Shown: piece after piece, positions 1 through 64,000 of the stretch | How the letters are laid out: every line of letters starts with the position of its first letter | How positions within the stretch are numbered: position 1 is the stretch's first letter | Assembly (NCBI RefSeq): GCF_014653945.1 | Contig: NZ_BNAU01000001.1 | Coordinates: forward strand, 124,001-188,000 | Direction: 5' to 3' | Source of the DNA: Amycolatopsis deserti | GTDB lineage: Bacteria; Actinomycetota; Actinomycetes; Mycobacteriales; Pseudonocardiaceae | DNA length: 64,000 nt | Notes under the pieces: generated by a model | The model's database searches: none | Seen by the model: only the letters and a program-made list of their open reading frames with translations | Told to the model about the DNA's origin: nothing | Made by a program: the position numbers and the translations under genes

Positions 1-1139
1 TGAACGGCACACCCGCCGTGCTCAGCCTGCCCGCGCGCGTCACGCTCGCCGACGCGCTGCGCGACCACCTCGGGCTCACCGGCACGCACGTGGGCTGCGA
101 ACACGGGGTGTGCGGGATGTGCACGGTGCTCGTGGACGGGGAGGCGGCCCGGGCCTGTCTGCTGTTCGCGGTCCAGCTCGACGGGGCCGACGTCGTCACC
201 GTGGAGGGTTTGGGTAGACCGGACGACCTGCACCCGCTGCAGGAGGCCTTCGGCCGCAACCACGCGCTGCAGTGTGGTTTCTGCACCCCGGGCTTCTTGA
301 TGAGTTCCTACGACCTGCTCAGCAACCAGCCTGAGGTGACCGAGGAGGAACTGCCGGAGGAGCTGTCCGGGGTCATCTGCCGCTGCACCGGGTACCGCAA
401 CATCCTCACCGCGGTCAGGGAAACCCAGGAGGCACACCCCGGCGGCATCCCGGCCCCGGGCAACTGCGCGCAGCGCGCGCTCGTGGGCCGGGCCACCGGC
501 CAGGCGGGCGGCAGCACCGACGGCCGTGAGGTCACCGAGGAAACCGAGAGCAGCCGTCGGATCGACATCGTGCTCCCGGACGGCGATCCGACGATCGCGG
601 TCGACATCGGGACCGAGATCGGCGTGCCCGTGGACGCGGTGTGGCGCGTGTTCGACGACGTGTCCCTGCTCGCCCGCTGCCTGCCCGGCGCGGAGCTCAC
701 CGAGGACCTCGGCGAGGACCACTACGCCGGCCGCGCGCGCGTGTCGGTGGGCCCGATCAAGCTCGCGTTCAAGGGCGTCGCGCACGTCGTCGAGCACGAC
801 CGCGCCGGTCAGCGCCTGCGCGTGCTCGCACAGGGGCAGGACACCGGTGGCGCGCAGACCCAGGCCGACATCGTGCTGCGCACCGAGGCCACGGCCAGCG
901 GCACGGTGATGCGGGCCAAGGCCGAGGTGTACCTCACCGGGCGCATCGCGCAGTTCGGCCGCGCGCTCGCCGGTGACGTCAGCCGGCGCATGTTCGAGCA
1001 GTTCGCGGACGCCCTGCGCGAAGCCGCGACCTCCGGGCAGGCTCCCAGCGGTCCGGTGGAAGCGCCGAGCGCGCTGAAGCTCCTGTTCGCCCCGCTGTTC
1101 GACCGGATCCGGACAGCCCTGCGCCGCAAGTCCCGCTGA
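1..1139 (+). CDS. 2Fe-2S (CoxS-type) subunit fused to CoxG/SRPBCC domain, 5' partial
   Basis: The frame is open from the left edge (in phase with base 3), so the start is outside the window. Counting from the GTG at 18, the first part is the small iron-sulfur subunit of xanthine/CO dehydrogenase-type molybdenum hydroxylases: plant-type ferredoxin cysteines at 27, 32, 35 and 47 and the second cluster at 86, 89, 121 and 123 (CGFC and CRC). A linker leads into a CoxG-like SRPBCC domain at about residues 193-345, a family linked to assembly or membrane attachment of CO dehydrogenase. The two are usually separate genes. The protein should pass electrons from a Mo-cofactor large subunit encoded upstream; the substrate cannot be told. 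An MFS carrier follows after 36 bp. Confidence 0.9.
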   Translation, partial: NGTPAVLSLPARVTLADALRDHLGLTGTHVGCEHGVCGMCTVLVDGEAARACLLFAVQLDGADVVTVEGLGRPDDLHPLQEAFGRNHALQCGFCTPGFLMSSYDLLSNQPEVTEEELPEELSGVICRCTGYRNILTAVRETQEAHPGGIPAPGNCAQRALVGRATGQAGGSTDGREVTEETESSRRIDIVLPDGDPTIAVDIGTEIGVPVDAVWRVFDDVSLLARCLPGAELTEDLGEDHYAGRARVSVGPIKLAFKGVAHVVEHDRAGQRLRVLAQGQDTGGAQTQADIVLRTEATASGTVMRAKAEVYLTGRIAQFGRALAGDVSRRMFEQFADALREAATSGQAPSGPVEAPSALKLLFAPLFDRIRTALRRKSR

Positions 1140-1175
1140 TCCGGTTCCCGGTCCCTATCCCGTGAGGGGAAAACT

Positions 1176-2510
1176 GTGACACCTGATATCGCACCACGGT
1201 CAAAGTCGCCTCGTGCCGCGGTATTCGCTTCCGTCGCCGGCTGGTCCTTCGACCTGTTCGACCTGTTCCTGCTGCTCTACGTGGCCGGACCGATCAGCAA
1301 GAACATCTTCCCGAGCACCAGCCCCACCCTGGGGATCGCCGCGGTGTTCGGTTCGTTCGCGGTCACCGTCGTGATGCGCCCGGCGGGCGCGGCGATCTTC
1401 GGAGAGCTGGCCGACCGCAAGGGGCGCAAGGCGGTCATGGTTCTGGTGATGGGCGGCGTGGGCCTCACCACGGCGGCGATGGGCTTGGTGCCGACCCACG
1501 CCGCGGTCGGGGTGCTCGCCCCGATCCTGTTCCTGGCACTGCGGATCGCGCAGGGACTGTTCGTCGGCGGCGTCACCGCGACCACGCACACGCTCGGCAC
1601 GGAGAGCATCGGTCCCCGCTGGCGTGGGCTGATGAGCGGGCTGATCGGGGCCGGGGGAGCGGGCCTCGGCGCCGCGCTGGCCAGCCTGGCCTACATCGTG
1701 GTCACGGCGCTCTTCCCCGGCCCGGCGTTCGACCAGTGGGGCTGGCGGGTGCTGTTCTTCTGCGGGCTGCTCAGCGCACTGCTGAGCCTGTTCGTGCTGC
1801 GCAAGGTCGACGAATCCCCGGAGTTCCAGGCCAAGCGGCAGGCACCGGTGCCGTTCCGGGAGCTGCTCCGGGGGCGCGGCAAGAAGATCCTCGCGTTGAA
1901 CATCGCGGTGGCCGCCGGGGGTGGCGCGCAGTACTACCTGACCTCCGGGTACCTGCCCACCCTGCTCAGCGAAGTGGTCGGGGTCCCGGCCGCCCAGCGC
2001 GGCATCGTCCTGCTGCTCAGCAGTGTCGTGGTCGTTGGGGCCGCGATCGGCGCGGGCGAGCTGAGTGAACGCCTCGGCCGCCGCCGGACCATGCTCGGGT
2101 TCGGTCTGTGCAACCTCGTCGCGTTGCCCGTGCTCACCGGGGGCATCACCTCCGCGGGAGGCGATCGCGGGACGGTCGTGGCGCTGCTGTGCGTGGTCAT
2201 GGTGATGCTGTCCAACGCCGCGTACTCGCCGCTGATGATCTTCCTCAACGAGCGGTATCCGACCGGGCTGCGGGCCAGGGGTACGGCGGTGAGCTGGAAC
2301 CTGGGCTTCATGCTCGGCGGGCTGATGCCGACCCTGGTGAGTCTCCTCAGCCCGGAGCTGGCGGACGTTCCCTCGCGGCTCGCGATGTTTCTGGTGGGCG
2401 CGACCGTGGTGTTCGTCCTCGCGGTCCTCGCGAGCCCGGAAACCCGGGGCGCCCTCGACCGCGAGCGCGATGCGCGGCCAACCGTCGCCGACGACGTCAC
2501 GCCCGCCTGA
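1176..2510 (+). CDS. MFS metabolite transporter
   Basis: A 444-residue major facilitator with about 12 hydrophobic helices. The loop 2-3 signature is GELADRKGRKA near residue 76, and the repeat in the second half is GELSERLGRRR. It resembles the metabolite:H+ symporter type that carries organic acids. The GTG start is chosen because GAGGGGA lies 5-11 bp upstream and the N-terminus fits the family. It follows the Mo-hydroxylase subunit by 36 bp, so it probably imports that enzyme's substrate or a product. A strong hairpin follows the stop. Confidence 0.88.
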   Translation: MTPDIAPRSKSPRAAVFASVAGWSFDLFDLFLLLYVAGPISKNIFPSTSPTLGIAAVFGSFAVTVVMRPAGAAIFGELADRKGRKAVMVLVMGGVGLTTAAMGLVPTHAAVGVLAPILFLALRIAQGLFVGGVTATTHTLGTESIGPRWRGLMSGLIGAGGAGLGAALASLAYIVVTALFPGPAFDQWGWRVLFFCGLLSALLSLFVLRKVDESPEFQAKRQAPVPFRELLRGRGKKILALNIAVAAGGGAQYYLTSGYLPTLLSEVVGVPAAQRGIVLLLSSVVVVGAAIGAGELSERLGRRRTMLGFGLCNLVALPVLTGGITSAGGDRGTVVALLCVVMVMLSNAAYSPLMIFLNERYPTGLRARGTAVSWNLGFMLGGLMPTLVSLLSPELADVPSRLAMFLVGATVVFVLAVLASPETRGALDRERDARPTVADDVTPA

Positions 2511-2531
2511 GGGCTGGCCGCCGAGGTTCGT

Positions 2532-2566
2532 TGGCCGGCCCCGCCCACGCGGAGCGGGGCCGGCCA
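2532..2566. terminator. bidirectional hairpin terminator
   Basis: Perfect 13-bp arms, TGGCCGGCCCCGC and its complement, with a 9-nt loop. It sits between the end of the MFS gene (+) and the end of the SDR remnant (-), so it can stop transcription from both sides. There is no clear T tract. Confidence 0.7.
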
Positions 2567-2570
2567 CAGC

Positions 2571-3046
2571 TCACTCCAGCATGAATCCCGCGTCGATCTG
2601 CTGGGTGGTGCCAGTGAGCCACTTGCTCGCGTCGGACACCAGGAACAAGACGACATCGGACACGTCGCGTACTGGCATCGCGTCGACCGGCATCAGGTTG
2701 TACCGCATCGCGTCACCGAGTTCCATGTGTGCGTCGAGCCACCGGGGAAAAACTCGTTGTCGGACATGGGGGAGTCGACCCGGTGGGGTGGATGGTGTTG
2801 ACGCGGATCGACTCCGGTGCCGGCTCGCGCGCGAGAGTCGCATGGGACCGACGATGCCGCCGCGTGGTGCGTGCAGCCCGCGACCCCCTTGAGCCCGGCG
2901 GTCGACGACGTGAAGACGAGGGAACTGCGGCCGCCCGCGTGGATGTGCGGGATCACCGTCCGGGAGGCCTTGAACACGCCGGGCAGGTTGATGTCGGCTT
3001 CGACGAGAACGGCCTTGACCCGGTCTACGGGCTGGCGTCGTCCGGC
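2571..3046 (-). pseudogene. 3' remnant of a mycofactocin-type SDR
   Basis: Reading leftward on the minus strand, recognisable SDR segments appear in different frames. First comes NLPGVFKASRTVIPHI with SSTAGLKG (helix 4 and active-site Ser strand), then a degraded stretch where the YxxxK helix should be, then HPTGVDSP-like residues, then an intact C-terminus with DVSDVVLFLVSDASKWLTG and TTQQIDAGFMLE. The family is the mycofactocin-coupled SDR type (about 275 residues), judged by STAGLKG and the C-terminal pattern. The N-terminal Rossmann half is absent, and the sequence changes near 3013-3046 to Rhs-like sequence on the other strand. At least two frameshifts and a truncation make it non-functional. 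Confidence 0.72.
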
Positions 3047-5085
3047 CAGGTCAACCCAGGTGGCCTGAAGATCGCGGGGTCGGTCGGCTACGAGGCACCC
3101 GGAACCGGGTATCTGCGCAATATGGCCACTGGTGCCAAAACCACCTACACCTACTACGGCGACACCGAGACCAGGGCCAACCCCGCGTCGCTGGCAGCCC
3201 CGTGGTCAACCAGGGCGGCATGCCCAAGCTGACCACCTCCACCACCGCGGCAGCCGGCCCCGCCCGGGTCGACGAGCAGGTTTATGACGCCTCCGGGCGG
3301 GTGATCGCCGAAGCCACCGGCGGCGCCTGGACCTGCACCACCTACGACGTCCGCGACCGGCCGCTGGAAGAGCGCGTCCCCGCCTCAGCGGACGCGCCCG
3401 CCCGGACGGTGACGCACAACTACGCCGTCGGCGGCGACCCCCTCACCACGTCGGTGTCGGACGACAAGGGCACCATCACCCCGCCGGACCCGGCCGACGC
3501 ACCTCGGACGTTGTCGTTCACCAATGACGACGCCGGGCGGGTGCTCACCCAGAAGCTGGACAGCACCACCGTCGCCACGGTCACGAAGGATTACGCCGCC
3601 CGGCTGACCAGCCTGGGGTGGAAGACCAGCGACGGGAAGGACATCGTCAGCCAGGTCGGCCGCACCTCGGCCGGCACGATCATCGACGAATCCCTCGCCG
3701 GCGTGGCTGCCAGACCGAACGCACCCAACTACATCTACGACGGCGTCGGACGCCTGACCGAGGCCTACGTCGCCGGACACCACTACACCCCCGACTACAC
3801 CTCGACCGCCTCGGCGACCTGCCCGACCGGCACCCAGAGCAACGCGGGCCTCAACACCAACCGCATGCGGCTGCTCGACCAGACCGCATCCGGCACCGCC
3901 CGGACCCGTTACTGCTACGGCGCCGCCGACCGGCTCCTGGCCACCGAAGGCGCCACCGCACTGACCAACGTCGTCTACGACGCCGACGGCAACACCACCA
4001 GCTGGAGGGCCGCGGACGGCACCGTCACCACGCTGAAGTGGGACGGCTCCGACCGCAACATCAGCGCCCAGACCGTCAGCCCCACCCCAGTGCTGAACGC
4101 CAACGTCGTCTACACCCGCGACGCGACCAACCGCATCATCCGGCGCGACCCGCTCAACTGCGACAACAACACCGTCGCCCGCTACGGCTACACCGGCGAC
4201 AGCGACACCGCCGACCTCACCCTCGACGGCAACAACCGGCTCACCTCCGTGTCGCTGTCCCTGCCCGGCGGGGTGCTGTTCACCAGCAAGGTCGGCAGCG
4301 ACGGCGCCTTCACACCCACCTACGACCACCCCACCGTCCGCGGCGACCTGGTCCTCACCACCGACGCGGCCGGTCACCAGGTCGGCGACCTGCGCACCTA
4401 CGACCCCTACGGCCAGCCGCTGACGGCTGCCGGGGCCGTTACCAGCGCCCCTACGAACACACCGGCGCACTGTCCCTCGTCCAGATGGGAGCCCGGCCCT
4501 ACATCCCGCTCCTCGGCCGGTTCCTCTCCGTCGATCCCCAGGAGGGCGGCTCCGCCAACGACTACGTCGCCGGCGGCCCGATCAACACCGTCGACCTCGA
4601 CGGCCATATGTAGGGGTTGGCTTAAGTCGGCTGTGAACGTGGTGACGAAGGTTGCAGAGTATGCCGCGTACATTCCTGGACCGATCGGGGCTGTAGCCAA
4701 CGGAGTCGCTGCAGTCGGCAACGCCATCCGGGGAAACTGGGGCAAAGTCGCGGTTTACGCTGCTGGGGGCGATTACTGGAGGAGCTGCAACTTTCATCTA
4801 CAAGGCGGCTAAAGTGGCCACTGTGGCTAGGTATGCGATGAAGGTGGGTAACAAGTTGCCCAGTATCCGAGCGTCACGCCTGACGTCGAGGATCGCAGGT
4901 CGAATGTGGACGATGGGTCGGCGTGCGACGCGCGGGACAGCACGTAACGGTGCGCCGATGCGTTCTACGCCCACCACCATTGGCGAGCGCCCGCGCGGAA
5001 GGGACGAGGTTGGTCTTCCAACCTGGAATTCATCGACAAGGGGCGCCATGACTACTTCAACTTCCACGTTGAGCATCGTCGCCCA
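3013..5085 (+). pseudogene. decayed Rhs/YD-repeat polymorphic toxin gene
   Basis: The C-terminal part of a large Rhs protein, broken into frames. Segment 1 (3013-3200) has GYEAPGTGYLRNM and TYTYYGDTETRANP. Segment 2 (3202 to about 4435) carries YD repeats such as YDASGRVI, YIYDGVGRLTEAY and VVYDADGNTTSW. Segment 3 (to the stop at 4613) has the Rhs end signature YEHTGALSLVQMGARPY, LGRFLSVDP and NTVDLDGH. Segment 4 (4614-4767) and segment 5 (from about 4768) hold the hydrophobic linker AAYIPGPIGAVANG and KAAKVATVARYAMK. A possible toxin tail rich in His (FYAHHHW, HDYFNFHVEH) follows at 4957-5085. The N-terminal shell is missing, at least four frame changes exist, and a deletion precedes the end signature. 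It cannot make an intact toxin. Confidence 0.8.
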
Positions 5086-5590
5086 ATTTTCCGACGTAGG
5101 TGAACAAATGAGGTGGCTTTTTCCTGGCCGATCATTCGACAACCCTGTGCCGCTGGATCCAGCGTTGAAGCAGTTTGCGGGAAGAGTGGCTGCGCTGCGT
5201 CGCGACGATAAGGACATCGGCTACATCTACCTGGTTTTGGACGTGTTTTTGATCAAGAAGAGGTGGTTCAACAGGGCATCGTCGGGCACGCCTCCCCGCG
5301 AAGTGCTCGAGTTGAATCTGGTGACCTTGAAGGGTGGCCGTTTCGAGGACTACATCCAAGGAATATATGACGAGGACGAAGCCCGCCAAGAGTTACTGGG
5401 GAATCAGAGGGTTTGTAAGCGTTCTCATGACGATCCTGAGCCCTCTGAAAACGCTCGTAGTTCCCGCTGCCGGGTCGGCGCTGGGGTTCCTGCTGGTGGC
5501 AGAGGGTGCGGCCGCCGGGGCGACGGACATGCGCTGTGTTGTTCGATGCTCACGCGGGGAGCACGGTGGGGAGAGGTCCTATCAGCTTGA
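5048..5590 (+). CDS. uncharacterised protein, possible Rhs immunity partner
   Basis: I do not recognise the family. An ATG at 5048 has AAGGGG just upstream. The first roughly 120 residues (MRWLFPGRSFDNPVPLDP, IGYIYLVLDVFLIKKRWF, RFEDYIQGIYDEDEA) look like a small acidic soluble domain. Base composition is clearly lower in GC than the neighbours, as is usual for Rhs C-terminal and immunity modules. It overlaps the presumed toxin tail and lies where an immunity gene would be. After about 5420 the frame loses protein character and a different frame becomes coding, so the natural end may be lost to a frameshift. The immunity role is inferred from position only. Confidence 0.4.
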   Translation: MTTSTSTLSIVAQFSDVGEQMRWLFPGRSFDNPVPLDPALKQFAGRVAALRRDDKDIGYIYLVLDVFLIKKRWFNRASSGTPPREVLELNLVTLKGGRFEDYIQGIYDEDEARQELLGNQRVCKRSHDDPEPSENARSSRCRVGAGVPAGGRGCGRRGDGHALCCSMLTRGARWGEVLSA

Positions 5591-5860
5591 GTGCGTCTTG
5601 AATCGGCCGTACCAGCTCATCTACCGGGCCTACCACTCCGCCTGCGGCTTCGTGAACATGGCCGACGAACTGCGCAGCCTCGGCGACGGCCGCTACCTGC
5701 TGATCGGCACCGCCGGGTTCACCGAGAAGCAGCGCTACTTAGACAGCTTCCTGCTCGAGCGCACTGAGTGCTCCTACCGCGGCGACATCGGCCGGTCCCG
5801 CAAGCACTGGTCGCCGGAGAACGAGATCCCCAACCTGCGCAACCCTGCCTGGGGCTCAAC
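5427..5860 (+). pseudogene. uncharacterised protein with one membrane segment, 3' truncated
   Basis: From ATG 5427 the frame gives MTILSPLKTL and a hydrophobic stretch (VVPAAGSALGFLLVAEGAAA), then ADELRSLGDGRYLLIGTAG and LLERTECSYRGDIGRS. Third-position GC is high from about 5640, which supports real coding. The frame stays open to 6008, but from 5856 it runs antisense through the end of the hydrolase gene, so the native 3' end has probably been cut off at that junction. No family recognised. Confidence 0.4.
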
Positions 5861-6632
5861 GGATTACCCTCCGGAGCCACGCGTGGACATCGGCCCAGAC
5901 GATCTCCCAGCCGTCGTCCTGCATCATGTTGTGACCGATTCGGTCGAACTGGTGCAGGGCGGCGCCGTATCTGCGGGCGGTGTCCTTGACGTCGGTCAAC
6001 GGCACTAGCCGGTCTGCGGTGGCCGCCACGCACAGGATGCGCGGATCGCCCAGCGGTGCCTTCGGCGGGCGGTGGAAGATGATCTGGTGCTGGGCCAGTG
6101 GTGCCTCCTTGCCGGCCTCGGCGATCCAGCGCCGGGCGCTCGCCCGGTCGAGGGCCTCGTAGAGGTACTCCGGCCGCATCGGCAGCGTGCGGCCCACAAC
6201 CATCTGTATGGCGTCGCCGGGGTGCTGGCGCGCCACCGACAAGAACGAGCCGACGCCGGGGCGGGCGGCGACCGAGGCGACCAGCACTAGTCCGCGCACC
6301 CGGTGCCGGGCGGCGGCCATCAGCGACACCAGGCCGCCCATCGAGTGGCCGACGAGCACCGGCTGTGCCGGCAGCTGTGCGGCCACCCGGATGACGTCGT
6401 CGCGATACTGCCCCAGTCGGGACGTGAGGAGTGGGCCCGTGCTGGCACCGTGGCCGCGCAGCGACATCGCGTACGCCAGGTAGCCGGCCTGGTTCGCCGC
6501 CATACGCCAGTTGTCCCAGCACCGCGCGCTGTGACCGAGCCCGGGCACGAACAGGAGCGGAGGAAGTCCCGACCCGGACGCCGCCGAGGTGTCCGGGCCG
6601 AGCACCTCCAGCTCCGGAAGCCTCCGGGTCAC
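5856..6632 (-). CDS. alpha/beta hydrolase
   Basis: A 258-residue alpha/beta hydrolase. FVPGLGHSARCW forms the oxyanion region, GHSMGG holds the nucleophile Ser, and the His is in DRIGHNMMQDDGW near the end. The GTG start is chosen because it overlaps the stop of the upstream monooxygenase gene by 4 bp (GTGA), which implies translational coupling; a longer open frame upstream is only the monooxygenase gene read in another frame. A Baeyer-Villiger enzyme turns a ketone into an ester or lactone, so an esterase/lactonase role for this partner is a natural inference. It ends against the truncated plus-strand fragment. Confidence 0.85.
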   Translation of the reverse strand: MTRRLPELEVLGPDTSAASGSGLPPLLFVPGLGHSARCWDNWRMAANQAGYLAYAMSLRGHGASTGPLLTSRLGQYRDDVIRVAAQLPAQPVLVGHSMGGLVSLMAAARHRVRGLVLVASVAARPGVGSFLSVARQHPGDAIQMVVGRTLPMRPEYLYEALDRASARRWIAEAGKEAPLAQHQIIFHRPPKAPLGDPRILCVAATADRLVPLTDVKDTARRYGAALHQFDRIGHNMMQDDGWEIVWADVHAWLRRVIR

Positions 6633-8122
6633 GCCGAAGCCGTCTGGGCGACCGCGGCCGTCCGGGCCGGGGTGAACTCGAGGATGCCGTCGTCGATCGG
6701 GTCCTCCAGCAGCACCTTCCGGTCGTGCTTGTAGTCCATCACCATCCGCCACGGGAAGCCGCGGCCCTGGCGCGGCAGCTCCCCGGCAGCGCGGAGGATG
6801 TAGCCGGCCGTGAGCTCCCCGTCGGCGACGCTGGCGTCGGTCGCGTTGTCGCCTCGGTCGACAGGCGTGACGACCTCCGTGTGCGTCGCATCCATCTCCT
6901 TCAACAGTCGCACCAGATAGGAGCTCGCCAGGTCGACCTTGAGCGTCCACGAGATATTCGTGTATCCGAAGACCCAGGCCAGGTTAGGTACGTCCTCGAG
7001 CATCACGCTCTTGTAGGTCATGCCGTCCTTGAGCTGCCGCGCGACGCCGTCGACGCTCAACACGGCGCCACCGAGCGGCTGCATCGACAGGCCGGTGGCG
7101 GAGACGATGATGTCGGCCTCGAGCTCCTGGCCGGAGGTGAGCAGGATGCCCTTCGGGGTGAACGCCTCGATCGTGTCGGTGACGACCGACGCCTTGCCAC
7201 TCGTGATCGCGGTGAAGAGGTCGCCGTCCGGTACGGCGCACAGACGCTGGTCCCACGGATTGTACGTCGGCGAAAAGTGCGTCATGTCGTAGTCATCGCC
7301 CACGTGCTTGCGGACACCGCGCAGCAGCAGCGCCCGACTCAGTGCGGGGAAACGCCGCGAGCCGAAATACGTCGCCCGCCATACCGCGATGTTGCGCGCG
7401 CGGGTGAGGCGGTCGGACAGGTGGCGGGGTAGGAACCGGCGCTGGACCGCGGTCATCTTGTCGACTGACGGCAGCGACATCACGTAGGTAGGGGACCGCT
7501 GCAGCATCGTGACGTGCCCGGCACCGCCCTTGGCCATCGCCGGGACGAGGGTGATCGCGGTGGCCCCGGAGCCGATCACGACCACCTTCTTGCCGGAATA
7601 GTCCAGACCCTCGGGCCAGTGCTGCGGGTGGACGAGCTGGCCCTGGAACTGGTCGGCACCAGGGAAGTCGGGCTGGTAGCCGTTGTCGTAGTCGTAGTAG
7701 CCCGTCGCGGTGACAAGGAAGTCGCACGTGCGCGTCTCGGTCTCGCCGGTCGCCTCGATCAGCGAGGTGACGGTCCAGCGGCGCTCGGTGCTCGACCAGT
7801 CGGCGCCGACCACCTTGCGTCCGTAGCTGATCAACTGCTCGACGCCGAACTGCTTCGCCGTCGCTACGACGTAGTTGCGGATCGAGGTGCCGTCCGCGAG
7901 GACCTTGAGCTCGTTCCACGGGCGCAACTCGTAGCCGAAGGTGAACATGTCCGAGTCCGAGCGCACTCCGGGATAGCGGAAGAGATCCCAGGTCCCGCCG
8001 ATGCGCTCACGGCGCTCGAGGACCGCCAGCGTGCGCTCGGGGAACTCCTTGCGGAGGCGGCTGGCGACGCCGATGCCCGAGACGCCGGCGCCGATCACGA
8101 GGACGTTCGTGTGGGTGTTCAT
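6629..8122 (-). CDS. Baeyer-Villiger-type flavin monooxygenase
   Basis: A 497-residue FAD- and NADPH-dependent monooxygenase. FAD-binding GAGVSGIG is at residues 11-18 and NADPH-binding VIGSGATA near 185. The Baeyer-Villiger fingerprint FxGxxxHxxxWP is matched exactly by FQGQLVHPQHWP. It should insert oxygen next to a carbonyl to form an ester or lactone, using O2 and NADPH in the cytoplasm. I start at the second in-frame ATG, which begins NTHTNVLVIGAG; the longer N-terminus adds only seven odd residues. It is translationally coupled to the hydrolase downstream and divergent from an AraC regulator. It could belong to the EthA-like branch; the substrate is unknown. Confidence 0.88.
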   Translation of the reverse strand: MNTHTNVLVIGAGVSGIGVASRLRKEFPERTLAVLERRERIGGTWDLFRYPGVRSDSDMFTFGYELRPWNELKVLADGTSIRNYVVATAKQFGVEQLISYGRKVVGADWSSTERRWTVTSLIEATGETETRTCDFLVTATGYYDYDNGYQPDFPGADQFQGQLVHPQHWPEGLDYSGKKVVVIGSGATAITLVPAMAKGGAGHVTMLQRSPTYVMSLPSVDKMTAVQRRFLPRHLSDRLTRARNIAVWRATYFGSRRFPALSRALLLRGVRKHVGDDYDMTHFSPTYNPWDQRLCAVPDGDLFTAITSGKASVVTDTIEAFTPKGILLTSGQELEADIIVSATGLSMQPLGGAVLSVDGVARQLKDGMTYKSVMLEDVPNLAWVFGYTNISWTLKVDLASSYLVRLLKEMDATHTEVVTPVDRGDNATDASVADGELTAGYILRAAGELPRQGRGFPWRMVMDYKHDRKVLLEDPIDDGILEFTPARTAAVAQTASA

Positions 8123-8157
8123 GCCAAGAGCGTGACGTAACACAGGTCACAAAGTAT

Positions 8158-8193
8158 TGTCGGATCGCGACAGCTTTTAAGCATTTCGCGACA
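8158..8193. promoter_or_regulatory. candidate AraC-family operator: repeated TCGCGACA
   Basis: TCGCGACA occurs at 8165-8172 and again at 8186-8193, exactly 21 bp apart (two helical turns). The first copy is also the right half of TGTCG-N5-CGACA (8158-8172). It lies in the short gap between the divergent monooxygenase and araC-type genes, as expected for a direct-repeat AraC site. Confidence 0.55.
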
Positions 8194-8194
8194 G

Positions 8195-9217
8195 GTGGAG
8201 GTGGAGGTGGGCAGCCTCATCCGGGCGACCAACTTGCTCGGGTTCGCCGAGCTGGTGCGCGAGCTCGGCGGTGACCCGGAGGCGCTGCTCACCCGGCATC
8301 GGATCCCCCCGGGGGTCGCGTCGGTCGAGGACGCCTTCATCCCCTACGCCAGCCTCGCCTACCTCCTCGACGAGACCGCCCGTGAGCTCGGGTGTCCCGA
8401 CTTCGGGCTGCGGCTCTCGGGCTGGCAGGGGATCGACATCCTCGGGCCGGTCGCGGTCATGGCGCGACACGCCTCGACGGTGGCCGACGGATTCGCGCAG
8501 ATCGCCCGCTACCTCCACATCCACTCGCCTGCGCTGCACCTCTCGGTCGCCCGGCCCGGCGAGGTCGGATACCGGGACGGCGCGGTGACCTTCCTTTTTG
8601 ACATCCAGGAACGCGGCCTGCCCTACCTCGCCCAGCCCTACGAGCTGAGCCTCGCCAACGGCGAGCGGATCGCCCGGCTCCTCGGCGGCGCCGACTTGGT
8701 GTTCGAGGCGGTCGCATTCCGCCACGCCGCCCAGAGCGACCCGGCGACGTACGAGGAGTTCTTCGGCGCGCCGGTCCTCTTCGGCCAGGAGTGGTGCGGC
8801 ATCCGCATCAGCCTCGCGGCGGCACAGCGGCCGATCGACACCGCCGACCCGGCGACGCTCCGGCTCGTGTCGCGGTACCTCGACGCGTCGTACACGCCCG
8901 GTCAGGACCTCGTGCCCCGAGTCGCAGAGCTGGTACGACGGCTCCTTCCAACCGGCACCTGCACCACGACGACCGTCGCCCGCCACCTCGGCCTGCATCC
9001 GCGCACGCTGCAGCGGCAGCTGGCCGCCGAAGGCACCACCTTCGCGACGATCCTCGACGAGGAGCGCAAGGAACAGGCGGCCCGGCTGCTCGCCACGCCC
9101 GGACTGCAGCTTCGCCAACTCGCCGGCATGCTCGGCTACGTCGAGCAGAGCACCTTCAACCGCTCGTTTCGACGGTGGTACGGCACCACCCCGACCAGGT
9201 ACCTCGCTGGGCGCTGA
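8195..9217 (+). CDS. AraC-family regulator
   Basis: About 340 residues. The N-terminal two thirds match the arabinose-binding-like domain found in AraC regulators of steroid, ketone and P450 genes (ATNLLGFAELVRELGGD at the start). The C-terminus has two helix-turn-helix motifs, VARHLGLHPRTLQRQLA and LRQLAGMLGYVEQSTFNR, ending FRRWYGTTPTRYL. Three in-frame GTGs (8195, 8201, 8207) compete; the last has GGTGGAGG upstream and may be the true start. Divergent from the monooxygenase-hydrolase pair, which it probably activates. Confidence 0.88.
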   Translation: MEVEVGSLIRATNLLGFAELVRELGGDPEALLTRHRIPPGVASVEDAFIPYASLAYLLDETARELGCPDFGLRLSGWQGIDILGPVAVMARHASTVADGFAQIARYLHIHSPALHLSVARPGEVGYRDGAVTFLFDIQERGLPYLAQPYELSLANGERIARLLGGADLVFEAVAFRHAAQSDPATYEEFFGAPVLFGQEWCGIRISLAAAQRPIDTADPATLRLVSRYLDASYTPGQDLVPRVAELVRRLLPTGTCTTTTVARHLGLHPRTLQRQLAAEGTTFATILDEERKEQAARLLATPGLQLRQLAGMLGYVEQSTFNRSFRRWYGTTPTRYLAGR

Positions 9218-9285
9218 CCGGTGTTCGATTTACGCAAGCGCGGGGCGCCCCGGTGTGTGGGACGGGGCTCAGGCGTCCTTGAGAA

Positions 9286-9990
9286 TCATCGAGGCACGGG
9301 GCGCAGGCCCGTTTCGGCGCAGAGCGCAGCGAGGCCTCCCAAACCGAAGGCGTCCAGTGGGCGGACGTCTGCGGTGGTTGCCTCGCCATCGACGAGCCGC
9401 GCCGCCGCAGCAGCCAGCAGCCCGCCGGTGAGGGAGTAGATGCTCGGTCCCCCGACGTGGGCCTGGGCGATGACGTGCCCTGACGCGTCGGACGCTCGGG
9501 CGACCACGTGAATCGGTGTCTTGGCCCGCTCGGATGTGTCGGGCCCGCCTGCCGGTCCGATTGCCGCTTTGCTGACATGAGCGACGATGCGTTCGCCGAG
9601 TGGCCGGCGCGCGATGAGGTTCGCCACCGGCGAGATGGCGGTGATCGGCCCGCAGTCGTAGCCGAAGGCGGGGAGCATCGTCGAGCCGGTCGCTCGGGCG
9701 GCTTGATAGTGGCGCGTGCGGAGGTCGCGCGCGAACCCGACCTCGCCGGTCGAGTCGACGTAGTGCGCGCCGACCGAAGCGGCCGCTGCGGCGACGGGGT
9801 GTCCGAAGCGTTCGACCGGCCCGACCGTGGTGACGAGCACGTCGCCGGGCCCATCGAGGGCCCGCACCGAGGCACGGTTGGTGACGCCGACGCGCGCCAG
9901 TCGACGCCTCTGGTGGACCGACGCCTCGGCTGCCGGGCGACCAGTGAACCCGGTCGCGCCTGAGCCAACGATGGTGCCCGTCGTCGTCAG
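9286..9990 (-). pseudogene. saccharopine dehydrogenase-like reductase, internally deleted
   Basis: Related to the NAD(P)-binding saccharopine reductase-like / trans-acting enoyl reductase family. GATGFTGRPAAE is the dinucleotide site, then VRALDGPGDVLVTTVGP, GAHYVDSTGE and LPAFGYDCGP. It has only 234 residues against roughly 340-400 expected. Material is missing right after the first helix (the second strand and the sugar-binding acid are gone) and in the C-terminal half. The codon where an ATGA overlap with the upstream hydrolase would start is CTG, so the start may be mutated. Either a pseudogene or a very reduced protein with a CTG start. Confidence 0.6.
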
Positions 9991-10934
9991 GCCGCGGCCC
10001 GCTCGGCCACGAACGCCGAGATGGCGGCAACCATCTGGTCGAGGGCAGGCTGCTCCAGCGGGTAGTGGCCCCCGTTGTCGAGCATGACGGTCTTGACCGG
10101 GACCTTGGTGATCCGGTTGAGAAACGGCTTTGAGAGATGTAGCGGAGTCCACGCGTCGGCGGCCGGCTGGGTGAGCAGGACGGGGCACACGTCGAACTCC
10201 TCGGCAGCGACGACCGGACGGTAGCTGAGCCACGAGTCCAGGAACGCGATGGAGACGCTGTTGCCTGCCGACGTCTTGTCCTTGTAGGTGACATTCTTGG
10301 CAGCCCGGTTGTTGACGAGCGCGCGCATCTTGGACACGTAGCGCATCGGCACGCGCACCCGTCCCAGGCCGATCTTGTTGAGCAGCCGCATGGTCGGGGC
10401 GCCCAGGATGCCGCTGATCGGGTCGAAGCCGGTCTCCTTGCGCACCTGGAAGACCGCGGTGTCGAGGAAGGTCATGCCGACGATGCCCTTGACCTTCTTG
10501 TTCAGCGCGGCCACGTGGTAGGTCTCCATACCGCCGGCCGAGAGGCCGTAGAGGATGATCGGGCGATCGTCCTTGGCCAGCTCGGCGTCGACCAGGTCGG
10601 AGCCGATCTGGACCCAGTCGTCGTAGGTCACCGGGGCGCCCTCGGCGACCTGGGTGATGCCGTAGGTGGGCATGTCGATCGCGATCGTCTCGTAGCCCAT
10701 GTCCGCCAGGGGGCGGCCCAGGATCGTGGTCATCTGGCGGCCGTTGGTGCCTACCCCGTGGAACAGGATCACCTTCGCCGGTGCCTGGGGATTGCGGTAC
10801 GTGTCGAGGTGGATGCGGTGTCCGCGATGGTCCCACCACTCTTCCACGGGTTCCGTCTCGGGTGTCAGTCGGTACTTGGCGGGCAGGAATTCTTGGATCG
10901 CACGCCACTCGGGCTGCTGGCTGTAGGTCGTCAT
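9987..10934 (-). CDS. alpha/beta hydrolase
   Basis: A 315-residue hydrolase. The oxyanion loop is FHGVGTNG, the nucleophile elbow GLSAGG, and the catalytic His is in DNGGHYPLEQ. The acid is probably in the CPVLLTQPAADAW loop. It starts at ATG 10934. It overlaps the start of the reductase remnant by a few bases, so the two once formed an operon. The divergent TetR gene and a palindrome in between suggest repression by that regulator. Substrate unknown; an ester or thioester is likely. Confidence 0.85.
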   Translation of the reverse strand: MTTYSQQPEWRAIQEFLPAKYRLTPETEPVEEWWDHRGHRIHLDTYRNPQAPAKVILFHGVGTNGRQMTTILGRPLADMGYETIAIDMPTYGITQVAEGAPVTYDDWVQIGSDLVDAELAKDDRPIILYGLSAGGMETYHVAALNKKVKGIVGMTFLDTAVFQVRKETGFDPISGILGAPTMRLLNKIGLGRVRVPMRYVSKMRALVNNRAAKNVTYKDKTSAGNSVSIAFLDSWLSYRPVVAAEEFDVCPVLLTQPAADAWTPLHLSKPFLNRITKVPVKTVMLDNGGHYPLEQPALDQMVAAISAFVAERAAA

Positions 10935-10965
10935 GACTCGATGGTGACTCCAGGCGACTCTTAAT

Positions 10966-10980
10966 GCAAGTCGTACTTGC
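10966..10980. promoter_or_regulatory. candidate TetR operator
   Basis: Perfect palindrome GCAAGT-CGT-ACTTGC, flanked by AA on the left and TT on the right, in the 58-bp gap between the divergent hydrolase and tetR-type genes. The sequence is AT-richer than its surroundings and overlaps the expected promoters of both genes. Confidence 0.6.
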
Positions 10981-10992
10981 GTTTATGCTGGT

Positions 10993-11616
10993 GTGGTGAG
11001 CACGACATCGAAGCCATCCCCGCACCACAGCCGACCAGGCGGACGCACCGCCCGCACTCGCCGGGCGGTACTCGACGCAGCGGCGGCACTCTTGGCCGAG
11101 TTCTCACCGGCCGAGGTCACGGTCGCGCAGATCGCAATGCGCGCCGGCGTCAACGAGACGACGATCTACCGGAAGTGGGGCAGCAAGGACGCGCTCTACA
11201 GAGACGTCCTGTTGACGCTCTCCAGCGAACAGCTCGAGATGACGGACACCGGGTCTCTTCGTGGTGATCTATTGCAGGTGGTCTCCGGCGTGGCTACGTT
11301 CCTGCGCACTCCGGCCGGCTACTCGCTGGCCTACCTGGGCGCCACGGGCGAGGACGCAACCACCGCGGCTCTCCGGGATGCATTCTGGGCGGACCGCTTC
11401 GCGAAGGCCCAAGTCATCTTTGACCGTGCCGTAGAGCGCGGCGAGATCGCTGATGCTTCCGTTGCGGAGCTTGCCTACGAGGCGTTGATCGGCACCATGC
11501 ACTTCCGCATCCTCGCCCGCCGCCGGCCCTTGGCTGACGACATCGCTGAGCGCCTCGTTGATCTTGTCCTCGATGGCGTTCTCTCGGCCTCAACGGAGAG
11601 TCGCACACCAGGATGA
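10993..11616 (+). CDS. TetR-family repressor
   Basis: A 207-residue TetR protein. The DNA-binding head is at about residues 20-70 (RRAVLDAAAALLAEF, TVAQIAMRAGVNETTIYRKW, SKDALYRDVL). The C-terminal ligand domain carries IGTMHFRILARRRPL. Starts at GTG 10993, with a second GTG at 10996 also possible. It most likely controls the divergent hydrolase-reductase operon and itself through the palindrome in the shared promoter. Confidence 0.88.
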   Translation: MVSTTSKPSPHHSRPGGRTARTRRAVLDAAAALLAEFSPAEVTVAQIAMRAGVNETTIYRKWGSKDALYRDVLLTLSSEQLEMTDTGSLRGDLLQVVSGVATFLRTPAGYSLAYLGATGEDATTAALRDAFWADRFAKAQVIFDRAVERGEIADASVAELAYEALIGTMHFRILARRRPLADDIAERLVDLVLDGVLSASTESRTPG

Positions 11617-11619
11617 GCC

Positions 11620-11740
11620 GTGGGGAGCCACGCGTTGCTTCGCCGATGGCTCCTCCGCCACCAGGTCGATGCCGCACTTGCCGCGAGCTTCTGGACCCGC
11701 CCGGCCCCGCGTCGAGGATCGCCAGGTCGGCAGGAGGGGC
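11620..11740 (-). pseudogene. TetR head remnant
   Basis: On the minus strand ADLAILDA (about 11709-11729) matches the first helix of TetR regulators. GIDLVAEEPSAKQ further on resembles the helix-turn-helix (SIDLVAxxAGVSKQ), but in another frame. No complete domain remains. A second remnant with the same DLAILDA start lies near 36340. Confidence 0.35.
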
Positions 11741-12002
11741 ACAGGAGCTGCGTCCGTCGACGCCGATGGCGGCGGTGCACATTGCCTGCGCCCACGTTGG
11801 TAGCGTCCACCCGCCGGCGGGCCGCGGCTCCGGTTCGTGACCGGGTGCTCGAACATCCGCTCCGACCGAATGGCGTGCCACCTGGTCCGCGGTAACGCTG
11901 GCACTTTCACCCGCCGAGGGTTCGGCGCACCCGGTGATCGCTATGGAATCGCCGATCACTGCCACGTGAAGACGGGCGACGCGACGTTGTGCTCAGCAGC
12001 GG

Positions 12003-12128
12003 CTACTGGCTCATTCCGTCGGGAGCGGCGCGGGCGGCGGCGATCAAGCCGTAGAGGTAGTGCGGGTAGGGCAGCGGGCCGCGCCCGCGCTTTTCCATGC
12101 GGTGCAGGCGGCCCTCACGGATGAAGTA
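12003..12128 (-). pseudogene. C-terminal gene fragment, unidentified
   Basis: One minus-strand frame gives a clean protein-like tail, YFIREGRLHRMEKRGRG then LPYPHYLYGLIAAARAA, ending MSQ before a stop at 12003. Nothing upstream continues it. It looks like the end of a deleted gene; I do not recognise the family. The stretch 11741-12002 shows nothing I can support. Confidence 0.3.
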
Positions 12129-12508
12129 AGGAAGAACGCTGCCTGCCCGTCAGAAACGTCCAGGCGTTGATCTTGGCACTCTTGTTGTCCTGGATGCCCC
12201 GGGGAAGTCTAGGCGGAGCCGCTCGCTGGCGAATCGACCGGAGCGGTTCGCAGCTTCGTCAAGTAGCGCGGCGAGATCGGTGCCCTTGATCCACCGGTGG
12301 CTGAGCGCTCGACCGGCCGGTCGTGGACGCCGGTCCACATCCTGTGATTCCTCGCGCCCTGGCCTGAGCATCCGTGCCTGCTGCCTCCTTTCGGGTTCGG
12401 TCGTACGCCCCGTTTTCAAAAGTGGTGATCCAGAGCTACCCGCCGAGACGCTGATGGCCGGCGACGTCGTCGTCCGGCCACCAGCTGGCGGGATGCCCCC
12501 GACGCGGT
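12129..12508. other. non-coding or debris stretch
   Basis: No intact gene. On the minus strand a short protein-like run (WIKGTDLAALLDEAANRSGR) lies near 12210-12290 but has neither start nor family match. The rest shows no open frame with good third-position GC. Confidence 0.3.
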
Positions 12509-13021
12509 TCAGTCGTCCAGGGCGCGGCCTGCCTCGGCGTACATGTCCTCGCGCGTGATCGGCGTGATGTTGGAGTTTAGGCGGGACACGCCCGGGATCT
12601 CGCCGTAGTCGGGGCCGCAGTGCGGTGCCAGGTACTCGGCGAAGACGGAGTCGCCGTACTGGCGCTCGCTCTTGACCTTCTTCTCGACCGGGTCGAACTC
12701 GATGACGGCGAGGTACTGGCCGGTCACCCGCTCGCCGTCCTCCCGGTTGAAGGAGAAGGACGCCTCGCGGAACAGGGTGTTCGGGCCGACGCCGTGAACT
12801 CGCATCTTCGAGGCCGGGTCGCCGCGGTCGATGTCGGCGAGCGCGCGGCGGTAGTGCTCGCGGACGGCCTCCGGACCGTCCGCGGCCCAGCCCCACGACG
12901 GAAACTCGTAGTGCGGGTTGGCGACGACAGTCGCCATCGTCGCGTCGAGATCCTTGGACAGCTCGGCCATTTCGTGGCGGTAGAGGATCTGCTCCATCTC
13001 CTCCAGGGTCAGGTCGGCCAT
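12509..13021 (-). CDS. NTF2-like / SnoaL-type protein B
   Basis: A 170-residue single-domain NTF2-like protein (SnoaL/polyketide-cyclase fold), with LTLEEMEQILYRHEMAEL at the N-terminus and FREASFSFNREDGERVTGQY in the sheet region. ATG 13021 is chosen because GGAG lies 5 bp upstream; an upstream extension in frame is arginine- and proline-rich and not family-like. It is a paralogue of the protein at 14202-14738 (same MEEIL..HE.AEL opening and RVTGxY strand). The catalytic role is unknown; such proteins often act as hydratases, isomerases or ligand binders. Last gene of the operon running left from 14738. Confidence 0.8.
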   Translation of the reverse strand: MADLTLEEMEQILYRHEMAELSKDLDATMATVVANPHYEFPSWGWAADGPEAVREHYRRALADIDRGDPASKMRVHGVGPNTLFREASFSFNREDGERVTGQYLAVIEFDPVEKKVKSERQYGDSVFAEYLAPHCGPDYGEIPGVSRLNSNITPITREDMYAEAGRALDD

Positions 13022-13095
13022 GTCATCTCCAGTTCTTGTCCAGGCCCCCGCTCCGCGGATCGGCCTTGTGGGTTCGGCGGGTGTCGGTTCGGATC

Positions 13096-13877
13096 TCACG
13101 CCATGGTTTCGCCACCGTCGACGGTGATGATCTGGCCGGTGACGTAGTTGTTGGCCATGAGGAAGAGCGCCGCCGCGGCGGCCTCCTCCGCGGTGCCGAA
13201 GCGCCGAGCGGCCAGGTCGAGCCGGCAGCCGCGATCGCCTCGTCGGACTCGAAGCCGGGGTAGCCGCGCAGCAGTGGCGTGACAGTCCGGCCGAAGCGCA
13301 CGGTGTTCACGCGGATCCGCGAGGCGGCGAGCTCCACGCCGATGGACCTGGTCATCACCTCGACGGCACCTGCCATCGCGTTCCCGACAGCTGTGCCCGG
13401 CACCGGCTTGCGGGACATCGTGCCCGAGCTGAGCGTGAGCGACCCACCCGCGGGGAGCCGCGCCCCGGCCACCCTGGCCGCGACGAAGGCGGCGGGAACC
13501 CTGGACTCGAACGTACTCCGCAGGACATCGAGCGACAGATCGCCGAGCAACCCCATGCCTTGGGAGGTGCCCGCGGTGACGAGGAGGTGATCGACGTGGC
13601 CACCCAGGTCGAAGGCCGCGTTCAGGACACTCTCGTCGCCGCCGTCGCCGGCCACGCCCTGGACGGCTTCGTCGTCACCTGGATACTCGGCGCGCAGCTG
13701 TTTGACGGCGGACTCGAGGCGGCCGGGGTCGCGGCCGATGAGCACCACCCGGGCGCCGACCGAGCGGAGCAGCGATCCGGCGGCCAGGCCGATCCCGGAC
13801 GTGCCGCCGACGATGACGACGGTCTCACCGGCGAGCGCACTCGGAAGCGGCGTGCGAGTGGGGATGGGTGCATTCAC
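13096..13877 (-). pseudogene. SDR family gene with a single frameshift
   Basis: The N-terminal part from GTG 13877 has the cofactor site GGTSGIGLA, then TAGTSQG and LSSGTMSRKPVPGTAVGNAM. The usual YxxxK is replaced by GxxxN, as in an atypical SDR subgroup. Near 13205-13225 the frame changes: the natural end ARRFGTAEEAAAAALFLM, then NNYVTGQIITVDGGE and TMA, is in another frame and stops at 13096. One base appears to be missing. Without the frameshift it would be a normal 260-residue SDR. It lies between the two NTF2-like genes. Confidence 0.72.
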
Positions 13878-13926
13878 GACAAGACCTTCACTGATCGTTT
13901 GTGGTGGTTGGATGGATGATGCGTCG

Positions 13927-14025
13927 TCAGGCCGCCGCAGGGCAGGCCCCGGGGACCATGGCCACGTCGTGCTCGGTGAGCAGGAGTCCCGCGGACGGCT
14001 CGTCATGCCGTGCTTGCGGACTCAT
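13927..14025 (-). CDS. possible 32-residue peptide
   Basis: A short frame from ATG 14025 gives MSPQARHDEPSAGLLLTEHD and ends MVPGACPAAA. It sits in the operon gap between NTF2-like protein A and the SDR, with high third-position GC but no good ribosome site. It could be a small real peptide or part of a lost gene. No family recognised. The rest of the 13878-14201 gap shows nothing. Confidence 0.22.
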   Translation of the reverse strand: MSPQARHDEPSAGLLLTEHDVAMVPGACPAAA

Positions 14026-14201
14026 GGCAGGGAGTGGCACTGCCGGGACCGCTGGTGTGCCCAGTGCCGCCGCGGCCCGAGGTGCGGCGGCACTGACTCT
14101 CCTCGAATCGTGTCCTGGCGATTCGGTTCGATGGCGCACGGCGTCCGGACGAGCCCAAATCCAGCGGGATCGCCCGGCACCGAGTCGCCGAGGAGCGGCC
14201 C

Positions 14202-14738
14202 TCAGACGTCGACGGTCGGGCGGTTGATGGTCTTGCCCTTGCGCTCGGCCACGGCGAAGGCGTCGTGCCGCTCGATGTTCGGCAGGACATCGCCCAGAGC
14301 CGTCACGCCGGGCACGTCGGCGAAGTCGTCGCCGAGCTGCTCGGTCATGTAGGCGGCGAAATTCGTGTCCATGTACATCCGCTCGCCGGTGATCTTCTTC
14401 TTCTCGGCGTCGAACGACATGATGACGCTGTAGGTACCGGTGACCCGGCGGCCGTCGGCGAGGTTGAACGAGACGCAGGCCTCGCGGATCAGGGTGTTGG
14501 CGGCGATGGCGTGCACCCGCATCTCGGCGGCGACGTCGCGGGACACGACCCTCCGCATGATCCGGCGGTAGGTTTCCCGGACCGCGTCGGCCCCACGGAT
14601 CGCGAAACCCAGGGTGGGGAGCTCGTACTGCGGTTCATCGACCAGCGTGGCCATGGTGCGCTCGACGTCCTCCTCCAGCTCGGCGATCTCGTGCTCGAGC
14701 AGGATCTCCTCCATCTCCTTCTTGCTCAGCTCACCCAT
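14202..14738 (-). CDS. NTF2-like / SnoaL-type protein A
   Basis: A 178-residue NTF2-like protein. It opens ELSKKEMEEILLEHEIAEL and carries IREACVSFNLADGRRVTGTY in the beta-sheet. Starts at ATG 14738 with GGAGGT 6 bp upstream. It is a paralogue of the 12509-13021 protein, and the two with the SDR form one minus-strand operon. Enzymatic role unknown; the pairing with an SDR suggests processing of a hydrophobic ketone or alcohol, which is inference. Confidence 0.8.
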   Translation of the reverse strand: MGELSKKEMEEILLEHEIAELEEDVERTMATLVDEPQYELPTLGFAIRGADAVRETYRRIMRRVVSRDVAAEMRVHAIAANTLIREACVSFNLADGRRVTGTYSVIMSFDAEKKKITGERMYMDTNFAAYMTEQLGDDFADVPGVTALGDVLPNIERHDAFAVAERKGKTINRPTVDV

Positions 14739-14772
14739 TGTCGTACCTCCAAGAAGTTTGACGGCGTTGTCA

Positions 14773-14786
14773 ATAGAACAATCTAT
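14773..14786. promoter_or_regulatory. palindrome upstream of the NTF2-SDR operon
   Basis: ATAGA-ACAA-TCTAT, an AT-rich inverted repeat 35 bp upstream of NTF2-like protein A, in a place suited to a repressor site. No intact dedicated regulator is next to it; the nearby TetR debris could be the lost partner. From 14787 to 14959 I see no gene. Confidence 0.4.
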
Positions 14787-14959
14787 CTAGAGCGTAGAGG
14801 TGTAGCGGCCGTCACGTCAACGCCTTCGGCACGTCTGTGCTGACCACGGAGCAGGCCCTGGGCGCTGTGCGTCATCGGCGTGCGCAGGTCGTCCGAGGTG
14901 CGCATCGCCGGTCACGTGCGACGGGCCGGCCGCTACGCGAGCGGGGCTGCTCGCGGCGG

Positions 14960-15406
14960 TCAGGTGCCGGCGGACGGGCTGTCGGCGTCGAGCAGGTTGC
15001 GTTCCACGCGCCGCAGCAAGCGCAGCAGGTCCGTTTGCTGACGGTCGGACAGCCCGGCGGTCGTGACGGCGTCCAGCGTGGTCCACATCCGTTCGATGGC
15101 CGGGCGCAGCTCCCGGCCTGCCGGTGTGAGCGAGACGATCACCGACCGCCGATCGGTCGTCGACGAGCCGCGGACGACGAAGCCGTTGCGCTCCAGTGCC
15201 TGCACGGTCCGGCTCACGGTGGACAGGTCGAGGTCGAGCGCCCGGGCGAGGTCGGTCTGCGATCGGTGGTCGTTCTCCCACAGCCGCATCAGCAGCAGCT
15301 CCTGCCCCGGATAGAGGCCGCACTCCCGGAGGAGCCGCCCGGCCACCGCCAGATGTGCACGGGCAACGGCCGCGATGCCGCGGCTGATTTCGCCTTGTTC
15401 GACCAC
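14960..15406 (-). CDS. MarR-family regulator
   Basis: A 148-residue winged-helix protein. The recognition region is RSQTDLARALDLDLSTVSRT, with the wing around SSTTDRRSVIVSLTPAGREL. GTG 15406 is preferred because GGGAG lies 6 bp upstream; a TTG two codons earlier is too close to it. Divergent from the NmrA-type gene, with two well-formed operator-like repeats between them, so it probably represses both. Confidence 0.87.
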   Translation of the reverse strand: MVEQGEISRGIAAVARAHLAVAGRLLRECGLYPGQELLLMRLWENDHRSQTDLARALDLDLSTVSRTVQALERNGFVVRGSSTTDRRSVIVSLTPAGRELRPAIERMWTTLDAVTTAGLSDRQQTDLLRLLRRVERNLLDADSPSAGT

Positions 15407-15430
15407 GCGCAACTCCCGATTCCCGCGTTA

Positions 15431-15521
15431 CTTGGCACGACAACCGTACCGGTCGGAGTCGGTGGTTCGTCACACCCGCTCGTAAACTTGGTATGACAAG
15501 CAATATACTTGCCATGCCAAG
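15431..15521. promoter_or_regulatory. MarR operators CTTG-N6-CAAG
   Basis: Two perfect boxes, at 15487-15500 and 15508-15521, with starts 21 bp apart, and a weaker copy (CTTG-N6-CAAC) at 15431-15444 nearer marR. All lie in the divergent promoter region, and the last box ends just before the nmrA-like ribosome site. Confidence 0.65.
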
Positions 15522-15541
15522 CAACTTCGAGGAGGCGTGTG

Positions 15542-16414
15542 ATGGCGGAAAACAGCGAGCCAGTCCTGGTGATCGGCGGCACCGGCCGGCAAGGCGGTGC
15601 CGTGGCGCGGGAGCTGCTGCGGCGGGGGCGCACCGTGCGCGCACTGGTGCGCGATGCGGAGGCTCCCGCGGCACGGGAACTGGCCGCCGCGGGTGCGTGG
15701 CTGGTCCGCGGGGATCTGGACGATCCGGAGTCGCTGGAAGCGGCCATGCGCGGGGTGCGGGGCGTGTTCAGCGTGCAGACGTTCGAGGGACCCGGTGGTG
15801 TCGCGGCAGAGGAGCGGCAGGGCAAGGCGGTGGCCGACGCCGCGGCGCGAGCGCAGGTGGCGCACCTGGTGTACAGCTCGGTGGGGGGAGCGGAGCGGGA
15901 CAGCGGAGTGCCGCATTTCAACAGCAAGTGGCAGGTTGAGCAACACATCGAGGCGCTCGGCCTGCCGGTGACGGTGTTGCGGCCGGCCATGTTCTACGAC
16001 GGCTTCCACCACGTCGGACCTCGTCTCGTGGACGGCGAGCTCGTGCTGGGCCTGTGGCTGCGGCCCGAGGTTCCGCTGCAGTTGATCGCCACCGCCGACA
16101 TCGGGGTGTTCGCCGCAGACGCCTTCGACGACCCCGCGCACTGGATCGGGCGTCGGATCGAGCTCGCCGGGGACGAACTCACCGGGCCGCAGATGGCCGA
16201 GGTCTTCGCCAGGGTGACCGGTATCCCCGCCCGGTACGAGCAGCAGCCGATCGAGCAGTTGCAGGCGATCAGCGCGGAGATGGCCGCGATGTTCGGCTGG
16301 TTCGACCGCGAGGGCTACCGCGCCGATCTGCCGGCGCTGCGCCGCCTCCATCCCGCCCTCACCAGCCTGGAATCCTGGCTCCGCACCAGCGGCTGGCGGC
16401 CGGGCGCCCGCTGA
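15542..16414 (+). CDS. NmrA-family NAD(P)-binding protein
   Basis: A 290-residue atypical SDR of the NmrA/HSCARG type. The cofactor loop is GGTGRQGGAVARELL at about residues 12-26, then LVYSSVGGAERDSGVPHFNS and LRPAMFYDGFHHV. Such proteins act as NAD(P)H sensors or reductases. ATG 15542 is chosen for its GAGGAGG site 6 bp upstream; an earlier ATG overlaps the operator. It is divergent from and probably controlled by the MarR gene. No partner enzyme follows. Confidence 0.85.
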   Translation: MAENSEPVLVIGGTGRQGGAVARELLRRGRTVRALVRDAEAPAARELAAAGAWLVRGDLDDPESLEAAMRGVRGVFSVQTFEGPGGVAAEERQGKAVADAAARAQVAHLVYSSVGGAERDSGVPHFNSKWQVEQHIEALGLPVTVLRPAMFYDGFHHVGPRLVDGELVLGLWLRPEVPLQLIATADIGVFAADAFDDPAHWIGRRIELAGDELTGPQMAEVFARVTGIPARYEQQPIEQLQAISAEMAAMFGWFDREGYRADLPALRRLHPALTSLESWLRTSGWRPGAR

Positions 16415-16478
16415 CCTCCGACGGCGGCGCCGCGGGCCCCTATGGCGCTGTGCACGATCGACGTGGTTGCGGGGTTTC

Positions 16479-16566
16479 ATGCCGCCGGCGTTGCTGGCCC
16501 CGCAGTTCGCCACGCTCGAACCCCTGGCGGGGGAGGAGCGCGGGTTCGCCGTCGAGAACGAGGACG
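16479..16566 (+). pseudogene. gluconokinase 3' fragment
   Basis: The frame MPPALLAPQFATLEPL then GEERGFAVENE matches the conserved C-terminal part of bacterial gluconokinases (MPxxLLxSQxATLEPLxxDE). The ATP-binding N-terminal two thirds are missing and the frame runs antisense into the next gene. The debris is of interest because a ketogluconate-like cassette lies at 28426-31198 without a kinase. Confidence 0.5.
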
Positions 16567-16567
16567 C

Positions 16568-16918
16568 TCACGCGCGCGGTGCGCGCTTGACCGTGACGGA
16601 GCTGATCCGGGTTTGCAGGCCCTCGGGCACCGGCCATTCGGCGGGGTCGCCGCTGGGGCAGGTGTCGTGGGCGCGCGCTGCTTCGAGGATCGCCTCGGCG
16701 TCTCCGGCCGTCAGCCCGGCGAAGCGGACGCGGGTCTTGCCCGGTCCGTCGACGGCGACCACCCCGTCGCGGGGGCAGCCGCCGAGGCACTGGACACTTC
16801 GGACGGTGATTCCATCCGCGCCGGGGTGTGTGGCGAGGGCGGCGAGCAGTGCGTGGCCGAACTGGCCGGTGCGGTGGGTGTCGTAGCGGGGGCAGGTGCG
16901 GCAGACGAGCAGGGGCAT
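16568..16918 (-). CDS. DUF1636 ferredoxin-like protein
   Basis: A 116-residue protein beginning MPLLVCRTCPRYD with a second Cys pair in SVQCLGGCPRDGV. The four cysteines and the thioredoxin-like layout are those of DUF1636, a predicted metal-binding or [2Fe-2S] ferredoxin-like family. Its role is unknown. Starts at ATG 16918. It is the last gene after the amidohydrolase (60 bp gap), so it may serve metal delivery or redox for that operon. Confidence 0.75.
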   Translation of the reverse strand: MPLLVCRTCPRYDTHRTGQFGHALLAALATHPGADGITVRSVQCLGGCPRDGVVAVDGPGKTRVRFAGLTAGDAEAILEAARAHDTCPSGDPAEWPVPEGLQTRISSVTVKRAPRA

Positions 16919-16977
16919 GGTGTTCCTCGGGGTGCGGTAGCGGCCGCCCGGCGGGGTGCCGGGCGGCCGCGGGGTGA

Positions 16978-18216
16978 TCACCGCTGGTCGGGGGTTTCCT
17001 TGTGGAACTTGCCGTCCTTCATGATGTAGTGCAGTTTGTCGTGGTCCTGCAGGACGGTGATGTCGGCGAGCGGGTCCCCGTCGACGAGGAGCAGGTCGGC
17101 CAGGTAGCCGGGCTGGACCTTGCCGAGCTCGTGCGGGCGCAGCATGATCTCCCCGCCGAGCGCGGTGGCGGCCAGGATCGCCTCCATCGGCGTGTATTCG
17201 AAGCGCTCGACGAAGTGCTGCAGGTCGCGGGCGTAGGTGCCGTGCGGCGTCCAGGCGAAGCCGTAGTCGCCACCGGGCAGGACCCGGATGCCCCGCTTGT
17301 GCATCTCGATCATCGCGGCGGTGGCCATCTCCAGTTCGCGCTTGTAGCCCGCGGCTTCGGCGGCTTCCTGCGGGTAGCCGAAGTCGGCCGCCTCGTACAG
17401 GGTGGCCACCAGCCAGTTCACCCCGGGTGCGACGAAGATCCAGTCCTTGGCGGACTCCAGCAGGTCCATGCCTTCTTCGTCGGTGAAGCTGGCGTGGTAG
17501 ACGATGTCGACCCCGTGCCGCACGCACATCTTCACGCTCTCCGCACTGCGGGCGTGGGCACAGACCCGCTTGCCGCGCCGGTGCGCTTCGGTGACGGCTG
17601 CGGCGACCTCTTCGTCGGACATGTAGGTGTCCTCGGCGCGCTGGGTGCCGGTGATCTCCTCGCCGGTCATGGACAGCTTGATCTGGTCGACGCCGATCTC
17701 GATGAGTTTGCGCACGGTCTTGCGCATCTCCTCGGGGCCGTCGGCGAACCAGGTGATGCCCTTGACGAGCTCGCCGCCGGTGACCGCGATTTCCGGTCCG
17801 TTGGCCAGGTAGCGGGGGCCGGGGATGCGGCCGGCGTTGATGGCGTCGCGGCACACGACGTCGAGCCGGTCCTTGGCGGAGGCGGCGCCCAGGCACATGG
17901 TGTAGCCGGAGTCGATGTAGGAGCGGGCGGACTCGATCGCGAACAGCAGGTGCTCCTCGACCGGCAGGGCCGCCAGTCCGTCGAGGTCCCCGCTGTTGTT
18001 CCAGGTGAAGTGGGTGTGCGCGTCGCACAGCCCGGACATGAGGGTGCGGCCGCGGCCCTCGATCACGCGGGCGCCGTCCGCGGCGCCCGGCGCGGTCGCG
18101 CCGACCGAGACGATGCGGTCGTGGTCGACCAGGACGTCGCCCCGGTAGGGTTCGGCGCCGGTCGAGTCCAGAATGGACACGTCGCGGAACAGGGTCTTGT
18201 TCGCCGGGATGGACAT
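16978..18216 (-). CDS. metal-dependent amidohydrolase
   Basis: A 412-residue amidohydrolase-superfamily enzyme. It has the HxH metal motif in CDAHTHF (about residue 66), a Lys in IKLSMTGEE, a His in RVCAHARS, another in DIVYHASF, and an Asp in LPGGDYGFAW. The C-terminal KVQPGYLADLLLVDGDPL is typical of the imidazolonepropionase/prolidase-like branch. It should hydrolyse a cyclic or linear amide; substrate unknown. Third gene of the operon starting with the FAH-type gene. Confidence 0.85.
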   Translation of the reverse strand: MSIPANKTLFRDVSILDSTGAEPYRGDVLVDHDRIVSVGATAPGAADGARVIEGRGRTLMSGLCDAHTHFTWNNSGDLDGLAALPVEEHLLFAIESARSYIDSGYTMCLGAASAKDRLDVVCRDAINAGRIPGPRYLANGPEIAVTGGELVKGITWFADGPEEMRKTVRKLIEIGVDQIKLSMTGEEITGTQRAEDTYMSDEEVAAAVTEAHRRGKRVCAHARSAESVKMCVRHGVDIVYHASFTDEEGMDLLESAKDWIFVAPGVNWLVATLYEAADFGYPQEAAEAAGYKRELEMATAAMIEMHKRGIRVLPGGDYGFAWTPHGTYARDLQHFVERFEYTPMEAILAATALGGEIMLRPHELGKVQPGYLADLLLVDGDPLADITVLQDHDKLHYIMKDGKFHKETPDQR

Positions 18217-18244
18217 GGGCTCTCCTCGCCGTTGAGGGTTGGTG

Positions 18245-19006
18245 TCAGAGGAACTTGAGCAGCAGCTCGGTGGTTTCGCGTGCGGCTTCCAGCGGCGTCC
18301 AGTGGCCTACGCCGGGCAGGACGTCGAGTGTGGCGTTCCCGTGCGCCGCGGCCAGCGCCTCGCTGACCGACGGGGGACCGACCTTGTCGTCGGCGCCGGT
18401 GACCAGCAGCAGAGGCAGCTGAGCGGGCACCGGTCCCGGGTCCTCCGCCGCGGCCAGCGCCTCGCAGTTGCGGGCGTAGCCTTCCGGGTCCTGGCGCATG
18501 ACCAGCTCGCGCACGAACGCGGCGACCTCGGGCTTGTCGCGGCGGGTCGCCTCGGACAGGGCGTTCGCGACGACACCGGGCGCCACGGCCGCGGTGCCCT
18601 GGGCGCGCAGGAGGGCGGCCCGATCGCGCTGGGCCTGCCGTCCGGCTTCGGCGGGTTCGGCGACCGCGCCGAGCAGCGCCAGCGTGGACACCTTCGCGGG
18701 GTAACGCCTGGCGAAGTCGCGCGCCACCAAGGTGCCCATCGAATGGCCCACAACCGCGGCCGTGTCGACGCCGAGCGTGCCAAGGACGGCGGCGAGGTCG
18801 TCGGCGTGCGTGGTGATGCTGATGCCCTCCCGCAGGCCGGAGCGACCGGCGCCGGCCGAGTCGACGCGGATCACCCGGAAGCGTTCGGCCAGGGAGTCGG
18901 CCTGAACCTGGTAGAGGTTGGACGTGCCGCCCAGGCCGTGCACCATCAGCACTGCGGGGCCGTCACCGTGGACCTCCACGGCGAGGTCCGCACCGTTGAC
19001 GTTCAT
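18245..19006 (-). CDS. alpha/beta hydrolase (MhpC/PcaD-like)
   Basis: A 253-residue hydrolase: VHGLGGTSNL oxyanion loop, VGHSMGT nucleophile elbow, GADDKVG acid region, and a catalytic His in LPGVGHWTPLEA. ATG 19006 is chosen because AAGGAG lies 6 bp upstream; a GTG overlapping the FAH stop would place that site inside the gene. In the same operon as the FAH-type enzyme, where C-C bond or ester hydrolysis is the expected chemistry. Confidence 0.85.
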   Translation of the reverse strand: MNVNGADLAVEVHGDGPAVLMVHGLGGTSNLYQVQADSLAERFRVIRVDSAGAGRSGLREGISITTHADDLAAVLGTLGVDTAAVVGHSMGTLVARDFARRYPAKVSTLALLGAVAEPAEAGRQAQRDRAALLRAQGTAAVAPGVVANALSEATRRDKPEVAAFVRELVMRQDPEGYARNCEALAAAEDPGPVPAQLPLLLVTGADDKVGPPSVSEALAAAHGNATLDVLPGVGHWTPLEAARETTELLLKFL

Positions 19007-19017
19007 GTTGGTCTCCT

Positions 19018-19902
19018 TCACACGATCCGGTTGCGCAGCACACCGAGGCCGGTGATGGCGACCTCGACGACGTCGCCGTGGGACAGGAACTTCGGTGGCT
19101 CGAAGCCGATGCCGACCCCGGCCGGGGTGCCGGTGGCGATGATGTCGCCGGGCAGCAGCGTGATTCCCGCCGACAGGGTGGCGATCAGGTCCGGGATGTC
19201 GAAGATCAGGTCCTTGACCAGCGCCAGCTGGCGGTTCTCGCCGTTGACCGTGGTCTCCAGCTCCAGTGCGGTCACGTCCGGCACCTCATCGGCGCTGACC
19301 GCGTAGGGGCCCATCGGGCAGTGCGTGTCCAGCGACTTGCCCAGCAGCCACTGCTTGTGGTCGCGCTGCAGGTCCCGCGCGGTCACGTCGTTGACGATGG
19401 TGTAACCCCACACGTGCTCGAAGGCCCGCTCCCGGCTGATGCCGCGGCCGCCCCGGCCGATGATGACCCCGAGCTCACCCTCGTAGTCCAGTTCGGAGGT
19501 GACCCCGGGATGCGACTGGACGTCGTCGTAGGGGCCGGTCACTGACGTGGTGGCCTTGGAGAACACGATGGGTTTGTCCGGCAGCGCCTCGGAGCGGCCC
19601 GGCGTGTCGTACCCGCTGCGGCCGAACTCCGCGACGTGTTCGCGGTAGTTCTTCCCGACGCAGAACACGTTGCGGCGGGGCACCGGAATCGGCGCGCGCA
19701 GCCGCACCGAGTCCAGCGGCACCCCGGGCAGCTCGGGGATGCGCTCGGTCAGGGCGGGGCCGAGCGCATCCCAGTTCTCGACGACTTCGAGCACCCCGGC
19801 CCCGTCGGGCAACACCGCGCTGACATCGCGGACCAGTCCGGCCCCGGGGTCGGCGACCCCGACCCGGTCCGCCGCTTCCGCGGTGAACGTCACCAGTTTC
19901 AT
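19018..19902 (-). CDS. fumarylacetoacetate hydrolase-family enzyme
   Basis: A 294-residue FAH-superfamily protein. Metal ligands are in ELDYEGELGVIIG (Glu-Glu) and the later Asp in IVNDVTARDLQ, with the helix ending LLPGDIIATGTPAGVG. The N-terminal MKLVTFTAEAADRVGVAD is the usual cap of the bacterial 5-carboxymethyl-2-hydroxymuconate isomerase / acylpyruvase group. It should hydrolyse, decarboxylate or isomerise a beta-diketo or 2-oxo-enoic acid. First gene of a four-gene operon, divergent from GntR, with operator-like repeats between. Confidence 0.87.
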   Translation of the reverse strand: MKLVTFTAEAADRVGVADPGAGLVRDVSAVLPDGAGVLEVVENWDALGPALTERIPELPGVPLDSVRLRAPIPVPRRNVFCVGKNYREHVAEFGRSGYDTPGRSEALPDKPIVFSKATTSVTGPYDDVQSHPGVTSELDYEGELGVIIGRGGRGISRERAFEHVWGYTIVNDVTARDLQRDHKQWLLGKSLDTHCPMGPYAVSADEVPDVTALELETTVNGENRQLALVKDLIFDIPDLIATLSAGITLLPGDIIATGTPAGVGIGFEPPKFLSHGDVVEVAITGLGVLRNRIV

Positions 19903-19906
19903 GTGT

Positions 19907-20010
19907 GACCAATCTGAACCAATAGCAGACCAATTCTTGCTGCGACAGACCCTACGTGCTCGCAACCGTGCTGTCGAGGGTGTACAAATTGGTCTCAATT
20001 GGTCAGACGA
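19907..20010. promoter_or_regulatory. GntR/FadR-type operator region
   Basis: GACCAAT at 19907 and 19928 (21 bp apart) with ACCAAT between them near the FAH gene. On the regulator side are TTGGTC at 19989 and 19999 (10 bp apart). The last overlaps TGGTCAGACGA (20000-20010), which fits the FadR-group consensus TNGTNNNACNA. These flank the divergent promoters. Confidence 0.6.
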
Positions 20011-20025
20011 TGGTAGCCTTGGGTC

Positions 20026-20685
20026 ATGAGGACGGTGGAGCAGTCCCTGCGTGCGCTGGTCGCGGAAGGCGCCCGCGACGGCACGCTCGGCCCCGGCGCG
20101 AAACTGCCAACCGAGCGGGATCTGGTGGCGCGGCTGTCGGCCCCGCGCAGCGCGATCCGGCGCGCGCTGGACGCGCTCGAACGCGACGGGCTGGTGATCC
20201 GGGAGGTCGGGCGCGGCACCTTCCTCACCGAGGCCGTCCGCGCGGAGGCCGACGCGCCGGCGGACACCAGCCCAGCCGAGATCATGCAGGTCCGGCAGTT
20301 GCTGGAACCGCAGGTCGCCATGCTCGCCGCCCGGGTGGCCACCCAGGCCGACCTCGCCCGCATCGGTGAGGCCCTGGACGCCGGTGGCGCGGCGGAAGAC
20401 TTCGAGGGTTTCGAACGCTCCGACGCGCTCCTGCACCGCTCCATCGCCGTGGCCGCCCACAACGGCCTGCTGATGACGATGTTCGACGTGATGAACACCG
20501 CCCGGTCACTGCCGGTGTGGGGAAGCCTCAAGCGCCGCACCTCGACGCCCGAACTGCGTCGCTGTTACCACCGGGAACACAGCGACATCGTGGAAGCCTT
20601 GCGTGACCGCGATCCCGGCGGGGCCGGGGAGGCGATGCGCGCCCACCTCCAGCACGTCAGCGACACCCTCCTCGGCCGCGGGTGA
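20026..20685 (+). CDS. FadR/GntR-family regulator
   Basis: A 219-residue regulator with a winged helix at residues 5-70 (GAKLPTERDLVARLSAPRSA, then VIREVGRGTFL) and an FCD ligand domain (LLEPQVAMLAARVA, FERSDALLHRSIA, the late His in CYHREHSDIVEAL). FCD domains bind organic acids through metal-held His residues. Divergent from the FAH operon, which it probably represses. The end of the gene forms one arm of a long hairpin. Confidence 0.88.
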   Translation: MRTVEQSLRALVAEGARDGTLGPGAKLPTERDLVARLSAPRSAIRRALDALERDGLVIREVGRGTFLTEAVRAEADAPADTSPAEIMQVRQLLEPQVAMLAARVATQADLARIGEALDAGGAAEDFEGFERSDALLHRSIAVAAHNGLLMTMFDVMNTARSLPVWGSLKRRTSTPELRRCYHREHSDIVEALRDRDPGGAGEAMRAHLQHVSDTLLGRG

Positions 20686-20724
20686 GCGCCGCCTCGTTCC
20701 GGCGTTCACCCGCGGCCGAGGAGG
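20667..20724. terminator. long bidirectional terminator
   Basis: Perfect 19-bp arms (20667-20685 and 20706-20724) with a 20-nt loop that can pair further. The left arm includes the last codons and stop of the gntR-type gene; the right arm touches the stop of the converging RraA-type gene. It separates the two transcription units. Confidence 0.8.
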
Positions 20725-21396
20725 TCACTCCTCGATGACGAGTCCCTTGGCTTCGAGGACGCCGGCGAGGCTGCTGACCTCGATGACGCTGCGGCCCGAC
20801 CGGTACGCGGCGATGTAGGCGGCTTCCGCCTCTTCGCGCTTGCGGGCCCGCTCGATCGCGTACGCCAGGTCCTCGCGGCGCACCACGACTAAGCCGTCGG
20901 CGTCACCGCGGATCACGTCGCCGGGGCGGACCAGTTCGCCGCCGATCTGGATCGGCTCCGCCATGGGGCCGACGGTCTCCTTGACCGTGCCTTTGATGGA
21001 CACGCTGTAGGAGAAGACCGGGAACCCCAGCTTGCGCAGCTCGGCCGTGTCCCGCACGCCGGTGTCGGTCACCAGTCCGGCGAGGCCCTTGGCCTGGCAG
21101 GCGTTGGCCAGCACGTCCCCGAAGGAACCGGCCTCGGCGTACTCACCCGCCGACACCACGACGACGTCACCCGGTTGTGCGTGGGCGATCGCCACCTGGA
21201 GCATCAGGTTGTCGCGCGGCGCGCAGCGAACGGTGAACGCCGGGCCGCACAACGACATGCCCGGGTCGACCGGTTTGAGGGCCGAGCTCAGCGCGCCGAG
21301 CCGCCCCTGAGCTTCGTGGATCGTGGCAGTCGAGAAGCGGGCCAGCTCCTCGACGAGCGCCCGGTCCGGCCGGTCGAACTTCGTGTTGACGCGCAA
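20725..21396 (-). CDS. RraA-like 4-hydroxy-2-oxo-acid aldolase
   Basis: A 223-residue RraA-fold protein. It has STATIHEAQGRLG near the N-terminus, GDVLANACQAKGLAG and TDTGVRDTAEL (the Arg-Asp pair of class II aldolases in this fold), and GDVIRGDADGLVVV. The family includes 4-hydroxy-4-methyl-2-oxoglutarate / 4-carboxy-4-hydroxy-2-oxoadipate aldolase, which make pyruvate plus a second oxo acid. TTG 21396 is the likely start (AAAGGA upstream). RNase E inhibition is unlikely in this context. Last gene of the Pxp operon, just after an aminotransferase that could make its 2-oxo acid substrate. Confidence 0.8.
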   Translation of the reverse strand: MRVNTKFDRPDRALVEELARFSTATIHEAQGRLGALSSALKPVDPGMSLCGPAFTVRCAPRDNLMLQVAIAHAQPGDVVVVSAGEYAEAGSFGDVLANACQAKGLAGLVTDTGVRDTAELRKLGFPVFSYSVSIKGTVKETVGPMAEPIQIGGELVRPGDVIRGDADGLVVVRREDLAYAIERARKREEAEAAYIAAYRSGRSVIEVSSLAGVLEAKGLVIEE

Positions 21397-21407
21397 GGGA
21401 AATCCTT

Positions 21408-22607
21408 TCAGGACAGGCGGGCGCAGGCGCGGGCGATGGCCTCGCACGCCTCGTCCAGGACGGCGGTGGAGGTGGCGAAGGACACCCGGAAGTAGCCGGG
21501 TGTTCCGTAGGCGGCGCCGTGGATCACCGCCACCCGCTCGGACTCCAGTAGGTAGCGGGAGAACTCCTCGTCGGTGCGCAGCGCGTCCCCGGCGGGAGTG
21601 TGCTTGCCGAGCAGCCCGCCGCAGTTGACGAAGAGGTAGAACCCGCCGCTGGGTGCGGTGACCGACAGCCCGGGAACGTCGGCCAGCAGCTTGGCGACCC
21701 GGTCCCGGCGGCCGCGGTAGGTGGCGACCGCCGTGGCCACGAAGTCCTGCGGACCGGTCAGCGCCGCGACCGCCGCCGCCTGGCTGACCGAGGAGGGGCA
21801 GGACGACATCTGGGACTGCAGCTTGTTGATCGCGCCCACCAGCTCACGCGGGCCGGCGCCGTAGCCGATGCGCCACCCGGTCATCGCGTAGGTCTTCGAC
21901 ACGCCGTTGGTGAGGAACACCCGGTCCCGCAGCCGCGGTTCCACGGCCGCGAGCGTGGGCACGTTCTCCGGCTCGTACCAGATTTCATCGTAGATCTCGT
22001 CGGTGAGCACGTGCACCTGCGGGTGAGCGAGCAGCACGCCGGCCAGCCCGCGTAACTCCTCCGCCGAGTAGGCGGCGCCGGTCGGGTTGCCGGGGGAATT
22101 GAGCACCAACCAGCGCGTCCGCGGCGTGATCGCCGCCTCCAGCCGCGCGGGGGTGAGCTTGAACACGTCGTACTCGGGGCAGTCGACGATGACCGGTGTC
22201 CCGTCGTTGGCCAGCACCATGTCCGGGTAGGACACCCAGTACGGCGCGGGGATGACCACTTCGTCGCCGTGGTCGACCGTGGCCATCAGCGCGAGGAAGA
22301 TGACCTGCTTGGCGCCACCGCCGACGGTGATCTCCTCGTCCGGGTAGTGCAGGCCGTGGCGGTGGCCGAGCTTGGCCCGGATCGCCGCACGCAGTTCGGG
22401 CGTGCCGTTGACGGGCGTGTACTTGGTCTCGCCCCGTTCGACGGCGGCGATCGCGGCGGCCTTGACGTGGTCCGGTGTGTCGAAGTCCGGTTCGCCGACG
22501 GTCAGGTCGAGGATCCGCTGCCCCTGGGCCGTCAGTTCACGTACCCGTTGCGCCGCCGCCGAGCTGGGCGAGGGCTTGATCCGGGCTACTCGTGCGGCCG
22601 TGGTCAT
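21408..22607 (-). CDS. class I/II aminotransferase (AspC-like)
   Basis: A 399-residue PLP enzyme: TVGEPDFDTPDHV near the N-terminus, NSPGNPTGAAYS for the cofactor Asn, TDEIYDEIWY, the PLP Lys in SKTYAMTGWRIGYG and the substrate Arg in GYFRVSFATS. This is the aspartate/aromatic aminotransferase I-gamma type. It should move the amino group of a dicarboxylic amino acid to 2-oxoglutarate or the reverse. It sits between the SDR (1 bp gap) and the aldolase (11 bp gap), which suggests the order amino acid, 2-oxo acid, aldol cleavage. Confidence 0.87.
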   Translation of the reverse strand: MTTAARVARIKPSPSSAAAQRVRELTAQGQRILDLTVGEPDFDTPDHVKAAAIAAVERGETKYTPVNGTPELRAAIRAKLGHRHGLHYPDEEITVGGGAKQVIFLALMATVDHGDEVVIPAPYWVSYPDMVLANDGTPVIVDCPEYDVFKLTPARLEAAITPRTRWLVLNSPGNPTGAAYSAEELRGLAGVLLAHPQVHVLTDEIYDEIWYEPENVPTLAAVEPRLRDRVFLTNGVSKTYAMTGWRIGYGAGPRELVGAINKLQSQMSSCPSSVSQAAAVAALTGPQDFVATAVATYRGRRDRVAKLLADVPGLSVTAPSGGFYLFVNCGGLLGKHTPAGDALRTDEEFSRYLLESERVAVIHGAAYGTPGYFRVSFATSTAVLDEACEAIARACARLS

Positions 22608-22608
22608 G

Positions 22609-23352
22609 TCAGTCCGCCCGCCTCTCGAAGTTCAGCCCGCCGGGCACCTGGAAGGTCGGCAGGATCTCGATGTGGCCGACGTTGACGTGGCGCGGCGAGG
22701 TGATGGCGAACTCGATCGCGTCGGCGATGTCCTCCGGTTTCAGCGACTCGTACCCGTCGTAGTACTCCCGCTGGGCGCGGTCCATGTCGCCGAGCAGACG
22801 CCCGAAGATCTCGGTCTCGACCCGGCCCGGGCAGATCTCGGTGACGCGGACGCGCCGGCCGAAGGCGTCGACGCGGAGCTGGCGGGACAGCGTGTGCACG
22901 GCGGACTTCGTGGCGTGGTAGATGGTGTTGCCGCGGAAGTTGTAGACCCCGGCGATCGAGCTGATGTTGACGATGTGCCCGAGGTCCCGCTCGACCATGC
23001 CGGGCATGACCAGCCGCACGAGGTGCAGGACGGCCTGGATGTTCACGGCGACCTGCTCGTCGACGGCGAACTCGTCGGCGGTGAGGATGTTCCCGGTGCG
23101 GGAGACACCGGCGTTGTTGACCAGGACGTCGATCTCGAGACCGTCGACGAGCTCGGTCAGGGCCGCGGTGGAGGTGACGTCGACGGCGTGCGGTACGCAC
23201 CCGGTGCGCCGGGCCAGCTCGTCGAGCCGTTCGGCGTTGCGGGCGACAGCGTGGACCCGCAGGCCCTGTTTGGCCAGTCGTTCCACGACCTCGGCGCCGA
23301 TGCCGGTCGAGGCGCCGGTGACCAGGGCGGTCTTGTAGTCGGAAAACGGCAT
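22609..23352 (-). CDS. SDR oxidoreductase (YdfG / serine dehydrogenase-like)
   Basis: A 247-residue classical SDR. It has TGASTGIG at the cofactor site, VNNAGVS, active Ser in NISSIAG, YHATK (Tyr and Lys), and CPGRVETEIF. The C-terminal SPRHVNVGHIEILPT matches the YdfG group, which oxidises 3-hydroxy acids and serine derivatives with NADP. ATG 23352 has AAGGAG upstream. It may oxidise a hydroxy group on the operon's substrate. Confidence 0.85.
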   Translation of the reverse strand: MPFSDYKTALVTGASTGIGAEVVERLAKQGLRVHAVARNAERLDELARRTGCVPHAVDVTSTAALTELVDGLEIDVLVNNAGVSRTGNILTADEFAVDEQVAVNIQAVLHLVRLVMPGMVERDLGHIVNISSIAGVYNFRGNTIYHATKSAVHTLSRQLRVDAFGRRVRVTEICPGRVETEIFGRLLGDMDRAQREYYDGYESLKPEDIADAIEFAITSPRHVNVGHIEILPTFQVPGGLNFERRAD

Positions 23353-23380
23353 TTTTCCAGTGCTCCTTGGTGGGGTTGGG

Positions 23381-24688
23381 TCAGGCGTCGCGCAGGGGCT
23401 CGTGGGCCCGGTCGCGCACCCGGGACACCGCGATGAGCGTGCCCAGCGCGGTGAGGACGGCGTAGTAGGCGGGAATGTGGACGTCGCCGGTCTGTCCGAT
23501 GAGGAACGTCATCAGCAGTGGCGCGGTGCCGCCGAAGACGGCGGAGGAGATGTTGTAGCCCAGCCCGTAGGCGGAGTAGCGCACCCGGGTGGGGAACAGC
23601 TCGACGAGCAGGATGTGTATGACGCCGGTGTGCCCGGCGAAGATGACCGCCATGATGCTGGCGCCCAGGATCGCGAGTGCGACGTTGCCGGTGCCGATGA
23701 GCAGGTAGCAGGGGACACCCGCGAGGGCCATCGCGATGGCGGCGCCGGCGATGACCTTCTTGCGGCCGACCTTGTCCGAGAGGGCTCCCATGAACGGGAT
23801 CGCCACGGAGATCGCCACGAGGCTCACCGCGGTCACCAGGAGGCCTTCGACCTTGCCGAAGTGCAGCTCCTTGCTCATGAAGGTGGGCATGTAGGTGAAC
23901 AGGACGTAGTAGCCGGAGCCGTTCATGAGCGGGATGAACAGGGCCAGCAGCATCGCGCGCCGGTGCCGGGGCGAGGAAAACGCCTCCTTCAGCGGGTTGC
24001 GTGCCAGGCCGCCTTCCTCCTGGAGCCGCGTGAAGTTGGGGGTGTCGGAGATGCGGCGGCGGATGTAGAGGCCGGTGATACCCAGCGGGATGGCGAGCAG
24101 GAACGGGATCCGCCAGCCGAAGGACTGCATCCGGTCGGCCCCGAGGCCGCTGGTCATCGCGGCGGCGATCAGTGTGCCGGTCAGCAGCGACAGGAACGAC
24201 GCGATCTGAGCGTAGCTGGTGTAGAGGCCGCGTTTGCCCGGTGGGGCGTGCTCGGCGAGGAACGTCATGGCTCCCGCGGCTTCACCGCCGACCGAGAACC
24301 CCTGCAGGACCCGCAGCAGGATCAGCAGGATCGGCGCCGCGATCCCGATCGCCGCGTAGGTGGGCAGGAGGCCGATGGCGGCGGTGGCGACGCTGATCAG
24401 CATGATGACGAACACGAGCATCCGCTGACGGCCGATCCGGTCGCCGAGGTGGCCGCAGATGATCCCGCCGAGCGGGCGGAAGAAGAACGAGATCGCGTAG
24501 CCGACGAAGACCAGCATCACGGCGTTGGCCGAGTCCGGGAAGAACACCGCGGCGAGCGTGCCCGCCATGAACCCGAAGATGCCGTTGTCGTAGAGCTCGG
24601 CGAAGATGCCGACACAGCCGGCCAGGGTGACCTTGCGGGCGGTCCTGGGATCGACCACGTTCGACTGGGATGACGCCACGGTACTCAT
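23381..24688 (-). CDS. MFS transporter, metabolite:H+ symporter type
   Basis: About 435 residues and 12 helices of the MHS group (ProP/KgtP/ShiA-like). Signatures are GHLGDRIGRQRM in loop 2-3, RVLQGFSVGGEAAGA in helix 4, and SDTPNFTRL in the central loop. ATG 24688 has AAGGAG 6 bp upstream; an ATG five codons earlier overlaps the pxpC stop. Its place between pxpC and the SDR makes it the probable importer of the operon's substrate, by analogy a small zwitterionic or acidic compound. Confidence 0.85.
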   Translation of the reverse strand: MSTVASSQSNVVDPRTARKVTLAGCVGIFAELYDNGIFGFMAGTLAAVFFPDSANAVMLVFVGYAISFFFRPLGGIICGHLGDRIGRQRMLVFVIMLISVATAAIGLLPTYAAIGIAAPILLILLRVLQGFSVGGEAAGAMTFLAEHAPPGKRGLYTSYAQIASFLSLLTGTLIAAAMTSGLGADRMQSFGWRIPFLLAIPLGITGLYIRRRISDTPNFTRLQEEGGLARNPLKEAFSSPRHRRAMLLALFIPLMNGSGYYVLFTYMPTFMSKELHFGKVEGLLVTAVSLVAISVAIPFMGALSDKVGRKKVIAGAAIAMALAGVPCYLLIGTGNVALAILGASIMAVIFAGHTGVIHILLVELFPTRVRYSAYGLGYNISSAVFGGTAPLLMTFLIGQTGDVHIPAYYAVLTALGTLIAVSRVRDRAHEPLRDA

Positions 24689-24699
24689 GGTGGACTCCT

Positions 24700-25686
24700 T
24701 CATCGGCGGGTAAGGACGGGGAGGTCGAGGGACTGCAGCACCGCGGCGGCGCGGTGCCGGACCGAACGGATGACGGCGCGTTCGGTCCGGTGGGCGGCGA
24801 CCGCCTCGGCGACCGTGCGGTGGCGGAAGCGGATGGTGTGCCCGGGTCTGGCCTGTCCGAGCGGGGAGAGACTGGTCGAGGTGACCACGGCGAGCACCGG
24901 ATAACCGGCGGTGACGCCCCGGCCGCGGTGCAGGACCAGGAGTTGATCGCCGGCGGGGACTTCCACGGCGCCGACGGGCACACCGCGGGAGAGAACCTCA
25001 CCCGAGGCGACCCGCTGGGGCACCGGGCCGCTCATCCGCAGTCCGATGTGGTTGCTCGACGGTGTCACGACGTAGGCGGAGGACAGCAGGCGCCCGGCCG
25101 AGTCGCCGAACTCGGCGATGTCGGGGCCGTCGGTCACATCGATCGTCCAGCTCTCGCCGAACCGGGGCCGGGGCGGCCGGATGCGGAACAGCGGGTGCCG
25201 GAACTCCGGGTGCCCGATCGGCGGGCACTGCGCCCCGAGCGCGAGGTCGTCCCCGGGCCGCAGGAAGCGGCCGAATCCCAGGATGGTGTCGGGCGCGCAG
25301 CTGCCGAGCAGGGACTCGGCGTGGACGGAGCCGTAGACCGCCAGGTACACGCGCAGGCCCAGCCGGATCCCCCGGACGGCCAATGTCTGGCCGCCGCGGA
25401 CTGCGAGCGGCTCCCATTGGGGCTGCGGGATCCCGTCGACCGTGAGGTCGGCGGGGGCCCCGGTGACGGCGACGAGCACGTCGGTGGACGGTGTGCAGCT
25501 GAAGTCGAGGGCGGTGATCTCGATGAGCGGATCGGTGTCGTCGTTGCCGCACAGGGCGTTGGCGACACGTGCGGAGTACTGGTCGAGCGCGCCGTTGACG
25601 GGCAGGCCGTAGCGCGAGCGGCCGGGCCGGCCGAGGTCCTGGACGGTGGCGTGGCCGCTCTGCCGGACGGTCAGGGTGTCAGCCAT
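24700..25686 (-). CDS. pxpC: 5-oxoprolinase subunit C (KipA-like)
   Basis: A 328-residue protein of the KipA/PxpC family, often labelled biotin-dependent carboxyltransferase-like. ATVQDLGRPGRSRYGLPVNG opens the domain and is diagnostic. Other family blocks are GALDQYSARVANALCGND and SNHIGLRMSGP. With PxpA and PxpB it hydrolyses 5-oxoproline to glutamate using ATP. Overlaps pxpB by 8 bp. Confidence 0.9.
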   Translation of the reverse strand: MADTLTVRQSGHATVQDLGRPGRSRYGLPVNGALDQYSARVANALCGNDDTDPLIEITALDFSCTPSTDVLVAVTGAPADLTVDGIPQPQWEPLAVRGGQTLAVRGIRLGLRVYLAVYGSVHAESLLGSCAPDTILGFGRFLRPGDDLALGAQCPPIGHPEFRHPLFRIRPPRPRFGESWTIDVTDGPDIAEFGDSAGRLLSSAYVVTPSSNHIGLRMSGPVPQRVASGEVLSRGVPVGAVEVPAGDQLLVLHRGRGVTAGYPVLAVVTSTSLSPLGQARPGHTIRFRHRTVAEAVAAHRTERAVIRSVRHRAAAVLQSLDLPVLTRR

Positions 25687-26389
25687 GGCCGGCCGCCAGG
25701 GCAGAGCCGGCGTAGTCGTCCCACTGGCCGGGCTCGATCGGCACGAACCGGAACTCGTCCCCCGGCTGGTAGGGGGTGAGCTGTTCGGATCCCAGGTCGA
25801 GGATCCGCAGCGGGGTCCGGCCCAGCAGCGGCCAGCCGCCGGGGGAGCGCAGCGGGCAGATCACGGCCTGCCGCCCGGCGACGGCGATCGATCCGGGCGG
25901 GACGCTGGTGCGTGGCGAGGCCAGGCGGGGCACCGGGCGGGGGAACGGCGGGCCGTCCATCATGGGAGCGCCGACGGGGGCGCCCAGGCACCGCACGGTC
26001 AGGACGGCGCCGGAGTGGATCTCCACGACCTCCCGCTCGGTGATGCCCAGCTGCCGCGCTACCTCGGGCAGATCCGGCCCGTGCTCGCCGCCGTACACGA
26101 CCGGCACGACGAACCGCTTCGGCGCGGGGCGGCGGCCCGAACCGGGCTGTGCGCCCGCCGCCCGCCGGACCATCCGCCGCACGGCTTCGTGATCGGTGAG
26201 GCCGGGGTCGAACTCCACGAGAAGCGAGTCGTAGGTCGGCACGACCCCGTGGACACCGGCCAGGCCGGCGTCTTCGATCGCGTCGGCGAGGCTGTGCACG
26301 ACCCGCCACCGGTGCTCGGCGTCCCCGTCCAGGGCCTTCACCACGATCGCGGAGTCGCCGCAGTCGGCGATCAGGGCGCCCTCAGCCAT
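25679..26389 (-). CDS. pxpB: 5-oxoprolinase subunit B (KipI-like)
   Basis: A 236-residue KipI/PxpB protein. The core is VPVVYGGEHGPDLPEVARQ followed by EVVEIHSG and FPRPVPRLASPRTSVPPGS, then VICPLRSPGGWPLLGRTP, all typical of the cyclophilin-like C-terminal domain. The LGFxxG-like turn found in most members reads CLGAPVGAPMM here. Overlaps both pxpA and pxpC, so the three are co-translated. Confidence 0.9.
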   Translation of the reverse strand: MAEGALIADCGDSAIVVKALDGDAEHRWRVVHSLADAIEDAGLAGVHGVVPTYDSLLVEFDPGLTDHEAVRRMVRRAAGAQPGSGRRPAPKRFVVPVVYGGEHGPDLPEVARQLGITEREVVEIHSGAVLTVRCLGAPVGAPMMDGPPFPRPVPRLASPRTSVPPGSIAVAGRQAVICPLRSPGGWPLLGRTPLRILDLGSEQLTPYQPGDEFRFVPIEPGQWDDYAGSALAAGHG

Positions 26390-27182
26390 GACACCACCCC
26401 GCGCCGGTCCGGGAAGCCAGGACCTCGGTCAGCGCCGCGATGACCACGCCGGCGCGGGTCAGCTCGTCCCGGATCCGGTGGGCCAGTGAAATCGCGCCGG
26501 CGGTGTCGCCGTGCACGAGCACGGTGTCGCACTCGACGGGCAGATCGGTGTCGTCGACGGTCCGGATCACCCCTTCGGTCACCATGCGCACGGTGCGCCG
26601 GGCGATCTCGTCCGGGTCGTGGATCACCGCGCCCGGTGCGGCGCGCGGAACCAGGGTGCCGTCCGCGCGGTAAGCGCGGTCGGCGATACCCACGATCGCG
26701 ACGGCCAGGCCGCGGGTGCGGGCGGCGACGGCGAGCTCACCCTGCTGCGCCAGCACGATCAGCGAGGGATCCACGGTGGCCACGGCGTCGGCGACCGCGG
26801 CGGCGTAGTCGCTCCGGGTCGCGACGAGGTTGCCGAGCCGGCCGTGCGGCGCGACGTGGCGCACGCGGGTTCCGTGGGCGGTGGCGAAGGCCTGCAACGC
26901 GCCGATCTGGTACAGCACGTCGGTCCGCACCTCGTCGGGTGTCAGGTCCATCGCGCGGCGGCCGAACCCCACCAGATCGGGGAAGCTCGGGTGCGCGCCC
27001 ACGGCGACGCCGCGGCGAACGCACGACGAGACGGTCGCGTCCATGATCCGCGGGTCGCCGGCGTGGAAACCGCAGGCGACGTTTGCCGACGTCAGGAGGT
27101 CCAGCAGGGCCTTGTCGTCGCCCATCCGGTAGGCGCCGAACCCTTCGCCGAGATCGGCGACGAGATCCACCATCCGGGTCAT
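26382..27182 (-). CDS. pxpA: 5-oxoprolinase subunit A (LamB/YcsF family)
   Basis: A 266-residue LamB/YcsF protein. It has VADLGEGFGAYRMGDD (normally DLNExFG; here the Asn is Gly), then SANVACGFHAGDP, GAHPSFPDLVGFGRR, HVAPHGRLGN and LVHGDTAGA. ATG 27182 is chosen because GGAGGG lies 5 bp upstream. First gene of a seven-gene leftward operon. The DLNE to DLGE and KPHG to APHG changes in normally conserved motifs hint at a substrate other than plain 5-oxoproline. Confidence 0.88.
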   Translation of the reverse strand: MTRMVDLVADLGEGFGAYRMGDDKALLDLLTSANVACGFHAGDPRIMDATVSSCVRRGVAVGAHPSFPDLVGFGRRAMDLTPDEVRTDVLYQIGALQAFATAHGTRVRHVAPHGRLGNLVATRSDYAAAVADAVATVDPSLIVLAQQGELAVAARTRGLAVAIVGIADRAYRADGTLVPRAAPGAVIHDPDEIARRTVRMVTEGVIRTVDDTDLPVECDTVLVHGDTAGAISLAHRIRDELTRAGVVIAALTEVLASRTGAGWCHG

Positions 27183-27335
27183 TCTCACCCTCCGGAAAAA
27201 GTGCGCGGAAACGTGCTCGGAAAACTGATTCAATCTGCTCGAAACATCCTGTCCGAGCCCCGGGAATCCGGTGTTTCGCTGACTTTAAGCTCGGGGCCGC
27301 AGGCGGACAAATACGCGATCCGCGTGATGTGATCG

Positions 27336-27358
27336 GGATCCGTTATGGCAGCGGATCC
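27336..27358. promoter_or_regulatory. LysR-type binding palindrome
   Basis: GGATCCG-N9-CGGATCC, 7-bp perfect arms, contains the T-N11-A pattern of LysR sites. It lies in the 235-bp divergent region between pxpA (starts 27182) and lysR (starts 27418), closer to the regulator, as expected for a recognition site. The rest of the gap is AT-richer and holds no gene. Confidence 0.6.
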
Positions 27359-27417
27359 CGGGCGGGCGGCGGCGGTGGCGTTACGATGGGTCACCATTCG
27401 ACCGGGAAGGGGCACGC

Positions 27418-28323
27418 ATGGACACCCGGCGTCTGTACTCGTTCGTCAAGATCGTCGACGCCGGCAGCATCACCCGCGCCGCCGACATCCTGCGCATCGC
27501 CCAGCCCGCGCTGAGCCAGCACGTGTCCATGCTGGAGCGGGACTTCAAGCAGCAGTTGCTGATCCGCAGCAAGCGCGGCGTCGCCCCGACCGAGGCCGGC
27601 CGGGCGCTGTACCGGCACGCGCAGCTGATCCTGCGTCAGGTCGAACAGGCTCAGGCCGCGGTCAGCGTCTCCGGCCGCGCCCCGGCCGGCAGCGTGTCGG
27701 TCGGCCTCGCCCCCTACAGCACCGGTGCGGCGCTGGCGCTGCCGCTGCTGCGGGCCGTCCGCGAGCGCTATCCGGACATCGTGCTGCACATCAACGAGAA
27801 CTTCGGCGGCGTGATCAGCGAGGCGATCATGACCGGGCGCATGGACATGGCCTTCATCTACGACGCCGGACCGATCCGGGGCGTGCAGTTCGAACCGATG
27901 CGCACCGAGGAGCTGTTCCTGGTCGCGGGGCCGGGCTGCGCGGGGCTGGTGCCGGGCGGTGACGAGGTCGCGGTCGGCGACCTGGCCGAGGTCGGCCTGC
28001 TGCTGCCCAGCCGCATCCACACCATCCGGCGCGTGGTGGAGGCGGCCTTCGCCCGGGCGGAGGTGGAGCCGCGGGTGGTCGGCGAGATCGAGTCGGTGCT
28101 CACGCTGGTGAGCGCGGTCGGCGCCGACCTCGGCGCGACGGTCCTGCCGTGGTCGGCGGCGCGCGCGATCCTGGACACCGAGCACCTGGTGGTGCGCCGG
28201 ATCGTCGATCCGGTGATCGAGGTGAAGCTGTCGCTGTGCACCTCCGATCACCAGCCGTTGTCGGAGGCGGCGCTGGCCGTCCACGACCTCTTCCACGAGC
28301 TGATCGCCACTTTCCGGCCATGA
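27418..28323 (+). CDS. LysR-family regulator (Nac/Cbl-like)
   Basis: A 301-residue LysR protein. The helix-turn-helix spans residues 1-60 (RLYSFVKIVDAGSITRAADI, LRIAQPALSQHVSMLE). The effector domain resembles the nitrogen-assimilation Nac group (INENFGGVISEAIMTGRMDM, VLPWSAAR). Starts at ATG 27418 with a GAAGGGG site. Divergent from the Pxp operon and its probable activator; a nitrogen-linked regulator would suit an operon releasing amino nitrogen. Confidence 0.87.
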   Translation: MDTRRLYSFVKIVDAGSITRAADILRIAQPALSQHVSMLERDFKQQLLIRSKRGVAPTEAGRALYRHAQLILRQVEQAQAAVSVSGRAPAGSVSVGLAPYSTGAALALPLLRAVRERYPDIVLHINENFGGVISEAIMTGRMDMAFIYDAGPIRGVQFEPMRTEELFLVAGPGCAGLVPGGDEVAVGDLAEVGLLLPSRIHTIRRVVEAAFARAEVEPRVVGEIESVLTLVSAVGADLGATVLPWSAARAILDTEHLVVRRIVDPVIEVKLSLCTSDHQPLSEAALAVHDLFHELIATFRP

Positions 28324-28337
28324 CCCATCAGCAGATC

Positions 28338-28393
28338 CGATAACGTCAGCCGGAATCGCTATTTGTACCGCCGCGGAATCGCTCGATAACGTC
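28338..28393. repeat. two nested direct repeats upstream of the hydroxyacid dehydrogenase operon
   Basis: CGATAACGTC occurs at 28338-28347 and 28384-28393, and CGGAATCGCT at 28351-28360 and 28374-28383. The order is A-B-B-A, all copies in the same orientation, within 56 bp directly upstream of the operon at 28426. Likely a regulator binding array; which protein binds is unknown. Confidence 0.55.
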
Positions 28394-28425
28394 GGGAGAA
28401 CAATTTGTTTCGCGAGGAGTGCGGT

Positions 28426-29403
28426 ATGAAACAGCGTGTCCTGAGCACCCGCGGGCACCTGCCCGGAACGGGGCTGGAGCGCCTGGCCGGGCGGGTCGAG
28501 CTCGTGCGCGGGCCGGGTGACAAGCCGGGGGCCGGCGAGCTGGCGGACCTCGCGCGCGGCGTCGACGGCATCCTGTGCCTGGGCAACGACCGGATCGACG
28601 CCGCGCTGCTGGACGCCGCCGGTCCCGGACTGAAGGTCGTGAGCCTGGCCAGCATGGGCTTCGACGCCGTCGACCAGCGTGCCGCTGCCGATCGGGGCGT
28701 CGTGGTGACCCACACCCCGGGGGTGCTCGCCGAGACCACCGCGGACCTGGCCTGGGCTCTGATCCTGATGGCCCGTCGCCGTCTGGGCTCGGCCCGCGAC
28801 CGGCTGCACGCCGGCGACTGGACCGTCTTCCGCATGGACGACTTCCTCGGATTGGACGTGCACGGCGCCACCCTCGGCCTGGTCGGCTACGGCCAGATCG
28901 GCCGCGCGGTCGCCCGCCGCGCTGTCGGTTTCGGCATGCGCGTGCTGCACCTCGACCCGTTCAGCACCGCCGGCGACGAGCTGTCACAGCCGGCGGACCT
29001 GCCCACCCTGCTGGCCGAATCCGACATCGTGTCGCTGCACGTGCCGCTGACCGAGGCGACGCGCCATCTCATCGGCCCGGCCGAGCTGGGCAGCATGAAG
29101 ACCACCGCGACCTTGATCAACACCTCGCGGGGTGGTGTCGTGGACGAGGCCGCGCTGCTGCACGCCCTGCGCGAGGGCGTCATCCACTCCGCCGGGCTCG
29201 ACGTGTTCGAACACGAGCCGCGCGGAGCGGACGTCGCCGACCTGGTCGCGCAGTCGAAGCTGGTGGCTCTCCCGCACGTCGGATCGGCCACCGAGGCGAC
29301 CCGCGCGGCGATGGTGGACCTGGCCGTCGACAACCTCCTCGACGTCCTGTCCGGCCGGCCGGCGCGCACGCCGATCCCCGGCGCCGTGGCGGTGCCGCGG
29401 TGA
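28426..29403 (+). CDS. D-2-hydroxyacid dehydrogenase (GhrB-like)
   Basis: A 325-residue NAD(P)-dependent 2-hydroxyacid dehydrogenase. Cofactor loop is GLVGYGQIGRA, and the catalytic triad is Arg in NTSRGGVVDE, Glu in DVFEHEP and His in LPHVGSAT. It reduces glyoxylate, hydroxypyruvate or 2-keto sugar acids such as 2-ketogluconate. ATG 28426 has a CGAGGAG site. Overlaps the next SDR gene by 4 bp and starts a three-gene operon that resembles idonate/ketogluconate metabolism. Confidence 0.87.
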   Translation: MKQRVLSTRGHLPGTGLERLAGRVELVRGPGDKPGAGELADLARGVDGILCLGNDRIDAALLDAAGPGLKVVSLASMGFDAVDQRAAADRGVVVTHTPGVLAETTADLAWALILMARRRLGSARDRLHAGDWTVFRMDDFLGLDVHGATLGLVGYGQIGRAVARRAVGFGMRVLHLDPFSTAGDELSQPADLPTLLAESDIVSLHVPLTEATRHLIGPAELGSMKTTATLINTSRGGVVDEAALLHALREGVIHSAGLDVFEHEPRGADVADLVAQSKLVALPHVGSATEATRAAMVDLAVDNLLDVLSGRPARTPIPGAVAVPR

Positions 29404-30170
29404 GCCACCCGCTGTTCGACATCCGCGGCCGCGTCGCTCTGGTCACCGGTTCCAGCCGCGGCATCGGGCGCGCGCTGGCCCAGGGGCTGGCCGAAGCCGG
29501 TTGTGCGGTCGTCCTCAATGGACGCGACCGGCACGCGCTCGAACGGACCCGCGCCGAACTGGCCGACCGCACCGGGGCCACGGTTCACGCGCAGGCGTTC
29601 GACGTCACCGACCCCGGCGCGGTCGCCGAGGCGATCCCGCGCCTGGAAGACCTCGCCGGCCCGCTGGACATCCTCGTCAACAACGCCGGAATGCAGCACC
29701 GCGCGCCGTTCACCGAGTTCCTGACCGAGGACTGGCATCGGCTGCTGGAGACCAACCTCAGCAGCGCGTTTCTCGTCGGCCGCGAGGTCGCGCGGCGGAT
29801 GACCGCGCGCGGCTCGGGCAAGATCGTCAACATCTGCTCGGTGCAGAGCGAGGTGGTCCGCCCCGGCATCGCGCCCTATTCGGCCACCAAGGGCGGGCTG
29901 AAGATGCTCACCAAGGGCATGTGCGCCGACCTCGGCCCGTCCGGGATCCAGGTCAACGGGCTCGCCCCGGGCTATTTCGACACCGAGCTCACCGCGGCGC
30001 TCGTCGCGGACGAGACGTTCACCGCTTGGGTGCGCGGCCGCACCCCGGCGGGACGGTGGGGCCAGGTGGGCGACCTGGTCGGCGCGCTGATCTTCCTGTG
30101 CTCACCGGCGTCGGATTTCGTCAACGGACAGCTGCTCTACGTCGACGGCGGCATGACCTCCGTCCTGTGA
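29400..30170 (+). CDS. SDR, gluconate 5-dehydrogenase-like
   Basis: A 256-residue SDR. FDIRGRVALVTGSSRGIGRA, LVNNAGMQHRAPF, NICSVQSEVVRPGIAPYSAT (Ser, Tyr and Lys positions) and FLCSPASDFVNGQLLYVDGG match IdnO/Gno-type 5-ketogluconate reductases closely. The GTG start overlaps the preceding stop. Expected reaction: 5-keto-D-gluconate to D-gluconate with NAD(P)H. Neighbouring GhrB-like and IdnD-like genes support sugar-acid catabolism. Confidence 0.87.
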   Translation: MSHPLFDIRGRVALVTGSSRGIGRALAQGLAEAGCAVVLNGRDRHALERTRAELADRTGATVHAQAFDVTDPGAVAEAIPRLEDLAGPLDILVNNAGMQHRAPFTEFLTEDWHRLLETNLSSAFLVGREVARRMTARGSGKIVNICSVQSEVVRPGIAPYSATKGGLKMLTKGMCADLGPSGIQVNGLAPGYFDTELTAALVADETFTAWVRGRTPAGRWGQVGDLVGALIFLCSPASDFVNGQLLYVDGGMTSVL

Positions 30171-30184
30171 AGCGAGGAGTATCC

Positions 30185-31198
30185 ATGCTTGCGTGTGTCG
30201 TGCACGGCGCGGGGGACCTTCGGGTCGAGAACCGTGCGCTGGTGGAACCGGGCGAGGGCGAGATCGCGGTGGACGTCGCCCTGGGCGGCATCTGCGGATC
30301 GGACCTGCACTACTACCACCGTGGCGCGGTCGGCGACTTCCACGTGCGGGAACCGCTGGTGCTCGGTCACGAGGTCGTCGGGCACGTCGCGGCCCTCGGC
30401 TCCGATGTGGATGGTCCGGCGGCCGGTACCCCGGTGGCCGTCCACCCAGCCACGCCCTGTGACGACTGTCCGGAATGCACGGGGGACCACCGGAACGTCT
30501 GCGGCGACACACGGTACCTCGGCAGCGCGGCCCGCATGCCTCACGTGCATGGTGGGTTCGCGCAGCGCATCACGGTGCCGGCGGCACAGGTGCGAGCGCT
30601 GCCGCCCGGGGTCGAACTCGAGCGGGCCGTGCTCGCGGAACCGTTGTCGGTGGCGCTGCACGCGGTGCGCCGAGCCGGTGACGTCACCGGTCGGCGCGTC
30701 CTGGTCACCGGTGCCGGGCCGATCGGTTGCCTCCTGGTGGCGGCGCTGCGCCGGGCGGGTGCGGCCGAGGTCGTGGTCAGCGACCTGCTGGACGCTCCAC
30801 TGGCCCTGGCGTCGAAGGTGGGCGCGACCTCGGTCGTCAGGGCGGACGATCCGGCGGGCCCGGGGGAGACGGACATCGCCATCGAGGCGTCCGGGTCTCC
30901 GGCCGGCCTGCGCACCTGTCTGGAACGGGTGCGCCGCGCCGGCCGGGTCGTCCTGCTCGGGCTGCTGCCGCCCGGTGAGGTCGGATTCCTCGGCAACGTG
31001 GTCGTCACGCGGGAACTGACGCTTGCCGGAGCGTTCCGGTTCGACCGCGAATTCGACGAGGCGCTCACCCTGCTCGCCGACGGACTGCCCGTCGATCCCG
31101 TTGTCACCCACACCTTCCCCCTAGAGCGGGCCACGGAGGCCTTCGAGGTGGCCGGCAACCGCGCGATCGCGTCCAAGGTTCTGCTCGATCTGCGCTGA
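30185..31198 (+). CDS. zinc alcohol dehydrogenase, L-idonate 5-dehydrogenase-like
   Basis: A 337-residue medium-chain dehydrogenase. Catalytic zinc ligands are in GGICGSDLHYYHRG and LGHEVVGHV; structural zinc cysteines in CDDCPECTGDHRNVC; NAD site VTGAGPIG. CGSDLHYYxxGxxGxF is the IdnD-type signature. It should oxidise L-idonate or a related polyol acid at C5. ATG 30185 has GAGGAG upstream. Last gene of the operon; no gluconokinase follows, and only a fragment of one is seen (16479-16566). Confidence 0.87.
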   Translation: MLACVVHGAGDLRVENRALVEPGEGEIAVDVALGGICGSDLHYYHRGAVGDFHVREPLVLGHEVVGHVAALGSDVDGPAAGTPVAVHPATPCDDCPECTGDHRNVCGDTRYLGSAARMPHVHGGFAQRITVPAAQVRALPPGVELERAVLAEPLSVALHAVRRAGDVTGRRVLVTGAGPIGCLLVAALRRAGAAEVVVSDLLDAPLALASKVGATSVVRADDPAGPGETDIAIEASGSPAGLRTCLERVRRAGRVVLLGLLPPGEVGFLGNVVVTRELTLAGAFRFDREFDEALTLLADGLPVDPVVTHTFPLERATEAFEVAGNRAIASKVLLDLR

Positions 31199-31207
31199 TC
31201 AATCACA

Positions 31208-31320
31208 GACGTCGTGGAACGGCTCGGGAAACCGCAGCCGCTCGACACCATCGCCATGCTCGAAGCGGTCTGGCGCCACGTACCCTGAGCAGCCCCGGGC
31301 GGCAGCGGATGGGCCCGCTG
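31208..31320. other. intergenic: gene tail fragment and weak hairpin
   Basis: At 31208-31288 a plus-strand frame reads VVERLGKPQPLDTIAMLEAV and stops, probably the end of a deleted gene; family not recognised. At 31303-31320 CAGCGG pairs with CCGCTG across 6 nt and may end transcription between the converging idnD-like and dctA genes. Confidence 0.35.
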
Positions 31321-31321
31321 T

Positions 31322-32713
31322 TCAGTGCGTGGCACGGGCGGGCGCTGCCTCGGAAGGTGTCCCGTCGGCGGGATCGGCGGGCTCCGGCTGGGTGGTCGCC
31401 GGTTCGAGGGCGCGTTCTGCGGAGGCGGGGTCGTTGAGGACCTCGCGGGCGCGGGCCAGGTCCAGGTTACGGTCCCACTTGGCGATGACCAGGGTGGCCA
31501 CCGCGTTGCCGTAGAAGTTCACCAGGGCCCGGCATTCGGACATGAACTTGTCGATGCCGAAGATCAGCATGATGCCGGCGGCGGGGACGGTGCCGATGGT
31601 CGACAGTGTCGCCGTGAGGGCGATGAACCCGCCGCCGGCGACGCCTGCCGCGCCCTTGGAGGTGAGCAGCATGACCGCGAGGAGTCCGAGTTGCTGGGGG
31701 AGGGTCAGTGGGGTGTTGGTGGCCTGGGCGATGTAGAGCGCGGCCAGCGACAGGTAGATCGCCGCGCCGTCGAGGTTGAAGCTGTACCCGGTCGGCACCA
31801 CGAGGCCGACGGTGGAACGGTCCGCGCCGAGGAAGGTCAGTTTGCGCATCAGGCCGGGCAGTGCCGGTTCCGCGGTCGAGGTGCCCAGGACGAGGAAGAA
31901 CTCTTCCCGCAGGTAGCGGAACAGCCGGAAGATGCTCAACCCGACGTAGGCGCGCAGCAGACCGCCGAGCACGACGACCACGAACAGGATCGAGGTGACG
32001 TAGAACAGCAGGATCAGCGACACGAGACTGGACAGTGTGGACAGTCCGAACGCGCCGACCGCATAGGCCATGGCGCCGAAGGCACCGAGCGGGGCGGCCT
32101 TCATCACGAAGCTCAGCACCTTGAATACGACTTCGGTGATCCGCTTCACGCCCGTGACGATCGGGTCACCGAGCGGGCCGATCGCCTTGATCGCGATGCC
32201 GAACAGCACGGCCAGGAAGATGATCTGCAGGATGTCGCCTTCGGTGAAGGCGCCGAAGAAGCTGTCCGGCACCAGGTGGGTGAAGAACTCCCACCAGTGC
32301 TGGGTTTCGCCGGTTTCGATGTAGCGCTCGGCGTTGCCGGTGGGGTGCAGGGCGGACGGGTCGGCGTCGACGCCGTCGCCGAGCCGCACGATGTTGATCG
32401 CGACCAGCCCGAAGACCAGCGCGACGATCGTGCCGACCTGGAAGTAGGTCAGCGCTTTCAGCCCGGTGAGGCCGACCTTCTTCAGATCCGCCACGCCGGC
32501 GATGCCACCGATGATGGTGAGGAACACGATGGGGCCGATGAGCATCTTCATCGCGGCGATGAAGGTGGTGCCGATGGGCTGCATCGCCTCGCCCAGGCCG
32601 GGCGCGCGCCAGCCGAGGACGATGCCGATGACGATGGCGATCAGGACCTGCACGTAGAGCTGCCGGTACCAGGGCTTGCGGCGGCGCGGCGGGGCCGCGG
32701 GGGTGTGCGTCAT
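31322..32713 (-). CDS. dctA: C4-dicarboxylate:cation symporter
   Basis: A 463-residue DAACS-family carrier. It opens KPWYRQLYVQVLIAIVIGI and holds PLGAFGAMAYAVGAFG and LGTSTAEPALPGLMRKL (the serine-rich re-entrant loop). Also present are VVPTGYSFNLDGAAIYLSL and the C-terminal SKGAAGVAGGGFIALTATL, NFYGNAVATLVIAKWD. It imports succinate, malate, fumarate or tartrate with protons or Na+. ATG 32713 has AGGAGG 5 bp upstream. Followed by glycerate kinase in the same direction, which suggests tartrate as the substrate. Confidence 0.92.
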   Translation of the reverse strand: MTHTPAAPPRRRKPWYRQLYVQVLIAIVIGIVLGWRAPGLGEAMQPIGTTFIAAMKMLIGPIVFLTIIGGIAGVADLKKVGLTGLKALTYFQVGTIVALVFGLVAINIVRLGDGVDADPSALHPTGNAERYIETGETQHWWEFFTHLVPDSFFGAFTEGDILQIIFLAVLFGIAIKAIGPLGDPIVTGVKRITEVVFKVLSFVMKAAPLGAFGAMAYAVGAFGLSTLSSLVSLILLFYVTSILFVVVVLGGLLRAYVGLSIFRLFRYLREEFFLVLGTSTAEPALPGLMRKLTFLGADRSTVGLVVPTGYSFNLDGAAIYLSLAALYIAQATNTPLTLPQQLGLLAVMLLTSKGAAGVAGGGFIALTATLSTIGTVPAAGIMLIFGIDKFMSECRALVNFYGNAVATLVIAKWDRNLDLARAREVLNDPASAERALEPATTQPEPADPADGTPSEAAPARATH

Positions 32714-32742
32714 TGCATCCTCCTGCGCATCAGTGTGGGGAG

Positions 32743-33858
32743 TCAGCCGAACACGTGCCGGGCGATGCGTTCGCCCAGGCGTTCCAGCAGCGGGACGGCC
32801 TCGGTCATGCACCGGCCGGGGTCCGGTTCGAGGTCGGTGAGGGTGAACGCGCCGGCGAACCCGGCGGCGGTGACTTCGGCGGGGGTGAGCCGGCTGCGCC
32901 CGGCCACGACGTAGGCGGGCACCCCCGCCTGCCGAGCGGCGGTTGCGACGCCCAGCGGTGCTTTGCCGCGCAGGCTCTGCCTGTCCAGCGATCCCTCGCC
33001 GGTGATCACGAGATCGGTCCGGAGCAGCCGCGCGGGCAAGCCGGTCAGGCGCAGGACGAGTTCGATTCCGGGCACGCGGCGAGCTCCCAGGGTGAACAGG
33101 GCGAAACCCGCACCACCGGCGGCACCCGCGCCCGGCGCGAATGCCGCGGCGGTCCCGGTGGCCGCTTCCAGGACCGGCGCCCAGGCGCTCAGCGCCCGCT
33201 CCAGGGTGGCGACTGTCGCCTCGTCGGCGCCCTTCTGGGGGCCGAACACGGCTGCCGCGCCGTCGGGCCCGAGCAGGGCGTTGTCGACGTCGCAGGCCAC
33301 CACCAGCTCGGCGTTGCGAAGCCCTCGGTGCAGACCGGTCAGGTCGACCGCCGCCACCGCGGGCAGGGCGGAGGTGCGGCCGGTCAGTTCGCGTCCCGCC
33401 GCGTCGAGCAACCGGGCGCCGAGCGCGGCGAGGAGCCCGGTTCCGCCGTCGGTCGTCGCGCTGCCGCCGAGTCCGACGACCACCTGCCGGTGGCCCGCGT
33501 CGAGAGCCGCCGCGATCAGCTCGCCGGTGCCGAACGTGGAGGCGGCGAGCGCCGTCGTGGGATCGGGTGCGGCCGGCAGTCCCGACGCCTGCGCCAGTTC
33601 GACCACCGCGACCCCGCCGCGGTGCGCGTAGCGAGCGGCGACCGGCCGGCCGAGGGGACCGGTGACGGTGAGCCCGACCGGGGTGAAACCGGCGGCGACC
33701 GCGGCGTCGACGGTGCCCTCGCCGCCATCGGCGACGGGGTGTTCGTGCACCAGCGGCCGCGCGGCGTGCCGGCGCAGCCCGCGAGCGAGCGCGGCCGTGG
33801 CCTGCGCCGCCCCCAGCGACCCCTTGAACGAATCGAGGGCCACGACGACCTCGCCCAT
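32743..33858 (-). CDS. glycerate kinase (GarK/GlxK family)
   Basis: A 371-residue glycerate 2-kinase: ALDSFKGSLGAAQATAA at the N-terminus, VADGGEGTVDA, VGLGGSATTDGGTG and TGEGSLDRQSLRGKAP are family hallmarks. It phosphorylates D-glycerate to 2-phosphoglycerate with ATP. ATG 33858 has GAGGAGG upstream. In one unit with DctA; the enzyme at 34972-36054 can form glycerate from tartrate, so the cassette makes sense as tartrate to glycolysis. Confidence 0.92.
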   Translation of the reverse strand: MGEVVVALDSFKGSLGAAQATAALARGLRRHAARPLVHEHPVADGGEGTVDAAVAAGFTPVGLTVTGPLGRPVAARYAHRGGVAVVELAQASGLPAAPDPTTALAASTFGTGELIAAALDAGHRQVVVGLGGSATTDGGTGLLAALGARLLDAAGRELTGRTSALPAVAAVDLTGLHRGLRNAELVVACDVDNALLGPDGAAAVFGPQKGADEATVATLERALSAWAPVLEAATGTAAAFAPGAGAAGGAGFALFTLGARRVPGIELVLRLTGLPARLLRTDLVITGEGSLDRQSLRGKAPLGVATAARQAGVPAYVVAGRSRLTPAEVTAAGFAGAFTLTDLEPDPGRCMTEAVPLLERLGERIARHVFG

Positions 33859-33902
33859 CCCGTCCTCCTCGACTCGCTGATCAACCGCGCACCACCTTGA
33901 CC

Positions 33903-33925
33903 CTTGGCAGGCCGGCGCGTCCAAG
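33903..33925. promoter_or_regulatory. candidate LysR site
   Basis: CTTGG-N13-CCAAG in the 129-bp divergent gap between glycerate kinase and lysR, near the expected distance from both promoters. Confidence 0.4.
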
Positions 33926-33987
33926 AGAACCTTGCTACCCGACTGATAGGCTCAGCCGATGGCAAGGCCCTGAGCTGGGAGGTTGGG

Positions 33988-34869
33988 ATGGACGCCCGGC
34001 AGCTGGAGTACTTCCTGGCGATCGTCGACCACGACGGGTTCGGCCGCGCCGCGCAGGCCCTGCACATCGCGCAGCCCTCGCTGTCCCAGGCCATCGCCGG
34101 TCTCGAGCGCGAGGTGGGCGTCAAGCTGTTCCACCGCGTCGGGCGGCGGGTGGTGCTCAGCGACGCCGGCCGCGAGCTGATCGGACCGGCCCGGCAGGTG
34201 CTGCGTGACCTGCGCACGGCGAAGGCGACCCTGGAGTCGATGAAGGGTGTCCAGCGCGGCCGCGTCGAGCTGGTCACGATGCCCTCGCCCGGCATCGAGC
34301 CGTTGAGCACCCTGACCCGCGTGTTCACCGAGCGGCACCCGGGGATCACCGTGGAGGCGGGCGCGGCCTTCACCGTCGACGAGGTCGTGCAGCAGGTTCG
34401 CCAGGGCGCCTGCGAACTCGGCCTCGTCGGGGCGCCCGGTGTGTTGCGCCCGCCGGGCCTGGAGGTCCTGCCGTTGCAGGAGCAGGACTTCGTGCTCGTC
34501 GGCGCCGGCATCCCGGCAGGTGATCCGGTGCCGGTCGACGCGCTGGCCGGGGTGGACCTGATCGCCTCACCGCCCGGCAGCCTCATGCGCCAGGTCGTCG
34601 ACGACATCCGCGCGGCGCACCCGGACGCGCGGATCGTCGCGGAGGTCGCCCACCGCGCGTCGATCCTGCCGCTCGTGCTCGCCGGCGCCGGAGTGGCGGT
34701 GCTGCCCTCAGCCTGGGCCACGCTCGCCCGCCGCGCCGGGGCCCGGGTCGCGCGCCTGGACCACCCGGCCCGCCTGCACGTCGCCCTGCTGAGCCGGTCC
34801 GCCCCGCTGACCCCGGCCGCGCAAACCTTCCGGGCGCTGGCTCACCGGCTCGTCGAGCAGGCCGGATAG
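33988..34869 (+). CDS. LysR-family regulator
   Basis: A 293-residue LysR protein, DNA-binding part MDARQLEYFLAIVDHDGFGR and LHIAQPSLSQAIAGLE at residues 1-60, effector domain to the end. ATG 33988 has GGGAGG upstream; the longer frame is not family-like. It lies between the leftward glycerate kinase-dctA unit and the rightward tartrate dehydrogenase-type gene and probably controls both. Confidence 0.87.
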   Translation: MDARQLEYFLAIVDHDGFGRAAQALHIAQPSLSQAIAGLEREVGVKLFHRVGRRVVLSDAGRELIGPARQVLRDLRTAKATLESMKGVQRGRVELVTMPSPGIEPLSTLTRVFTERHPGITVEAGAAFTVDEVVQQVRQGACELGLVGAPGVLRPPGLEVLPLQEQDFVLVGAGIPAGDPVPVDALAGVDLIASPPGSLMRQVVDDIRAAHPDARIVAEVAHRASILPLVLAGAGVAVLPSAWATLARRAGARVARLDHPARLHVALLSRSAPLTPAAQTFRALAHRLVEQAG

Positions 34870-34971
34870 GTCGGGCCTATGAATCGAATCGGCAGCGCGT
34901 CTTGGACGCCCAGCCGGTCCCGGGGCTTCACTCGGGGTTGTCAGCGCAGCCGACCCGCCAGGGAGCCCTCG

Positions 34972-36054
34972 ATGTCAGCAACCAGCACCTTCACGATCGC
35001 CGCGGTCCCGGCGGACGGCGTGGGCGCCGAAGTCGTCGCCGCCGGGCGCGCCGTCCTCGACGCGCTGGCTGAGAACTCCGGGGGCGCGTTCGCGTTCGAC
35101 TGGACTGAGTTCCCCTGGGGGTGCGGCTACTACGAGCGCACCGGCCGCATGATGGACGAGGACGGCCTGGAGGTGCTGCGCGACTTCGACGCCATCTACT
35201 TCGGCGCGGTCGGCTGGCCGTCGGTGCCCGACCACGTCAGCCTGTGGGGCCTGCGGCTGCGGATCTGCCAGAACTTCGACCAGTGGGCCAACGTCCGGCC
35301 CGTGCACTTCCACCCGGGCATCACCTCGCCGCTGCGCAAGGCCGACCACACGCCGCTGGACTGGGTCGTGGTGCGGGAGAACAGCGAAGGCGAGTACGCC
35401 GGGCTCGGCGGTCGTAACCTCGCCGGGCGCGGCCCCGGCAACGAGGTCGCGCTGCAGACCGCGCTGTTCACCGAGAAGGGCTGCGAGCGGATCATGCGGT
35501 TCGCCTTCGACCTCGCCCGCGGCCGCGACCGCAAGAAGGTGTCGTCGGTGACCAAGAGCAACGCCCAGCAGTACGGAATGGTGCTGTGGGACGAGACCTT
35601 CGCCCGCGTCGCCCGCGACTACCCGGACGTGGAAACCGAGAGCGTGCTGGTCGACGCCATGTCGGCGAAGTTCGTGCTCAAGCCCGAAGACCTCTCGGTG
35701 GTCGTGGCGTCCAACCTCAACGCCGACATCCTCTCCGACCTCGGCTCGGCGCTTGCCGGCAGCCTCGGCCTCGCGGCCAGCGCGAACCTCAACCCCGAGC
35801 GCCGGTTCCCGTCGATGTTCGAGCCGGTGCACGGGTCCGCCCCCGACATCGCCGGACAGGGCCTGGCCAACCCCATCGGCGCCATCGGCAGCGCCGCGCT
35901 GATGCTGGACCACTTCGGACTGTCCACAGAGGCGGCCCGCGTGCGCGCGGCGATCGAGGCCACCACCGCCGCCGGGATCCTCACGCCCGACGTCGGCGGC
36001 ACTGCCAAGACCGGCGACGTGGTCGCCGCGGTGATCGACAACCTCGGCAACTGA
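34972..36054 (+). CDS. tartrate dehydrogenase/decarboxylase or D-malate dehydrogenase
   Basis: A 360-residue member of the isocitrate/isopropylmalate dehydrogenase family, TtuC/DmlA branch. It has FGAVGWPSVPDHVSLWGLRL, VVVRENSEGEYAGLGG, the metal site around VDAMSAKFV and SNLNADILSDLGSALAG, and EPVHGSAPDIAGQ. It oxidises tartrate or D-malate with NAD and can decarboxylate meso-tartrate to D-glycerate. ATG 34972 follows a GGGAG site; the earlier in-frame ATG lacks one. Works with DctA and glycerate kinase as a tartrate route. Confidence 0.88.
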   Translation: MSATSTFTIAAVPADGVGAEVVAAGRAVLDALAENSGGAFAFDWTEFPWGCGYYERTGRMMDEDGLEVLRDFDAIYFGAVGWPSVPDHVSLWGLRLRICQNFDQWANVRPVHFHPGITSPLRKADHTPLDWVVVRENSEGEYAGLGGRNLAGRGPGNEVALQTALFTEKGCERIMRFAFDLARGRDRKKVSSVTKSNAQQYGMVLWDETFARVARDYPDVETESVLVDAMSAKFVLKPEDLSVVVASNLNADILSDLGSALAGSLGLAASANLNPERRFPSMFEPVHGSAPDIAGQGLANPIGAIGSAALMLDHFGLSTEAARVRAAIEATTAAGILTPDVGGTAKTGDVVAAVIDNLGN

Positions 36055-36076
36055 TCGACGCGGGAGGCCTCGGCCG

Positions 36077-36093
36077 CGTCACCCCCGGTGACG
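36077..36093. terminator. possible terminator hairpin
   Basis: CGTCACC-CCC-GGTGACG, 7-bp arms and a 3-nt loop, 23 bp after the stop of the tartrate dehydrogenase-type gene. Short, with no T tract. Confidence 0.4.
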
Positions 36094-36129
36094 TGGGAGC
36101 CTCCGGTCGTCGTGCTGCCGGCGTTTCGG

Positions 36130-36360
36130 TGATCCTCCGGTTGAGCCCCCGGGCGCGGCGAGGTCACCGCGCGCCAGGACGGTCATCCCGGGCGCCTCTC
36201 GGCGGATAACCGCGCCCGACCAGTCGGCCTTGTCGGGTTGGCGCTGGTAGATCGTCATCGTGGCCGTCCCGGGCCGGCAACCGCTTCGATGGACAGCTGC
36301 TCGTACCCGACCTCGGTGAGCCGCGACAGGGCGCGTCGAGGATGGCCAGGTCGCGGCTCG
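36130..36360 (-). pseudogene. TetR head remnant
   Basis: Minus-strand pieces in different frames match a TetR DNA-binding head. SRDLAILDA is followed by LTEVGYEQLSIEA-like residues, then TIYQRQPDKADWSGAVIRRE (compare TTIYRRWPDKAxLVxxAI). Frame changes and the missing C-terminal domain make it non-functional. Between 36361 and 36572 there is a further minus-strand scrap (VMREVLRTPPRVDWWNERGT) but no gene. Confidence 0.5.
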
Positions 36361-36572
36361 TGTCAAAGTGTCGGCCGCCGGACAGTGCCCCGCTCGTTCC
36401 ACCAGTCGACCCGAGGCGGCGTGCGCAGCACTTCCCGCATCACCACTCGCGCGCCCACCTCGGCGCCAGGGCCGCCGACCTCTTGGGAACACCAGCCGAC
36501 GCGGGTGTTGACGTTGGCGTTGTTGATCCTGGCGGCGCTACCAGGATCAGCACCTCGTCGCCGGCGTGTGGG

Positions 36573-38063
36573 TCACTTCCACCGTCGGGAGTCGCCCGGC
36601 TCGTTGACCGTGCGGGGCAGTTCCAGTGGGTTCGCCTCCCGCAGTGCGGGCGGCAGCAGGTCGTCGGGCGCGTTCTGGTAGGTCACCGGCCGCAGGAACC
36701 GTTCGATCGCGGCGGTGCCGACCGAGGTGGTGGTGACGGCCGTGGTGGCCGGGTAGGGGCCACCGTGCTGCTGGGCCGCGGTGACGGCGACGCCGGTCGG
36801 CCACTCGTTGAACACGATGCGCCCGCTGCACCGGGCCGCGTGTTCCAGCAGCGGGGCCAGGCGCGCCCGCTCGGCGTCGTCCGGCCGTTGTGCCGTGTGC
36901 ACGGTGAAGGTCAGGCTTCCCGTGATGCTGCCGAGGGTCGCGGGCAGGTCGTCGTCCGCGTCGTACTCGGCGATCACCGCCGAGGGGCCGAAGTTCTCTT
37001 CGAGGAGGACATCGCGGTGCTCGCGCAGGTTGCTCACGGAGCCGGCGTGGAACAGCGAGGGGCCCACGGCCGGAACGCCCGAGGGGTCGGCGCGGACGAC
37101 GCCGCTCGCCAGAACCTTCGTGCCCGGCACGTTCGCGATCTCGTCGTTGCGTTCCCGGTGCCGCTCCGCGATGGCGGCGGTGAGCATCCTGGCCGGGGCC
37201 ACGCGTTCGGCCAGTGCGGCCACTCGCTCGGGCAGATCCGTCCCGCGGGGGAGCAGCAGCACACCGGGCTTGGTGCAGAACTGGCCGGTCCCGAGTGTGA
37301 AGGAGCCGACGAAGCCCTCCGCGATCAGGTTCGCGCGTTCGCGCACCGCGTCGGCGGTGACCACGGCCGGGTTGATGCTGCCGAGCTCGCCGTAGAACGG
37401 GATCGGCGACGGGCGGGACGCGGCGATGTCGAACAGGGCCCGGCCGCCCGCGACCGATCCGGTGAAGGCGGCCGCGGCCGTGCGCGGGTCCCGCAGCACC
37501 CGCACCCCGGCGTCACGGCCGACGAGCAGGTCGAAGGTGCCTTCCGGGGCGCCGGCGTGCAGCAGGGCCGAACGCACGATGTCCGCTGTCCGCCGTGACG
37601 TGTCCGGGTGGCCGGGGTGCGCCTTCACCAGCACCGGACAGCCCGCGGCGAGCGCGGAGGCGGTGTCCCCGCCGGCGACCGAGAACGCGAACGGGAAGTT
37701 GCTCGCCGCGAACACCAGCACGGGGCCGAGCGGGACCAGCCACCGGCGCAGGTCCGGCCGGACGCCGAGCGCGAACTCGTCGTCGCCGCGGTCGATCACG
37801 ATCCGCAGGTAAGAGCCCTCCCGCAGCACGTCGGCGAACATGCGCAGCTGGACCGTGGTCCGCTTGACCTCCCCGGTGAGCCGCGCTTCCGGCAGACCGG
37901 TTTCGCGGGCCGCGTCGGTGACGAGGGCGGCGGTGTCGGCGTCGAGCGCGTCGGCGACGGCCGAGAGCGCGTCGGCCCGCAGCTTCGGCGCCCATTGCCC
38001 CCACGCCGCGGCGGCGCCCGCCGCAGCGCCCACGAGACGGTCAGCTTCGTCCAGTGTGGTCAT
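36573..38063 (-). CDS. aldehyde dehydrogenase (2,5-dioxovalerate dehydrogenase type)
   Basis: A 496-residue NADP-type aldehyde dehydrogenase of the alpha-ketoglutarate semialdehyde group: ASNFPFAFSVAGGDTASAL, VKAHPGHPDTS, FTGSVAGGRAL, catalytic Glu in FYGELGSINP and Cys in GQFCTKPGVL, and GPYPATTAVTTTSVGT. ATG 38063 has AAAGGGA upstream. Only 15 bp from the flavin reductase gene, so it is the last gene of the amine oxidase operon. It may oxidise the aldehyde made by the amine oxidase, or 2,5-dioxovalerate. Confidence 0.85.
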   Translation of the reverse strand: MTTLDEADRLVGAAAGAAAAWGQWAPKLRADALSAVADALDADTAALVTDAARETGLPEARLTGEVKRTTVQLRMFADVLREGSYLRIVIDRGDDEFALGVRPDLRRWLVPLGPVLVFAASNFPFAFSVAGGDTASALAAGCPVLVKAHPGHPDTSRRTADIVRSALLHAGAPEGTFDLLVGRDAGVRVLRDPRTAAAAFTGSVAGGRALFDIAASRPSPIPFYGELGSINPAVVTADAVRERANLIAEGFVGSFTLGTGQFCTKPGVLLLPRGTDLPERVAALAERVAPARMLTAAIAERHRERNDEIANVPGTKVLASGVVRADPSGVPAVGPSLFHAGSVSNLREHRDVLLEENFGPSAVIAEYDADDDLPATLGSITGSLTFTVHTAQRPDDAERARLAPLLEHAARCSGRIVFNEWPTGVAVTAAQQHGGPYPATTAVTTTSVGTAAIERFLRPVTYQNAPDDLLPPALREANPLELPRTVNEPGDSRRWK

Positions 38064-38078
38064 TGTCAATCCCTTTCG

Positions 38079-38567
38079 TCAGGAGCGGATCTGGCCGAGG
38101 CGGCCACGGTGGAAGACGAGAGGCTCGCCGTCACCCGCTTCGAGGTGGCGGACGCGGGCGACCACGATCGTGTGGTCGCCGCCTTCCAGCTCGTGCTCGA
38201 CCTCTCCGTCGATCCAGGCGTGCGCGCCCGAGATCCGCGGGTTGCCGTCGGGCGAGTCGAACCAGTCGACGGCGGTGAACTTGTCCTCGCGCTTGCCGGA
38301 CAACGCCTGGCACACGCCGTCCTGCCCGGCGGCGAGCACGCTGGCGCTGAACCGCCCGGCCGGGCGGATCTTCGGCCAGCTGGTCGAGGTCAGGGCCACG
38401 CTGAAGCTGACCAGCGGGGGATCCAGCGACAGCGACTGGAACGTGCCGACGACGAGTCCCGCCGGGGATCCACTGTGGACCTCGCGGCCGGCTACGACGA
38501 CGACACCGGTGGGCAGGTGCCCCATCACGTCGCGGAACTGCCGGGGCTGGATGGTCGAGGTGAGCAT
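38079..38567 (-). CDS. flavin reductase (HpaC-like)
   Basis: A 162-residue flavin reductase-like domain: RQFRDVMGHLPTGVVVVAG, LVVGTFQSLSLDPPLVSFSV, WPKIRPAGRFSASVLAA and a late His region in GDHTIVVARV. It supplies reduced FMN or FAD by NAD(P)H oxidation. ATG 38567 has GGAGGAA upstream. It lacks its own oxygenase in this operon; the LLM monooxygenase at 41342 across the divergent promoter is the obvious partner. Confidence 0.88.
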   Translation of the reverse strand: MLTSTIQPRQFRDVMGHLPTGVVVVAGREVHSGSPAGLVVGTFQSLSLDPPLVSFSVALTSTSWPKIRPAGRFSASVLAAGQDGVCQALSGKREDKFTAVDWFDSPDGNPRISGAHAWIDGEVEHELEGGDHTIVVARVRHLEAGDGEPLVFHRGRLGQIRS

Positions 38568-38591
38568 GGTCGGTTCCTCCAAGCGGTCGGG

Positions 38592-39893
38592 CTAGCGCGA
38601 GGCGCCGAGTTCGGTGGTGAGTTCGCGTGCGACGCGCAGGCCGCTTTCGATGGCTCCGTCGATGAAGCCGGCCCAGACGTTGGCGTGGTCACTGCTGGCG
38701 AAGTGCAGAACGCCTTCCGGGCGCTGCTGGGCACGGTGGTAACGGGTGAGCTGGTTCGGGCGTTGCATCAGCCACGTTTCGCGCGAGTGCGGGTCGGCCA
38801 TCCAGTCGTGGCCGGTGACCTCGAGGACTTCGAGGTCGTCTCGCCACACCCGCAGGGCCGCGGCGACGGCCTCGCGGTCGTCCGGCGAGATCCGCCGCGC
38901 GTCCGCGCCGAAGGCGACGAGCACGGCGTCGTCGTCCCCGAGGTACTCGGTGCGCACCACCGACAGCGGATGGTCGGCCGAGGAGTAGGCGAAGAACGGC
39001 TTGATCGGTCCCCGAACCCGGATCCACGCCTTGACGCCTTGCGACGCCGTCTTCTCCTGGCTCGCGGCGCGTTTCTCCGCGCACAGCGGGGGTGAGACGT
39101 CCAGGTCGCCGATGATGTTCTGGGGCAGCGTCACGACGATGCGCCGGGCGGAGATCCGCTCGCCGCCCGCGGTGGTGACCACGGCGCCCTCGGCGGTGTG
39201 CTCGATCCGCCGGACCTCGGTGGACGTGCGGATCTCGGCGCGGGTGTCGGCGACGATGGCCGACACCAGAGACCGGGTGCCGTGGGTGAGCCTGAAGACC
39301 GCGGACGCCTCGTGCATGAGGTGCCACGATCCGGCGGTGGCGGCGGTCCAGCGCAGGGCGCCGGTGAAGGCGCCCTCCTGCAGCGGTGCGTTGAAGTGCC
39401 CCACCCAGGCGGCTTCGTTGGCGCGGTACTCCTCTTCGGACAGGCCTAGTTCGTCGAGCTTGTCCTGCACGCTGAACCGGTCGACCTCGGCGAGGTCCGG
39501 AGCGGACAGCGGGTCGTCCGGACGCGGGATCCAGCGCATGGTCCCGGCCAGCAGCCGCCGCATGCCGGGGTCGATGAGGTCCATGAAGCTCTCGAGCGTG
39601 CCGCGCCGGAGGTCGTCACCGGCCAGCCAGTAGGCCTCCTCCGGGCGGGGGCCGCGGGTCACGGCGAGGCCGTAGCGGGTGATCTCGGCCCACACGTGCG
39701 GCTGGACCCAGTGCAGCCAGGTGCCGCCGATCTCCAGGTCGCGGCCCATCCGGTGGTCGGTCCACACGCGGCCGCCGAGCCGGTCCCGGGCTTCGAGGAC
39801 GAGGACGCGCAGGGAGCCCCGGCCCAGTTCACGGGCGGTGATCAGGCCGGCGATCCCGCCGCCGATCACGACGACGTCGGCTTCCTCGGGCAC
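38592..39893 (-). CDS. flavin-containing amine oxidase
   Basis: A 433-residue monoamine oxidase-family flavoenzyme. FAD site is VVVIGGGIAGLITARELG, then ARDRLGGRVWTDHRMG and LEIGGTWLHWVQPH, with the C-terminal FAD block FASSDHANVWAGFIDGAIES. It oxidises a primary or secondary amine to an imine and then an aldehyde, with H2O2. GTG 39893 is chosen because GAGGGAG lies 7 bp upstream. First gene of the leftward operon, divergent from ribBA. Confidence 0.88.
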   Translation of the reverse strand: MPEEADVVVIGGGIAGLITARELGRGSLRVLVLEARDRLGGRVWTDHRMGRDLEIGGTWLHWVQPHVWAEITRYGLAVTRGPRPEEAYWLAGDDLRRGTLESFMDLIDPGMRRLLAGTMRWIPRPDDPLSAPDLAEVDRFSVQDKLDELGLSEEEYRANEAAWVGHFNAPLQEGAFTGALRWTAATAGSWHLMHEASAVFRLTHGTRSLVSAIVADTRAEIRTSTEVRRIEHTAEGAVVTTAGGERISARRIVVTLPQNIIGDLDVSPPLCAEKRAASQEKTASQGVKAWIRVRGPIKPFFAYSSADHPLSVVRTEYLGDDDAVLVAFGADARRISPDDREAVAAALRVWRDDLEVLEVTGHDWMADPHSRETWLMQRPNQLTRYHRAQQRPEGVLHFASSDHANVWAGFIDGAIESGLRVARELTTELGASR

Positions 39894-39919
39894 TGTGACA
39901 CTCCCTCGTGTTCGTGTTT

Positions 39920-40067
39920 GAACTAATCGTTCAGAAAATGAACGCTCCTGCATTGTGGCCTCTCGTGACTCCTGTCGTCAAGACTTCGCATAACCGCTGA
40001 TGAACTCGGTTTTCTCTGGAGGGGGTTGACGGTCGCGGGTGGCTCGTGTCACCTTGTTCGAACACAA
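39920..40067. promoter_or_regulatory. divergent control region with GAAC/GTTC sites
   Basis: In the 213-bp gap between the amine oxidase and ribBA there are GAAC-TAATC-GTTC (39920-39932) and the palindrome TGTTCGAACA (40055-40064), plus several single TGAAC copies. The gap is AT-richer than the genes. Similar GAAC/GTTC sites precede the MFS gene at 43755, so one regulator, probably the IclR at 45178, may act on all. Confidence 0.5.
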
Positions 40068-40106
40068 AGACCACTATGTGAACGTCGCCTAGTTCAGGAG
40101 TAGCTC

Positions 40107-41312
40107 ATGCCCACGTCGAGCGTTCCCGAAGCTCTCGCCGCACTCGCCGCAGGCGGGAAGGTGCTCGTCGTCGACGACGAGGACCGGGAGAACGAGGGCG
40201 ACCTGATCATGGCCGCCGAGCACGCGACGACCGACGACGTCGCGTTCTTCCTGGAGCACACCTCGGGTTTCCTGTGCGTGGCGATCGACGAGGACCGCGC
40301 CGACGCCCTCGGGCTGGACCTGATGGTCGCGGACAACACCGAGAGCCGCCGCACCGCGTTCCTGGTCAGTGTCGACTACCGGCACGGGACCACCACGGGG
40401 ATCAGCGCGGAGGACCGGGGCAGGACCATCCGGGCGCTCGCCGACCCGCGGCTCGACCCGGCGGATCTGGCCCGGCCCGGCCACATCATGCCGCTGCTGG
40501 CCAAGCCAGGCGGGGTGCGGCAGCGCCGCGGGCACACCGAAGCGGGTGTGGACCTGTGCCGGCGAGCCGGGCTCAGCGGAGCCGCCCTGCTGTGCGAGGT
40601 CGTGACTCCGGACCGGCGCGGGATGATGCGCGGACCGGACCTGGTGGAGTTCGCCGCGCGGCACGGCATCCCGATGATCTCCATCGAGGACCTGGTCCGG
40701 TGGCTGGACGGCGGCGATCCCGGGGTGCGCCGCACCGGGCAGGCCGCCATCCCCACCGGTCTGGGCACCTTCCAGGCCCGCACGTACCGTTCCGGCGACG
40801 TCGAGCACGTGGCGCTGACCATGGGTGACGTCGATGGCGGGGACGTGCTCGTCCGTCTGCACAGCGAGTGCCTCACCGGGGACCTCCTCGGCTCACTGCG
40901 CTGCGACTGCGGCGCCCAGCTGCGCATGGCCCTCGAGGCGATCGCGGCTGAGGGCCGCGGCGTCGTCGTCTACATGCGCGGGCACGAAGGCCGGGGGATC
41001 GGCCTGGGGCACAAGCTCCGTGCCTACCAGTTGCAGCAGTACCAGGGACTGGACACGCTGGAAGCGAACATCGCGCTCGGCTTCCCGGTCGACAGCCGCG
41101 ACTACACCGCGGCCGCGCGGATCCTCGCCGACCTCGGCGTCTCCTCGGTCCGGCTGATGACCAACAACCCGGACAAGTGCCGCGCACTCACCGACTGCGG
41201 CCTGACCATCAGCGAGCGCCTCACCCTCGAAGCCCCGCCGAACGAGCACAACACGGCTTACCTCGCCGCCAAACGGCACCGCATGGGCCACCGGCTCGAA
41301 CAGATCGCCTGA
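40107..41312 (+). CDS. ribBA: bifunctional DHBP synthase / GTP cyclohydrolase II
   Basis: A 401-residue RibBA. The N-terminal dihydroxybutanone-phosphate synthase has DDEDRENEGDLIMAAE and GHTEAGVDLCRRAG. The C-terminal GTP cyclohydrolase II has the zinc cysteines in HSECLTGDLLGSLRCDCG, and YMRGHEGRGIGLGHKL and TNNPDKCRAL. These make the two precursors of riboflavin, one from GTP and one from ribulose 5-phosphate. It leads an operon of a flavin-dependent monooxygenase rather than lying in a rib operon, so it probably boosts flavin supply for this pathway. Confidence 0.93.
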   Translation: MPTSSVPEALAALAAGGKVLVVDDEDRENEGDLIMAAEHATTDDVAFFLEHTSGFLCVAIDEDRADALGLDLMVADNTESRRTAFLVSVDYRHGTTTGISAEDRGRTIRALADPRLDPADLARPGHIMPLLAKPGGVRQRRGHTEAGVDLCRRAGLSGAALLCEVVTPDRRGMMRGPDLVEFAARHGIPMISIEDLVRWLDGGDPGVRRTGQAAIPTGLGTFQARTYRSGDVEHVALTMGDVDGGDVLVRLHSECLTGDLLGSLRCDCGAQLRMALEAIAAEGRGVVVYMRGHEGRGIGLGHKLRAYQLQQYQGLDTLEANIALGFPVDSRDYTAAARILADLGVSSVRLMTNNPDKCRALTDCGLTISERLTLEAPPNEHNTAYLAAKRHRMGHRLEQIA

Positions 41313-41341
41313 TCTCACCACCCAGAAGAAGGAGCACGACG

Positions 41342-42736
41342 ATGACGTCTCGGCGGATGCGCTTGTTCGCCTTTGATTTCCAGGGGCCCGCCCACCTCTC
41401 GGCCGGGTTGTGGCGGCACCCGAACGACCAGGGCAGCCGGTACACCGACCTCCGCTACTGGACGGACTACGCGAAGCTGCTGGAAGAAGGCCGCTTCGAC
41501 GGGATCTTCTTCGCCGACAACGTCGGCTACCACGACGTGTACCAGGGTAGCGTCGCCGGCGCGCTGGCCGACGCGGCGCAGATCCCGGCCAACGACCCGT
41601 TCCTCGTGGTCTCCGCGATGGCCGGCGTCACCGAGCACATCGGCTTCGGCCTCACCGGCTCCACCTCCTACGAGCACCCCTACGCGCTGGCCCGCCGGTT
41701 CACCACCCTGGACCACCTCACCCGCGGCCGGGTCGGGTGGAACCTGGTGACCTCCTACTCCGACAGCGCCGCACGCAACCTCGGCACCGGGCAGCAGGTC
41801 CCGCACGACGAGCGCTACGACATGGCCGCCGAGTACCTCGAAGTCTGCTACAAGCTGTGGGAGGGTTCCTGGCAGGACGACGCGGTCGTGCGCGACCGGG
41901 CGAGCGGTGTGTACGCCGATCCCGCCCGGGTGCACGAGATCGCCCACTCCGGCAAGTACTTCACGGTCCCCGGTATCGCGCTGTGCGAACCCTCGCCCCA
42001 GCGCACCCCGGTGATCTTCCAGGCCGGCGGCTCGTCCAAGGGGCAGGCACTCGCCGCGGCGCACGCCGAAGCGGTCTTCGTCAATGCCGTGTCCATGCCC
42101 GCCCTCAAGCGGCAGGTCGACGCGATCCGCGGCCGCGCCGCCGAAACCGGCCGGGACCCGGGCGGTGTCAAGGTGCTGCAGATGCTCAACGTCGTGGTCG
42201 CGCCCACCGATGAAGCCGCGCACGCGAAGCACGAATCCTACCGTCGCCTGGTGAGCTACTCCGGCGCGATGGCGCGATACAGCGGCTGGACCGGGCTCGA
42301 CATGTCCCAGTTCGACCCGGACGTGCCGCTCGAGCACGTCAAGACCAACGCCGGCCAGACCATGGTGGACCTGTTCTCCAAGATGGACCCGGACAAGAAG
42401 TGGACGCCGCGGGACATCGCGGAGTTCCTCGGGATCGGCGGCACCGGTCCCACCGTCGTCGGATCGCCGTCGACGGTCGCCGATGAGCTCATCCGGTGGA
42501 TGGATGCGACCGGCATCGACGGGTTCAACCTCGCCCACGCGGTGAAGTACTCCGACATCGCCGATTTCATCGAGCTCGTGGTCCCCGAACTGCAGCGGCG
42601 CGGTGTGGTGTGGACCGACTACGAGGGCTCGACCCTCCGGGAGAAGCTCTATGGCCCCGGTACGGTCCGGCTCCGCGACGACCACCCCGGCCGTGCCTAC
42701 GCGCGCCGGCCGAGCGCCCTGGAGCTGAGCGTCTGA
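41342..42736 (+). CDS. LLM-class flavin-dependent monooxygenase (NtaA/SnaA-like)
   Basis: A 464-residue luciferase-like TIM-barrel monooxygenase of the NtaA/DszA/SnaA group. LFAFDFQGPAHLSAGLWRHP opens the barrel; other family blocks are GFGLTGSTSYEHPYALARRF, RVGWNLVTSYSDSAARN and PVIFQAGGSSKGQALAA. It uses FMNH2 from a separate reductase and O2 to attack N- or S-heterocycles, aminopolycarboxylates or similar. ATG 41342 has AGAAGGAG upstream. In an operon with ribBA and the hydratase; the flavin reductase is across the promoter. Confidence 0.9.
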   Translation: MTSRRMRLFAFDFQGPAHLSAGLWRHPNDQGSRYTDLRYWTDYAKLLEEGRFDGIFFADNVGYHDVYQGSVAGALADAAQIPANDPFLVVSAMAGVTEHIGFGLTGSTSYEHPYALARRFTTLDHLTRGRVGWNLVTSYSDSAARNLGTGQQVPHDERYDMAAEYLEVCYKLWEGSWQDDAVVRDRASGVYADPARVHEIAHSGKYFTVPGIALCEPSPQRTPVIFQAGGSSKGQALAAAHAEAVFVNAVSMPALKRQVDAIRGRAAETGRDPGGVKVLQMLNVVVAPTDEAAHAKHESYRRLVSYSGAMARYSGWTGLDMSQFDPDVPLEHVKTNAGQTMVDLFSKMDPDKKWTPRDIAEFLGIGGTGPTVVGSPSTVADELIRWMDATGIDGFNLAHAVKYSDIADFIELVVPELQRRGVVWTDYEGSTLREKLYGPGTVRLRDDHPGRAYARRPSALELSV

Positions 42737-43524
42737 TGACGGGCCGCGAACTCCGCGAGATCGCCACCGCGCTGCGCGCCGCGCGACTGCACCGCGAGCC
42801 GATTCCCGCACCGACGAAGACTTGGCCCGGTCTGGACGCGGACGAGGGCTTCGAGGTCCAGCGGATCAATGTCGAGGCAGCCGTCGCAGAGGGCGATCGC
42901 GTCGTCGGGTACAAGCTCGGCAACATCGCGAAGGCCATGCAGGACGCGTTCGGCCTCGACCAGCCCGACTACGGGTACCTGCTGGCGTCCACGTTCGCCT
43001 ACGAAGGCACCACTGTGGACCGTGGGCGGTTCATCGCCCCGTTCGTCGAGCTGGAGCCGGCCTTCGTGCTGCGTGGCCACCTCGGCGGCCCGAACACGAC
43101 GGTGGCCGACGTCATCCGCGCCGTCGACTACGTGGTGCCCGCGATCGAGATCATCGACTCCCGCGTCGAGAACTGGGCGATCGACCTGCCGGACACCCTG
43201 GCGGACAACGGATCCACCGGGGCCGTCATCCTGGGTGGCACCCCCCGGCGCCTCGCCGAGCTCACGCTGCGGGACACGCCGGGTGCCCTGCACTTCGACG
43301 GACGCCCGGTGATGTCCGGCAACACCGGGAACATCCTGGGCAATCCGCTGTCGGCCACCGCATGGCTGTGCAACCGGCTCGCCGCCTACGACATCGAGTT
43401 CGCCCCGGGGCAGGTCATCCTGCCCGGCAGCTGCCTGGAGGCTGTGCCGATGCGCGAAGCCGGCCACTGGTCGGGCACCTTCCAGGGGCTCGGCACGGTC
43501 GAATTCGACGTGCGCACCGCCTGA
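42736..43524 (+). CDS. 2-oxopent-4-enoate hydratase / 4-oxalocrotonate decarboxylase family
   Basis: A 262-residue MhpD/DmpH-type enzyme: GYKLGNIAKAMQDAFGLDQP, FVELEPAFVLRG (metal Glu), AIEIIDSRVENWAID, and the end LPGSCLEAVPMREAGHWSG. It hydrates or decarboxylates short 2-oxo-enoic acids from ring cleavage. ATG overlaps the preceding stop (TGATG), so it is coupled to the LLM monooxygenase. Its presence suggests that the pathway opens a ring to a 2-oxo-enoate. Confidence 0.87.
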   Translation: MTGRELREIATALRAARLHREPIPAPTKTWPGLDADEGFEVQRINVEAAVAEGDRVVGYKLGNIAKAMQDAFGLDQPDYGYLLASTFAYEGTTVDRGRFIAPFVELEPAFVLRGHLGGPNTTVADVIRAVDYVVPAIEIIDSRVENWAIDLPDTLADNGSTGAVILGGTPRRLAELTLRDTPGALHFDGRPVMSGNTGNILGNPLSATAWLCNRLAAYDIEFAPGQVILPGSCLEAVPMREAGHWSGTFQGLGTVEFDVRTA

Positions 43525-43544
43525 ACCACCCCGTCCCCGTCGGT

Positions 43545-43573
43545 GGTGCCCGGCAGGCCGACTGCCGGGCACC
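43545..43573. terminator. strong hairpin between hydratase and MFS genes
   Basis: Perfect 12-bp arms GGTGCCCGGCAG and CTGCCGGGCACC with a 5-nt loop, directly after the hydratase stop. It should end the ribBA unit, leaving the MFS gene to its own promoter. Confidence 0.7.
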
Positions 43574-43581
43574 CGAAATTC

Positions 43582-43602
43582 GAACGGTGTTCAACGATGA
43601 AC
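43582..43602. promoter_or_regulatory. GAAC-N3-GTTC-N6-GAAC site
   Basis: Alternating GAAC/GTTC half sites just downstream of the hairpin and about 150 bp before the MFS start. The same half sites occur in the divergent region at 39920-40067. The rest of the gap to 43754 contains no gene. Confidence 0.45.
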
Positions 43603-43754
43603 AGATCGTACGAACCGCAAGTCACTCCTGTCGCCGCCGCCGAGATGGGGTCCTGGGGGCCTGCCCGCCCCCTCGGCCCGCGGCATCGGTGGAGACCCGC
43701 TTCCGCTTTCCACCGTGCCCGGACGAACCGCACCCACCAGGAAGGACTGAAGCG

Positions 43755-45098
43755 GTGACCACCACCAGCGATCCCGGCGCCGTCGGCGAGAACGCGCGCA
43801 TCCGGATGGACAAACGCCGGTTCCTCACCAAACTCACGGTCGCATCCGTCGGCGGCATGTTCATCGACGGCTACATCCTCGGCATCATCGGCAACGCCAT
43901 CGGCGCGGTCAACGACGAGCTCGGGATGTCGTTGTTCATGGAGGGCCTGACCGGGGCGGCCGCCCTGATCGGCATCTTCTTCGGCGGGCCGCTCGGCGGG
44001 TGGCTCGCCGACAAGCTCGGGCGCAAGCCGCTGTTCACCATCGACCTGGGCTTGTTCATCGTCGGCTCGGTGCTCCAGTTCTTCGTCGACTCGGCGTGGC
44101 ACCTGTTCTTCGTGAGGTTGCTGATGGGCGTCGCGATCGGCGCCGAGTATTCCGTCGGCTGGCCCCTGCTCGCCGAGTTCGCCCCGGCGCGGCTGCGCGG
44201 ACGGCTGATGTCGCTGTCGGAGGTGTTCTGGTACCTCGGGTTCATGCTCGCCTCGGCCGTTGCCTACGTCCTGGTCGCGGTGGCCGACGTGGACTGGCGG
44301 ATCGTGCTCGGCACGAGCACGGTGCCGGCCGTGGTCCTGTTCGTGATCCGCTTCGGCCTCCCCGAATCGCCGCGCTGGCTGATGAACAAGGGCCGCACAG
44401 CGGAAGCTCGCCGGGTCGCGCACGCCTACCTGGAGGAGCCGGAGGACGCGCTCGACCCGGGCGGTGTAGGCGTCCGCAAGGGCACGTTCGGCATGTTGTT
44501 CTCCCGCGACTACTGGCGTGCGACGACGTTCACGTCGGTGTTCTGGTTCTGCGCCGTCACGCCGTACTTCGCGATCGCCACCTTCGCCGCCAGCGTGCTC
44601 GCCGACTACGGCCTTGGCGACGGGCTCGTGGGCGCTCTCGGCATCAATGGGCTGGCGCTCGCCGGTGTCGTGATTTCCCTGCTGCTGATCGACCGCATCG
44701 GCCGCCGCAAGCTCACCATCCCCCAGCAGTGGGTGTCCGCCGCGGTTCTCGTGGTGATCGGGCTGTGGCCGGGCGCGCCGTCGTCGGTGGTGCTGATCTG
44801 CTTCCTGGTCTTCGCCTTCGCCAACGCCATGTGCACCGCTTTGACCGGGGTCTACCCGGGCGAAATCTTCCCGACGGAGATCCGCGGTCTCGGCACCGGG
44901 TTCGCCACCGCGATCAGCCGGATCGGCGCCGGCATCGGCACCTTCCTCCTGCCCTGGTCGATGCACGCCCTCGGCGGAGGGACGACGATGCTCATCGCCG
45001 CCGCGGTCTGCGTGGCCGGCGCGCTCGTCTCGCAGGTCCTCGCGCCGGAGACGATGGGCCGCACCCTGAGTGAGACCTCGGCCCCGCACCGCGCCTGA
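43755..45098 (+). CDS. MFS transporter (sugar-porter/aromatic acid type)
   Basis: A 447-residue 12-helix MFS carrier: GGWLADKLGRKPLFTIDLGL in loop 2-3, GVAIGAEYSVGWPLLAEFAP in helix 4-5, FGLPESPRWLMNKGRTAEA before the central loop, and GEIFPTEIRGLGTGFATAIS. The motif set is that of the sugar-porter superfamily. GTG 43755 with AGGAAGG upstream. Expected to import the substrate of the flavin-linked pathway; followed by the IclR gene. Confidence 0.87.
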   Translation: MTTTSDPGAVGENARIRMDKRRFLTKLTVASVGGMFIDGYILGIIGNAIGAVNDELGMSLFMEGLTGAAALIGIFFGGPLGGWLADKLGRKPLFTIDLGLFIVGSVLQFFVDSAWHLFFVRLLMGVAIGAEYSVGWPLLAEFAPARLRGRLMSLSEVFWYLGFMLASAVAYVLVAVADVDWRIVLGTSTVPAVVLFVIRFGLPESPRWLMNKGRTAEARRVAHAYLEEPEDALDPGGVGVRKGTFGMLFSRDYWRATTFTSVFWFCAVTPYFAIATFAASVLADYGLGDGLVGALGINGLALAGVVISLLLIDRIGRRKLTIPQQWVSAAVLVVIGLWPGAPSSVVLICFLVFAFANAMCTALTGVYPGEIFPTEIRGLGTGFATAISRIGAGIGTFLLPWSMHALGGGTTMLIAAAVCVAGALVSQVLAPETMGRTLSETSAPHRA

Positions 45099-45177
45099 CC
45101 CTGACCGTCCCCTCCTCGCCCGCGTTCGTATGATGAACACCGCAGTGGCATCGTGGACGTGGGGCGAGGAGGGGACG

Positions 45178-45972
45178 ATGGCCGAGGGCTCCGAGCCGGC
45201 GGAGCTGGCGAACAAGTCCGTCACCAAGGCGGTGCGCCTGCTGCGGGAGCTCGCCGCGCAGCCGCGGACCGGCGCCACCGTCACCACCCTGGCCAAGGCC
45301 GCCCGCCTGAGCAGGCCCACCGCCTTCCGGCTCCTCCTCACCCTGGAGCAGGAGGGGTTCGTCGACCGGATCGACAACAACTACGTCCTCGGCTGGGAAC
45401 TGGCCCGCCTCGGCCGCCGTGCCGATCCCCACGCGGGCCTCGTCGCACGGGCCCAGCCGCTGTTGCAGGACCTGGCCGACAAGTTCAACGAATCGGTCAC
45501 CCTGTCCGTGCCGAATGCCGAGGGTGGACTCGACCTGGTGGCCGAGGCCGCCGGGTCCCACGTGCTGGGCGTCCTCGGCCGCAACATGATCGGACAACGC
45601 TACCCGCTGCACGCCAGTTCCACCGGCAAGGTTCTGCTGGCCGAACAGCCGGCCGAGCGACTGCCCGCGCTGCTGCCGGAGAAGCTCGAGGCCTACACCC
45701 CGCACACCATCACCGACCACGCCGCCCTGTTGCGCGAGCTGGAACAGGTCCGGGAACAGGGCTTCGCCATCATCGACAACGAGCTCGAACCCGAGTTGCT
45801 GTCGGTGTCCCGCCCGATCCGCGACGCCGCCGGGACGCTGGTGGCCATCCTCACGCTCAACGGCCCCCGGAACCGGTTCGGCCGGGACAAGATCCCCGAG
45901 GCGCTGCACCAGATGCAGGGCACCGTCGACCACTTGGTCGAGGTCTTCTGGCGGGACGCGGCCACCGAGTGA
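45178..45972 (+). CDS. IclR-family regulator
   Basis: A 264-residue IclR protein: winged helix at residues 10-75 (SVTKAVRLLRELAAQP, LAKAARLSRPTAFRLLLTLE) and an effector domain with the usual LHASSTGKVLLA and LSVSRPIRDAAGTLVAILT. ATG 45178 follows GAGGAGGGG. Last gene of the cassette; it probably controls the MFS gene and the divergent amine oxidase/ribBA promoters. Confidence 0.88.
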   Translation: MAEGSEPAELANKSVTKAVRLLRELAAQPRTGATVTTLAKAARLSRPTAFRLLLTLEQEGFVDRIDNNYVLGWELARLGRRADPHAGLVARAQPLLQDLADKFNESVTLSVPNAEGGLDLVAEAAGSHVLGVLGRNMIGQRYPLHASSTGKVLLAEQPAERLPALLPEKLEAYTPHTITDHAALLRELEQVREQGFAIIDNELEPELLSVSRPIRDAAGTLVAILTLNGPRNRFGRDKIPEALHQMQGTVDHLVEVFWRDAATE

Positions 45973-46002
45973 GCCACGGCCGGCACCGGGTGCCGACCCG
46001 TC

Positions 46003-47055
46003 CTATTCGGACAACGGAAGCGCCGGCTTGAGATTCCGCGGGGACTCAAGGTATCCGATGGTCTCGTTCGTGCTCACCACGTCTGCGTCCTTCAGGTCGA
46101 TGTCGAAAAGGTATCTCGCTCCGTTGCGCGCAGCACTCGAACGGCATGACGACGTGGAAGTGGCACTGGAACGCGTCGGACGGGCGTCAGTGGAGCACCT
46201 CGGCGAGGGTCTGGATGCCGGTTCGCGGAGCCGTCCCACGAGGTGCAATCCCGCGGTCGAGGCGGACAGCCAGAGGAGGCCGCCAACGACGGCCTGGTCG
46301 ATCACGGGAGCGTGCATGCCCGACGACAGATGCGCGGCGACGAACCCGTCCACCAGGTCGGGTGGGGCGATGAGGTAGCCGTGCAAGGCGGCGTTCCAGA
46401 GACATCAGCGATCCGAGCGGGAACTGTTGGGACGGAGTGACCACCGCGAGCCGGGCGGCCGCTCGCGCGCGACACCGGCGGCGACGTCGAGTCCATCGGG
46501 GTCTACCGGTACCGGAATGATGCCGGATCGCCGGGATCAAGAAGGATTTTCGCGCAGAACTCGAGGGCTTGTTGTGATCCGCTGGTGATGATCACCTGGT
46601 CGGCGGTGCAATGGATGCCACGGGCGGCGCTGATGTAGCTCGCGATGGCCTCGCGCAGCGGCCGGTAGCCGGTGGGGTTGCCGTAGGGCACAAGCTGGGC
46701 GGCGGATCTCCGCACACGGGCGGCGCGCAGTCTGGCCCAGGTGGTGAAGGGAAACGCGTCGAGCGCTGGCAGTCCAATGAGGAATGACGTAAGTCCCGGT
46801 ACCCGCGCGACCATCGAGGGCAACGGAGTCCTTCCTGTCGACGTGGTCATCCCGCGTTCGGGCAGGACGCGGGCCACGTAGGTGCCCGATCCTCGCCGGC
46901 CGACGATGTACCCCTCGTCCCGAAGTTGTTCGTATGCCGTGAGAACCGTGGTGCGGGAAAACCGTTTCTCGGATACGAGCGACCGGGTCGGTGGCGGCAG
47001 TTGTTCGTACAGCCATCGATATGCGGGAGTCGTGTTACGTTCAGGGTTCACGTGG
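46003..47055 (-). pseudogene. broken MocR-type regulator (GntR head + aminotransferase domain)
   Basis: Minus-strand pieces in several frames follow a MocR protein. YRWLYEQL then FSRTTVLTAYEQLRDEGYIV and RRGSGTYVAR (winged helix with a deletion) come first. Then YGNPTGYRPLREAIASYISA and VIITSGSQQALEFCAKILLDPGD. In another frame VTPSQQFPLGSLMSLERRLA, and in a third GYLIAPPDLVDGFVAAHLSS and MHAPVIDQAVVGG with AGLHLVGRL. The middle of the aminotransferase domain with the PLP Lys is gone. An unrelated scrap, RYLFDIDLKDADVVSTNETI, ends the region at 46003. Not functional. Confidence 0.7.
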
Positions 47056-47242
47056 TTTCCTTGCCCGGTTCCGGATTGCGTCTGCGCGACGCTGCCGGGC
47101 ACTCGCTCGTGTCAGGGTCACCGCGAACCGGTACGCGGGTGCGCTGTTCGCTGGCGCGGAGGTCGATCGTGTGGCGCGGCCAGGTGAACACGGCGAGGTC
47201 CGCTTCCGTCCGGCGCCCGGACTGCGGGGGCCGGTTGAGGCC

Positions 47243-47273
47243 GGGGGTGTGTCCAGAAGTTGGACACACCCCC
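47243..47273. promoter_or_regulatory. activator palindrome TGTCCA-N5-TGGACA (copy 1)
   Basis: Perfect 13-bp arms (GGGGGTGTGTCCA and its complement) around GAAGT, about 56 bp upstream of the NDMA-alcohol dehydrogenase start. A related copy lies at 50085-50101 before the aldehyde dehydrogenase. Likely binding site of the Fis-type activator encoded between them. It could also fold as a hairpin. The 47056-47242 stretch upstream holds no gene. Confidence 0.65.
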
Positions 47274-47328
47274 CGCGTCCCGCCGGGACAGGATTGGCGC
47301 ACGTTGCCAAGTTGCGAGGAGTGTGTCA

Positions 47329-48438
47329 ATGGAGACGACAGCGGCGATCCTGTGGGAGCGGGGCGGCCCGTGGAGTGTCGAGCGGATCGAACTCGACCCG
47401 CCGAAGGCCGGTGAGGTGCTGGTCGAGCTGGGCGGCAGTGGGCTCTGCCATTCCGACGAGCACGTGCTCACCGGCGACCTGCCCTGGCCGCTGCCGATGA
47501 TCGGTGGCCACGAAGGCGCGGGCACCGTCGTCGAGACGGGGCCCGGCGTGGACTGGCTCAGTCCGGGGGATCGGATCATCTTCGGGTTCATCCCCGCGTG
47601 CGGCCGCTGCTCCGCGTGCTCGGCCGGCATGCAGAACCTGTGCGAGCTGGGCGCCTACCTCGGCGACGGCACCCAGATCTCCGACCACACGGCGCGACAC
47701 CACGCGCGGGGCAAGGACCTCGGGCTGATGTGCCTGCTCGGCACGTTCGCGGAGCACACCGTGGTCAGCGAGGCCAACTGCATCAAGATCGACGATGACA
47801 TCCCGCTTGACCGGGCCTGCCTGCTCGGTTGCGGTGTGGTCACCGGGTGGGGTTCGGCGGTCAACGCCGGCGGCGTTCGGGCTGGTGACACCGTTGTCGT
47901 GGTCGGCGTCGGCGGTATCGGGATCAACGCCGTGCAGGGTGCGGCGCTGGCCGGTGCGGAGTATCTGATCGCGGTCGACCCGGCGGAGTTCAAGCGTGGC
48001 AAGGCGGTCGAGTTCGGCGCGACCCATGCCGTCGCGAGCAGCGACGAGGCCCTGGAGCTGGTCAAGGAGCTGACCAGGGGTCGCGGTGCGAACGTCGTGG
48101 TGAACACGATGGGCGTCGGCACGGGTGAGCAGGTCGGCGCGAGCCTCGCGATGACGGCCAAGCGCGGCACCGTCGTGGTGACCAACCTGCACGAGGCCAC
48201 GGAGACGAGTGTCGCCATGAGCGCGCTGGATCTGGTGCTGATGGAGAAGCGCGTGGTCGGATCTTTGTTCGGCACCGCGAACCCGCGGCTGGACATTCCG
48301 CGTCTGCTCGATCTGTACCGGCACGGCAAGCTCAAGCTCGACGAACTCGCCACCCGCACCTACAAACTCGACGACATCAACGTCGGCTACGACGACATGC
48401 GGTCCGGACGTAACCTTCGCGGTGTCATCTCGTTCTAG
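47329..48438 (+). CDS. NDMA-dependent (nicotinoprotein) alcohol dehydrogenase
   Basis: A 369-residue zinc alcohol dehydrogenase of the NDMA-dependent, mycofactocin-associated type. METTAAILWERGGPWSVERI opens it; catalytic zinc ligands are in GLCHSDEHVLTG and IGGHEGAG; structural cysteines in ACGRCSACSAGMQNLC; a nucleotide site VVGVGGIGINAV; and a C-terminus with LDDINVGYDDMRSGRNLRG. These enzymes keep NAD bound and need an external acceptor, thought to be mycofactocin. It oxidises an alcohol to an aldehyde for the ALDH at 50136. ATG has GCGAGGAG upstream. Confidence 0.9.
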   Translation: METTAAILWERGGPWSVERIELDPPKAGEVLVELGGSGLCHSDEHVLTGDLPWPLPMIGGHEGAGTVVETGPGVDWLSPGDRIIFGFIPACGRCSACSAGMQNLCELGAYLGDGTQISDHTARHHARGKDLGLMCLLGTFAEHTVVSEANCIKIDDDIPLDRACLLGCGVVTGWGSAVNAGGVRAGDTVVVVGVGGIGINAVQGAALAGAEYLIAVDPAEFKRGKAVEFGATHAVASSDEALELVKELTRGRGANVVVNTMGVGTGEQVGASLAMTAKRGTVVVTNLHEATETSVAMSALDLVLMEKRVVGSLFGTANPRLDIPRLLDLYRHGKLKLDELATRTYKLDDINVGYDDMRSGRNLRGVISF

Positions 48439-48502
48439 CTACACAAGTTTTCATTTCGACTTAATTTCTGTAGAGTGTCTGCCCGGACGAGGAGGTCCGC
48501 CT

Positions 48503-50098
48503 TTGGGAAAGTTGGAGATGCCCCCGCGGCCGGTCATCGCGCTCTCGTGGAAGCGTGCCACGCTCAGCGGCCTTGAACCCGGTTCGCCGGTCGACAACTT
48601 CAGCGTCGAAGAAGTCGACCGGCGCAGCCGGCTGGCCGTCGCCGCGGGCCCTGTCCTGGACGAGATGGCACGCCAGCTGGAGGGCACTGGTTTCTCCGTC
48701 GTTCTCGCCGATCGCTGCGCCCGGATCGTCGATCTACGCTTCGGAACCCCGGCCCTGCGCCCCCGTATGGAGAAGGTGGGCGCGGTGGCAGGGCGGGTGT
48801 TCTCTGAGTCGACCACAGGCACGAACTCGATCGCCACGACGCACGAGGTGCGCGCCGGAGTGGCCGTCCACGGTGAGGAGCACTTCATCGAGTCGCTGAA
48901 GAAGTTCAGCTGCTACGGTCACCCGATCATCGACTCGGTGACACGACGGCTCGCGGGCGTCCTCGACATCACCTGCCTGGCGGAGCACGAGAACCCGCTG
49001 CTGGCGCCGTTCCTGGTGCGCGCCGCCAAGGACATCGAGCAACGGCTGCTGGCGGGCGCGCGTGAGGCCGAGCAGCGGATGCTCGCGGGATACCAGGCCG
49101 CGGTGCTGCGCGACCGATCCCGGCCGGTCGTCGCACTGAGCGAGGATCTGGTGCTGGCCAACGCGGCCGCCACCGAGTTGCTGGACGCGGCCGATCACGC
49201 CGTGCTGCGCGGGCTCGCTGTCGACCCACCCGCGCACGCCCGACGTCTGCAGCTGAGCGGCGGCGCGGAGATGCTTGTGTCGGTGGAGCGGGTCGCCGAT
49301 GGGGCCGTCTTCACCTTCCAACCTGTCGAACCGAGGGTCGGCGTGCCCGGGTGCCGCCGGACGAACGCGCCCGTGCTCGTGCACGGTGAACCGGGCTCGG
49401 GACTGACCAGGACGGCCCTTTCCCTCGTCGACGAGGCGAGCGTGTTCGACGCCAGCGAAGTGTCCGGAGTGGGTGCGGAGGCCTGGTTGGGCTCCGTGAG
49501 CCGTGCGCTGGCCTCGGCCCGTGCGGTGGTGATCGAGGCCGTGCACCTGCTGCCAGCCGCGATGGCCCGCCGCGTGGCACTCGCGATCCCGTCTGCGCGG
49601 GCGCGTATCGTCTTGACCAGCGCACCGGCCAGCGACCTCCATGCCGAGCACGCCAGTCTGGTCGCCCACTGCTCGGAGAGGATCGCCCTTGCGCCGTTGC
49701 GCCAGCGCCGCGACGACATCCCCATGCTGGTCCGGTCGATGATGACCGAACTCGGTGCGGCACGGGAGCTGCGTTTCACGCCCGCCGCGCTGGAAGCTCT
49801 TGCCACGCACTCGTGGCCAGGGAACCTACGCGAGCTGAATGCCGTGGTTCGGCAGGTGGTCCAGGTCCGTGAGGTCGGCGACGTCAGTGTGCACGACCTG
49901 CCCCAGGCGTACCGCGGGCGCGCGCGGACGCGCGTGCTCACCCCGATCGAACAAGCCGAACGCGAGGCCATCGTTGAGGCATTGCGCGTGACCGGTGGCA
50001 ACAAGAAGGACGCTGCCCAACGGCTCGGGATCAGCCGCACGACCCTGTACAACTCGATCCGAGTCTTCGGGATCGTCACGCCCGTGTCCAGAACTTGA
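48503..50098 (+). CDS. GAF/AAA-like/Fis activator with degenerate ATPase domain
   Basis: A 531-residue protein built like AcoR/MimR-type enhancer-binding regulators. The GAF-like sensor spans about residues 40-190 (STTGTNSIATTHEVRAGVAV and CYGHPIIDSVTRRLAGVLDI). The central domain is at about 300-470 and the C-terminal Fis helix-turn-helix reads GGNKKDAAQRLGISRTTLYN. In the AAA+ part the P-loop reads GEPGSGLTRT (Lys lost), GAFTGA and its surrounding loop are absent, and the Walker B region is VVIEAVHLLP instead of an LDE type, yet the ending SWPGNLRELNAVV is kept. It should therefore not drive sigma-54 polymerase. TTG 48503 follows GAGGAGG. It lies between the alcohol and aldehyde dehydrogenase genes, each preceded by the same palindrome. 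Confidence 0.85.
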   Translation: MGKLEMPPRPVIALSWKRATLSGLEPGSPVDNFSVEEVDRRSRLAVAAGPVLDEMARQLEGTGFSVVLADRCARIVDLRFGTPALRPRMEKVGAVAGRVFSESTTGTNSIATTHEVRAGVAVHGEEHFIESLKKFSCYGHPIIDSVTRRLAGVLDITCLAEHENPLLAPFLVRAAKDIEQRLLAGAREAEQRMLAGYQAAVLRDRSRPVVALSEDLVLANAAATELLDAADHAVLRGLAVDPPAHARRLQLSGGAEMLVSVERVADGAVFTFQPVEPRVGVPGCRRTNAPVLVHGEPGSGLTRTALSLVDEASVFDASEVSGVGAEAWLGSVSRALASARAVVIEAVHLLPAAMARRVALAIPSARARIVLTSAPASDLHAEHASLVAHCSERIALAPLRQRRDDIPMLVRSMMTELGAARELRFTPAALEALATHSWPGNLRELNAVVRQVVQVREVGDVSVHDLPQAYRGRARTRVLTPIEQAEREAIVEALRVTGGNKKDAAQRLGISRTTLYNSIRVFGIVTPVSRT

Positions 50099-50101
50099 AC
50101 A
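50085..50101. promoter_or_regulatory. activator palindrome (copy 2)
   Basis: TGTCCA-GAACT-TGAACA, nearly identical to copy 1 (TGTCCA-GAAGT-TGGACA). It overlaps the stop of the activator gene and ends 34 bp before the ALDH start, so it may also couple autoregulation. Confidence 0.6.
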
Positions 50102-50135
50102 TCGCCGATGACTGTCGCCAGTGGACCATTGAGAC

Positions 50136-51569
50136 ATGGATTACGACACCTTGTTTATCGGCGGCGAGTGGGTCAAGCCGAGCTCGTCCCGGCGTATTGA
50201 GGTCTGTTCCGCGACGACCGAGGCCCCCATCGGGTCCGTGCCCGAGGCTCAGGAAACCGATGTCGATGCGGCGGTGACCGCAGCGCGCCGAGCATTGCCG
50301 GTGTGGGCACAGTGGTCCCCGGCAGACCGGGCGTCAGCCATGGAACGGCTCGCGACGATCCTTGAGGGCCATGCGGAGGAGATTGTCCGGCGGGTCAGCT
50401 CCCAGAACGGGATGCCGGTGGCCGTGGCCAGCCAGCTCGAAGGCGCGTTCCCGGTGGTGTTGCTGCGCTACTACGCCGGCCTCGCCCGCGACAGCGCGTT
50501 CGAGGAGACGCGGCCGGGTGTGTTCGGTGGCAACACCCTGGTGCGCAAGGAGCCCATTGGCGTGGTCGGGGCGATCGTGCCGTGGAACTTCCCGCAGACG
50601 CTGGCCGCCTTCAAGTATGCGCCGGCGCTGGCCGCCGGCTGCACGATCGTCCTGAAGCCGTCGCCGGAGACCGTGCTGGACAGCTTCCTGTTCGCCGAGG
50701 CCGTGCGCGAGGCCGGGATTCCGGCCGGTGTGGTGAACGTCGTCCCGGGTGGGCGGGAGCTGGGGGCCTACCTGGTGCAGCACCCGGGCGTCGACAAGAT
50801 CAGTTTCACCGGGTCGACCGCTGCCGGGCGGTCCATCGGCGAGACCTGTGGGCGGCTGCTGCGGCCGGTCACGCTCGAGCTGGGCGGGAAGTCCGCCGCG
50901 ATCGTGCTCGACGACGCCGAGCTGGAACTCGAGAAGATCGCCGAGCAGCTGTTCGCCGCGACACTGCTGAACAACGGGCAGACCTGTTTCCTCGGCACCC
51001 GTGTGCTGGCTCCTCGAGGTCGCTACGACGAGATCGTCGATCTCTTCACGGGTTTTGCCCGGGCGCTGAAAGTGGGCGATGCGCTCGACCCGGCGACCCA
51101 GATCGGCCCGATGGCCAGCGCCAGGCAACGTGAGCGCGTCGAGGGCTACATCGCCAAGGGGCTGGGGAGCGGTGCGCGCATCACGACCGGTGGCGGCCGT
51201 CCAGCGGATCGGGACCGGGGCTGGTTCGTGGAGCCGACCGTGTTCGCTGACGTGGACAACAACCACACGATCGCGCAGGAGGAGATCTTCGGCCCGGTGC
51301 TGGCAGTGATCCCCTACTCGGACGAGGACGAGGCCGTGCGTATCGCCAACGATTCAGACTACGGCCTTGGCGGTACGGTGTGGACCAGCGATCCCGAGCG
51401 CGGTCGCCAGGTGGCCAAGCGAGTCCAGACCGGCACCATCGGCGTCAACACTTACCTGCCGGACCCCACCGCGCCGTTCGGTGGCGTGAAGGCCAGCGGC
51501 ATCGGCCGCGAGCTCGGTCCTGAGGGACTGGCCGCCTACCAGCAACTCAAGTCGATCTACTTGGGGTAG
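50136..51569 (+). CDS. NAD-dependent aldehyde dehydrogenase
   Basis: A 477-residue aldehyde dehydrogenase: VVGAIVPWNFPQTLAAFKYA, VLKPSPETVLDS, FTGSTAAGRSIG, catalytic Glu in LELGGKSA and Cys in NNGQTCFLGTRV, and GPVLAVIPYSDEDEAV. It converts the aldehyde from the NDMA-alcohol dehydrogenase to an acid. ATG 50136. Preceded by operator copy 2 and followed after 57 bp by a hydrolase gene in the same direction. Confidence 0.9.
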   Translation: MDYDTLFIGGEWVKPSSSRRIEVCSATTEAPIGSVPEAQETDVDAAVTAARRALPVWAQWSPADRASAMERLATILEGHAEEIVRRVSSQNGMPVAVASQLEGAFPVVLLRYYAGLARDSAFEETRPGVFGGNTLVRKEPIGVVGAIVPWNFPQTLAAFKYAPALAAGCTIVLKPSPETVLDSFLFAEAVREAGIPAGVVNVVPGGRELGAYLVQHPGVDKISFTGSTAAGRSIGETCGRLLRPVTLELGGKSAAIVLDDAELELEKIAEQLFAATLLNNGQTCFLGTRVLAPRGRYDEIVDLFTGFARALKVGDALDPATQIGPMASARQRERVEGYIAKGLGSGARITTGGGRPADRDRGWFVEPTVFADVDNNHTIAQEEIFGPVLAVIPYSDEDEAVRIANDSDYGLGGTVWTSDPERGRQVAKRVQTGTIGVNTYLPDPTAPFGGVKASGIGRELGPEGLAAYQQLKSIYLG

Positions 51570-51626
51570 GCCGGCCGCGTCGTGGGGGTACCAGCACAAT
51601 CAACCCTGTTTCGGAGGAGGCGAACC

Positions 51627-52487
51627 ATGCAGAGTGGCATGTTGGACGTCGAGGGCGCGAGCCTGTACTACGAGAAGCGCGGGAGCGGGCCGGCGCTGTT
51701 GTTGATCGCCGGGGCCGGCGGCGACGCCGGCTACTTCTCGGGGCTCGCGGATGAGCTGTCCGACGCCTTCACGGTGATCACCTACGACCGGCGCGGTAAC
51801 TCCCGCAGCACGGGCCGGTTCGAGGCGCCGATGAAGATGACCGACCAGTCGAACGACGCCCGGGCGCTGATCGAGGGCCTCGCCGGTGGGAAGGCGCTGG
51901 TCTTCGGCAACAGCGGGGGTGCGATCGTCGGCCTCGATCTTGCCGCACGGCACCCGGATGTGGTGGCCGGGCTGATCGCGCACGAACCGCCGGCGCTTCG
52001 GGTACTCCCCGCCGACGACCCGTGGCGTGGGTTCTTCGATCGCATGGAAGCCCGCTACACCGAAGCCGGTCCCGCTGTCGCTGGTGCCGAGTTCGTCGCG
52101 ACCATCCGCGGCGAGGGTAGTTATGCGTGGCCGGAGGATGTGCAGAAGCGTTTCCTCGGCAATGTCGACTACTTGTTCCGCTGGGAGTGGGCGGAGTGGG
52201 CCCGATTCGAGCCGGATGAGCGAGCACTTGCGGAGGCTCCCTTCCCGATCGTGCTCGGCGCGGGGGCGGCCGATCGGGGACTCCACTACGGTCGGCCGTC
52301 CGTCGAGATCGCGTCTCGCATTGGCGTGCCGTGGGTGGAGTTTCCGGGAATCCACTTGGAGTTCCTGCCGCGGCCGAAGCTGTTCGGCGCGGCTCTGCGT
52401 GCGGTGGCGAGCCAGATGCACACGTCGAGCGAGCCGGTTCCCGAGTTGTGGAACACCGAGACGGAACTCGCAGTCACGGCCATTTGA
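51627..52487 (+). CDS. alpha/beta hydrolase
   Basis: A 286-residue hydrolase: LLIAGAGGDAGYF oxyanion loop, YDRRGNSRSTG, nucleophile elbow VFGNSGGAIVGLD (GNSGG), acid region PIVLGAGAADRG, and His in EFPGIHLEFLPRP. ATG 51627 with GGAGGAGG upstream. In the alcohol/aldehyde dehydrogenase cassette it may release the alcohol from an ester. A strong hairpin follows. Confidence 0.83.
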   Translation: MQSGMLDVEGASLYYEKRGSGPALLLIAGAGGDAGYFSGLADELSDAFTVITYDRRGNSRSTGRFEAPMKMTDQSNDARALIEGLAGGKALVFGNSGGAIVGLDLAARHPDVVAGLIAHEPPALRVLPADDPWRGFFDRMEARYTEAGPAVAGAEFVATIRGEGSYAWPEDVQKRFLGNVDYLFRWEWAEWARFEPDERALAEAPFPIVLGAGAADRGLHYGRPSVEIASRIGVPWVEFPGIHLEFLPRPKLFGAALRAVASQMHTSSEPVPELWNTETELAVTAI

Positions 52488-52490
52488 GCT

Positions 52491-52538
52491 GCGAACGCGG
52501 AGCAGCGGTCGCGTGGCGACGGGCTGCTCCGCGTTCGC
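52491..52538. terminator. long terminator hairpin
   Basis: Perfect 16-bp arms (52491-52506 and 52523-52538) with an inner GTCGC-GTG-GCGAC stem in the loop, 4 bp after the hydrolase stop. No T tract, as is common in actinomycetes. Confidence 0.8.
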
Positions 52539-52719
52539 CATTCCAGCTCGGTGAACTGGGTCAAGCAGTCCGGCTCCGCGGATCTCGTCGCGGCGGCGCT
52601 GCGCGCGGCAGTCGATGAGAGGTGGCGTCCGCCGAAGTTGAATGCGACCGATGCTGCTCCGGCGACCAGGACCGGGAAGCTCGGTCCCCGGCGGCACCGG
52701 GGAAGCGCTGGTGTTTCCG

Positions 52720-52976
52720 GCGCTCTCTCCCGCGAGAGCGGCGATCTCGCGACGGCCCGGGACCTGTACTACCGCCTGCACCCACCGGGCGACCTGCTGT
52801 TCGGCGAGATCAACGAGGCCCCGCCGCGAGAGGCGCTCCAGCAGCGGGGCCTCATCCAGTCCGGCTCCGTGCGCCAGCCGCTGGTCCCGCTCGCCGAAGA
52901 CGGTCAGGTCGAGGTCGAGAAGCGGCTCGCCGCCGGTGCGGAGCTGCTGCCGCTCGTGGCCTCACGCTTGACGTGA
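52720..52976 (+). pseudogene. DapA-family aldolase 3' fragment
   Basis: The frame ATARDLYYRLHPPGDLLFGE, then APPREALQQRGLIQSG and RQPLVPLAEDGQVEVEKRL matches the C-terminal end of dihydrodipicolinate synthase/N-acetylneuraminate lyase family proteins. The TIM barrel with the catalytic Lys is missing. A remnant at the edge between two cassettes. The 52539-52719 stretch holds only faint protein-like scraps. Confidence 0.55.
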
Positions 52977-53000
52977 CCCAGTTCACCCACCTATCGTCCA

Positions 53001-53037
53001 AAACCGCTATACGGTTTTCGAAACCGCAGAACGGTGT
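53001..53037. promoter_or_regulatory. tandem IclR-type operator
   Basis: AAACCG-N5-CGGTTT at 53001-53017 and AAACCG-N5-CGGTGT at 53021-53037, starts 20 bp apart. The two also form an inner CGGTTT-TCG-AAACCG palindrome. It ends 12 bp before the IclR start, so it covers the promoter or leader of the whole operon. Confidence 0.7.
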
Positions 53038-53049
53038 GTTGGAGGATGG

Positions 53050-53823
53050 ATGGCTGAGCCGGGGGTGCGCGTGCTGGGGCGCGCGTGCGACGTTCTTGAT
53101 TGCTTCACCGAGGCCGAGCCTCGGCTGGGGGTGGCGGACCTTCGCGCCCGCACGGGACTGCCCGCGACGACCGTTGCGCGGATCGTGTCCACCCTGCTCC
53201 AGGAGGGGCTGCTCGTCCGGGAGGGCGACACCTACCGCGTCGGTCTGCGGGTGCTCGTCTGGAGCGCCCCGGCGCGCTCGGGGTCGAGCCTGCTCGGCGT
53301 CGCGCGGCCGTTCGTCGAGCAGTTGCGTGACGTGACGGGGGAGAGCGCCGGGCTCTACGTGCGCCAGGGCGCCACCCGCGTCCTGGTGGAGACCGCGTCG
53401 TCCCACCACTCCGTCATCTACCGCGGCTACGTCGGCCAAGTGCTCCCACTGCACGCCGGCGCGGCCGGCAAGTGCTTCATGGCCTTCGACGAAGACGCCC
53501 TCGGGGCCGCGGTCGACGCCGGTCTCGAGCGCTACACCGACTCGACCGTCGTCACGCGCGCAGAGCTGGACCGCCAGCTGGGTCAGGTGCGCGACCGCGG
53601 CTGGGCCTTCACCGAGAGCGAGCGCGAGGTGGGCCTGAACTCCGTCGCCGCCCCGGTGATGGGGTTCGGTGGACGGCCGGAGGCGGCCCTGGCGATCGGT
53701 GGCCCCTCGATCCGGCTCGACCGTGCGGAGGCCGACCGCGTCGGCCCGATCGTCGCCGCCACCGCGCGGGCCATCTCCGCGCGCATGGGGCACGTTCCGG
53801 CCGAGGAGCGCGCCGATGTCTGA
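53050..53823 (+). CDS. IclR-family regulator
   Basis: A 257-residue IclR protein: winged helix at residues 5-70 (VLGRACDVLDCFTEAEPRLG, LRARTGLPATTVARIVSTLL) and an effector domain with LPLHAGAAGKCFMAF and GLNSVAAPVMGFGG. ATG 53050 with TTGGAGGATGG upstream. First gene of a transcription unit whose next gene overlaps it by 8 bp, so it is co-expressed with the operon it controls. Confidence 0.88.
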   Translation: MAEPGVRVLGRACDVLDCFTEAEPRLGVADLRARTGLPATTVARIVSTLLQEGLLVREGDTYRVGLRVLVWSAPARSGSSLLGVARPFVEQLRDVTGESAGLYVRQGATRVLVETASSHHSVIYRGYVGQVLPLHAGAAGKCFMAFDEDALGAAVDAGLERYTDSTVVTRAELDRQLGQVRDRGWAFTESEREVGLNSVAAPVMGFGGRPEAALAIGGPSIRLDRAEADRVGPIVAATARAISARMGHVPAEERADV

Positions 53824-54673
53824 CGCCACCGTCCTGTCCGGACTCCTGCGCCGAGAACGGCTGCTCGTCGCACCCGGGGTCTACGACGGACTTTCCGCCG
53901 CGGTCGTCGCGCGTGCGGGCGCCGAGGCGGCCTACGTCTCCGGCGCGGCCGTCTCCGCCGCCGAAGGTCTGCCCGACATCGGGCTCACCACCGTCACCGA
54001 GATGGCCCGCGCGATCGCCGTCGCCCGGCGGCACCTCGACGTCCCGGTCATCGCCGACGCCGACACCGGCTTCGGCGACGAGACCAACACCTTCCGCACC
54101 GTGCGCACCTACGAGGACGCCGGTGCGGCGGCCGTGCAGCTCGAAGACCAGGTGTTCCCCAAGCGGTGCGGCCACCTCGACGACAAGTCCCTCATCCCCG
54201 TCGAGGAGTTCGCCGTCAAGATCGAGGCGGCGGTCGCGGCCCGCCGACGGGGAACCCTGATCGTGGCCCGCACCGACGCGATCGCCGTCGAGGGTTTCGA
54301 CGCCGCGATCGACCGGGCCAAGGCCTACGCCGCGGCCGGCGCCGACGTGCTCTTCGTCGAGGCTCCGCAGACCCTCGACCAGGTCGCGGCCATCCCGTCC
54401 GCGGTCGGCGTCCCCGTCATCTTCAACGTGGTCCCCGGCGGCAAGTCGCCCGAAGTGTCGCGGGAGCAGCTGGAGCAGTTCGGCTACGCCGGCGCGATCC
54501 TGCCCGCCGCCACGGTCGGCGCCGCCTTCGCCGCCATGACCAAAGCCCTGTCCGAAATCGCCGGTGGCAGCCTGGTCTCCGGCCCCGTCACCGGACCGCG
54601 CGCCCTGTTCGAAGCCGTCGGCCTCGACGAATGGGCCGCCCGGCGCGCACGAAAAGAGCCCGCCCGTGCCTGA
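53816..54673 (+). CDS. isocitrate lyase/PEP mutase-family lyase
   Basis: A 285-residue member of the PEP mutase/isocitrate lyase superfamily. It has APGVYDGLSAAVVARAGAEA, VIADADTGFGDETN (metal Asp residues), the lid motif FPKRCGHLDDK, and LIVARTDAIAVEGFDAAIDR. KRCGH marks lyases: methylisocitrate lyase, 2,3-dimethylmalate lyase and relatives that split a 2-hydroxy acid to pyruvate or glyoxylate plus a carboxylate. Followed by a two-subunit aconitase-type hydratase with overlapping ends, the same pair seen for dimethylmaleate hydratase and 2,3-dimethylmalate lyase in anaerobic nicotinate breakdown. The actual substrate is not shown. Confidence 0.85.
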   Translation: MSDATVLSGLLRRERLLVAPGVYDGLSAAVVARAGAEAAYVSGAAVSAAEGLPDIGLTTVTEMARAIAVARRHLDVPVIADADTGFGDETNTFRTVRTYEDAGAAAVQLEDQVFPKRCGHLDDKSLIPVEEFAVKIEAAVAARRRGTLIVARTDAIAVEGFDAAIDRAKAYAAAGADVLFVEAPQTLDQVAAIPSAVGVPVIFNVVPGGKSPEVSREQLEQFGYAGAILPAATVGAAFAAMTKALSEIAGGSLVSGPVTGPRALFEAVGLDEWAARRARKEPARA

Positions 54674-55928
54674 CACCATCATCGAGCGGATCCTCGCCCG
54701 CGCCGCGGGACTCGACACCGTCCAACCCGGACAGATCGTCACCTGCGACGTCGACATGACCGTGGTGATCGACGTCCAGTTCGCCCACGACCGCCTCGCC
54801 GACGTCCGCGCCGTCCACGACCCGGACAAGGTCGCCGTCGTCCTCGACCACGCCGTCCCGGCGCCCACCCCGCGCGACGCCGGCCACGGCGCCAAGGCGC
54901 GCGCGTTCGTCGCCAAGCACGGCATCGACCGGTTCTACGACATCGGCCGCCACGGCATCGTCCACCAGGTCATCGCCGAACAGGGCCTGGTGCTGCCGGG
55001 CACCGTCGTGTGCTGCACCGACTCCCACACCTGCGCCGGCGGTGCGCTGAACTCGGCCGCGCGCGGACTCGGGCCGCTGGAGATCCTGCAGATGCTGTGC
55101 ACCGGCCGGACCTGGTACCGCGTGCCGCCGACGATCCGCTACGAGCTCACCGGCGCGAAACCGGCCCACATCAACGGCAAGGACATCTTCCTGACGATCT
55201 CCGGCCGCTACGGCGACGCCACCGACCACGCGCTGGAGTTCGGCGGCCCCGGCCTGGCGTCGGTGCCGATGTCCGACCGGCGGACCATCGCCACGCAGGG
55301 CGCGGAGATCGGCGCCGACTTCACGCTGTTCCCGTGCGACGCGCTCACTGAGGAGTTCCTGGCCGACGTGGCTCCCGGCGCGGCCTACACCCGCAGCGAT
55401 CCGGACCCGGACGCCGTCTACGCTGACGTGCGCACCCTCGACCTCGGCGCCGTCGAGCCGATGGTGGCCCTGCCAGGCACCGTCATCAACAACGCGGTGC
55501 CGTTGTCCGGCCTCGACCGCACGCGCATCGACCAGGCGTTCATCGGGTCCTGCGCCAACGGGCAGCTCGCGGACCTGGAGGTCGCGGCCCGCGTCGTCGA
55601 AGGCCGCAAGGTCGCGCCGGGCGTGCGGCTCATCGTCACCCCGGCCTCCCAGCAGGTCTACCTGGAGGCGGTCCGGCGCGGCTACGTCAGCACCCTCGTC
55701 GAAGCCGGCGCCGTGGTCACCAACTCCACCTGCGGCGCGTGCTTCGGCTACCACATGGGCGTGCTCGCGCCGGGCGAAGTGTGCGTCACCTCCAGCACCC
55801 GCAACTTCCGCGGCCGCATGGGCAGCACCGAGGCGCAGGTCTACATGGCCTCGCCCGCCACTGTCGCGGCGTCCGCGCTCACCGGCTACATCGCCGGGCC
55901 GGACCAGGTCGCGGAGGTGGCGGCGTGA
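54666..55928 (+). CDS. aconitase-family hydratase, large subunit (LeuC/DmdA-like)
   Basis: A 420-residue [4Fe-4S] hydratase large subunit. Cluster cysteines are in FIGSCANGQL and STCGACFGYH (the third serves with the first two). Also seen are DHAVPAPTPRDAGHGAKARA, CCTDSHTCAGGALNSAARG and SSTRNFRGRMGS (substrate Arg). The family covers isopropylmalate, homoaconitate, 2,3-dimethylmaleate and citraconate hydratases. GTG 54666 overlaps the lyase stop. Without leuB or leuA nearby, leucine synthesis is unlikely; a catabolic role with the lyase is preferred. Confidence 0.88.
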   Translation: MPDTIIERILARAAGLDTVQPGQIVTCDVDMTVVIDVQFAHDRLADVRAVHDPDKVAVVLDHAVPAPTPRDAGHGAKARAFVAKHGIDRFYDIGRHGIVHQVIAEQGLVLPGTVVCCTDSHTCAGGALNSAARGLGPLEILQMLCTGRTWYRVPPTIRYELTGAKPAHINGKDIFLTISGRYGDATDHALEFGGPGLASVPMSDRRTIATQGAEIGADFTLFPCDALTEEFLADVAPGAAYTRSDPDPDAVYADVRTLDLGAVEPMVALPGTVINNAVPLSGLDRTRIDQAFIGSCANGQLADLEVAARVVEGRKVAPGVRLIVTPASQQVYLEAVRRGYVSTLVEAGAVVTNSTCGACFGYHMGVLAPGEVCVTSSTRNFRGRMGSTEAQVYMASPATVAASALTGYIAGPDQVAEVAA

Positions 55929-56458
55929 CCTCACCGCTGCGTGTCCGGGGCAGGGCTTGGGTCTTCGGCGACGAGATCAACACCGACGACATGTACCCGG
56001 GGTTCGCGATGAAGCTGCCCGTCGAAGAAGCGGCGCAGCACATGTTCGACGCCACCCGGCCCGGCTGGCCCAAGCTCGTCGAGGCGGGTGACATCGTGGT
56101 CGCGGGGCGCAACTTCGGTCTCGGATCGAGCCGCGCGTGCGCCGAGCTGTTCGTCCACTTGGGAATCTCGTGCCTGGTGGCCGAGCAGTACAACTCCCTG
56201 TTCCACCGCAACGCCCTCAACTACGGGCTCCCGGCGCTCACCGTGCCGGCCGCGCGCACGCTCATCGACGAGGGTGACGTCCTCGCGATCGACGCCGTGG
56301 CGGGTGTGCTGCGCAACGAGACGCGGGGGACCGAGCATCCCATCGAACCCCTGCCAGCCTTCGTCGTCGAGCTCATCGAAGGTGGCGGGCTGATCAACCG
56401 CCTGGAAGCCGGAGGCTTCCTGGATCGCAACGACGCGACCACAGGAGGAAAACCATGA
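55925..56458 (+). CDS. aconitase-family hydratase, small subunit (LeuD/DmdB-like)
   Basis: A 177-residue swivel-domain subunit: VFGDEINTDDMYPGFAMKLP, VVAGRNFGLGSSRACAELFV and YNSLFHRNALNYGLPALTV match LeuD-type small subunits. GTG 55925 overlaps the large subunit stop by 4 bp and its own stop overlaps the next ATG (ATGA), so the two subunits and the transport gene are tightly coupled. Confidence 0.88.
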   Translation: MTSPLRVRGRAWVFGDEINTDDMYPGFAMKLPVEEAAQHMFDATRPGWPKLVEAGDIVVAGRNFGLGSSRACAELFVHLGISCLVAEQYNSLFHRNALNYGLPALTVPAARTLIDEGDVLAIDAVAGVLRNETRGTEHPIEPLPAFVVELIEGGGLINRLEAGGFLDRNDATTGGKP

Positions 56459-57456
56459 AGCGCAGGACAGCTCTGATCGCCGGCGCGGCCGCGGCCGCAC
56501 TGGTGCTGAGCGCGTGTGGAAGCGGTGGCGACGCGGCGGGGGTGACCTCGTTCGACATCGCGGTCAGCAACGCCTCCGAGCCCTACTCGATCCCCTGGCT
56601 GGTCGGCAAGGACCAGGGTTTCTTCACCAAGCGGGGGGTGACCATCGGCGAGATCGTGCCGGGCAAGGGCGGCGGCACCACCGTCCGCAATATGCTCAGC
56701 GGAGACCTGCCCATGGCCGACGTCGGCTTCACCTCGGTGCTGGAGTCCAGCGAGGCCGGCACCCCGCTGACCGTCGTGGCCGGCGCGACGCAGAGCGTCT
56801 ACGGCCTCGACTTCTACACCGTGGCCAGCAACACGCGGGTGCAGACCATCAACGACGTTCGCAAGTGGGCCTACACCAACCCGCAGTCGGTCACCCAGGC
56901 CCTGTCCTACATCCTGCCCAAGGTCGCGGGCGCCCCCCAGGACATCGAGCGGATCTCCTCCGGCGGTGCCGGCGAGGGAGTCGCGCTCCTGGAGGCCGGC
57001 TCCGTCGACGTCGCCGTGGTCCCGCCGTCGGTGGTGGCGAAGACCGGCAAGTTCCGGCTGGTCGTCTCCAGCGCCGACTACCTGAAGAAGTTCCAGCAGA
57101 GCGTGATCACCACGACCCCGGAGTTCGCCGAGCGCAACCCCGACACCGTCAAGGCCGTGGTCGCCGGTTACGCCGAGGCCGTCGACTTCATCCGCGCCAA
57201 TCCCGCCAAGGCCGCCCAGCTCTACGCCGACTACATCGACATCGACGTCGCCGCGGCGACCACCATCGTCGAAAAGGCCGTCAGCTACGACAACTGGGGC
57301 GCCGGCTTCGACGCCGAAGCGATCCAGCAGGCCGTCGACGCCCAGCGCCTCGCCATGAACCGCACCGACCTGAAGTTCTGCGACCTGTTCCAGAAGACCT
57401 ACCTGCCCGCGAACGTGCCCGCCACGCTCCCGGCCGAATGCGAGGGCACCCGGTGA
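56455..57456 (+). CDS. ABC transporter substrate-binding lipoprotein (SsuA/TauA-like)
   Basis: A 333-residue exported lipoprotein. The signal peptide ends in the lipobox LSAC with Cys21 as lipid anchor, followed by a Gly/Ser linker. The mature part is of the NMT1/THI5-like group of nitrate, sulfonate and taurine transporters: IPWLVGKDQGFFTKRGVTIG, GGGTTVRNMLSGDLPMADVG and TVKAVVAGYAEAVDFIRANP. It captures the operon's substrate outside the membrane. Confidence 0.88.
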   Translation: MKRRTALIAGAAAAALVLSACGSGGDAAGVTSFDIAVSNASEPYSIPWLVGKDQGFFTKRGVTIGEIVPGKGGGTTVRNMLSGDLPMADVGFTSVLESSEAGTPLTVVAGATQSVYGLDFYTVASNTRVQTINDVRKWAYTNPQSVTQALSYILPKVAGAPQDIERISSGGAGEGVALLEAGSVDVAVVPPSVVAKTGKFRLVVSSADYLKKFQQSVITTTPEFAERNPDTVKAVVAGYAEAVDFIRANPAKAAQLYADYIDIDVAAATTIVEKAVSYDNWGAGFDAEAIQQAVDAQRLAMNRTDLKFCDLFQKTYLPANVPATLPAECEGTR

Positions 57457-58271
57457 ACACCCAGACGCAGGCGCAGCGCGGCACCGCGTCCACCACGACC
57501 ACGCCGATCGTGCGGGTCGAGGGTGTGGAGCAGCACTTCGGTCCCGTCCACGCGCTCGGCCCCGTCGACCTCACCATCGGACGCGGCGAATTCGTGTCCA
57601 TCGTCGGGCCCAGCGGGTGCGGCAAATCGACCCTGCTCGAGATCATCGGCGCCCTCCAGGACCCGGCCCGCGGCCGTGTCGAGGTGGACGGCGCGCCACT
57701 GACCGGCCCGCGCCGGCGCACGGCGATCGTGTTCCAGGAGTCGGCGACCCTGCCGTGGCGCACCGTCGTCGACAACGTCGCCTTCGCGCTGGAGGTGCGC
57801 GGCGTCGGACGCAAGGAACGACGGGAACGGGCCAGGGAACTCGTCGAGGTCGTCGGGCTCGGCGGCTTCGAGAACCACTACCCGGCGCAGCTGTCGGGCG
57901 GGATGCGGCAACGCGTCGCCATGGCCCGCGCGATGTCCATGGACCCGGACCTCATCCTCGCCGACGAGCCGTTCGGCGCGCTCGACGAGCAGACCCGCAT
58001 GCTGATGGCCGAGGAACTCCTCCGCGTCGTCGAAACCATCGGGTGCGGCGTCCTGTTCATCACCCACAGCATCCAGGAAGCAGTGCTGCTGTCGGACCGC
58101 GTGCTGGTGATGGGCCGCCGCCCCGGCACGTTCATCGACGAAGTCCCCGTCGACCTGCCCCGGCCGCGCGCGCACGCCGCGCTGGCCGAACCGGCGGCGA
58201 CGGCGGCCCAGGAGCGGATCTGGGCGCAGATCCGCACCGAGGCCGAGGTCGCGATGAGGAGCGAGCGATGA
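57453..58271 (+). CDS. ABC transporter ATP-binding protein (SsuB/TauB-like)
   Basis: A 272-residue ABC ATPase: Walker A GPSGCGKST, Q-loop VFQESATLPW, signature LSGGMRQRV, Walker B LILADEPFGALDE, H-loop THSIQEAV. The VFQxxxLLPW-like Q-loop is characteristic of the nitrate/sulfonate/taurine group. GTG overlaps the binding-protein stop. It energises the two permeases that follow. Confidence 0.92.
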   Translation: MNTQTQAQRGTASTTTTPIVRVEGVEQHFGPVHALGPVDLTIGRGEFVSIVGPSGCGKSTLLEIIGALQDPARGRVEVDGAPLTGPRRRTAIVFQESATLPWRTVVDNVAFALEVRGVGRKERRERARELVEVVGLGGFENHYPAQLSGGMRQRVAMARAMSMDPDLILADEPFGALDEQTRMLMAEELLRVVETIGCGVLFITHSIQEAVLLSDRVLVMGRRPGTFIDEVPVDLPRPRAHAALAEPAATAAQERIWAQIRTEAEVAMRSER

Positions 58272-59077
58272 AGTCCCGGTCCTCCGTCGTCCCGTCCTAC
58301 GTGCGGCCGACCCCGCGCCGGGTCGCCGGGCTGCCGTCCCCGGCGTGGACGCTCGTGCTCGTCATCGGGGCCATCGCCGCCATCGAGCTGTACGCGCGGT
58401 CCGGTGCGGTCTCCCGGCTCGACCTCATCCCGGTCAGCGAGATGGTCACCCGTGCGATCGAATTGCTCGGCGACCGCGAGTTCGTCGTCGGAGCGCTGCT
58501 GCGCAGCGTCCTGCTCATCTGCGTCAGCTTCGCCGCCTCGGCGGTCGCCGGGGTCGCCGTCGCCTACGCCATGGCCCGCTCCCGCTGGGTGCACCGGGCC
58601 GTCAAGCCCTACGTCAACGTGTTCTACGCGCTCCCGGTCTTCGCGCTCTATCCGGTGATGGTGGTGATGTTCGGGACCGGCGTGGTGCCCATCGTCCTGC
58701 TGGCCACGTTGTTCAGCGTCGTCATCGTCATCTCCAACGCCCTCGTCGGGTTCGAGTCGGCACCGCCGATCGTCACCAAGCTCGCCCGCTCGCTGGAGAT
58801 GACCCGGGCGCAGCAGCTGCGCAAGATCCTGCTGCCCTCGGCGTTGCCGGACATCCTCGCCGGGCTGAAGCTGGGCCTGGCCTACGCGATCATCGCCGTG
58901 CTCGCGACCGAGTTCATCCTCGCCACCACCGGGCTCGGGCAGGTGGTCAACCGGGCCTACAACAACTTCGACACGCTCGACATGTACGCCGGGATCGTGT
59001 TCGTCAGCGTCTTCGCGCTGCTGGCCAACCTCGCGCTCGGTGCGGCGCTGAGCGCGTTCGACTGGCGGCGGCGATGA
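58268..59077 (+). CDS. ABC transporter permease 1
   Basis: A 269-residue membrane protein of the SsuC/TauC type with about six helices. The coupling motif is in EMTRAQQLRKILLPSALPDI (EAAxxxGxxxxQxxxxxxLP). ATG overlaps the ATPase stop. With the second permease it forms the heterodimeric channel. Confidence 0.9.
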   Translation: MKSRSSVVPSYVRPTPRRVAGLPSPAWTLVLVIGAIAAIELYARSGAVSRLDLIPVSEMVTRAIELLGDREFVVGALLRSVLLICVSFAASAVAGVAVAYAMARSRWVHRAVKPYVNVFYALPVFALYPVMVVMFGTGVVPIVLLATLFSVVIVISNALVGFESAPPIVTKLARSLEMTRAQQLRKILLPSALPDILAGLKLGLAYAIIAVLATEFILATTGLGQVVNRAYNNFDTLDMYAGIVFVSVFALLANLALGAALSAFDWRRR

Positions 59078-59835
59078 GCGCCCGCCGGAGCCCCGGATGG
59101 GTGCCGCCGCTGGTCCTCGCCGTCGCCGGAGTGGCGGTGTGGACGGTGACGGCGGCAATGGCTGACAGCGCCGTCTACCCCGGACCCGGTGAGGCCCTGC
59201 AGAGTCTGCGGTCGGACATCACCGACAGCCGGTTCCTCGGCAGCGTCGGCGACACGGCCCGCGTGCTGCTGCTGTCCTACGCCGCGGCCATCGCGGCCGG
59301 AGCGGTCACCGGCATGCTGCTCGGCCTGAGCGCGTTCTGGTCGCGGGCCGCCCTGCCGGTGGTGTACGCGCTCAACAGCGTCCCGAAGGTCGTCCTGTAC
59401 CCGATCTTCCTGCTGTTCCTGGGCATCGGCGACCTCAGCAGGGGCTCCTTCGCCTTCGTGTCGGGCGTGCTGCCGATGTTCCTGATCATGGTGGAGGCCA
59501 CCGCCGGGGTGCGCCGCCTGCACCTGAAGCTGTCGGCGAGCCTCGGCATGTCCCGGTGGTCCCTGCTGCGGCGGATCGTGGTGCCCAGCGTGCTGCCCTC
59601 GCTCGCCTCGGGTATGCGCCTGTGCTTCGGGCTCACCCTGATCGGCCTGCTGCTCGCCGAGATGTTCTCCGGTTCTTCTGGCCTGGGCTACGAGCTGCTG
59701 CGCAACCTGTCGCTGGCGCGGGTGGAGAACATCATCGGCCAGGTCCTCCTGATCGGGGTCCTCGCGCTCATACCGACACTGGCCCTGCAGCAGCTGGAAA
59801 CCCGCATCCGCAACCGCTACGAGGTGAGCGCGTGA
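59074..59835 (+). CDS. ABC transporter permease 2
   Basis: A 253-residue permease, same family as permease 1, with about six helices and the coupling loop SLGMSRWSLLRRIVVPSVLP. ATG overlaps permease 1 by 4 bp, and its stop overlaps the next gene's GTG. Having two different permeases is less usual than a homodimer in the taurine/sulfonate group. Confidence 0.9.
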   Translation: MSARRSPGWVPPLVLAVAGVAVWTVTAAMADSAVYPGPGEALQSLRSDITDSRFLGSVGDTARVLLLSYAAAIAAGAVTGMLLGLSAFWSRAALPVVYALNSVPKVVLYPIFLLFLGIGDLSRGSFAFVSGVLPMFLIMVEATAGVRRLHLKLSASLGMSRWSLLRRIVVPSVLPSLASGMRLCFGLTLIGLLLAEMFSGSSGLGYELLRNLSLARVENIIGQVLLIGVLALIPTLALQQLETRIRNRYEVSA

Positions 59836-61247
59836 ACCCGACCGACCCCGATGGCGTGACCGGCAGGCTGGCGACCTGGATCGCCGGCCTGCGGCACGAC
59901 GACATCCCGGAAGCGGTGCGCGCGCGGGCGCGGCACCTCCTGCTCGACGGCTTGGTGTGCGCCCTGGTCGGCGCCCGCCTGCCGTGGTCGGAGCGGGCCG
60001 TCGAGGCCGTGCTCGCGCTCGAAGGCGCCGGGGACGTCCCGCTGCTGGGGTGGGGCCGCACCACGTCGGCGCCCGCGGCGTGCCTGCTGGGCGGCACCTT
60101 CATCCAGGGTTTCGAGCTGGACGACTACCACGTGCGGGCGCCGCTGCACAGCAACTCGCTCGTCGTCCCGAGCGCGGTCAGCACCATCGCGACCCTCGAC
60201 CGGACGGTGTCCGGGCGGGACCTGCTCACGGCGCTGATCGCGGGGTACGAGGTCGGCCCGCGGGTAGGGCTGGCGCTGCACGGCGCCGAGATGCTGTCCC
60301 GTGGCTGGCATTCGGGAGCGGTGTTCGGCACGCACGCGAGCGCCGCGACATCGGCGTGGTTGCGGCGGCTCGATCCGGCACGGGTGGAGGACGCCCTCGG
60401 GTTGGCCGCGACCCAGTCGGCCGGGCTGATGGCCGCCCAGTACGAGGCCATGTCCAAGCGCATGCACCACGGTTTCGCCTCCCGCAACGGCCTCTACGCC
60501 GCCGCGCTCGCCGAGGCCGGCTACACCGGGATCAAGCGTGTCTACGAGCGCGAGTACGGCGGGTTCCTCACTACGTTCGGCGAAGGCCACGACCCCCGCC
60601 CGGACCTGATCACCGCTGGGCTGGGACAGGAGTGGGTCCTGCTGGACACCGGGGTGAAGGCCTACGCCGCGATGGCCGCCACCCACGCCTCGATCGACTG
60701 CGCGCTGGAGGCCCGCTCGCGCGGCATCACGGCCCAGGACGTCGAGTCGATCTCGGTGGAGGTGTCGCACGCCGCCTACCACCACGGCTGGTGGAAACCC
60801 GAACCCCCACTGGAGACGATCGGCGCCCAGATGAACATCGGCTACGCGGTGTCGGTGGCCCTGCTCGACGGCCAGGTCCTCGCCGAGCAGTTCACCCGCG
60901 ACCGCATCGCCGCCGACGACGTGTGGTCGCTGCTGCGCCGCGTCGAGGTCCACCACTGCCCGGACTTCGACCGACCCGAAGACCGGTTCCGCACCCGGAT
61001 GCGCGTCGCGCGGCGAGGCCGCGACACGGTCGAGATCGAAGTGGACGGTCCACTCGGCGGCCCGACGCGCCCGCTGCCGAACGCCGACGTGGTGGCGAAG
61101 GCACGCCGCCTGGCCGAGTCGATCGACCTGGCCGCCCGATGGGAGCGCATCGAGCAGATGGTGCTCGACCTCGACTCCCTGCCCGACGTGTCCGCGCTGG
61201 TCGGCGAACTCGCGGCCGAGGTCCCCGCGCTGCCCGTGACGCTGTGA
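59832..61247 (+). CDS. MmgE/PrpD-family protein 1
   Basis: A 471-residue MmgE/PrpD protein: ARARHLLLDGLVCALVGARL, FIQGFELDDYHVRAPLHSNS (the GxxxHxxDxDD-like region with the catalytic Asp-Asp), SRGWHSGAVFGTHASAATSA and SKRMHHGFASRNGLYAAALA. The family includes 2-methylcitrate dehydratase, cis-aconitate decarboxylase and iminodisuccinate epimerase, acting on tri- and dicarboxylic acids. GTG overlaps the permease stop. Paired with a second copy at 62773. Confidence 0.87.
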   Translation: MNPTDPDGVTGRLATWIAGLRHDDIPEAVRARARHLLLDGLVCALVGARLPWSERAVEAVLALEGAGDVPLLGWGRTTSAPAACLLGGTFIQGFELDDYHVRAPLHSNSLVVPSAVSTIATLDRTVSGRDLLTALIAGYEVGPRVGLALHGAEMLSRGWHSGAVFGTHASAATSAWLRRLDPARVEDALGLAATQSAGLMAAQYEAMSKRMHHGFASRNGLYAAALAEAGYTGIKRVYEREYGGFLTTFGEGHDPRPDLITAGLGQEWVLLDTGVKAYAAMAATHASIDCALEARSRGITAQDVESISVEVSHAAYHHGWWKPEPPLETIGAQMNIGYAVSVALLDGQVLAEQFTRDRIAADDVWSLLRRVEVHHCPDFDRPEDRFRTRMRVARRGRDTVEIEVDGPLGGPTRPLPNADVVAKARRLAESIDLAARWERIEQMVLDLDSLPDVSALVGELAAEVPALPVTL

Positions 61248-61258
61248 GAGGACTTCCC

Positions 61259-62767
61259 ATGACGAACCTGGCCGCTCTGCTCGACACCACCGCCGCGGCA
61301 CACCCCGACCGCACGGCCATCGTGTGCGGCGACACCCGCCTGTCCTACGCCCAGCTCGACAGCGCCACGAACCAGGTCGCCAACCTCCTGGTACGCAACG
61401 GAGTGCGTCCCGGTGACACGGTCGCGTTGTCCTGCCCCAACCTGCCGTCCTTCACCATCGTCTACTTCGGCATCCTCAAAGCGGGCGCCACGGTCGTGCC
61501 GCTGAACGTGCTGCTCAAACCGCGTGAGATCGCCTACCACCTCGGCGATTCCGGCGCCGTCGCCCACTTCGCGTTCGAAGGCACCACGGACCTCCCGATC
61601 AGCGAGTGGGCGGCAGAAGCCGTCGAGCAGACCGACGGGTGCCGCTCGTTGTTCGTCATCCCCGCCACGGGCCCGCTGCCGTGGGCCGACGAGCCCGCCG
61701 AGTTCGCGACGGCCGATGTCGACGACGACGACACCGCGGTCATCCTCTACACCTCGGGCACCACCGGCCGTCCGAAGGGCGCGGAGCTGCGGCACCGCAA
61801 CATGCGCGACAACGCCCTCGTCGGCCGGGAGGTGTTCGCCGCCGACCCGGCGAACCCGGACACCTACCTGTGCGTGCTGCCGCTGTTCCACTCGTTCGGG
61901 CAGACCGTGACCCAGAACGGCGCGATCGCCTTCGGCGGCACGATGATCATGCTGCCGCGGTTCGACCCGCGGGCCGCGCTCACCCTGATGCTCCAGGAAA
62001 CCGTGACCTTCTTCGCCGGCGTCCCGACCATGTACTGGGGCATGCTCAGCGCGCTCGACGACGGGGTGGACGTGGCGACCCTGGCGGCGAACCTGCGCGT
62101 CGCGGTGGCCGGCGGGTCGGCGCTGCCGGGCGAGGTGCACCGGGACTTCCGGGCCCGCTTCGGCGTGACGATCCTCGAAGGCTATGGCCTGTCGGAGACC
62201 TCCCCGGTGGCGTCGTTCTCGGTGTACGGCGAGGAACCGCGGGCCGGATCGATCGGCGTGCCCATTCCGGGCGTGGAGATGAAGCTGATCGACGACGACT
62301 GGTCCGACGCATCCGGCGAGGTCGGCGAGATCGCGATCAGGGGCCACAACGTCATGAAGGGCTACCACGGCCGGCCCGAGGCGACCGCCGAGGTGCTCCG
62401 GGACGGCTGGTTCCGCACCGGCGACCTGGCCCGCAAGGACGCCGACGGTTTCTACTACATCGTCGACCGGGCCAAGGACATGATCATCCGTGGCGGGTTC
62501 AACGTGTACCCGCGTGAGATCGAGGAACTGCTGATGACCCACCCGGCGGTCTCGCTGGTCGCGGTGATCGGCGTGCCCGACGACGCCCACGGTGAAGAGA
62601 TCAAGGCGGTCGTCGTCAGGGCCAAAAACTCCGACGACGTCACCGAGGACGACATCGTGGCCTGGGCCAAGGAGCGGCTGGCTGCCTACAAGTACCCGCG
62701 CCGCGTCGAGTTCCGCGACACCCTGCCCATGACCGCGACCGGCAAGATCCTCAAGCGGGAGATCTGA
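61259..62767 (+). CDS. acyl-CoA synthetase (AMP-forming)
   Basis: A 502-residue ANL-superfamily ligase: P-loop YTSGTTGRPKGAE, GYGLSETSPVASFS, hinge VDRAKDMIIRGGFNVYP, and catalytic Lys in TATGKILKREI at the end. It makes acyl-AMP and then acyl-CoA from a carboxylic acid, ATP and CoA. ATG 61259 has GAGAGG upstream. Its place between two MmgE/PrpD genes suggests CoA activation of the imported acid or of a cleavage product. Confidence 0.88.
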   Translation: MTNLAALLDTTAAAHPDRTAIVCGDTRLSYAQLDSATNQVANLLVRNGVRPGDTVALSCPNLPSFTIVYFGILKAGATVVPLNVLLKPREIAYHLGDSGAVAHFAFEGTTDLPISEWAAEAVEQTDGCRSLFVIPATGPLPWADEPAEFATADVDDDDTAVILYTSGTTGRPKGAELRHRNMRDNALVGREVFAADPANPDTYLCVLPLFHSFGQTVTQNGAIAFGGTMIMLPRFDPRAALTLMLQETVTFFAGVPTMYWGMLSALDDGVDVATLAANLRVAVAGGSALPGEVHRDFRARFGVTILEGYGLSETSPVASFSVYGEEPRAGSIGVPIPGVEMKLIDDDWSDASGEVGEIAIRGHNVMKGYHGRPEATAEVLRDGWFRTGDLARKDADGFYYIVDRAKDMIIRGGFNVYPREIEELLMTHPAVSLVAVIGVPDDAHGEEIKAVVVRAKNSDDVTEDDIVAWAKERLAAYKYPRRVEFRDTLPMTATGKILKREI

Positions 62768-62772
62768 TCACC

Positions 62773-64000
62773 GTGACCACCAGCCCCGCGACACTCGCCG
62801 CGACCGAGGCGCTCGCACGGTTCGCTGTCGAGTGCCAGGTGGACCCGGCACTCGCACCCCGCCTGCGTGGCCTGTTCCTCGACCACATCGGCGTCGCCGC
62901 GTTCGCGGCCGTGCACGCCGACAGCAGCCCCGCCGTGCGCGCCGCCGTCGACCGCCTCGATCCGCACGGCGGCGACGCGACCGTGATCGGGCTGGCCCGC
63001 CGGTACAGCCCGGCCTACGCGGCGTTCCTCAACGGCGTCCACGCCCACTCCCTGGACATGGACGACACGAACCGGGCGCAGACCGGGCATCCCGGGGTCG
63101 CGATCTTCCCCGCCGCCACCGCCGAGGCCGAACGGCTCGACGTGGACGGCCGCATCTTCCTGGACGCGGTCGCCGCCGGTTACGAGGTGTGCTGCCGGAT
63201 CGGCGCGGCGCTGACCTCGCGCAGCTACGAGCGCGGCTTCCACATCACGGCCGTGTCGGGGCTCTTCGGCGCGGTCGCGGCGGTGGCCCGGCTGCGCGGG
63301 TTCGATGCCGCTACCACGGCCTCGGCCTTCGGTCTCGCCCTGAGCAAAGCCGCGGGCAGCATGCAGTACCTGGCCAACGGGGCGTGGAACAAGCGCCTGC
63401 ACCCCGGCTTCCTCGCCCACGACGCGTTGACGTGTGCGACCCTGGCGGAGGCTGGAGTCCGCGGAGCCGCCGACGCGCTCGACGGGCGGTACGGGCTGCT
63501 GACCGGATACACCGATGAGTCCGACCCCGGCGCGCTGACCTACGGTCTCGGGACGAAGTGGCTGCTGCTCGACACCGCCGTGAAACCGTACCCGTCCTGC
63601 CGGCTCACCCACGGCGCCGTCGACGCCGCGCTCGCGCTGCGCGGCACCGTTCCCGGCGCGGAACTGCACGTCGGGATCCCGTCGGCGGCCATCCCGATCG
63701 TCGGCGAGGACAGCCCGGCGAAACGCAGGCCGGTCAGCGTCGTGGACGCCCAGTTCAGCGTGTACTTCCAGGTGGCGTGCGCCTGGCTGGACGGCCACCT
63801 GGACTGGGACAGCTACCAGCGCCTCGCCGACCCGGCCGTGCTCGCGGTGGTGGACCGGATCACGGTGTCGGCCGACGACAGCGTGCCTATGGGTGGCGGC
63901 ACCCTGACCGTCCACTCGGGAGACTGGACGGCCTCCCGCGCGGTCCCGGTCCCGCTGGGCGAACCGGAGAACTGGATCGGCGACGCCGCGCTCCGCGAGA
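62773..64000 (+). CDS. MmgE/PrpD-family protein 2, 3' partial
   Basis: The frame is open from GTG 62773, 5 bp after the ligase stop, to the right edge (409 residues seen). Features: PRLRGLFLDHIGVAAFAAVH, FLNGVHAHSLDMDDTNRAQT (catalytic His-Asp-Asp region), AGSMQYLANGAWNKRLHPGF and LDTAVKPYPSCRLTHGAVDA. It is clearly different in sequence from MmgE/PrpD protein 1 (shorter N-terminus, HSLDMDD instead of FELDDYH), so the two probably act on different intermediates or as isomer-specific partners. The end lies outside the window. Confidence 0.88.
   Translation, partial: MTTSPATLAATEALARFAVECQVDPALAPRLRGLFLDHIGVAAFAAVHADSSPAVRAAVDRLDPHGGDATVIGLARRYSPAYAAFLNGVHAHSLDMDDTNRAQTGHPGVAIFPAATAEAERLDVDGRIFLDAVAAGYEVCCRIGAALTSRSYERGFHITAVSGLFGAVAAVARLRGFDAATTASAFGLALSKAAGSMQYLANGAWNKRLHPGFLAHDALTCATLAEAGVRGAADALDGRYGLLTGYTDESDPGALTYGLGTKWLLLDTAVKPYPSCRLTHGAVDAALALRGTVPGAELHVGIPSAAIPIVGEDSPAKRRPVSVVDAQFSVYFQVACAWLDGHLDWDSYQRLADPAVLAVVDRITVSADDSVPMGGGTLTVHSGDWTASRAVPVPLGEPENWIGDAALRE

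Follow-up and report, generated by a model that had tools for sequence, protein, structure and literature searches.

Which lactam is degraded by a bacterial operon that joins the three subunits of a 5-oxoprolinase-like enzyme to an aminotransferase and an aldolase? Such an operon lies in the window, the stretch of 64,000 nucleotides of the Amycolatopsis deserti genome analysed here. Together with a divergent group of genes beside it, it gives eleven genes that may jointly serve to degrade a 5-oxoproline of the 4-hydroxy-4-substituted kind, whose C4 bears a chain similar to a sugar acid, ascorbalamic acid being the best fit, a reading that we give an even chance of being right.

Gene content of the operon and its divergent arm

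The family scans recovered all seven genes of the PxpABC operon predicted at 20725-27182, every one on the minus strand, with adjacent genes overlapping or separated by at most 28 bases when a TTG start is assumed for the last gene. The pxpA-like gene (26382-27182) encodes a lactamase subunit of the LamB/YcsF family (NF003814, 335 bits, cut-off 226), the pxpB-like gene (25679-26389) a carboxyltransferase subdomain C/D protein (Pfam CT_C_D, 169 bits; TIGR00370, 125 bits, below the cut-off of 145.6), and the pxpC-like gene (24700-25686) a carboxyltransferase subdomain A/B protein (Pfam CT_A_B, 216 bits) that scored 148 against NF045499 (cut-off 500) and 203 against TIGR00724 (cut-off 230). Homologues of all three subunits are present in one operon, PxpA being above, and PxpB and PxpC below, the cut-offs of the 5-oxoprolinase models. 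They are followed by a probable importer, an MFS carrier resembling the metabolite/H+ symporters (23381-24703; best match TIGR00883, 352 bits, below the cut-off of 443); a short-chain dehydrogenase (SDR) nearest to the YdfG-type 3-hydroxy-acid dehydrogenases (22609-23352; PRK10538, 155 bits, below the cut-off of 411; PDB 3asu), sharing 61-65% identity with the ten proteobacterial copies described below; and an aspartate-type aminotransferase (21408-22607; PRK06107, 660 bits, equivalog cut-off 617; nearest solved structures AatA/AatB, 6f77/6f35), the Agrobacterium cluster homologue of which reached 514 bits, under the same cut-off.

The last gene (20725-21396) encodes an RraA-fold pyruvate aldolase of the HMG/CHA type, and most likely begins at the TTG at 21396, ahead of which GAAAGGA is located, the longest frame running from 21447. 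The protein exceeds the cut-off of PRK09262 (218 bits, cut-off 179), falls short of the stricter model TIGR02798 (199 against 304.5) and, aligned to 3noj, harbors an intact D-X20-R-D motif (D94-X20-R115-D116). The LigK/GalC-type aldolases of the protocatechuate and gallate cleavage pathways, for which HMG and CHA are described as substrates in the excerpt of PMC5065237, pass the same family cut-off and carry the same catalytic motif; 4-hydroxy-4-substituted 2-oxoglutarates would be the common substrate class. In contrast to those aldolases, the present one is co-operonic with a lactamase and an aminotransferase, and no operon gene matched an aromatic ring-cleavage family in the scans.

The seven genes make up about two thirds of the system, to which a divergent arm on the plus strand (27418-31198), accompanying the operon wholly or partially at other loci, belongs as well. 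The arm begins with a NAC-type LysR regulator (27418-28323; PRK11233, 359 bits, cut-off 309), followed by a 2-hydroxyacid dehydrogenase resembling glyoxylate reductase, GhrB and 2-ketogluconate reductase (28426-29403, ATG start; PRK13243, 259 bits, and PRK15409, 251 bits; structural relatives PDB 6bii, 2cuk and 9m0t), with glyoxylate reductase as the top-scoring model; a second SDR, SDR2, of the gluconate 5-dehydrogenase (IdnO) type (29400-30170, GTG start; PRK07523, 363 bits, cut-off 413; PRK08085, 306 bits, cut-off 408); and a zinc-type L-idonate 5-dehydrogenase (IdnD)-like protein (30185-31198, ATG start; best match PRK09880, 295 bits, cut-off 469, from a scan begun at 30194). All three dehydrogenases score under their NCBIfam family cut-offs, and the three enzyme kinds of L-idonate metabolism (GhrB, IdnD and IdnO) stand together at 28426-31198.

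The divergent intergenic region contains a conserved 37-base element, ATA-N9-(T/G)AT-N17-GTATT (27310-27346, minus strand), as a candidate operator. It was observed at equal length in seven of the eight actinobacterial loci, three of which are near-identical Amycolatopsis copies, and is lacking in L017; the pattern was set after the sequences had been viewed, and its frequency in shuffled sequence therefore does not count as independent evidence. No perfect palindrome is common to the divergent intergenic regions of the loci. ATA-N9-TAT, which we take to be a NAC site, is present in five of the six proteobacterial intergenic regions checked, a count given without a chance estimate.

Several neighbours were considered as further members and set aside, namely the 3' genes for a GntR protein (20026-20685) and an FAH-family protein (19018-19902), those for an alpha/beta hydrolase, an amidohydrolase and an NmrA-type protein, and the far-side DctA gene, none of which had a match at 1e-10 in any of the seven other actinobacterial loci. 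The GntR gene stands at the other end of the operon and is not conserved at that place.

Altered PxpA residues and phylogeny of the lactamase subunits

Five PxpA residues, K104, Y110, E158, F160 and C216 in E. coli numbering, occur in all 36 control proteins and in none of the 18 cluster proteins, the window protein having A111, G117, V164, I166 and L222 at these control-constant positions; 30 of the controls are the best 30 by score among the genome matches, and the genome controls therefore lean towards typical members. The annotated E. coli PxpA is the sole control with checked function, and two proteins were left out of the controls: the divergent own-genome copy L014, which retains K, Y, E and C, the F position being occupied by Y, and L027, from a related but different cluster, in which a Y-to-G change is the only one among the five. 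Among the 75 columns with a constancy of 95% or more across the controls, only 14 were kept in all 18 cluster proteins, while 8 were lost in both cluster groups; three of these 8 vary among the controls, and E. coli carries the cluster residue at two of them. From their place in the motifs, the five positions may line the substrate pocket, and with all five residues gone from every cluster protein, plain 5-oxoproline would be an unlikely substrate of the cluster PxpABC.

The PxpA trees split the cluster proteins into two clades, an actinobacterial (100/99) and a proteobacterial one (99/98), which may or may not be sisters. In the PxpC tree, from which L017 was omitted because its gene is split, the proteobacterial group lies nearer to E. 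coli (92/90); the group itself is only modestly supported (81/80).

Distribution of the gene set in two phyla

PxpABC, the SDR and the aspartate-type aminotransferase recur together in 18 loci, a selection among the matches listed and no census, comprising eight actinobacterial loci (the window, L005, L006, L007, L008, L015, L016 and L017) and ten proteobacterial ones out of 21 plasmid loci fetched (L021, L022, L024, L025, L026, L028, L029, L030, L031 and L032). An RraA-type protein is encoded in 17 of the 18, and a LysR match was likewise obtained in 17, L021 remaining under the script threshold with an annotated LysR gene adjoining; in Rahnella, no RraA gene lies within 11 kb of the SDR gene. 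Two of the 17 RraA proteins (Bradyrhizobium and Variovorax) have G where the motif has D/E, and those of Bradyrhizobium, Variovorax and Burkholderia represent another RraA subgroup (34-38% identity). Among 249 genomes of the order, PxpC, the SDR and the aminotransferase were found in the same three, including the host (E limits 1e-60, 1e-60 and 1e-120, respectively). The YdfG-like SDR is the best marker gene for the pathway: all six plasmid loci fetched through SDR matches proved to be clusters, against three of five for RraA, one of seven for the aminotransferase and none of three for PxpA. PxpABC, the aminotransferase and a LysR gene are present in each of these six, the LysR gene being annotated nac in five and represented by a 52% identical frame in the unannotated Variovorax record.

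Arm-type genes (for the 2-hydroxyacid dehydrogenase, IdnD, SDR2 or gluconokinase), one or more per locus, were detected in 13 of the 18 cluster loci and in none of 14 comparison loci, which are non-random, in several cases shorter (12.8-16 kb) and inclusive of L018 from a Pseudonocardia plasmid; L023 and E. coli L044 were left out of both groups. The five cluster loci with no arm-type gene are those of stretches reaching only 0-11 kb past the outermost cluster gene. The 2-hydroxyacid dehydrogenase was found in ten loci, the copies of L008 and L016 being only 28-29% identical to that of the window; all three arm dehydrogenases in eight of the 18; and gluconokinase in four. Agrobacterium larrymoorei carries PxpABC, the aminotransferase, NAC, the SDR, an importer, RraA, SDR2, gluconokinase, the 2-hydroxyacid dehydrogenase and IdnD in a single array, and the Paracoccus ferrooxidans locus has gndA nearby. 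Sinorhizobium meliloti GR4 has RraA and the arm, but no adjoining PxpABC, SDR or aminotransferase. A rhizobial cluster (L019, L020) resembles the present one in its kind of aminotransferase (63-65% identical), its NAC-type LysR protein and its pairing of a hydantoinase/oxoprolinase-family lactamase with a pyruvate-aldolase-family protein; however, its hydantoinase A/B and HpcH-type aldolase are of unrelated families, and its SDR is only 31% identical.

Proposed pathway and competing explanations

The core of the original prediction, that a substituted 5-oxoproline is opened, transaminated and split by the RraA protein, fits the gene set, the five PxpA losses, the aldolase motif and the presence of other PxpA genes in the genome; it was incomplete in missing the arm and in giving the SDR no reaction. 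The route that we infer would begin with uptake of a 4-hydroxy-4-substituted pyroglutamate by the MFS carrier and reduction of its C4 side-chain ketone by the YdfG-like SDR, a reduction of the 3-oxo-acid type. The specialised PxpABC would then use ATP to open the lactam, giving a 4-hydroxy-4-substituted glutamate, which the aminotransferase would convert to the 2-oxo acid, and the aldolase would release pyruvate and a 2-keto sugar acid, probably 2-keto-L-gulonate. In the arm, the 2-hydroxyacid dehydrogenase would yield L-idonate, the IdnD-like enzyme 5-keto-D-gluconate, and SDR2 D-gluconate, ready for phosphorylation by gluconokinase. An equivalent series of 2-keto acid reductase, L-idonate 5-dehydrogenase, SDR 5-ketogluconate reductase and gluconokinase is described for the fungal D-glucuronate route (GluC/GluD-GluE-GluF) and the E. 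coli L-idonate pathway in excerpts of PMC5814732 and PMC5306355, the former giving 2-keto-L-gulonate, L-idonate, 5-keto-D-gluconate, D-gluconate and 6-phosphogluconate in Aspergillus niger. Unlike those routes, the present one would be supplied by the aldol cleavage of an amino acid that stems from a lactam.

The substrate proposed for this route, ascorbalamic acid, is the known compound that appears to fit best. Its origin and ring structure were reportedly described by Couchman, Synge and others in 1973, and its alanine unit is presumably attached to C2 of ascorbate. The formula C9H13NO8, taken from mass-spectrometric annotation (table in PMC3976912), equals ascorbate plus dehydroalanine, and the proposed route balances by computation to pyruvate and C6H10O7. 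Open-licence papers on oxoprolinase, aldolase, ascorbate-adduct and substituted-pyroglutamate topics, searched by titles and the starts of abstracts, gave no account of such a pathway; excerpts of two ascorbate reviews (PMC6191929 and PMC11066805) were covered as well. That a complete bacterial ascorbalamic acid pathway to gluconate exists in two phyla, with the lactamase drawn from two separate PxpC lineages, is a tentative claim, set somewhat below an even chance.

A smaller lactam is an unlikely alternative. The examples first suggested, 4-hydroxy- and 4-methyl-pyroglutamate, leave conserved genes unexplained and do not need the divergent arm. With 4-hydroxy- or 4-hydroxy-4-methyl-pyroglutamate, the products would be pyruvate and glyoxylate or two pyruvates, and the idonate-type arm would be a neighbour with another job or would reduce the small product. 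The activity of the aldolase family on HMG and CHA (PMC5065237), the glyoxylate reductase model heading the scores of the 2-hydroxyacid dehydrogenase, the five loci that lack an arm-type gene within the stretch covered, and a mass balance that closes to glyoxylate all agree with this; yet the arm shares the divergent promoter in Amycolatopsis and adjoins the same core in another phylum, gluconokinase (four of 18 loci) would be superfluous for C2 or C3 products, and the operon SDR is left with no role. Another C4-substituted pyroglutamate, processed by the same chemistry with a different sugar-acid or hydroxylated side chain not derived from ascorbate, is unlikely: the gene families fix neither stereochemistry nor side chain and the arm enzymes are under their cut-offs, but the zinc dehydrogenases of Amycolatopsis and Agrobacterium both match IdnD best, which points to L-idonate and therefore to 2-keto-L-gulonate.

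Ordinary use of 5-oxoproline is quite improbable. PxpABC would form glutamate, from which the aminotransferase would produce aspartate and 2-oxoglutarate, with RraA acting as oxaloacetate decarboxylase. This agrees with the PxpA score above a PxpA model cut-off, the naming of PRK09262 as aldolase/oxaloacetate decarboxylase and the aspartate transaminase family of the aminotransferase. The pxpTABC/pxpR system of Corynebacterium glutamicum (excerpt of PMC13274462) has the same three-subunit ATP-dependent lactamase families, whereas in the window an MFS carrier replaces the APC-type PxpT, a LysR/NAC-type regulator and no GntR gene stands at the divergent promoter where PxpR is GntR-type, and the SDR, aminotransferase and aldolase are added. 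The loss in 18 of 18 cluster proteins of five PxpA residues that all 36 controls share, the E. coli protein included, and the PxpB and PxpC scores under the 5-oxoprolinase cut-offs also speak against ordinary use; it would leave the SDR and the arm unexplained, and the host genome has three further PxpA genes, two of them with an adjoining PxpC gene.

The cluster, present in distant groups of soil and plant bacteria, looks like a dedicated catabolic route, the substrate being most likely a plant product of vitamin C and alanine, a ring amino acid with a sugar-acid side chain. If this is true, a separate subgroup that acts on larger lactams, recognizable by five residues, lies among the genes that carry the 5-oxoprolinase label, and this common annotation can therefore mislead. 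If the substrate is right, a plant metabolite said to have been known for decades, since 1973, would gain a bacterial consumer equipped with dedicated uptake and control, and the fate of ascorbalamic acid would become testable with one purified enzyme set.

The operon and its distribution

The seven genes of the operon, assigned to families with NCBIfam and Pfam, all lie at 20725-27182, where the original prediction placed them, and run on the minus strand in the order pxpA, pxpB, pxpC, MFS carrier, SDR, aminotransferase and RraA-type aldolase, and neighbouring genes overlap or are spaced by at most 28 bases. Curated cut-offs were passed by PxpA, the aminotransferase (PRK06107) and the aldolase (PRK09262), whose gene most likely starts at the TTG at 21396, and in the NCBIfam scan the cut-offs of the 5-oxoprolinase models were missed by the window PxpB and PxpC.

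PxpABC, the SDR and the aminotransferase co-occur at 18 cluster loci, eight actinobacterial (the window included) and ten on proteobacterial plasmids (Paracoccus, Rhizobium, Agrobacterium, Sinorhizobium, Bradyrhizobium, Burkholderia, Variovorax and Rahnella). Gene order varies among them, and an RraA protein and a LysR match were each observed at 17; no RraA was found within 11 kb of the SDR in Rahnella (L026). Among the matches listed, the plasmid loci reached via the SDR carried PxpABC, the aminotransferase and a LysR gene in six of six cases, whereas RraA led to the cluster in 3/5, the aminotransferase in 1/7 and proteobacterial PxpA in 0/3. Searches of 249 genomes of the host's order for PxpC, SDR and aminotransferase hit the same three genomes each time, and PxpC of this kind (E 1e-60) occurs only in the host among 396 genomes of the phylum. 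Given this co-occurrence and these counts, the gene set is rare and its members are inherited together.

A biotin carboxylase gene stands with PxpABC at nine of the ten proteobacterial loci (L021, L022, L024, L025, L028-L032); it was found neither in the stretch of Rahnella L026 examined nor at the eight actinobacterial loci. On the Arthrobacter plasmid (L017 8413-11016), pxpA and pxpC are each broken across two frames, by either sequencing error or decay. On a Pseudonocardia alni plasmid (L018 9950-11137), a region with transposase genes carries an isolated PxpA-like stretch that lacks annotation, shares 72% identity with the window PxpA and is probably a remnant.

The divergent arm and the extent of the system

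The system was originally bounded at the seven genes; these stand, while the boundaries have to be widened by an arm divergent from pxpA, which accompanies the operon, complete or partial, in other genomes. It comprises a NAC-type LysR gene (27418-28323), a 2-hydroxyacid dehydrogenase (28426-29403), a gluconate-5-dehydrogenase-type SDR (SDR2, 29400-30170) and an L-idonate-5-dehydrogenase-type enzyme (30185-31198), and the 11 genes are 94-99% identical to their A. tucumanensis counterparts. The arm enzymes score below family cut-offs, the best-scoring family of the first being glyoxylate reductase. In Nocardia carnea and genome G160, the main operon itself contains the idonate-type gene, placed between those for the SDR and the aminotransferase, an arrangement that speaks for a single function common to operon and arm. 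A 37-base element of constant length between the divergent arms at seven of the eight actinobacterial loci, near-identical in three, is a candidate for an operator controlling both arms together.

At least one arm-type gene was present at 13 of the 18 cluster loci versus none of 14 comparison loci, a non-random sample, and none was found at the other five in sequence extending 0-11 kb past the cluster. Streptomyces cf386 shows only the first of the arm dehydrogenases, and at the Nonomuraea locus this first one was not found. Gluconokinase is present at 4/18 loci, such as that of Agrobacterium larrymoorei, where the complete set lies in a single array whose last genes encode gluconokinase, 2-hydroxyacid dehydrogenase and idonate dehydrogenase; gndA lies near the cluster in Paracoccus ferrooxidans, and the window host has its gluconokinase gene elsewhere in the genome. 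In S. meliloti GR4, RraA and the arm occur with no PxpABC, SDR or aminotransferase beside them: its plasmid locus (L023 7948-~14900) combines the RraA aldolase and the arm enzymes 2-hydroxyacid dehydrogenase, idonate dehydrogenase and SDR2 with an amino-acid ABC importer and a gluconokinase-like frame that carries no annotation.

The genes on the operon's other side recurred at none of the seven other actinobacterial loci. In the window these are an amidohydrolase, an alpha/beta hydrolase, an FAH-family protein and a GntR regulator (16978-20685), perhaps a separate catabolic cluster; in A. tucumanensis (L005 16274-20984) the operon is followed by hydantoinase A/B-like frames, 40% and 28% identical to rhizobial ones, and another MFS carrier.

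PxpA residues and 5-oxoproline

In the alignment, K104, Y110, E158, F160 and C216 (E. coli numbers) are found in 36/36 control PxpA proteins versus 0/18 cluster proteins, and this absence disfavours plain 5-oxoproline as the substrate. The five positions fall in the motifs KPHGxLY, ExFADR and CxHGD, adjoin retained residues and may form a pocket. In both phyla Y is replaced by G and F by I or L, changes that a larger substrate might need. PxpA forms two well-supported clades, one per phylum, and PxpC is 28-32% identical between phyla versus 61-65% for the SDR. The host genome has three further PxpA genes, two with adjoining PxpC. In a Mesorhizobium cluster (L027 10989-21165), where PxpABC and biotin carboxylase are joined by an aminotransferase, an RraA protein, an epoxide hydrolase and an Ldh-type oxidoreductase, PxpA shows only the Y-to-G change among the five; this cluster possibly serves another substituted lactam.

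Proposed route and substrate

Cleavage by HMG/CHA aldolase yields pyruvate and a 2-oxo acid. The window aldolase has the D-X20-R-D motif intact, as in HMG/CHA aldolase 3noj; the motif's first acidic residue is missing from RraA of Bradyrhizobium and Variovorax. PMC5065237 gives 4-hydroxy-4-methyl-2-oxoglutarate and 4-carboxy-4-hydroxy-2-oxoadipate as 3noj substrates. Reasoning back from this chemistry, the aminotransferase would act on a 4-hydroxy-4-substituted glutamate and the lactam would be a 4-hydroxy-4-substituted pyroglutamate. The arm enzymes would serve as 2-keto acid reductase, idonate dehydrogenase and ketogluconate reductase, and these enzyme kinds, together with gluconokinase, suggest 2-keto-L-gulonate as the 2-oxo acid. 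A series from 2-keto-L-gulonate to 6-phosphogluconate is described for Aspergillus niger (PMC5814732, PMC5306355).

The SDR, whose nearest family is YdfG, suggests a 3-oxo-acid reduction. A pyroglutamate with OH and a C(=O)-CHOH-CHOH-CH2OH chain at C4, which we take to be the structure of ascorbalamic acid, has the formula C9H13NO8, that of ascorbate plus dehydroalanine. The same formula is listed for ascorbalamic acid in a table of PMC3976912, and the name occurs as a mass-spectrometric annotation for orange, for tea stem and, in a potato cyst nematode study, for an extract. Such a lactam would be reduced (+2H), opened at the ring (+H2O) and transaminated before losing pyruvate; the computed mass balance leaves C6H10O7, 2-keto-L-gulonic acid. 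Side chains other than the ascorbate-type one are possible. Several of the observations given weaken the proposal: the five loci at which no arm-type gene was found, the low family scores of the arm enzymes, the altered RraA motif in Bradyrhizobium and Variovorax, the RraA not found near the SDR in Rahnella, the split Arthrobacter genes and the S. meliloti GR4 locus, to which the rhizobial clusters described next are added.

Rhizobial clusters (L019 9983-17881, L020 9983-17643) share the aminotransferase kind and NAC regulator but differ in having hydantoinase A/B, another SDR and an HpcH-type aldolase, the lactamase and aldolase families being unrelated; judged from gene content, they are a parallel lactam route built from unrelated enzymes.

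The proposed succession of lactam opening, transamination and aldol cleavage thus finds support, at the level of sequence, in the conserved gene set, the aldolase motif and the altered PxpA residues. The substrate is probably larger than the examples of substituted 5-oxoproline first put forward; the C9H13NO8 route would give each recurrent gene, the SDR included, one task.
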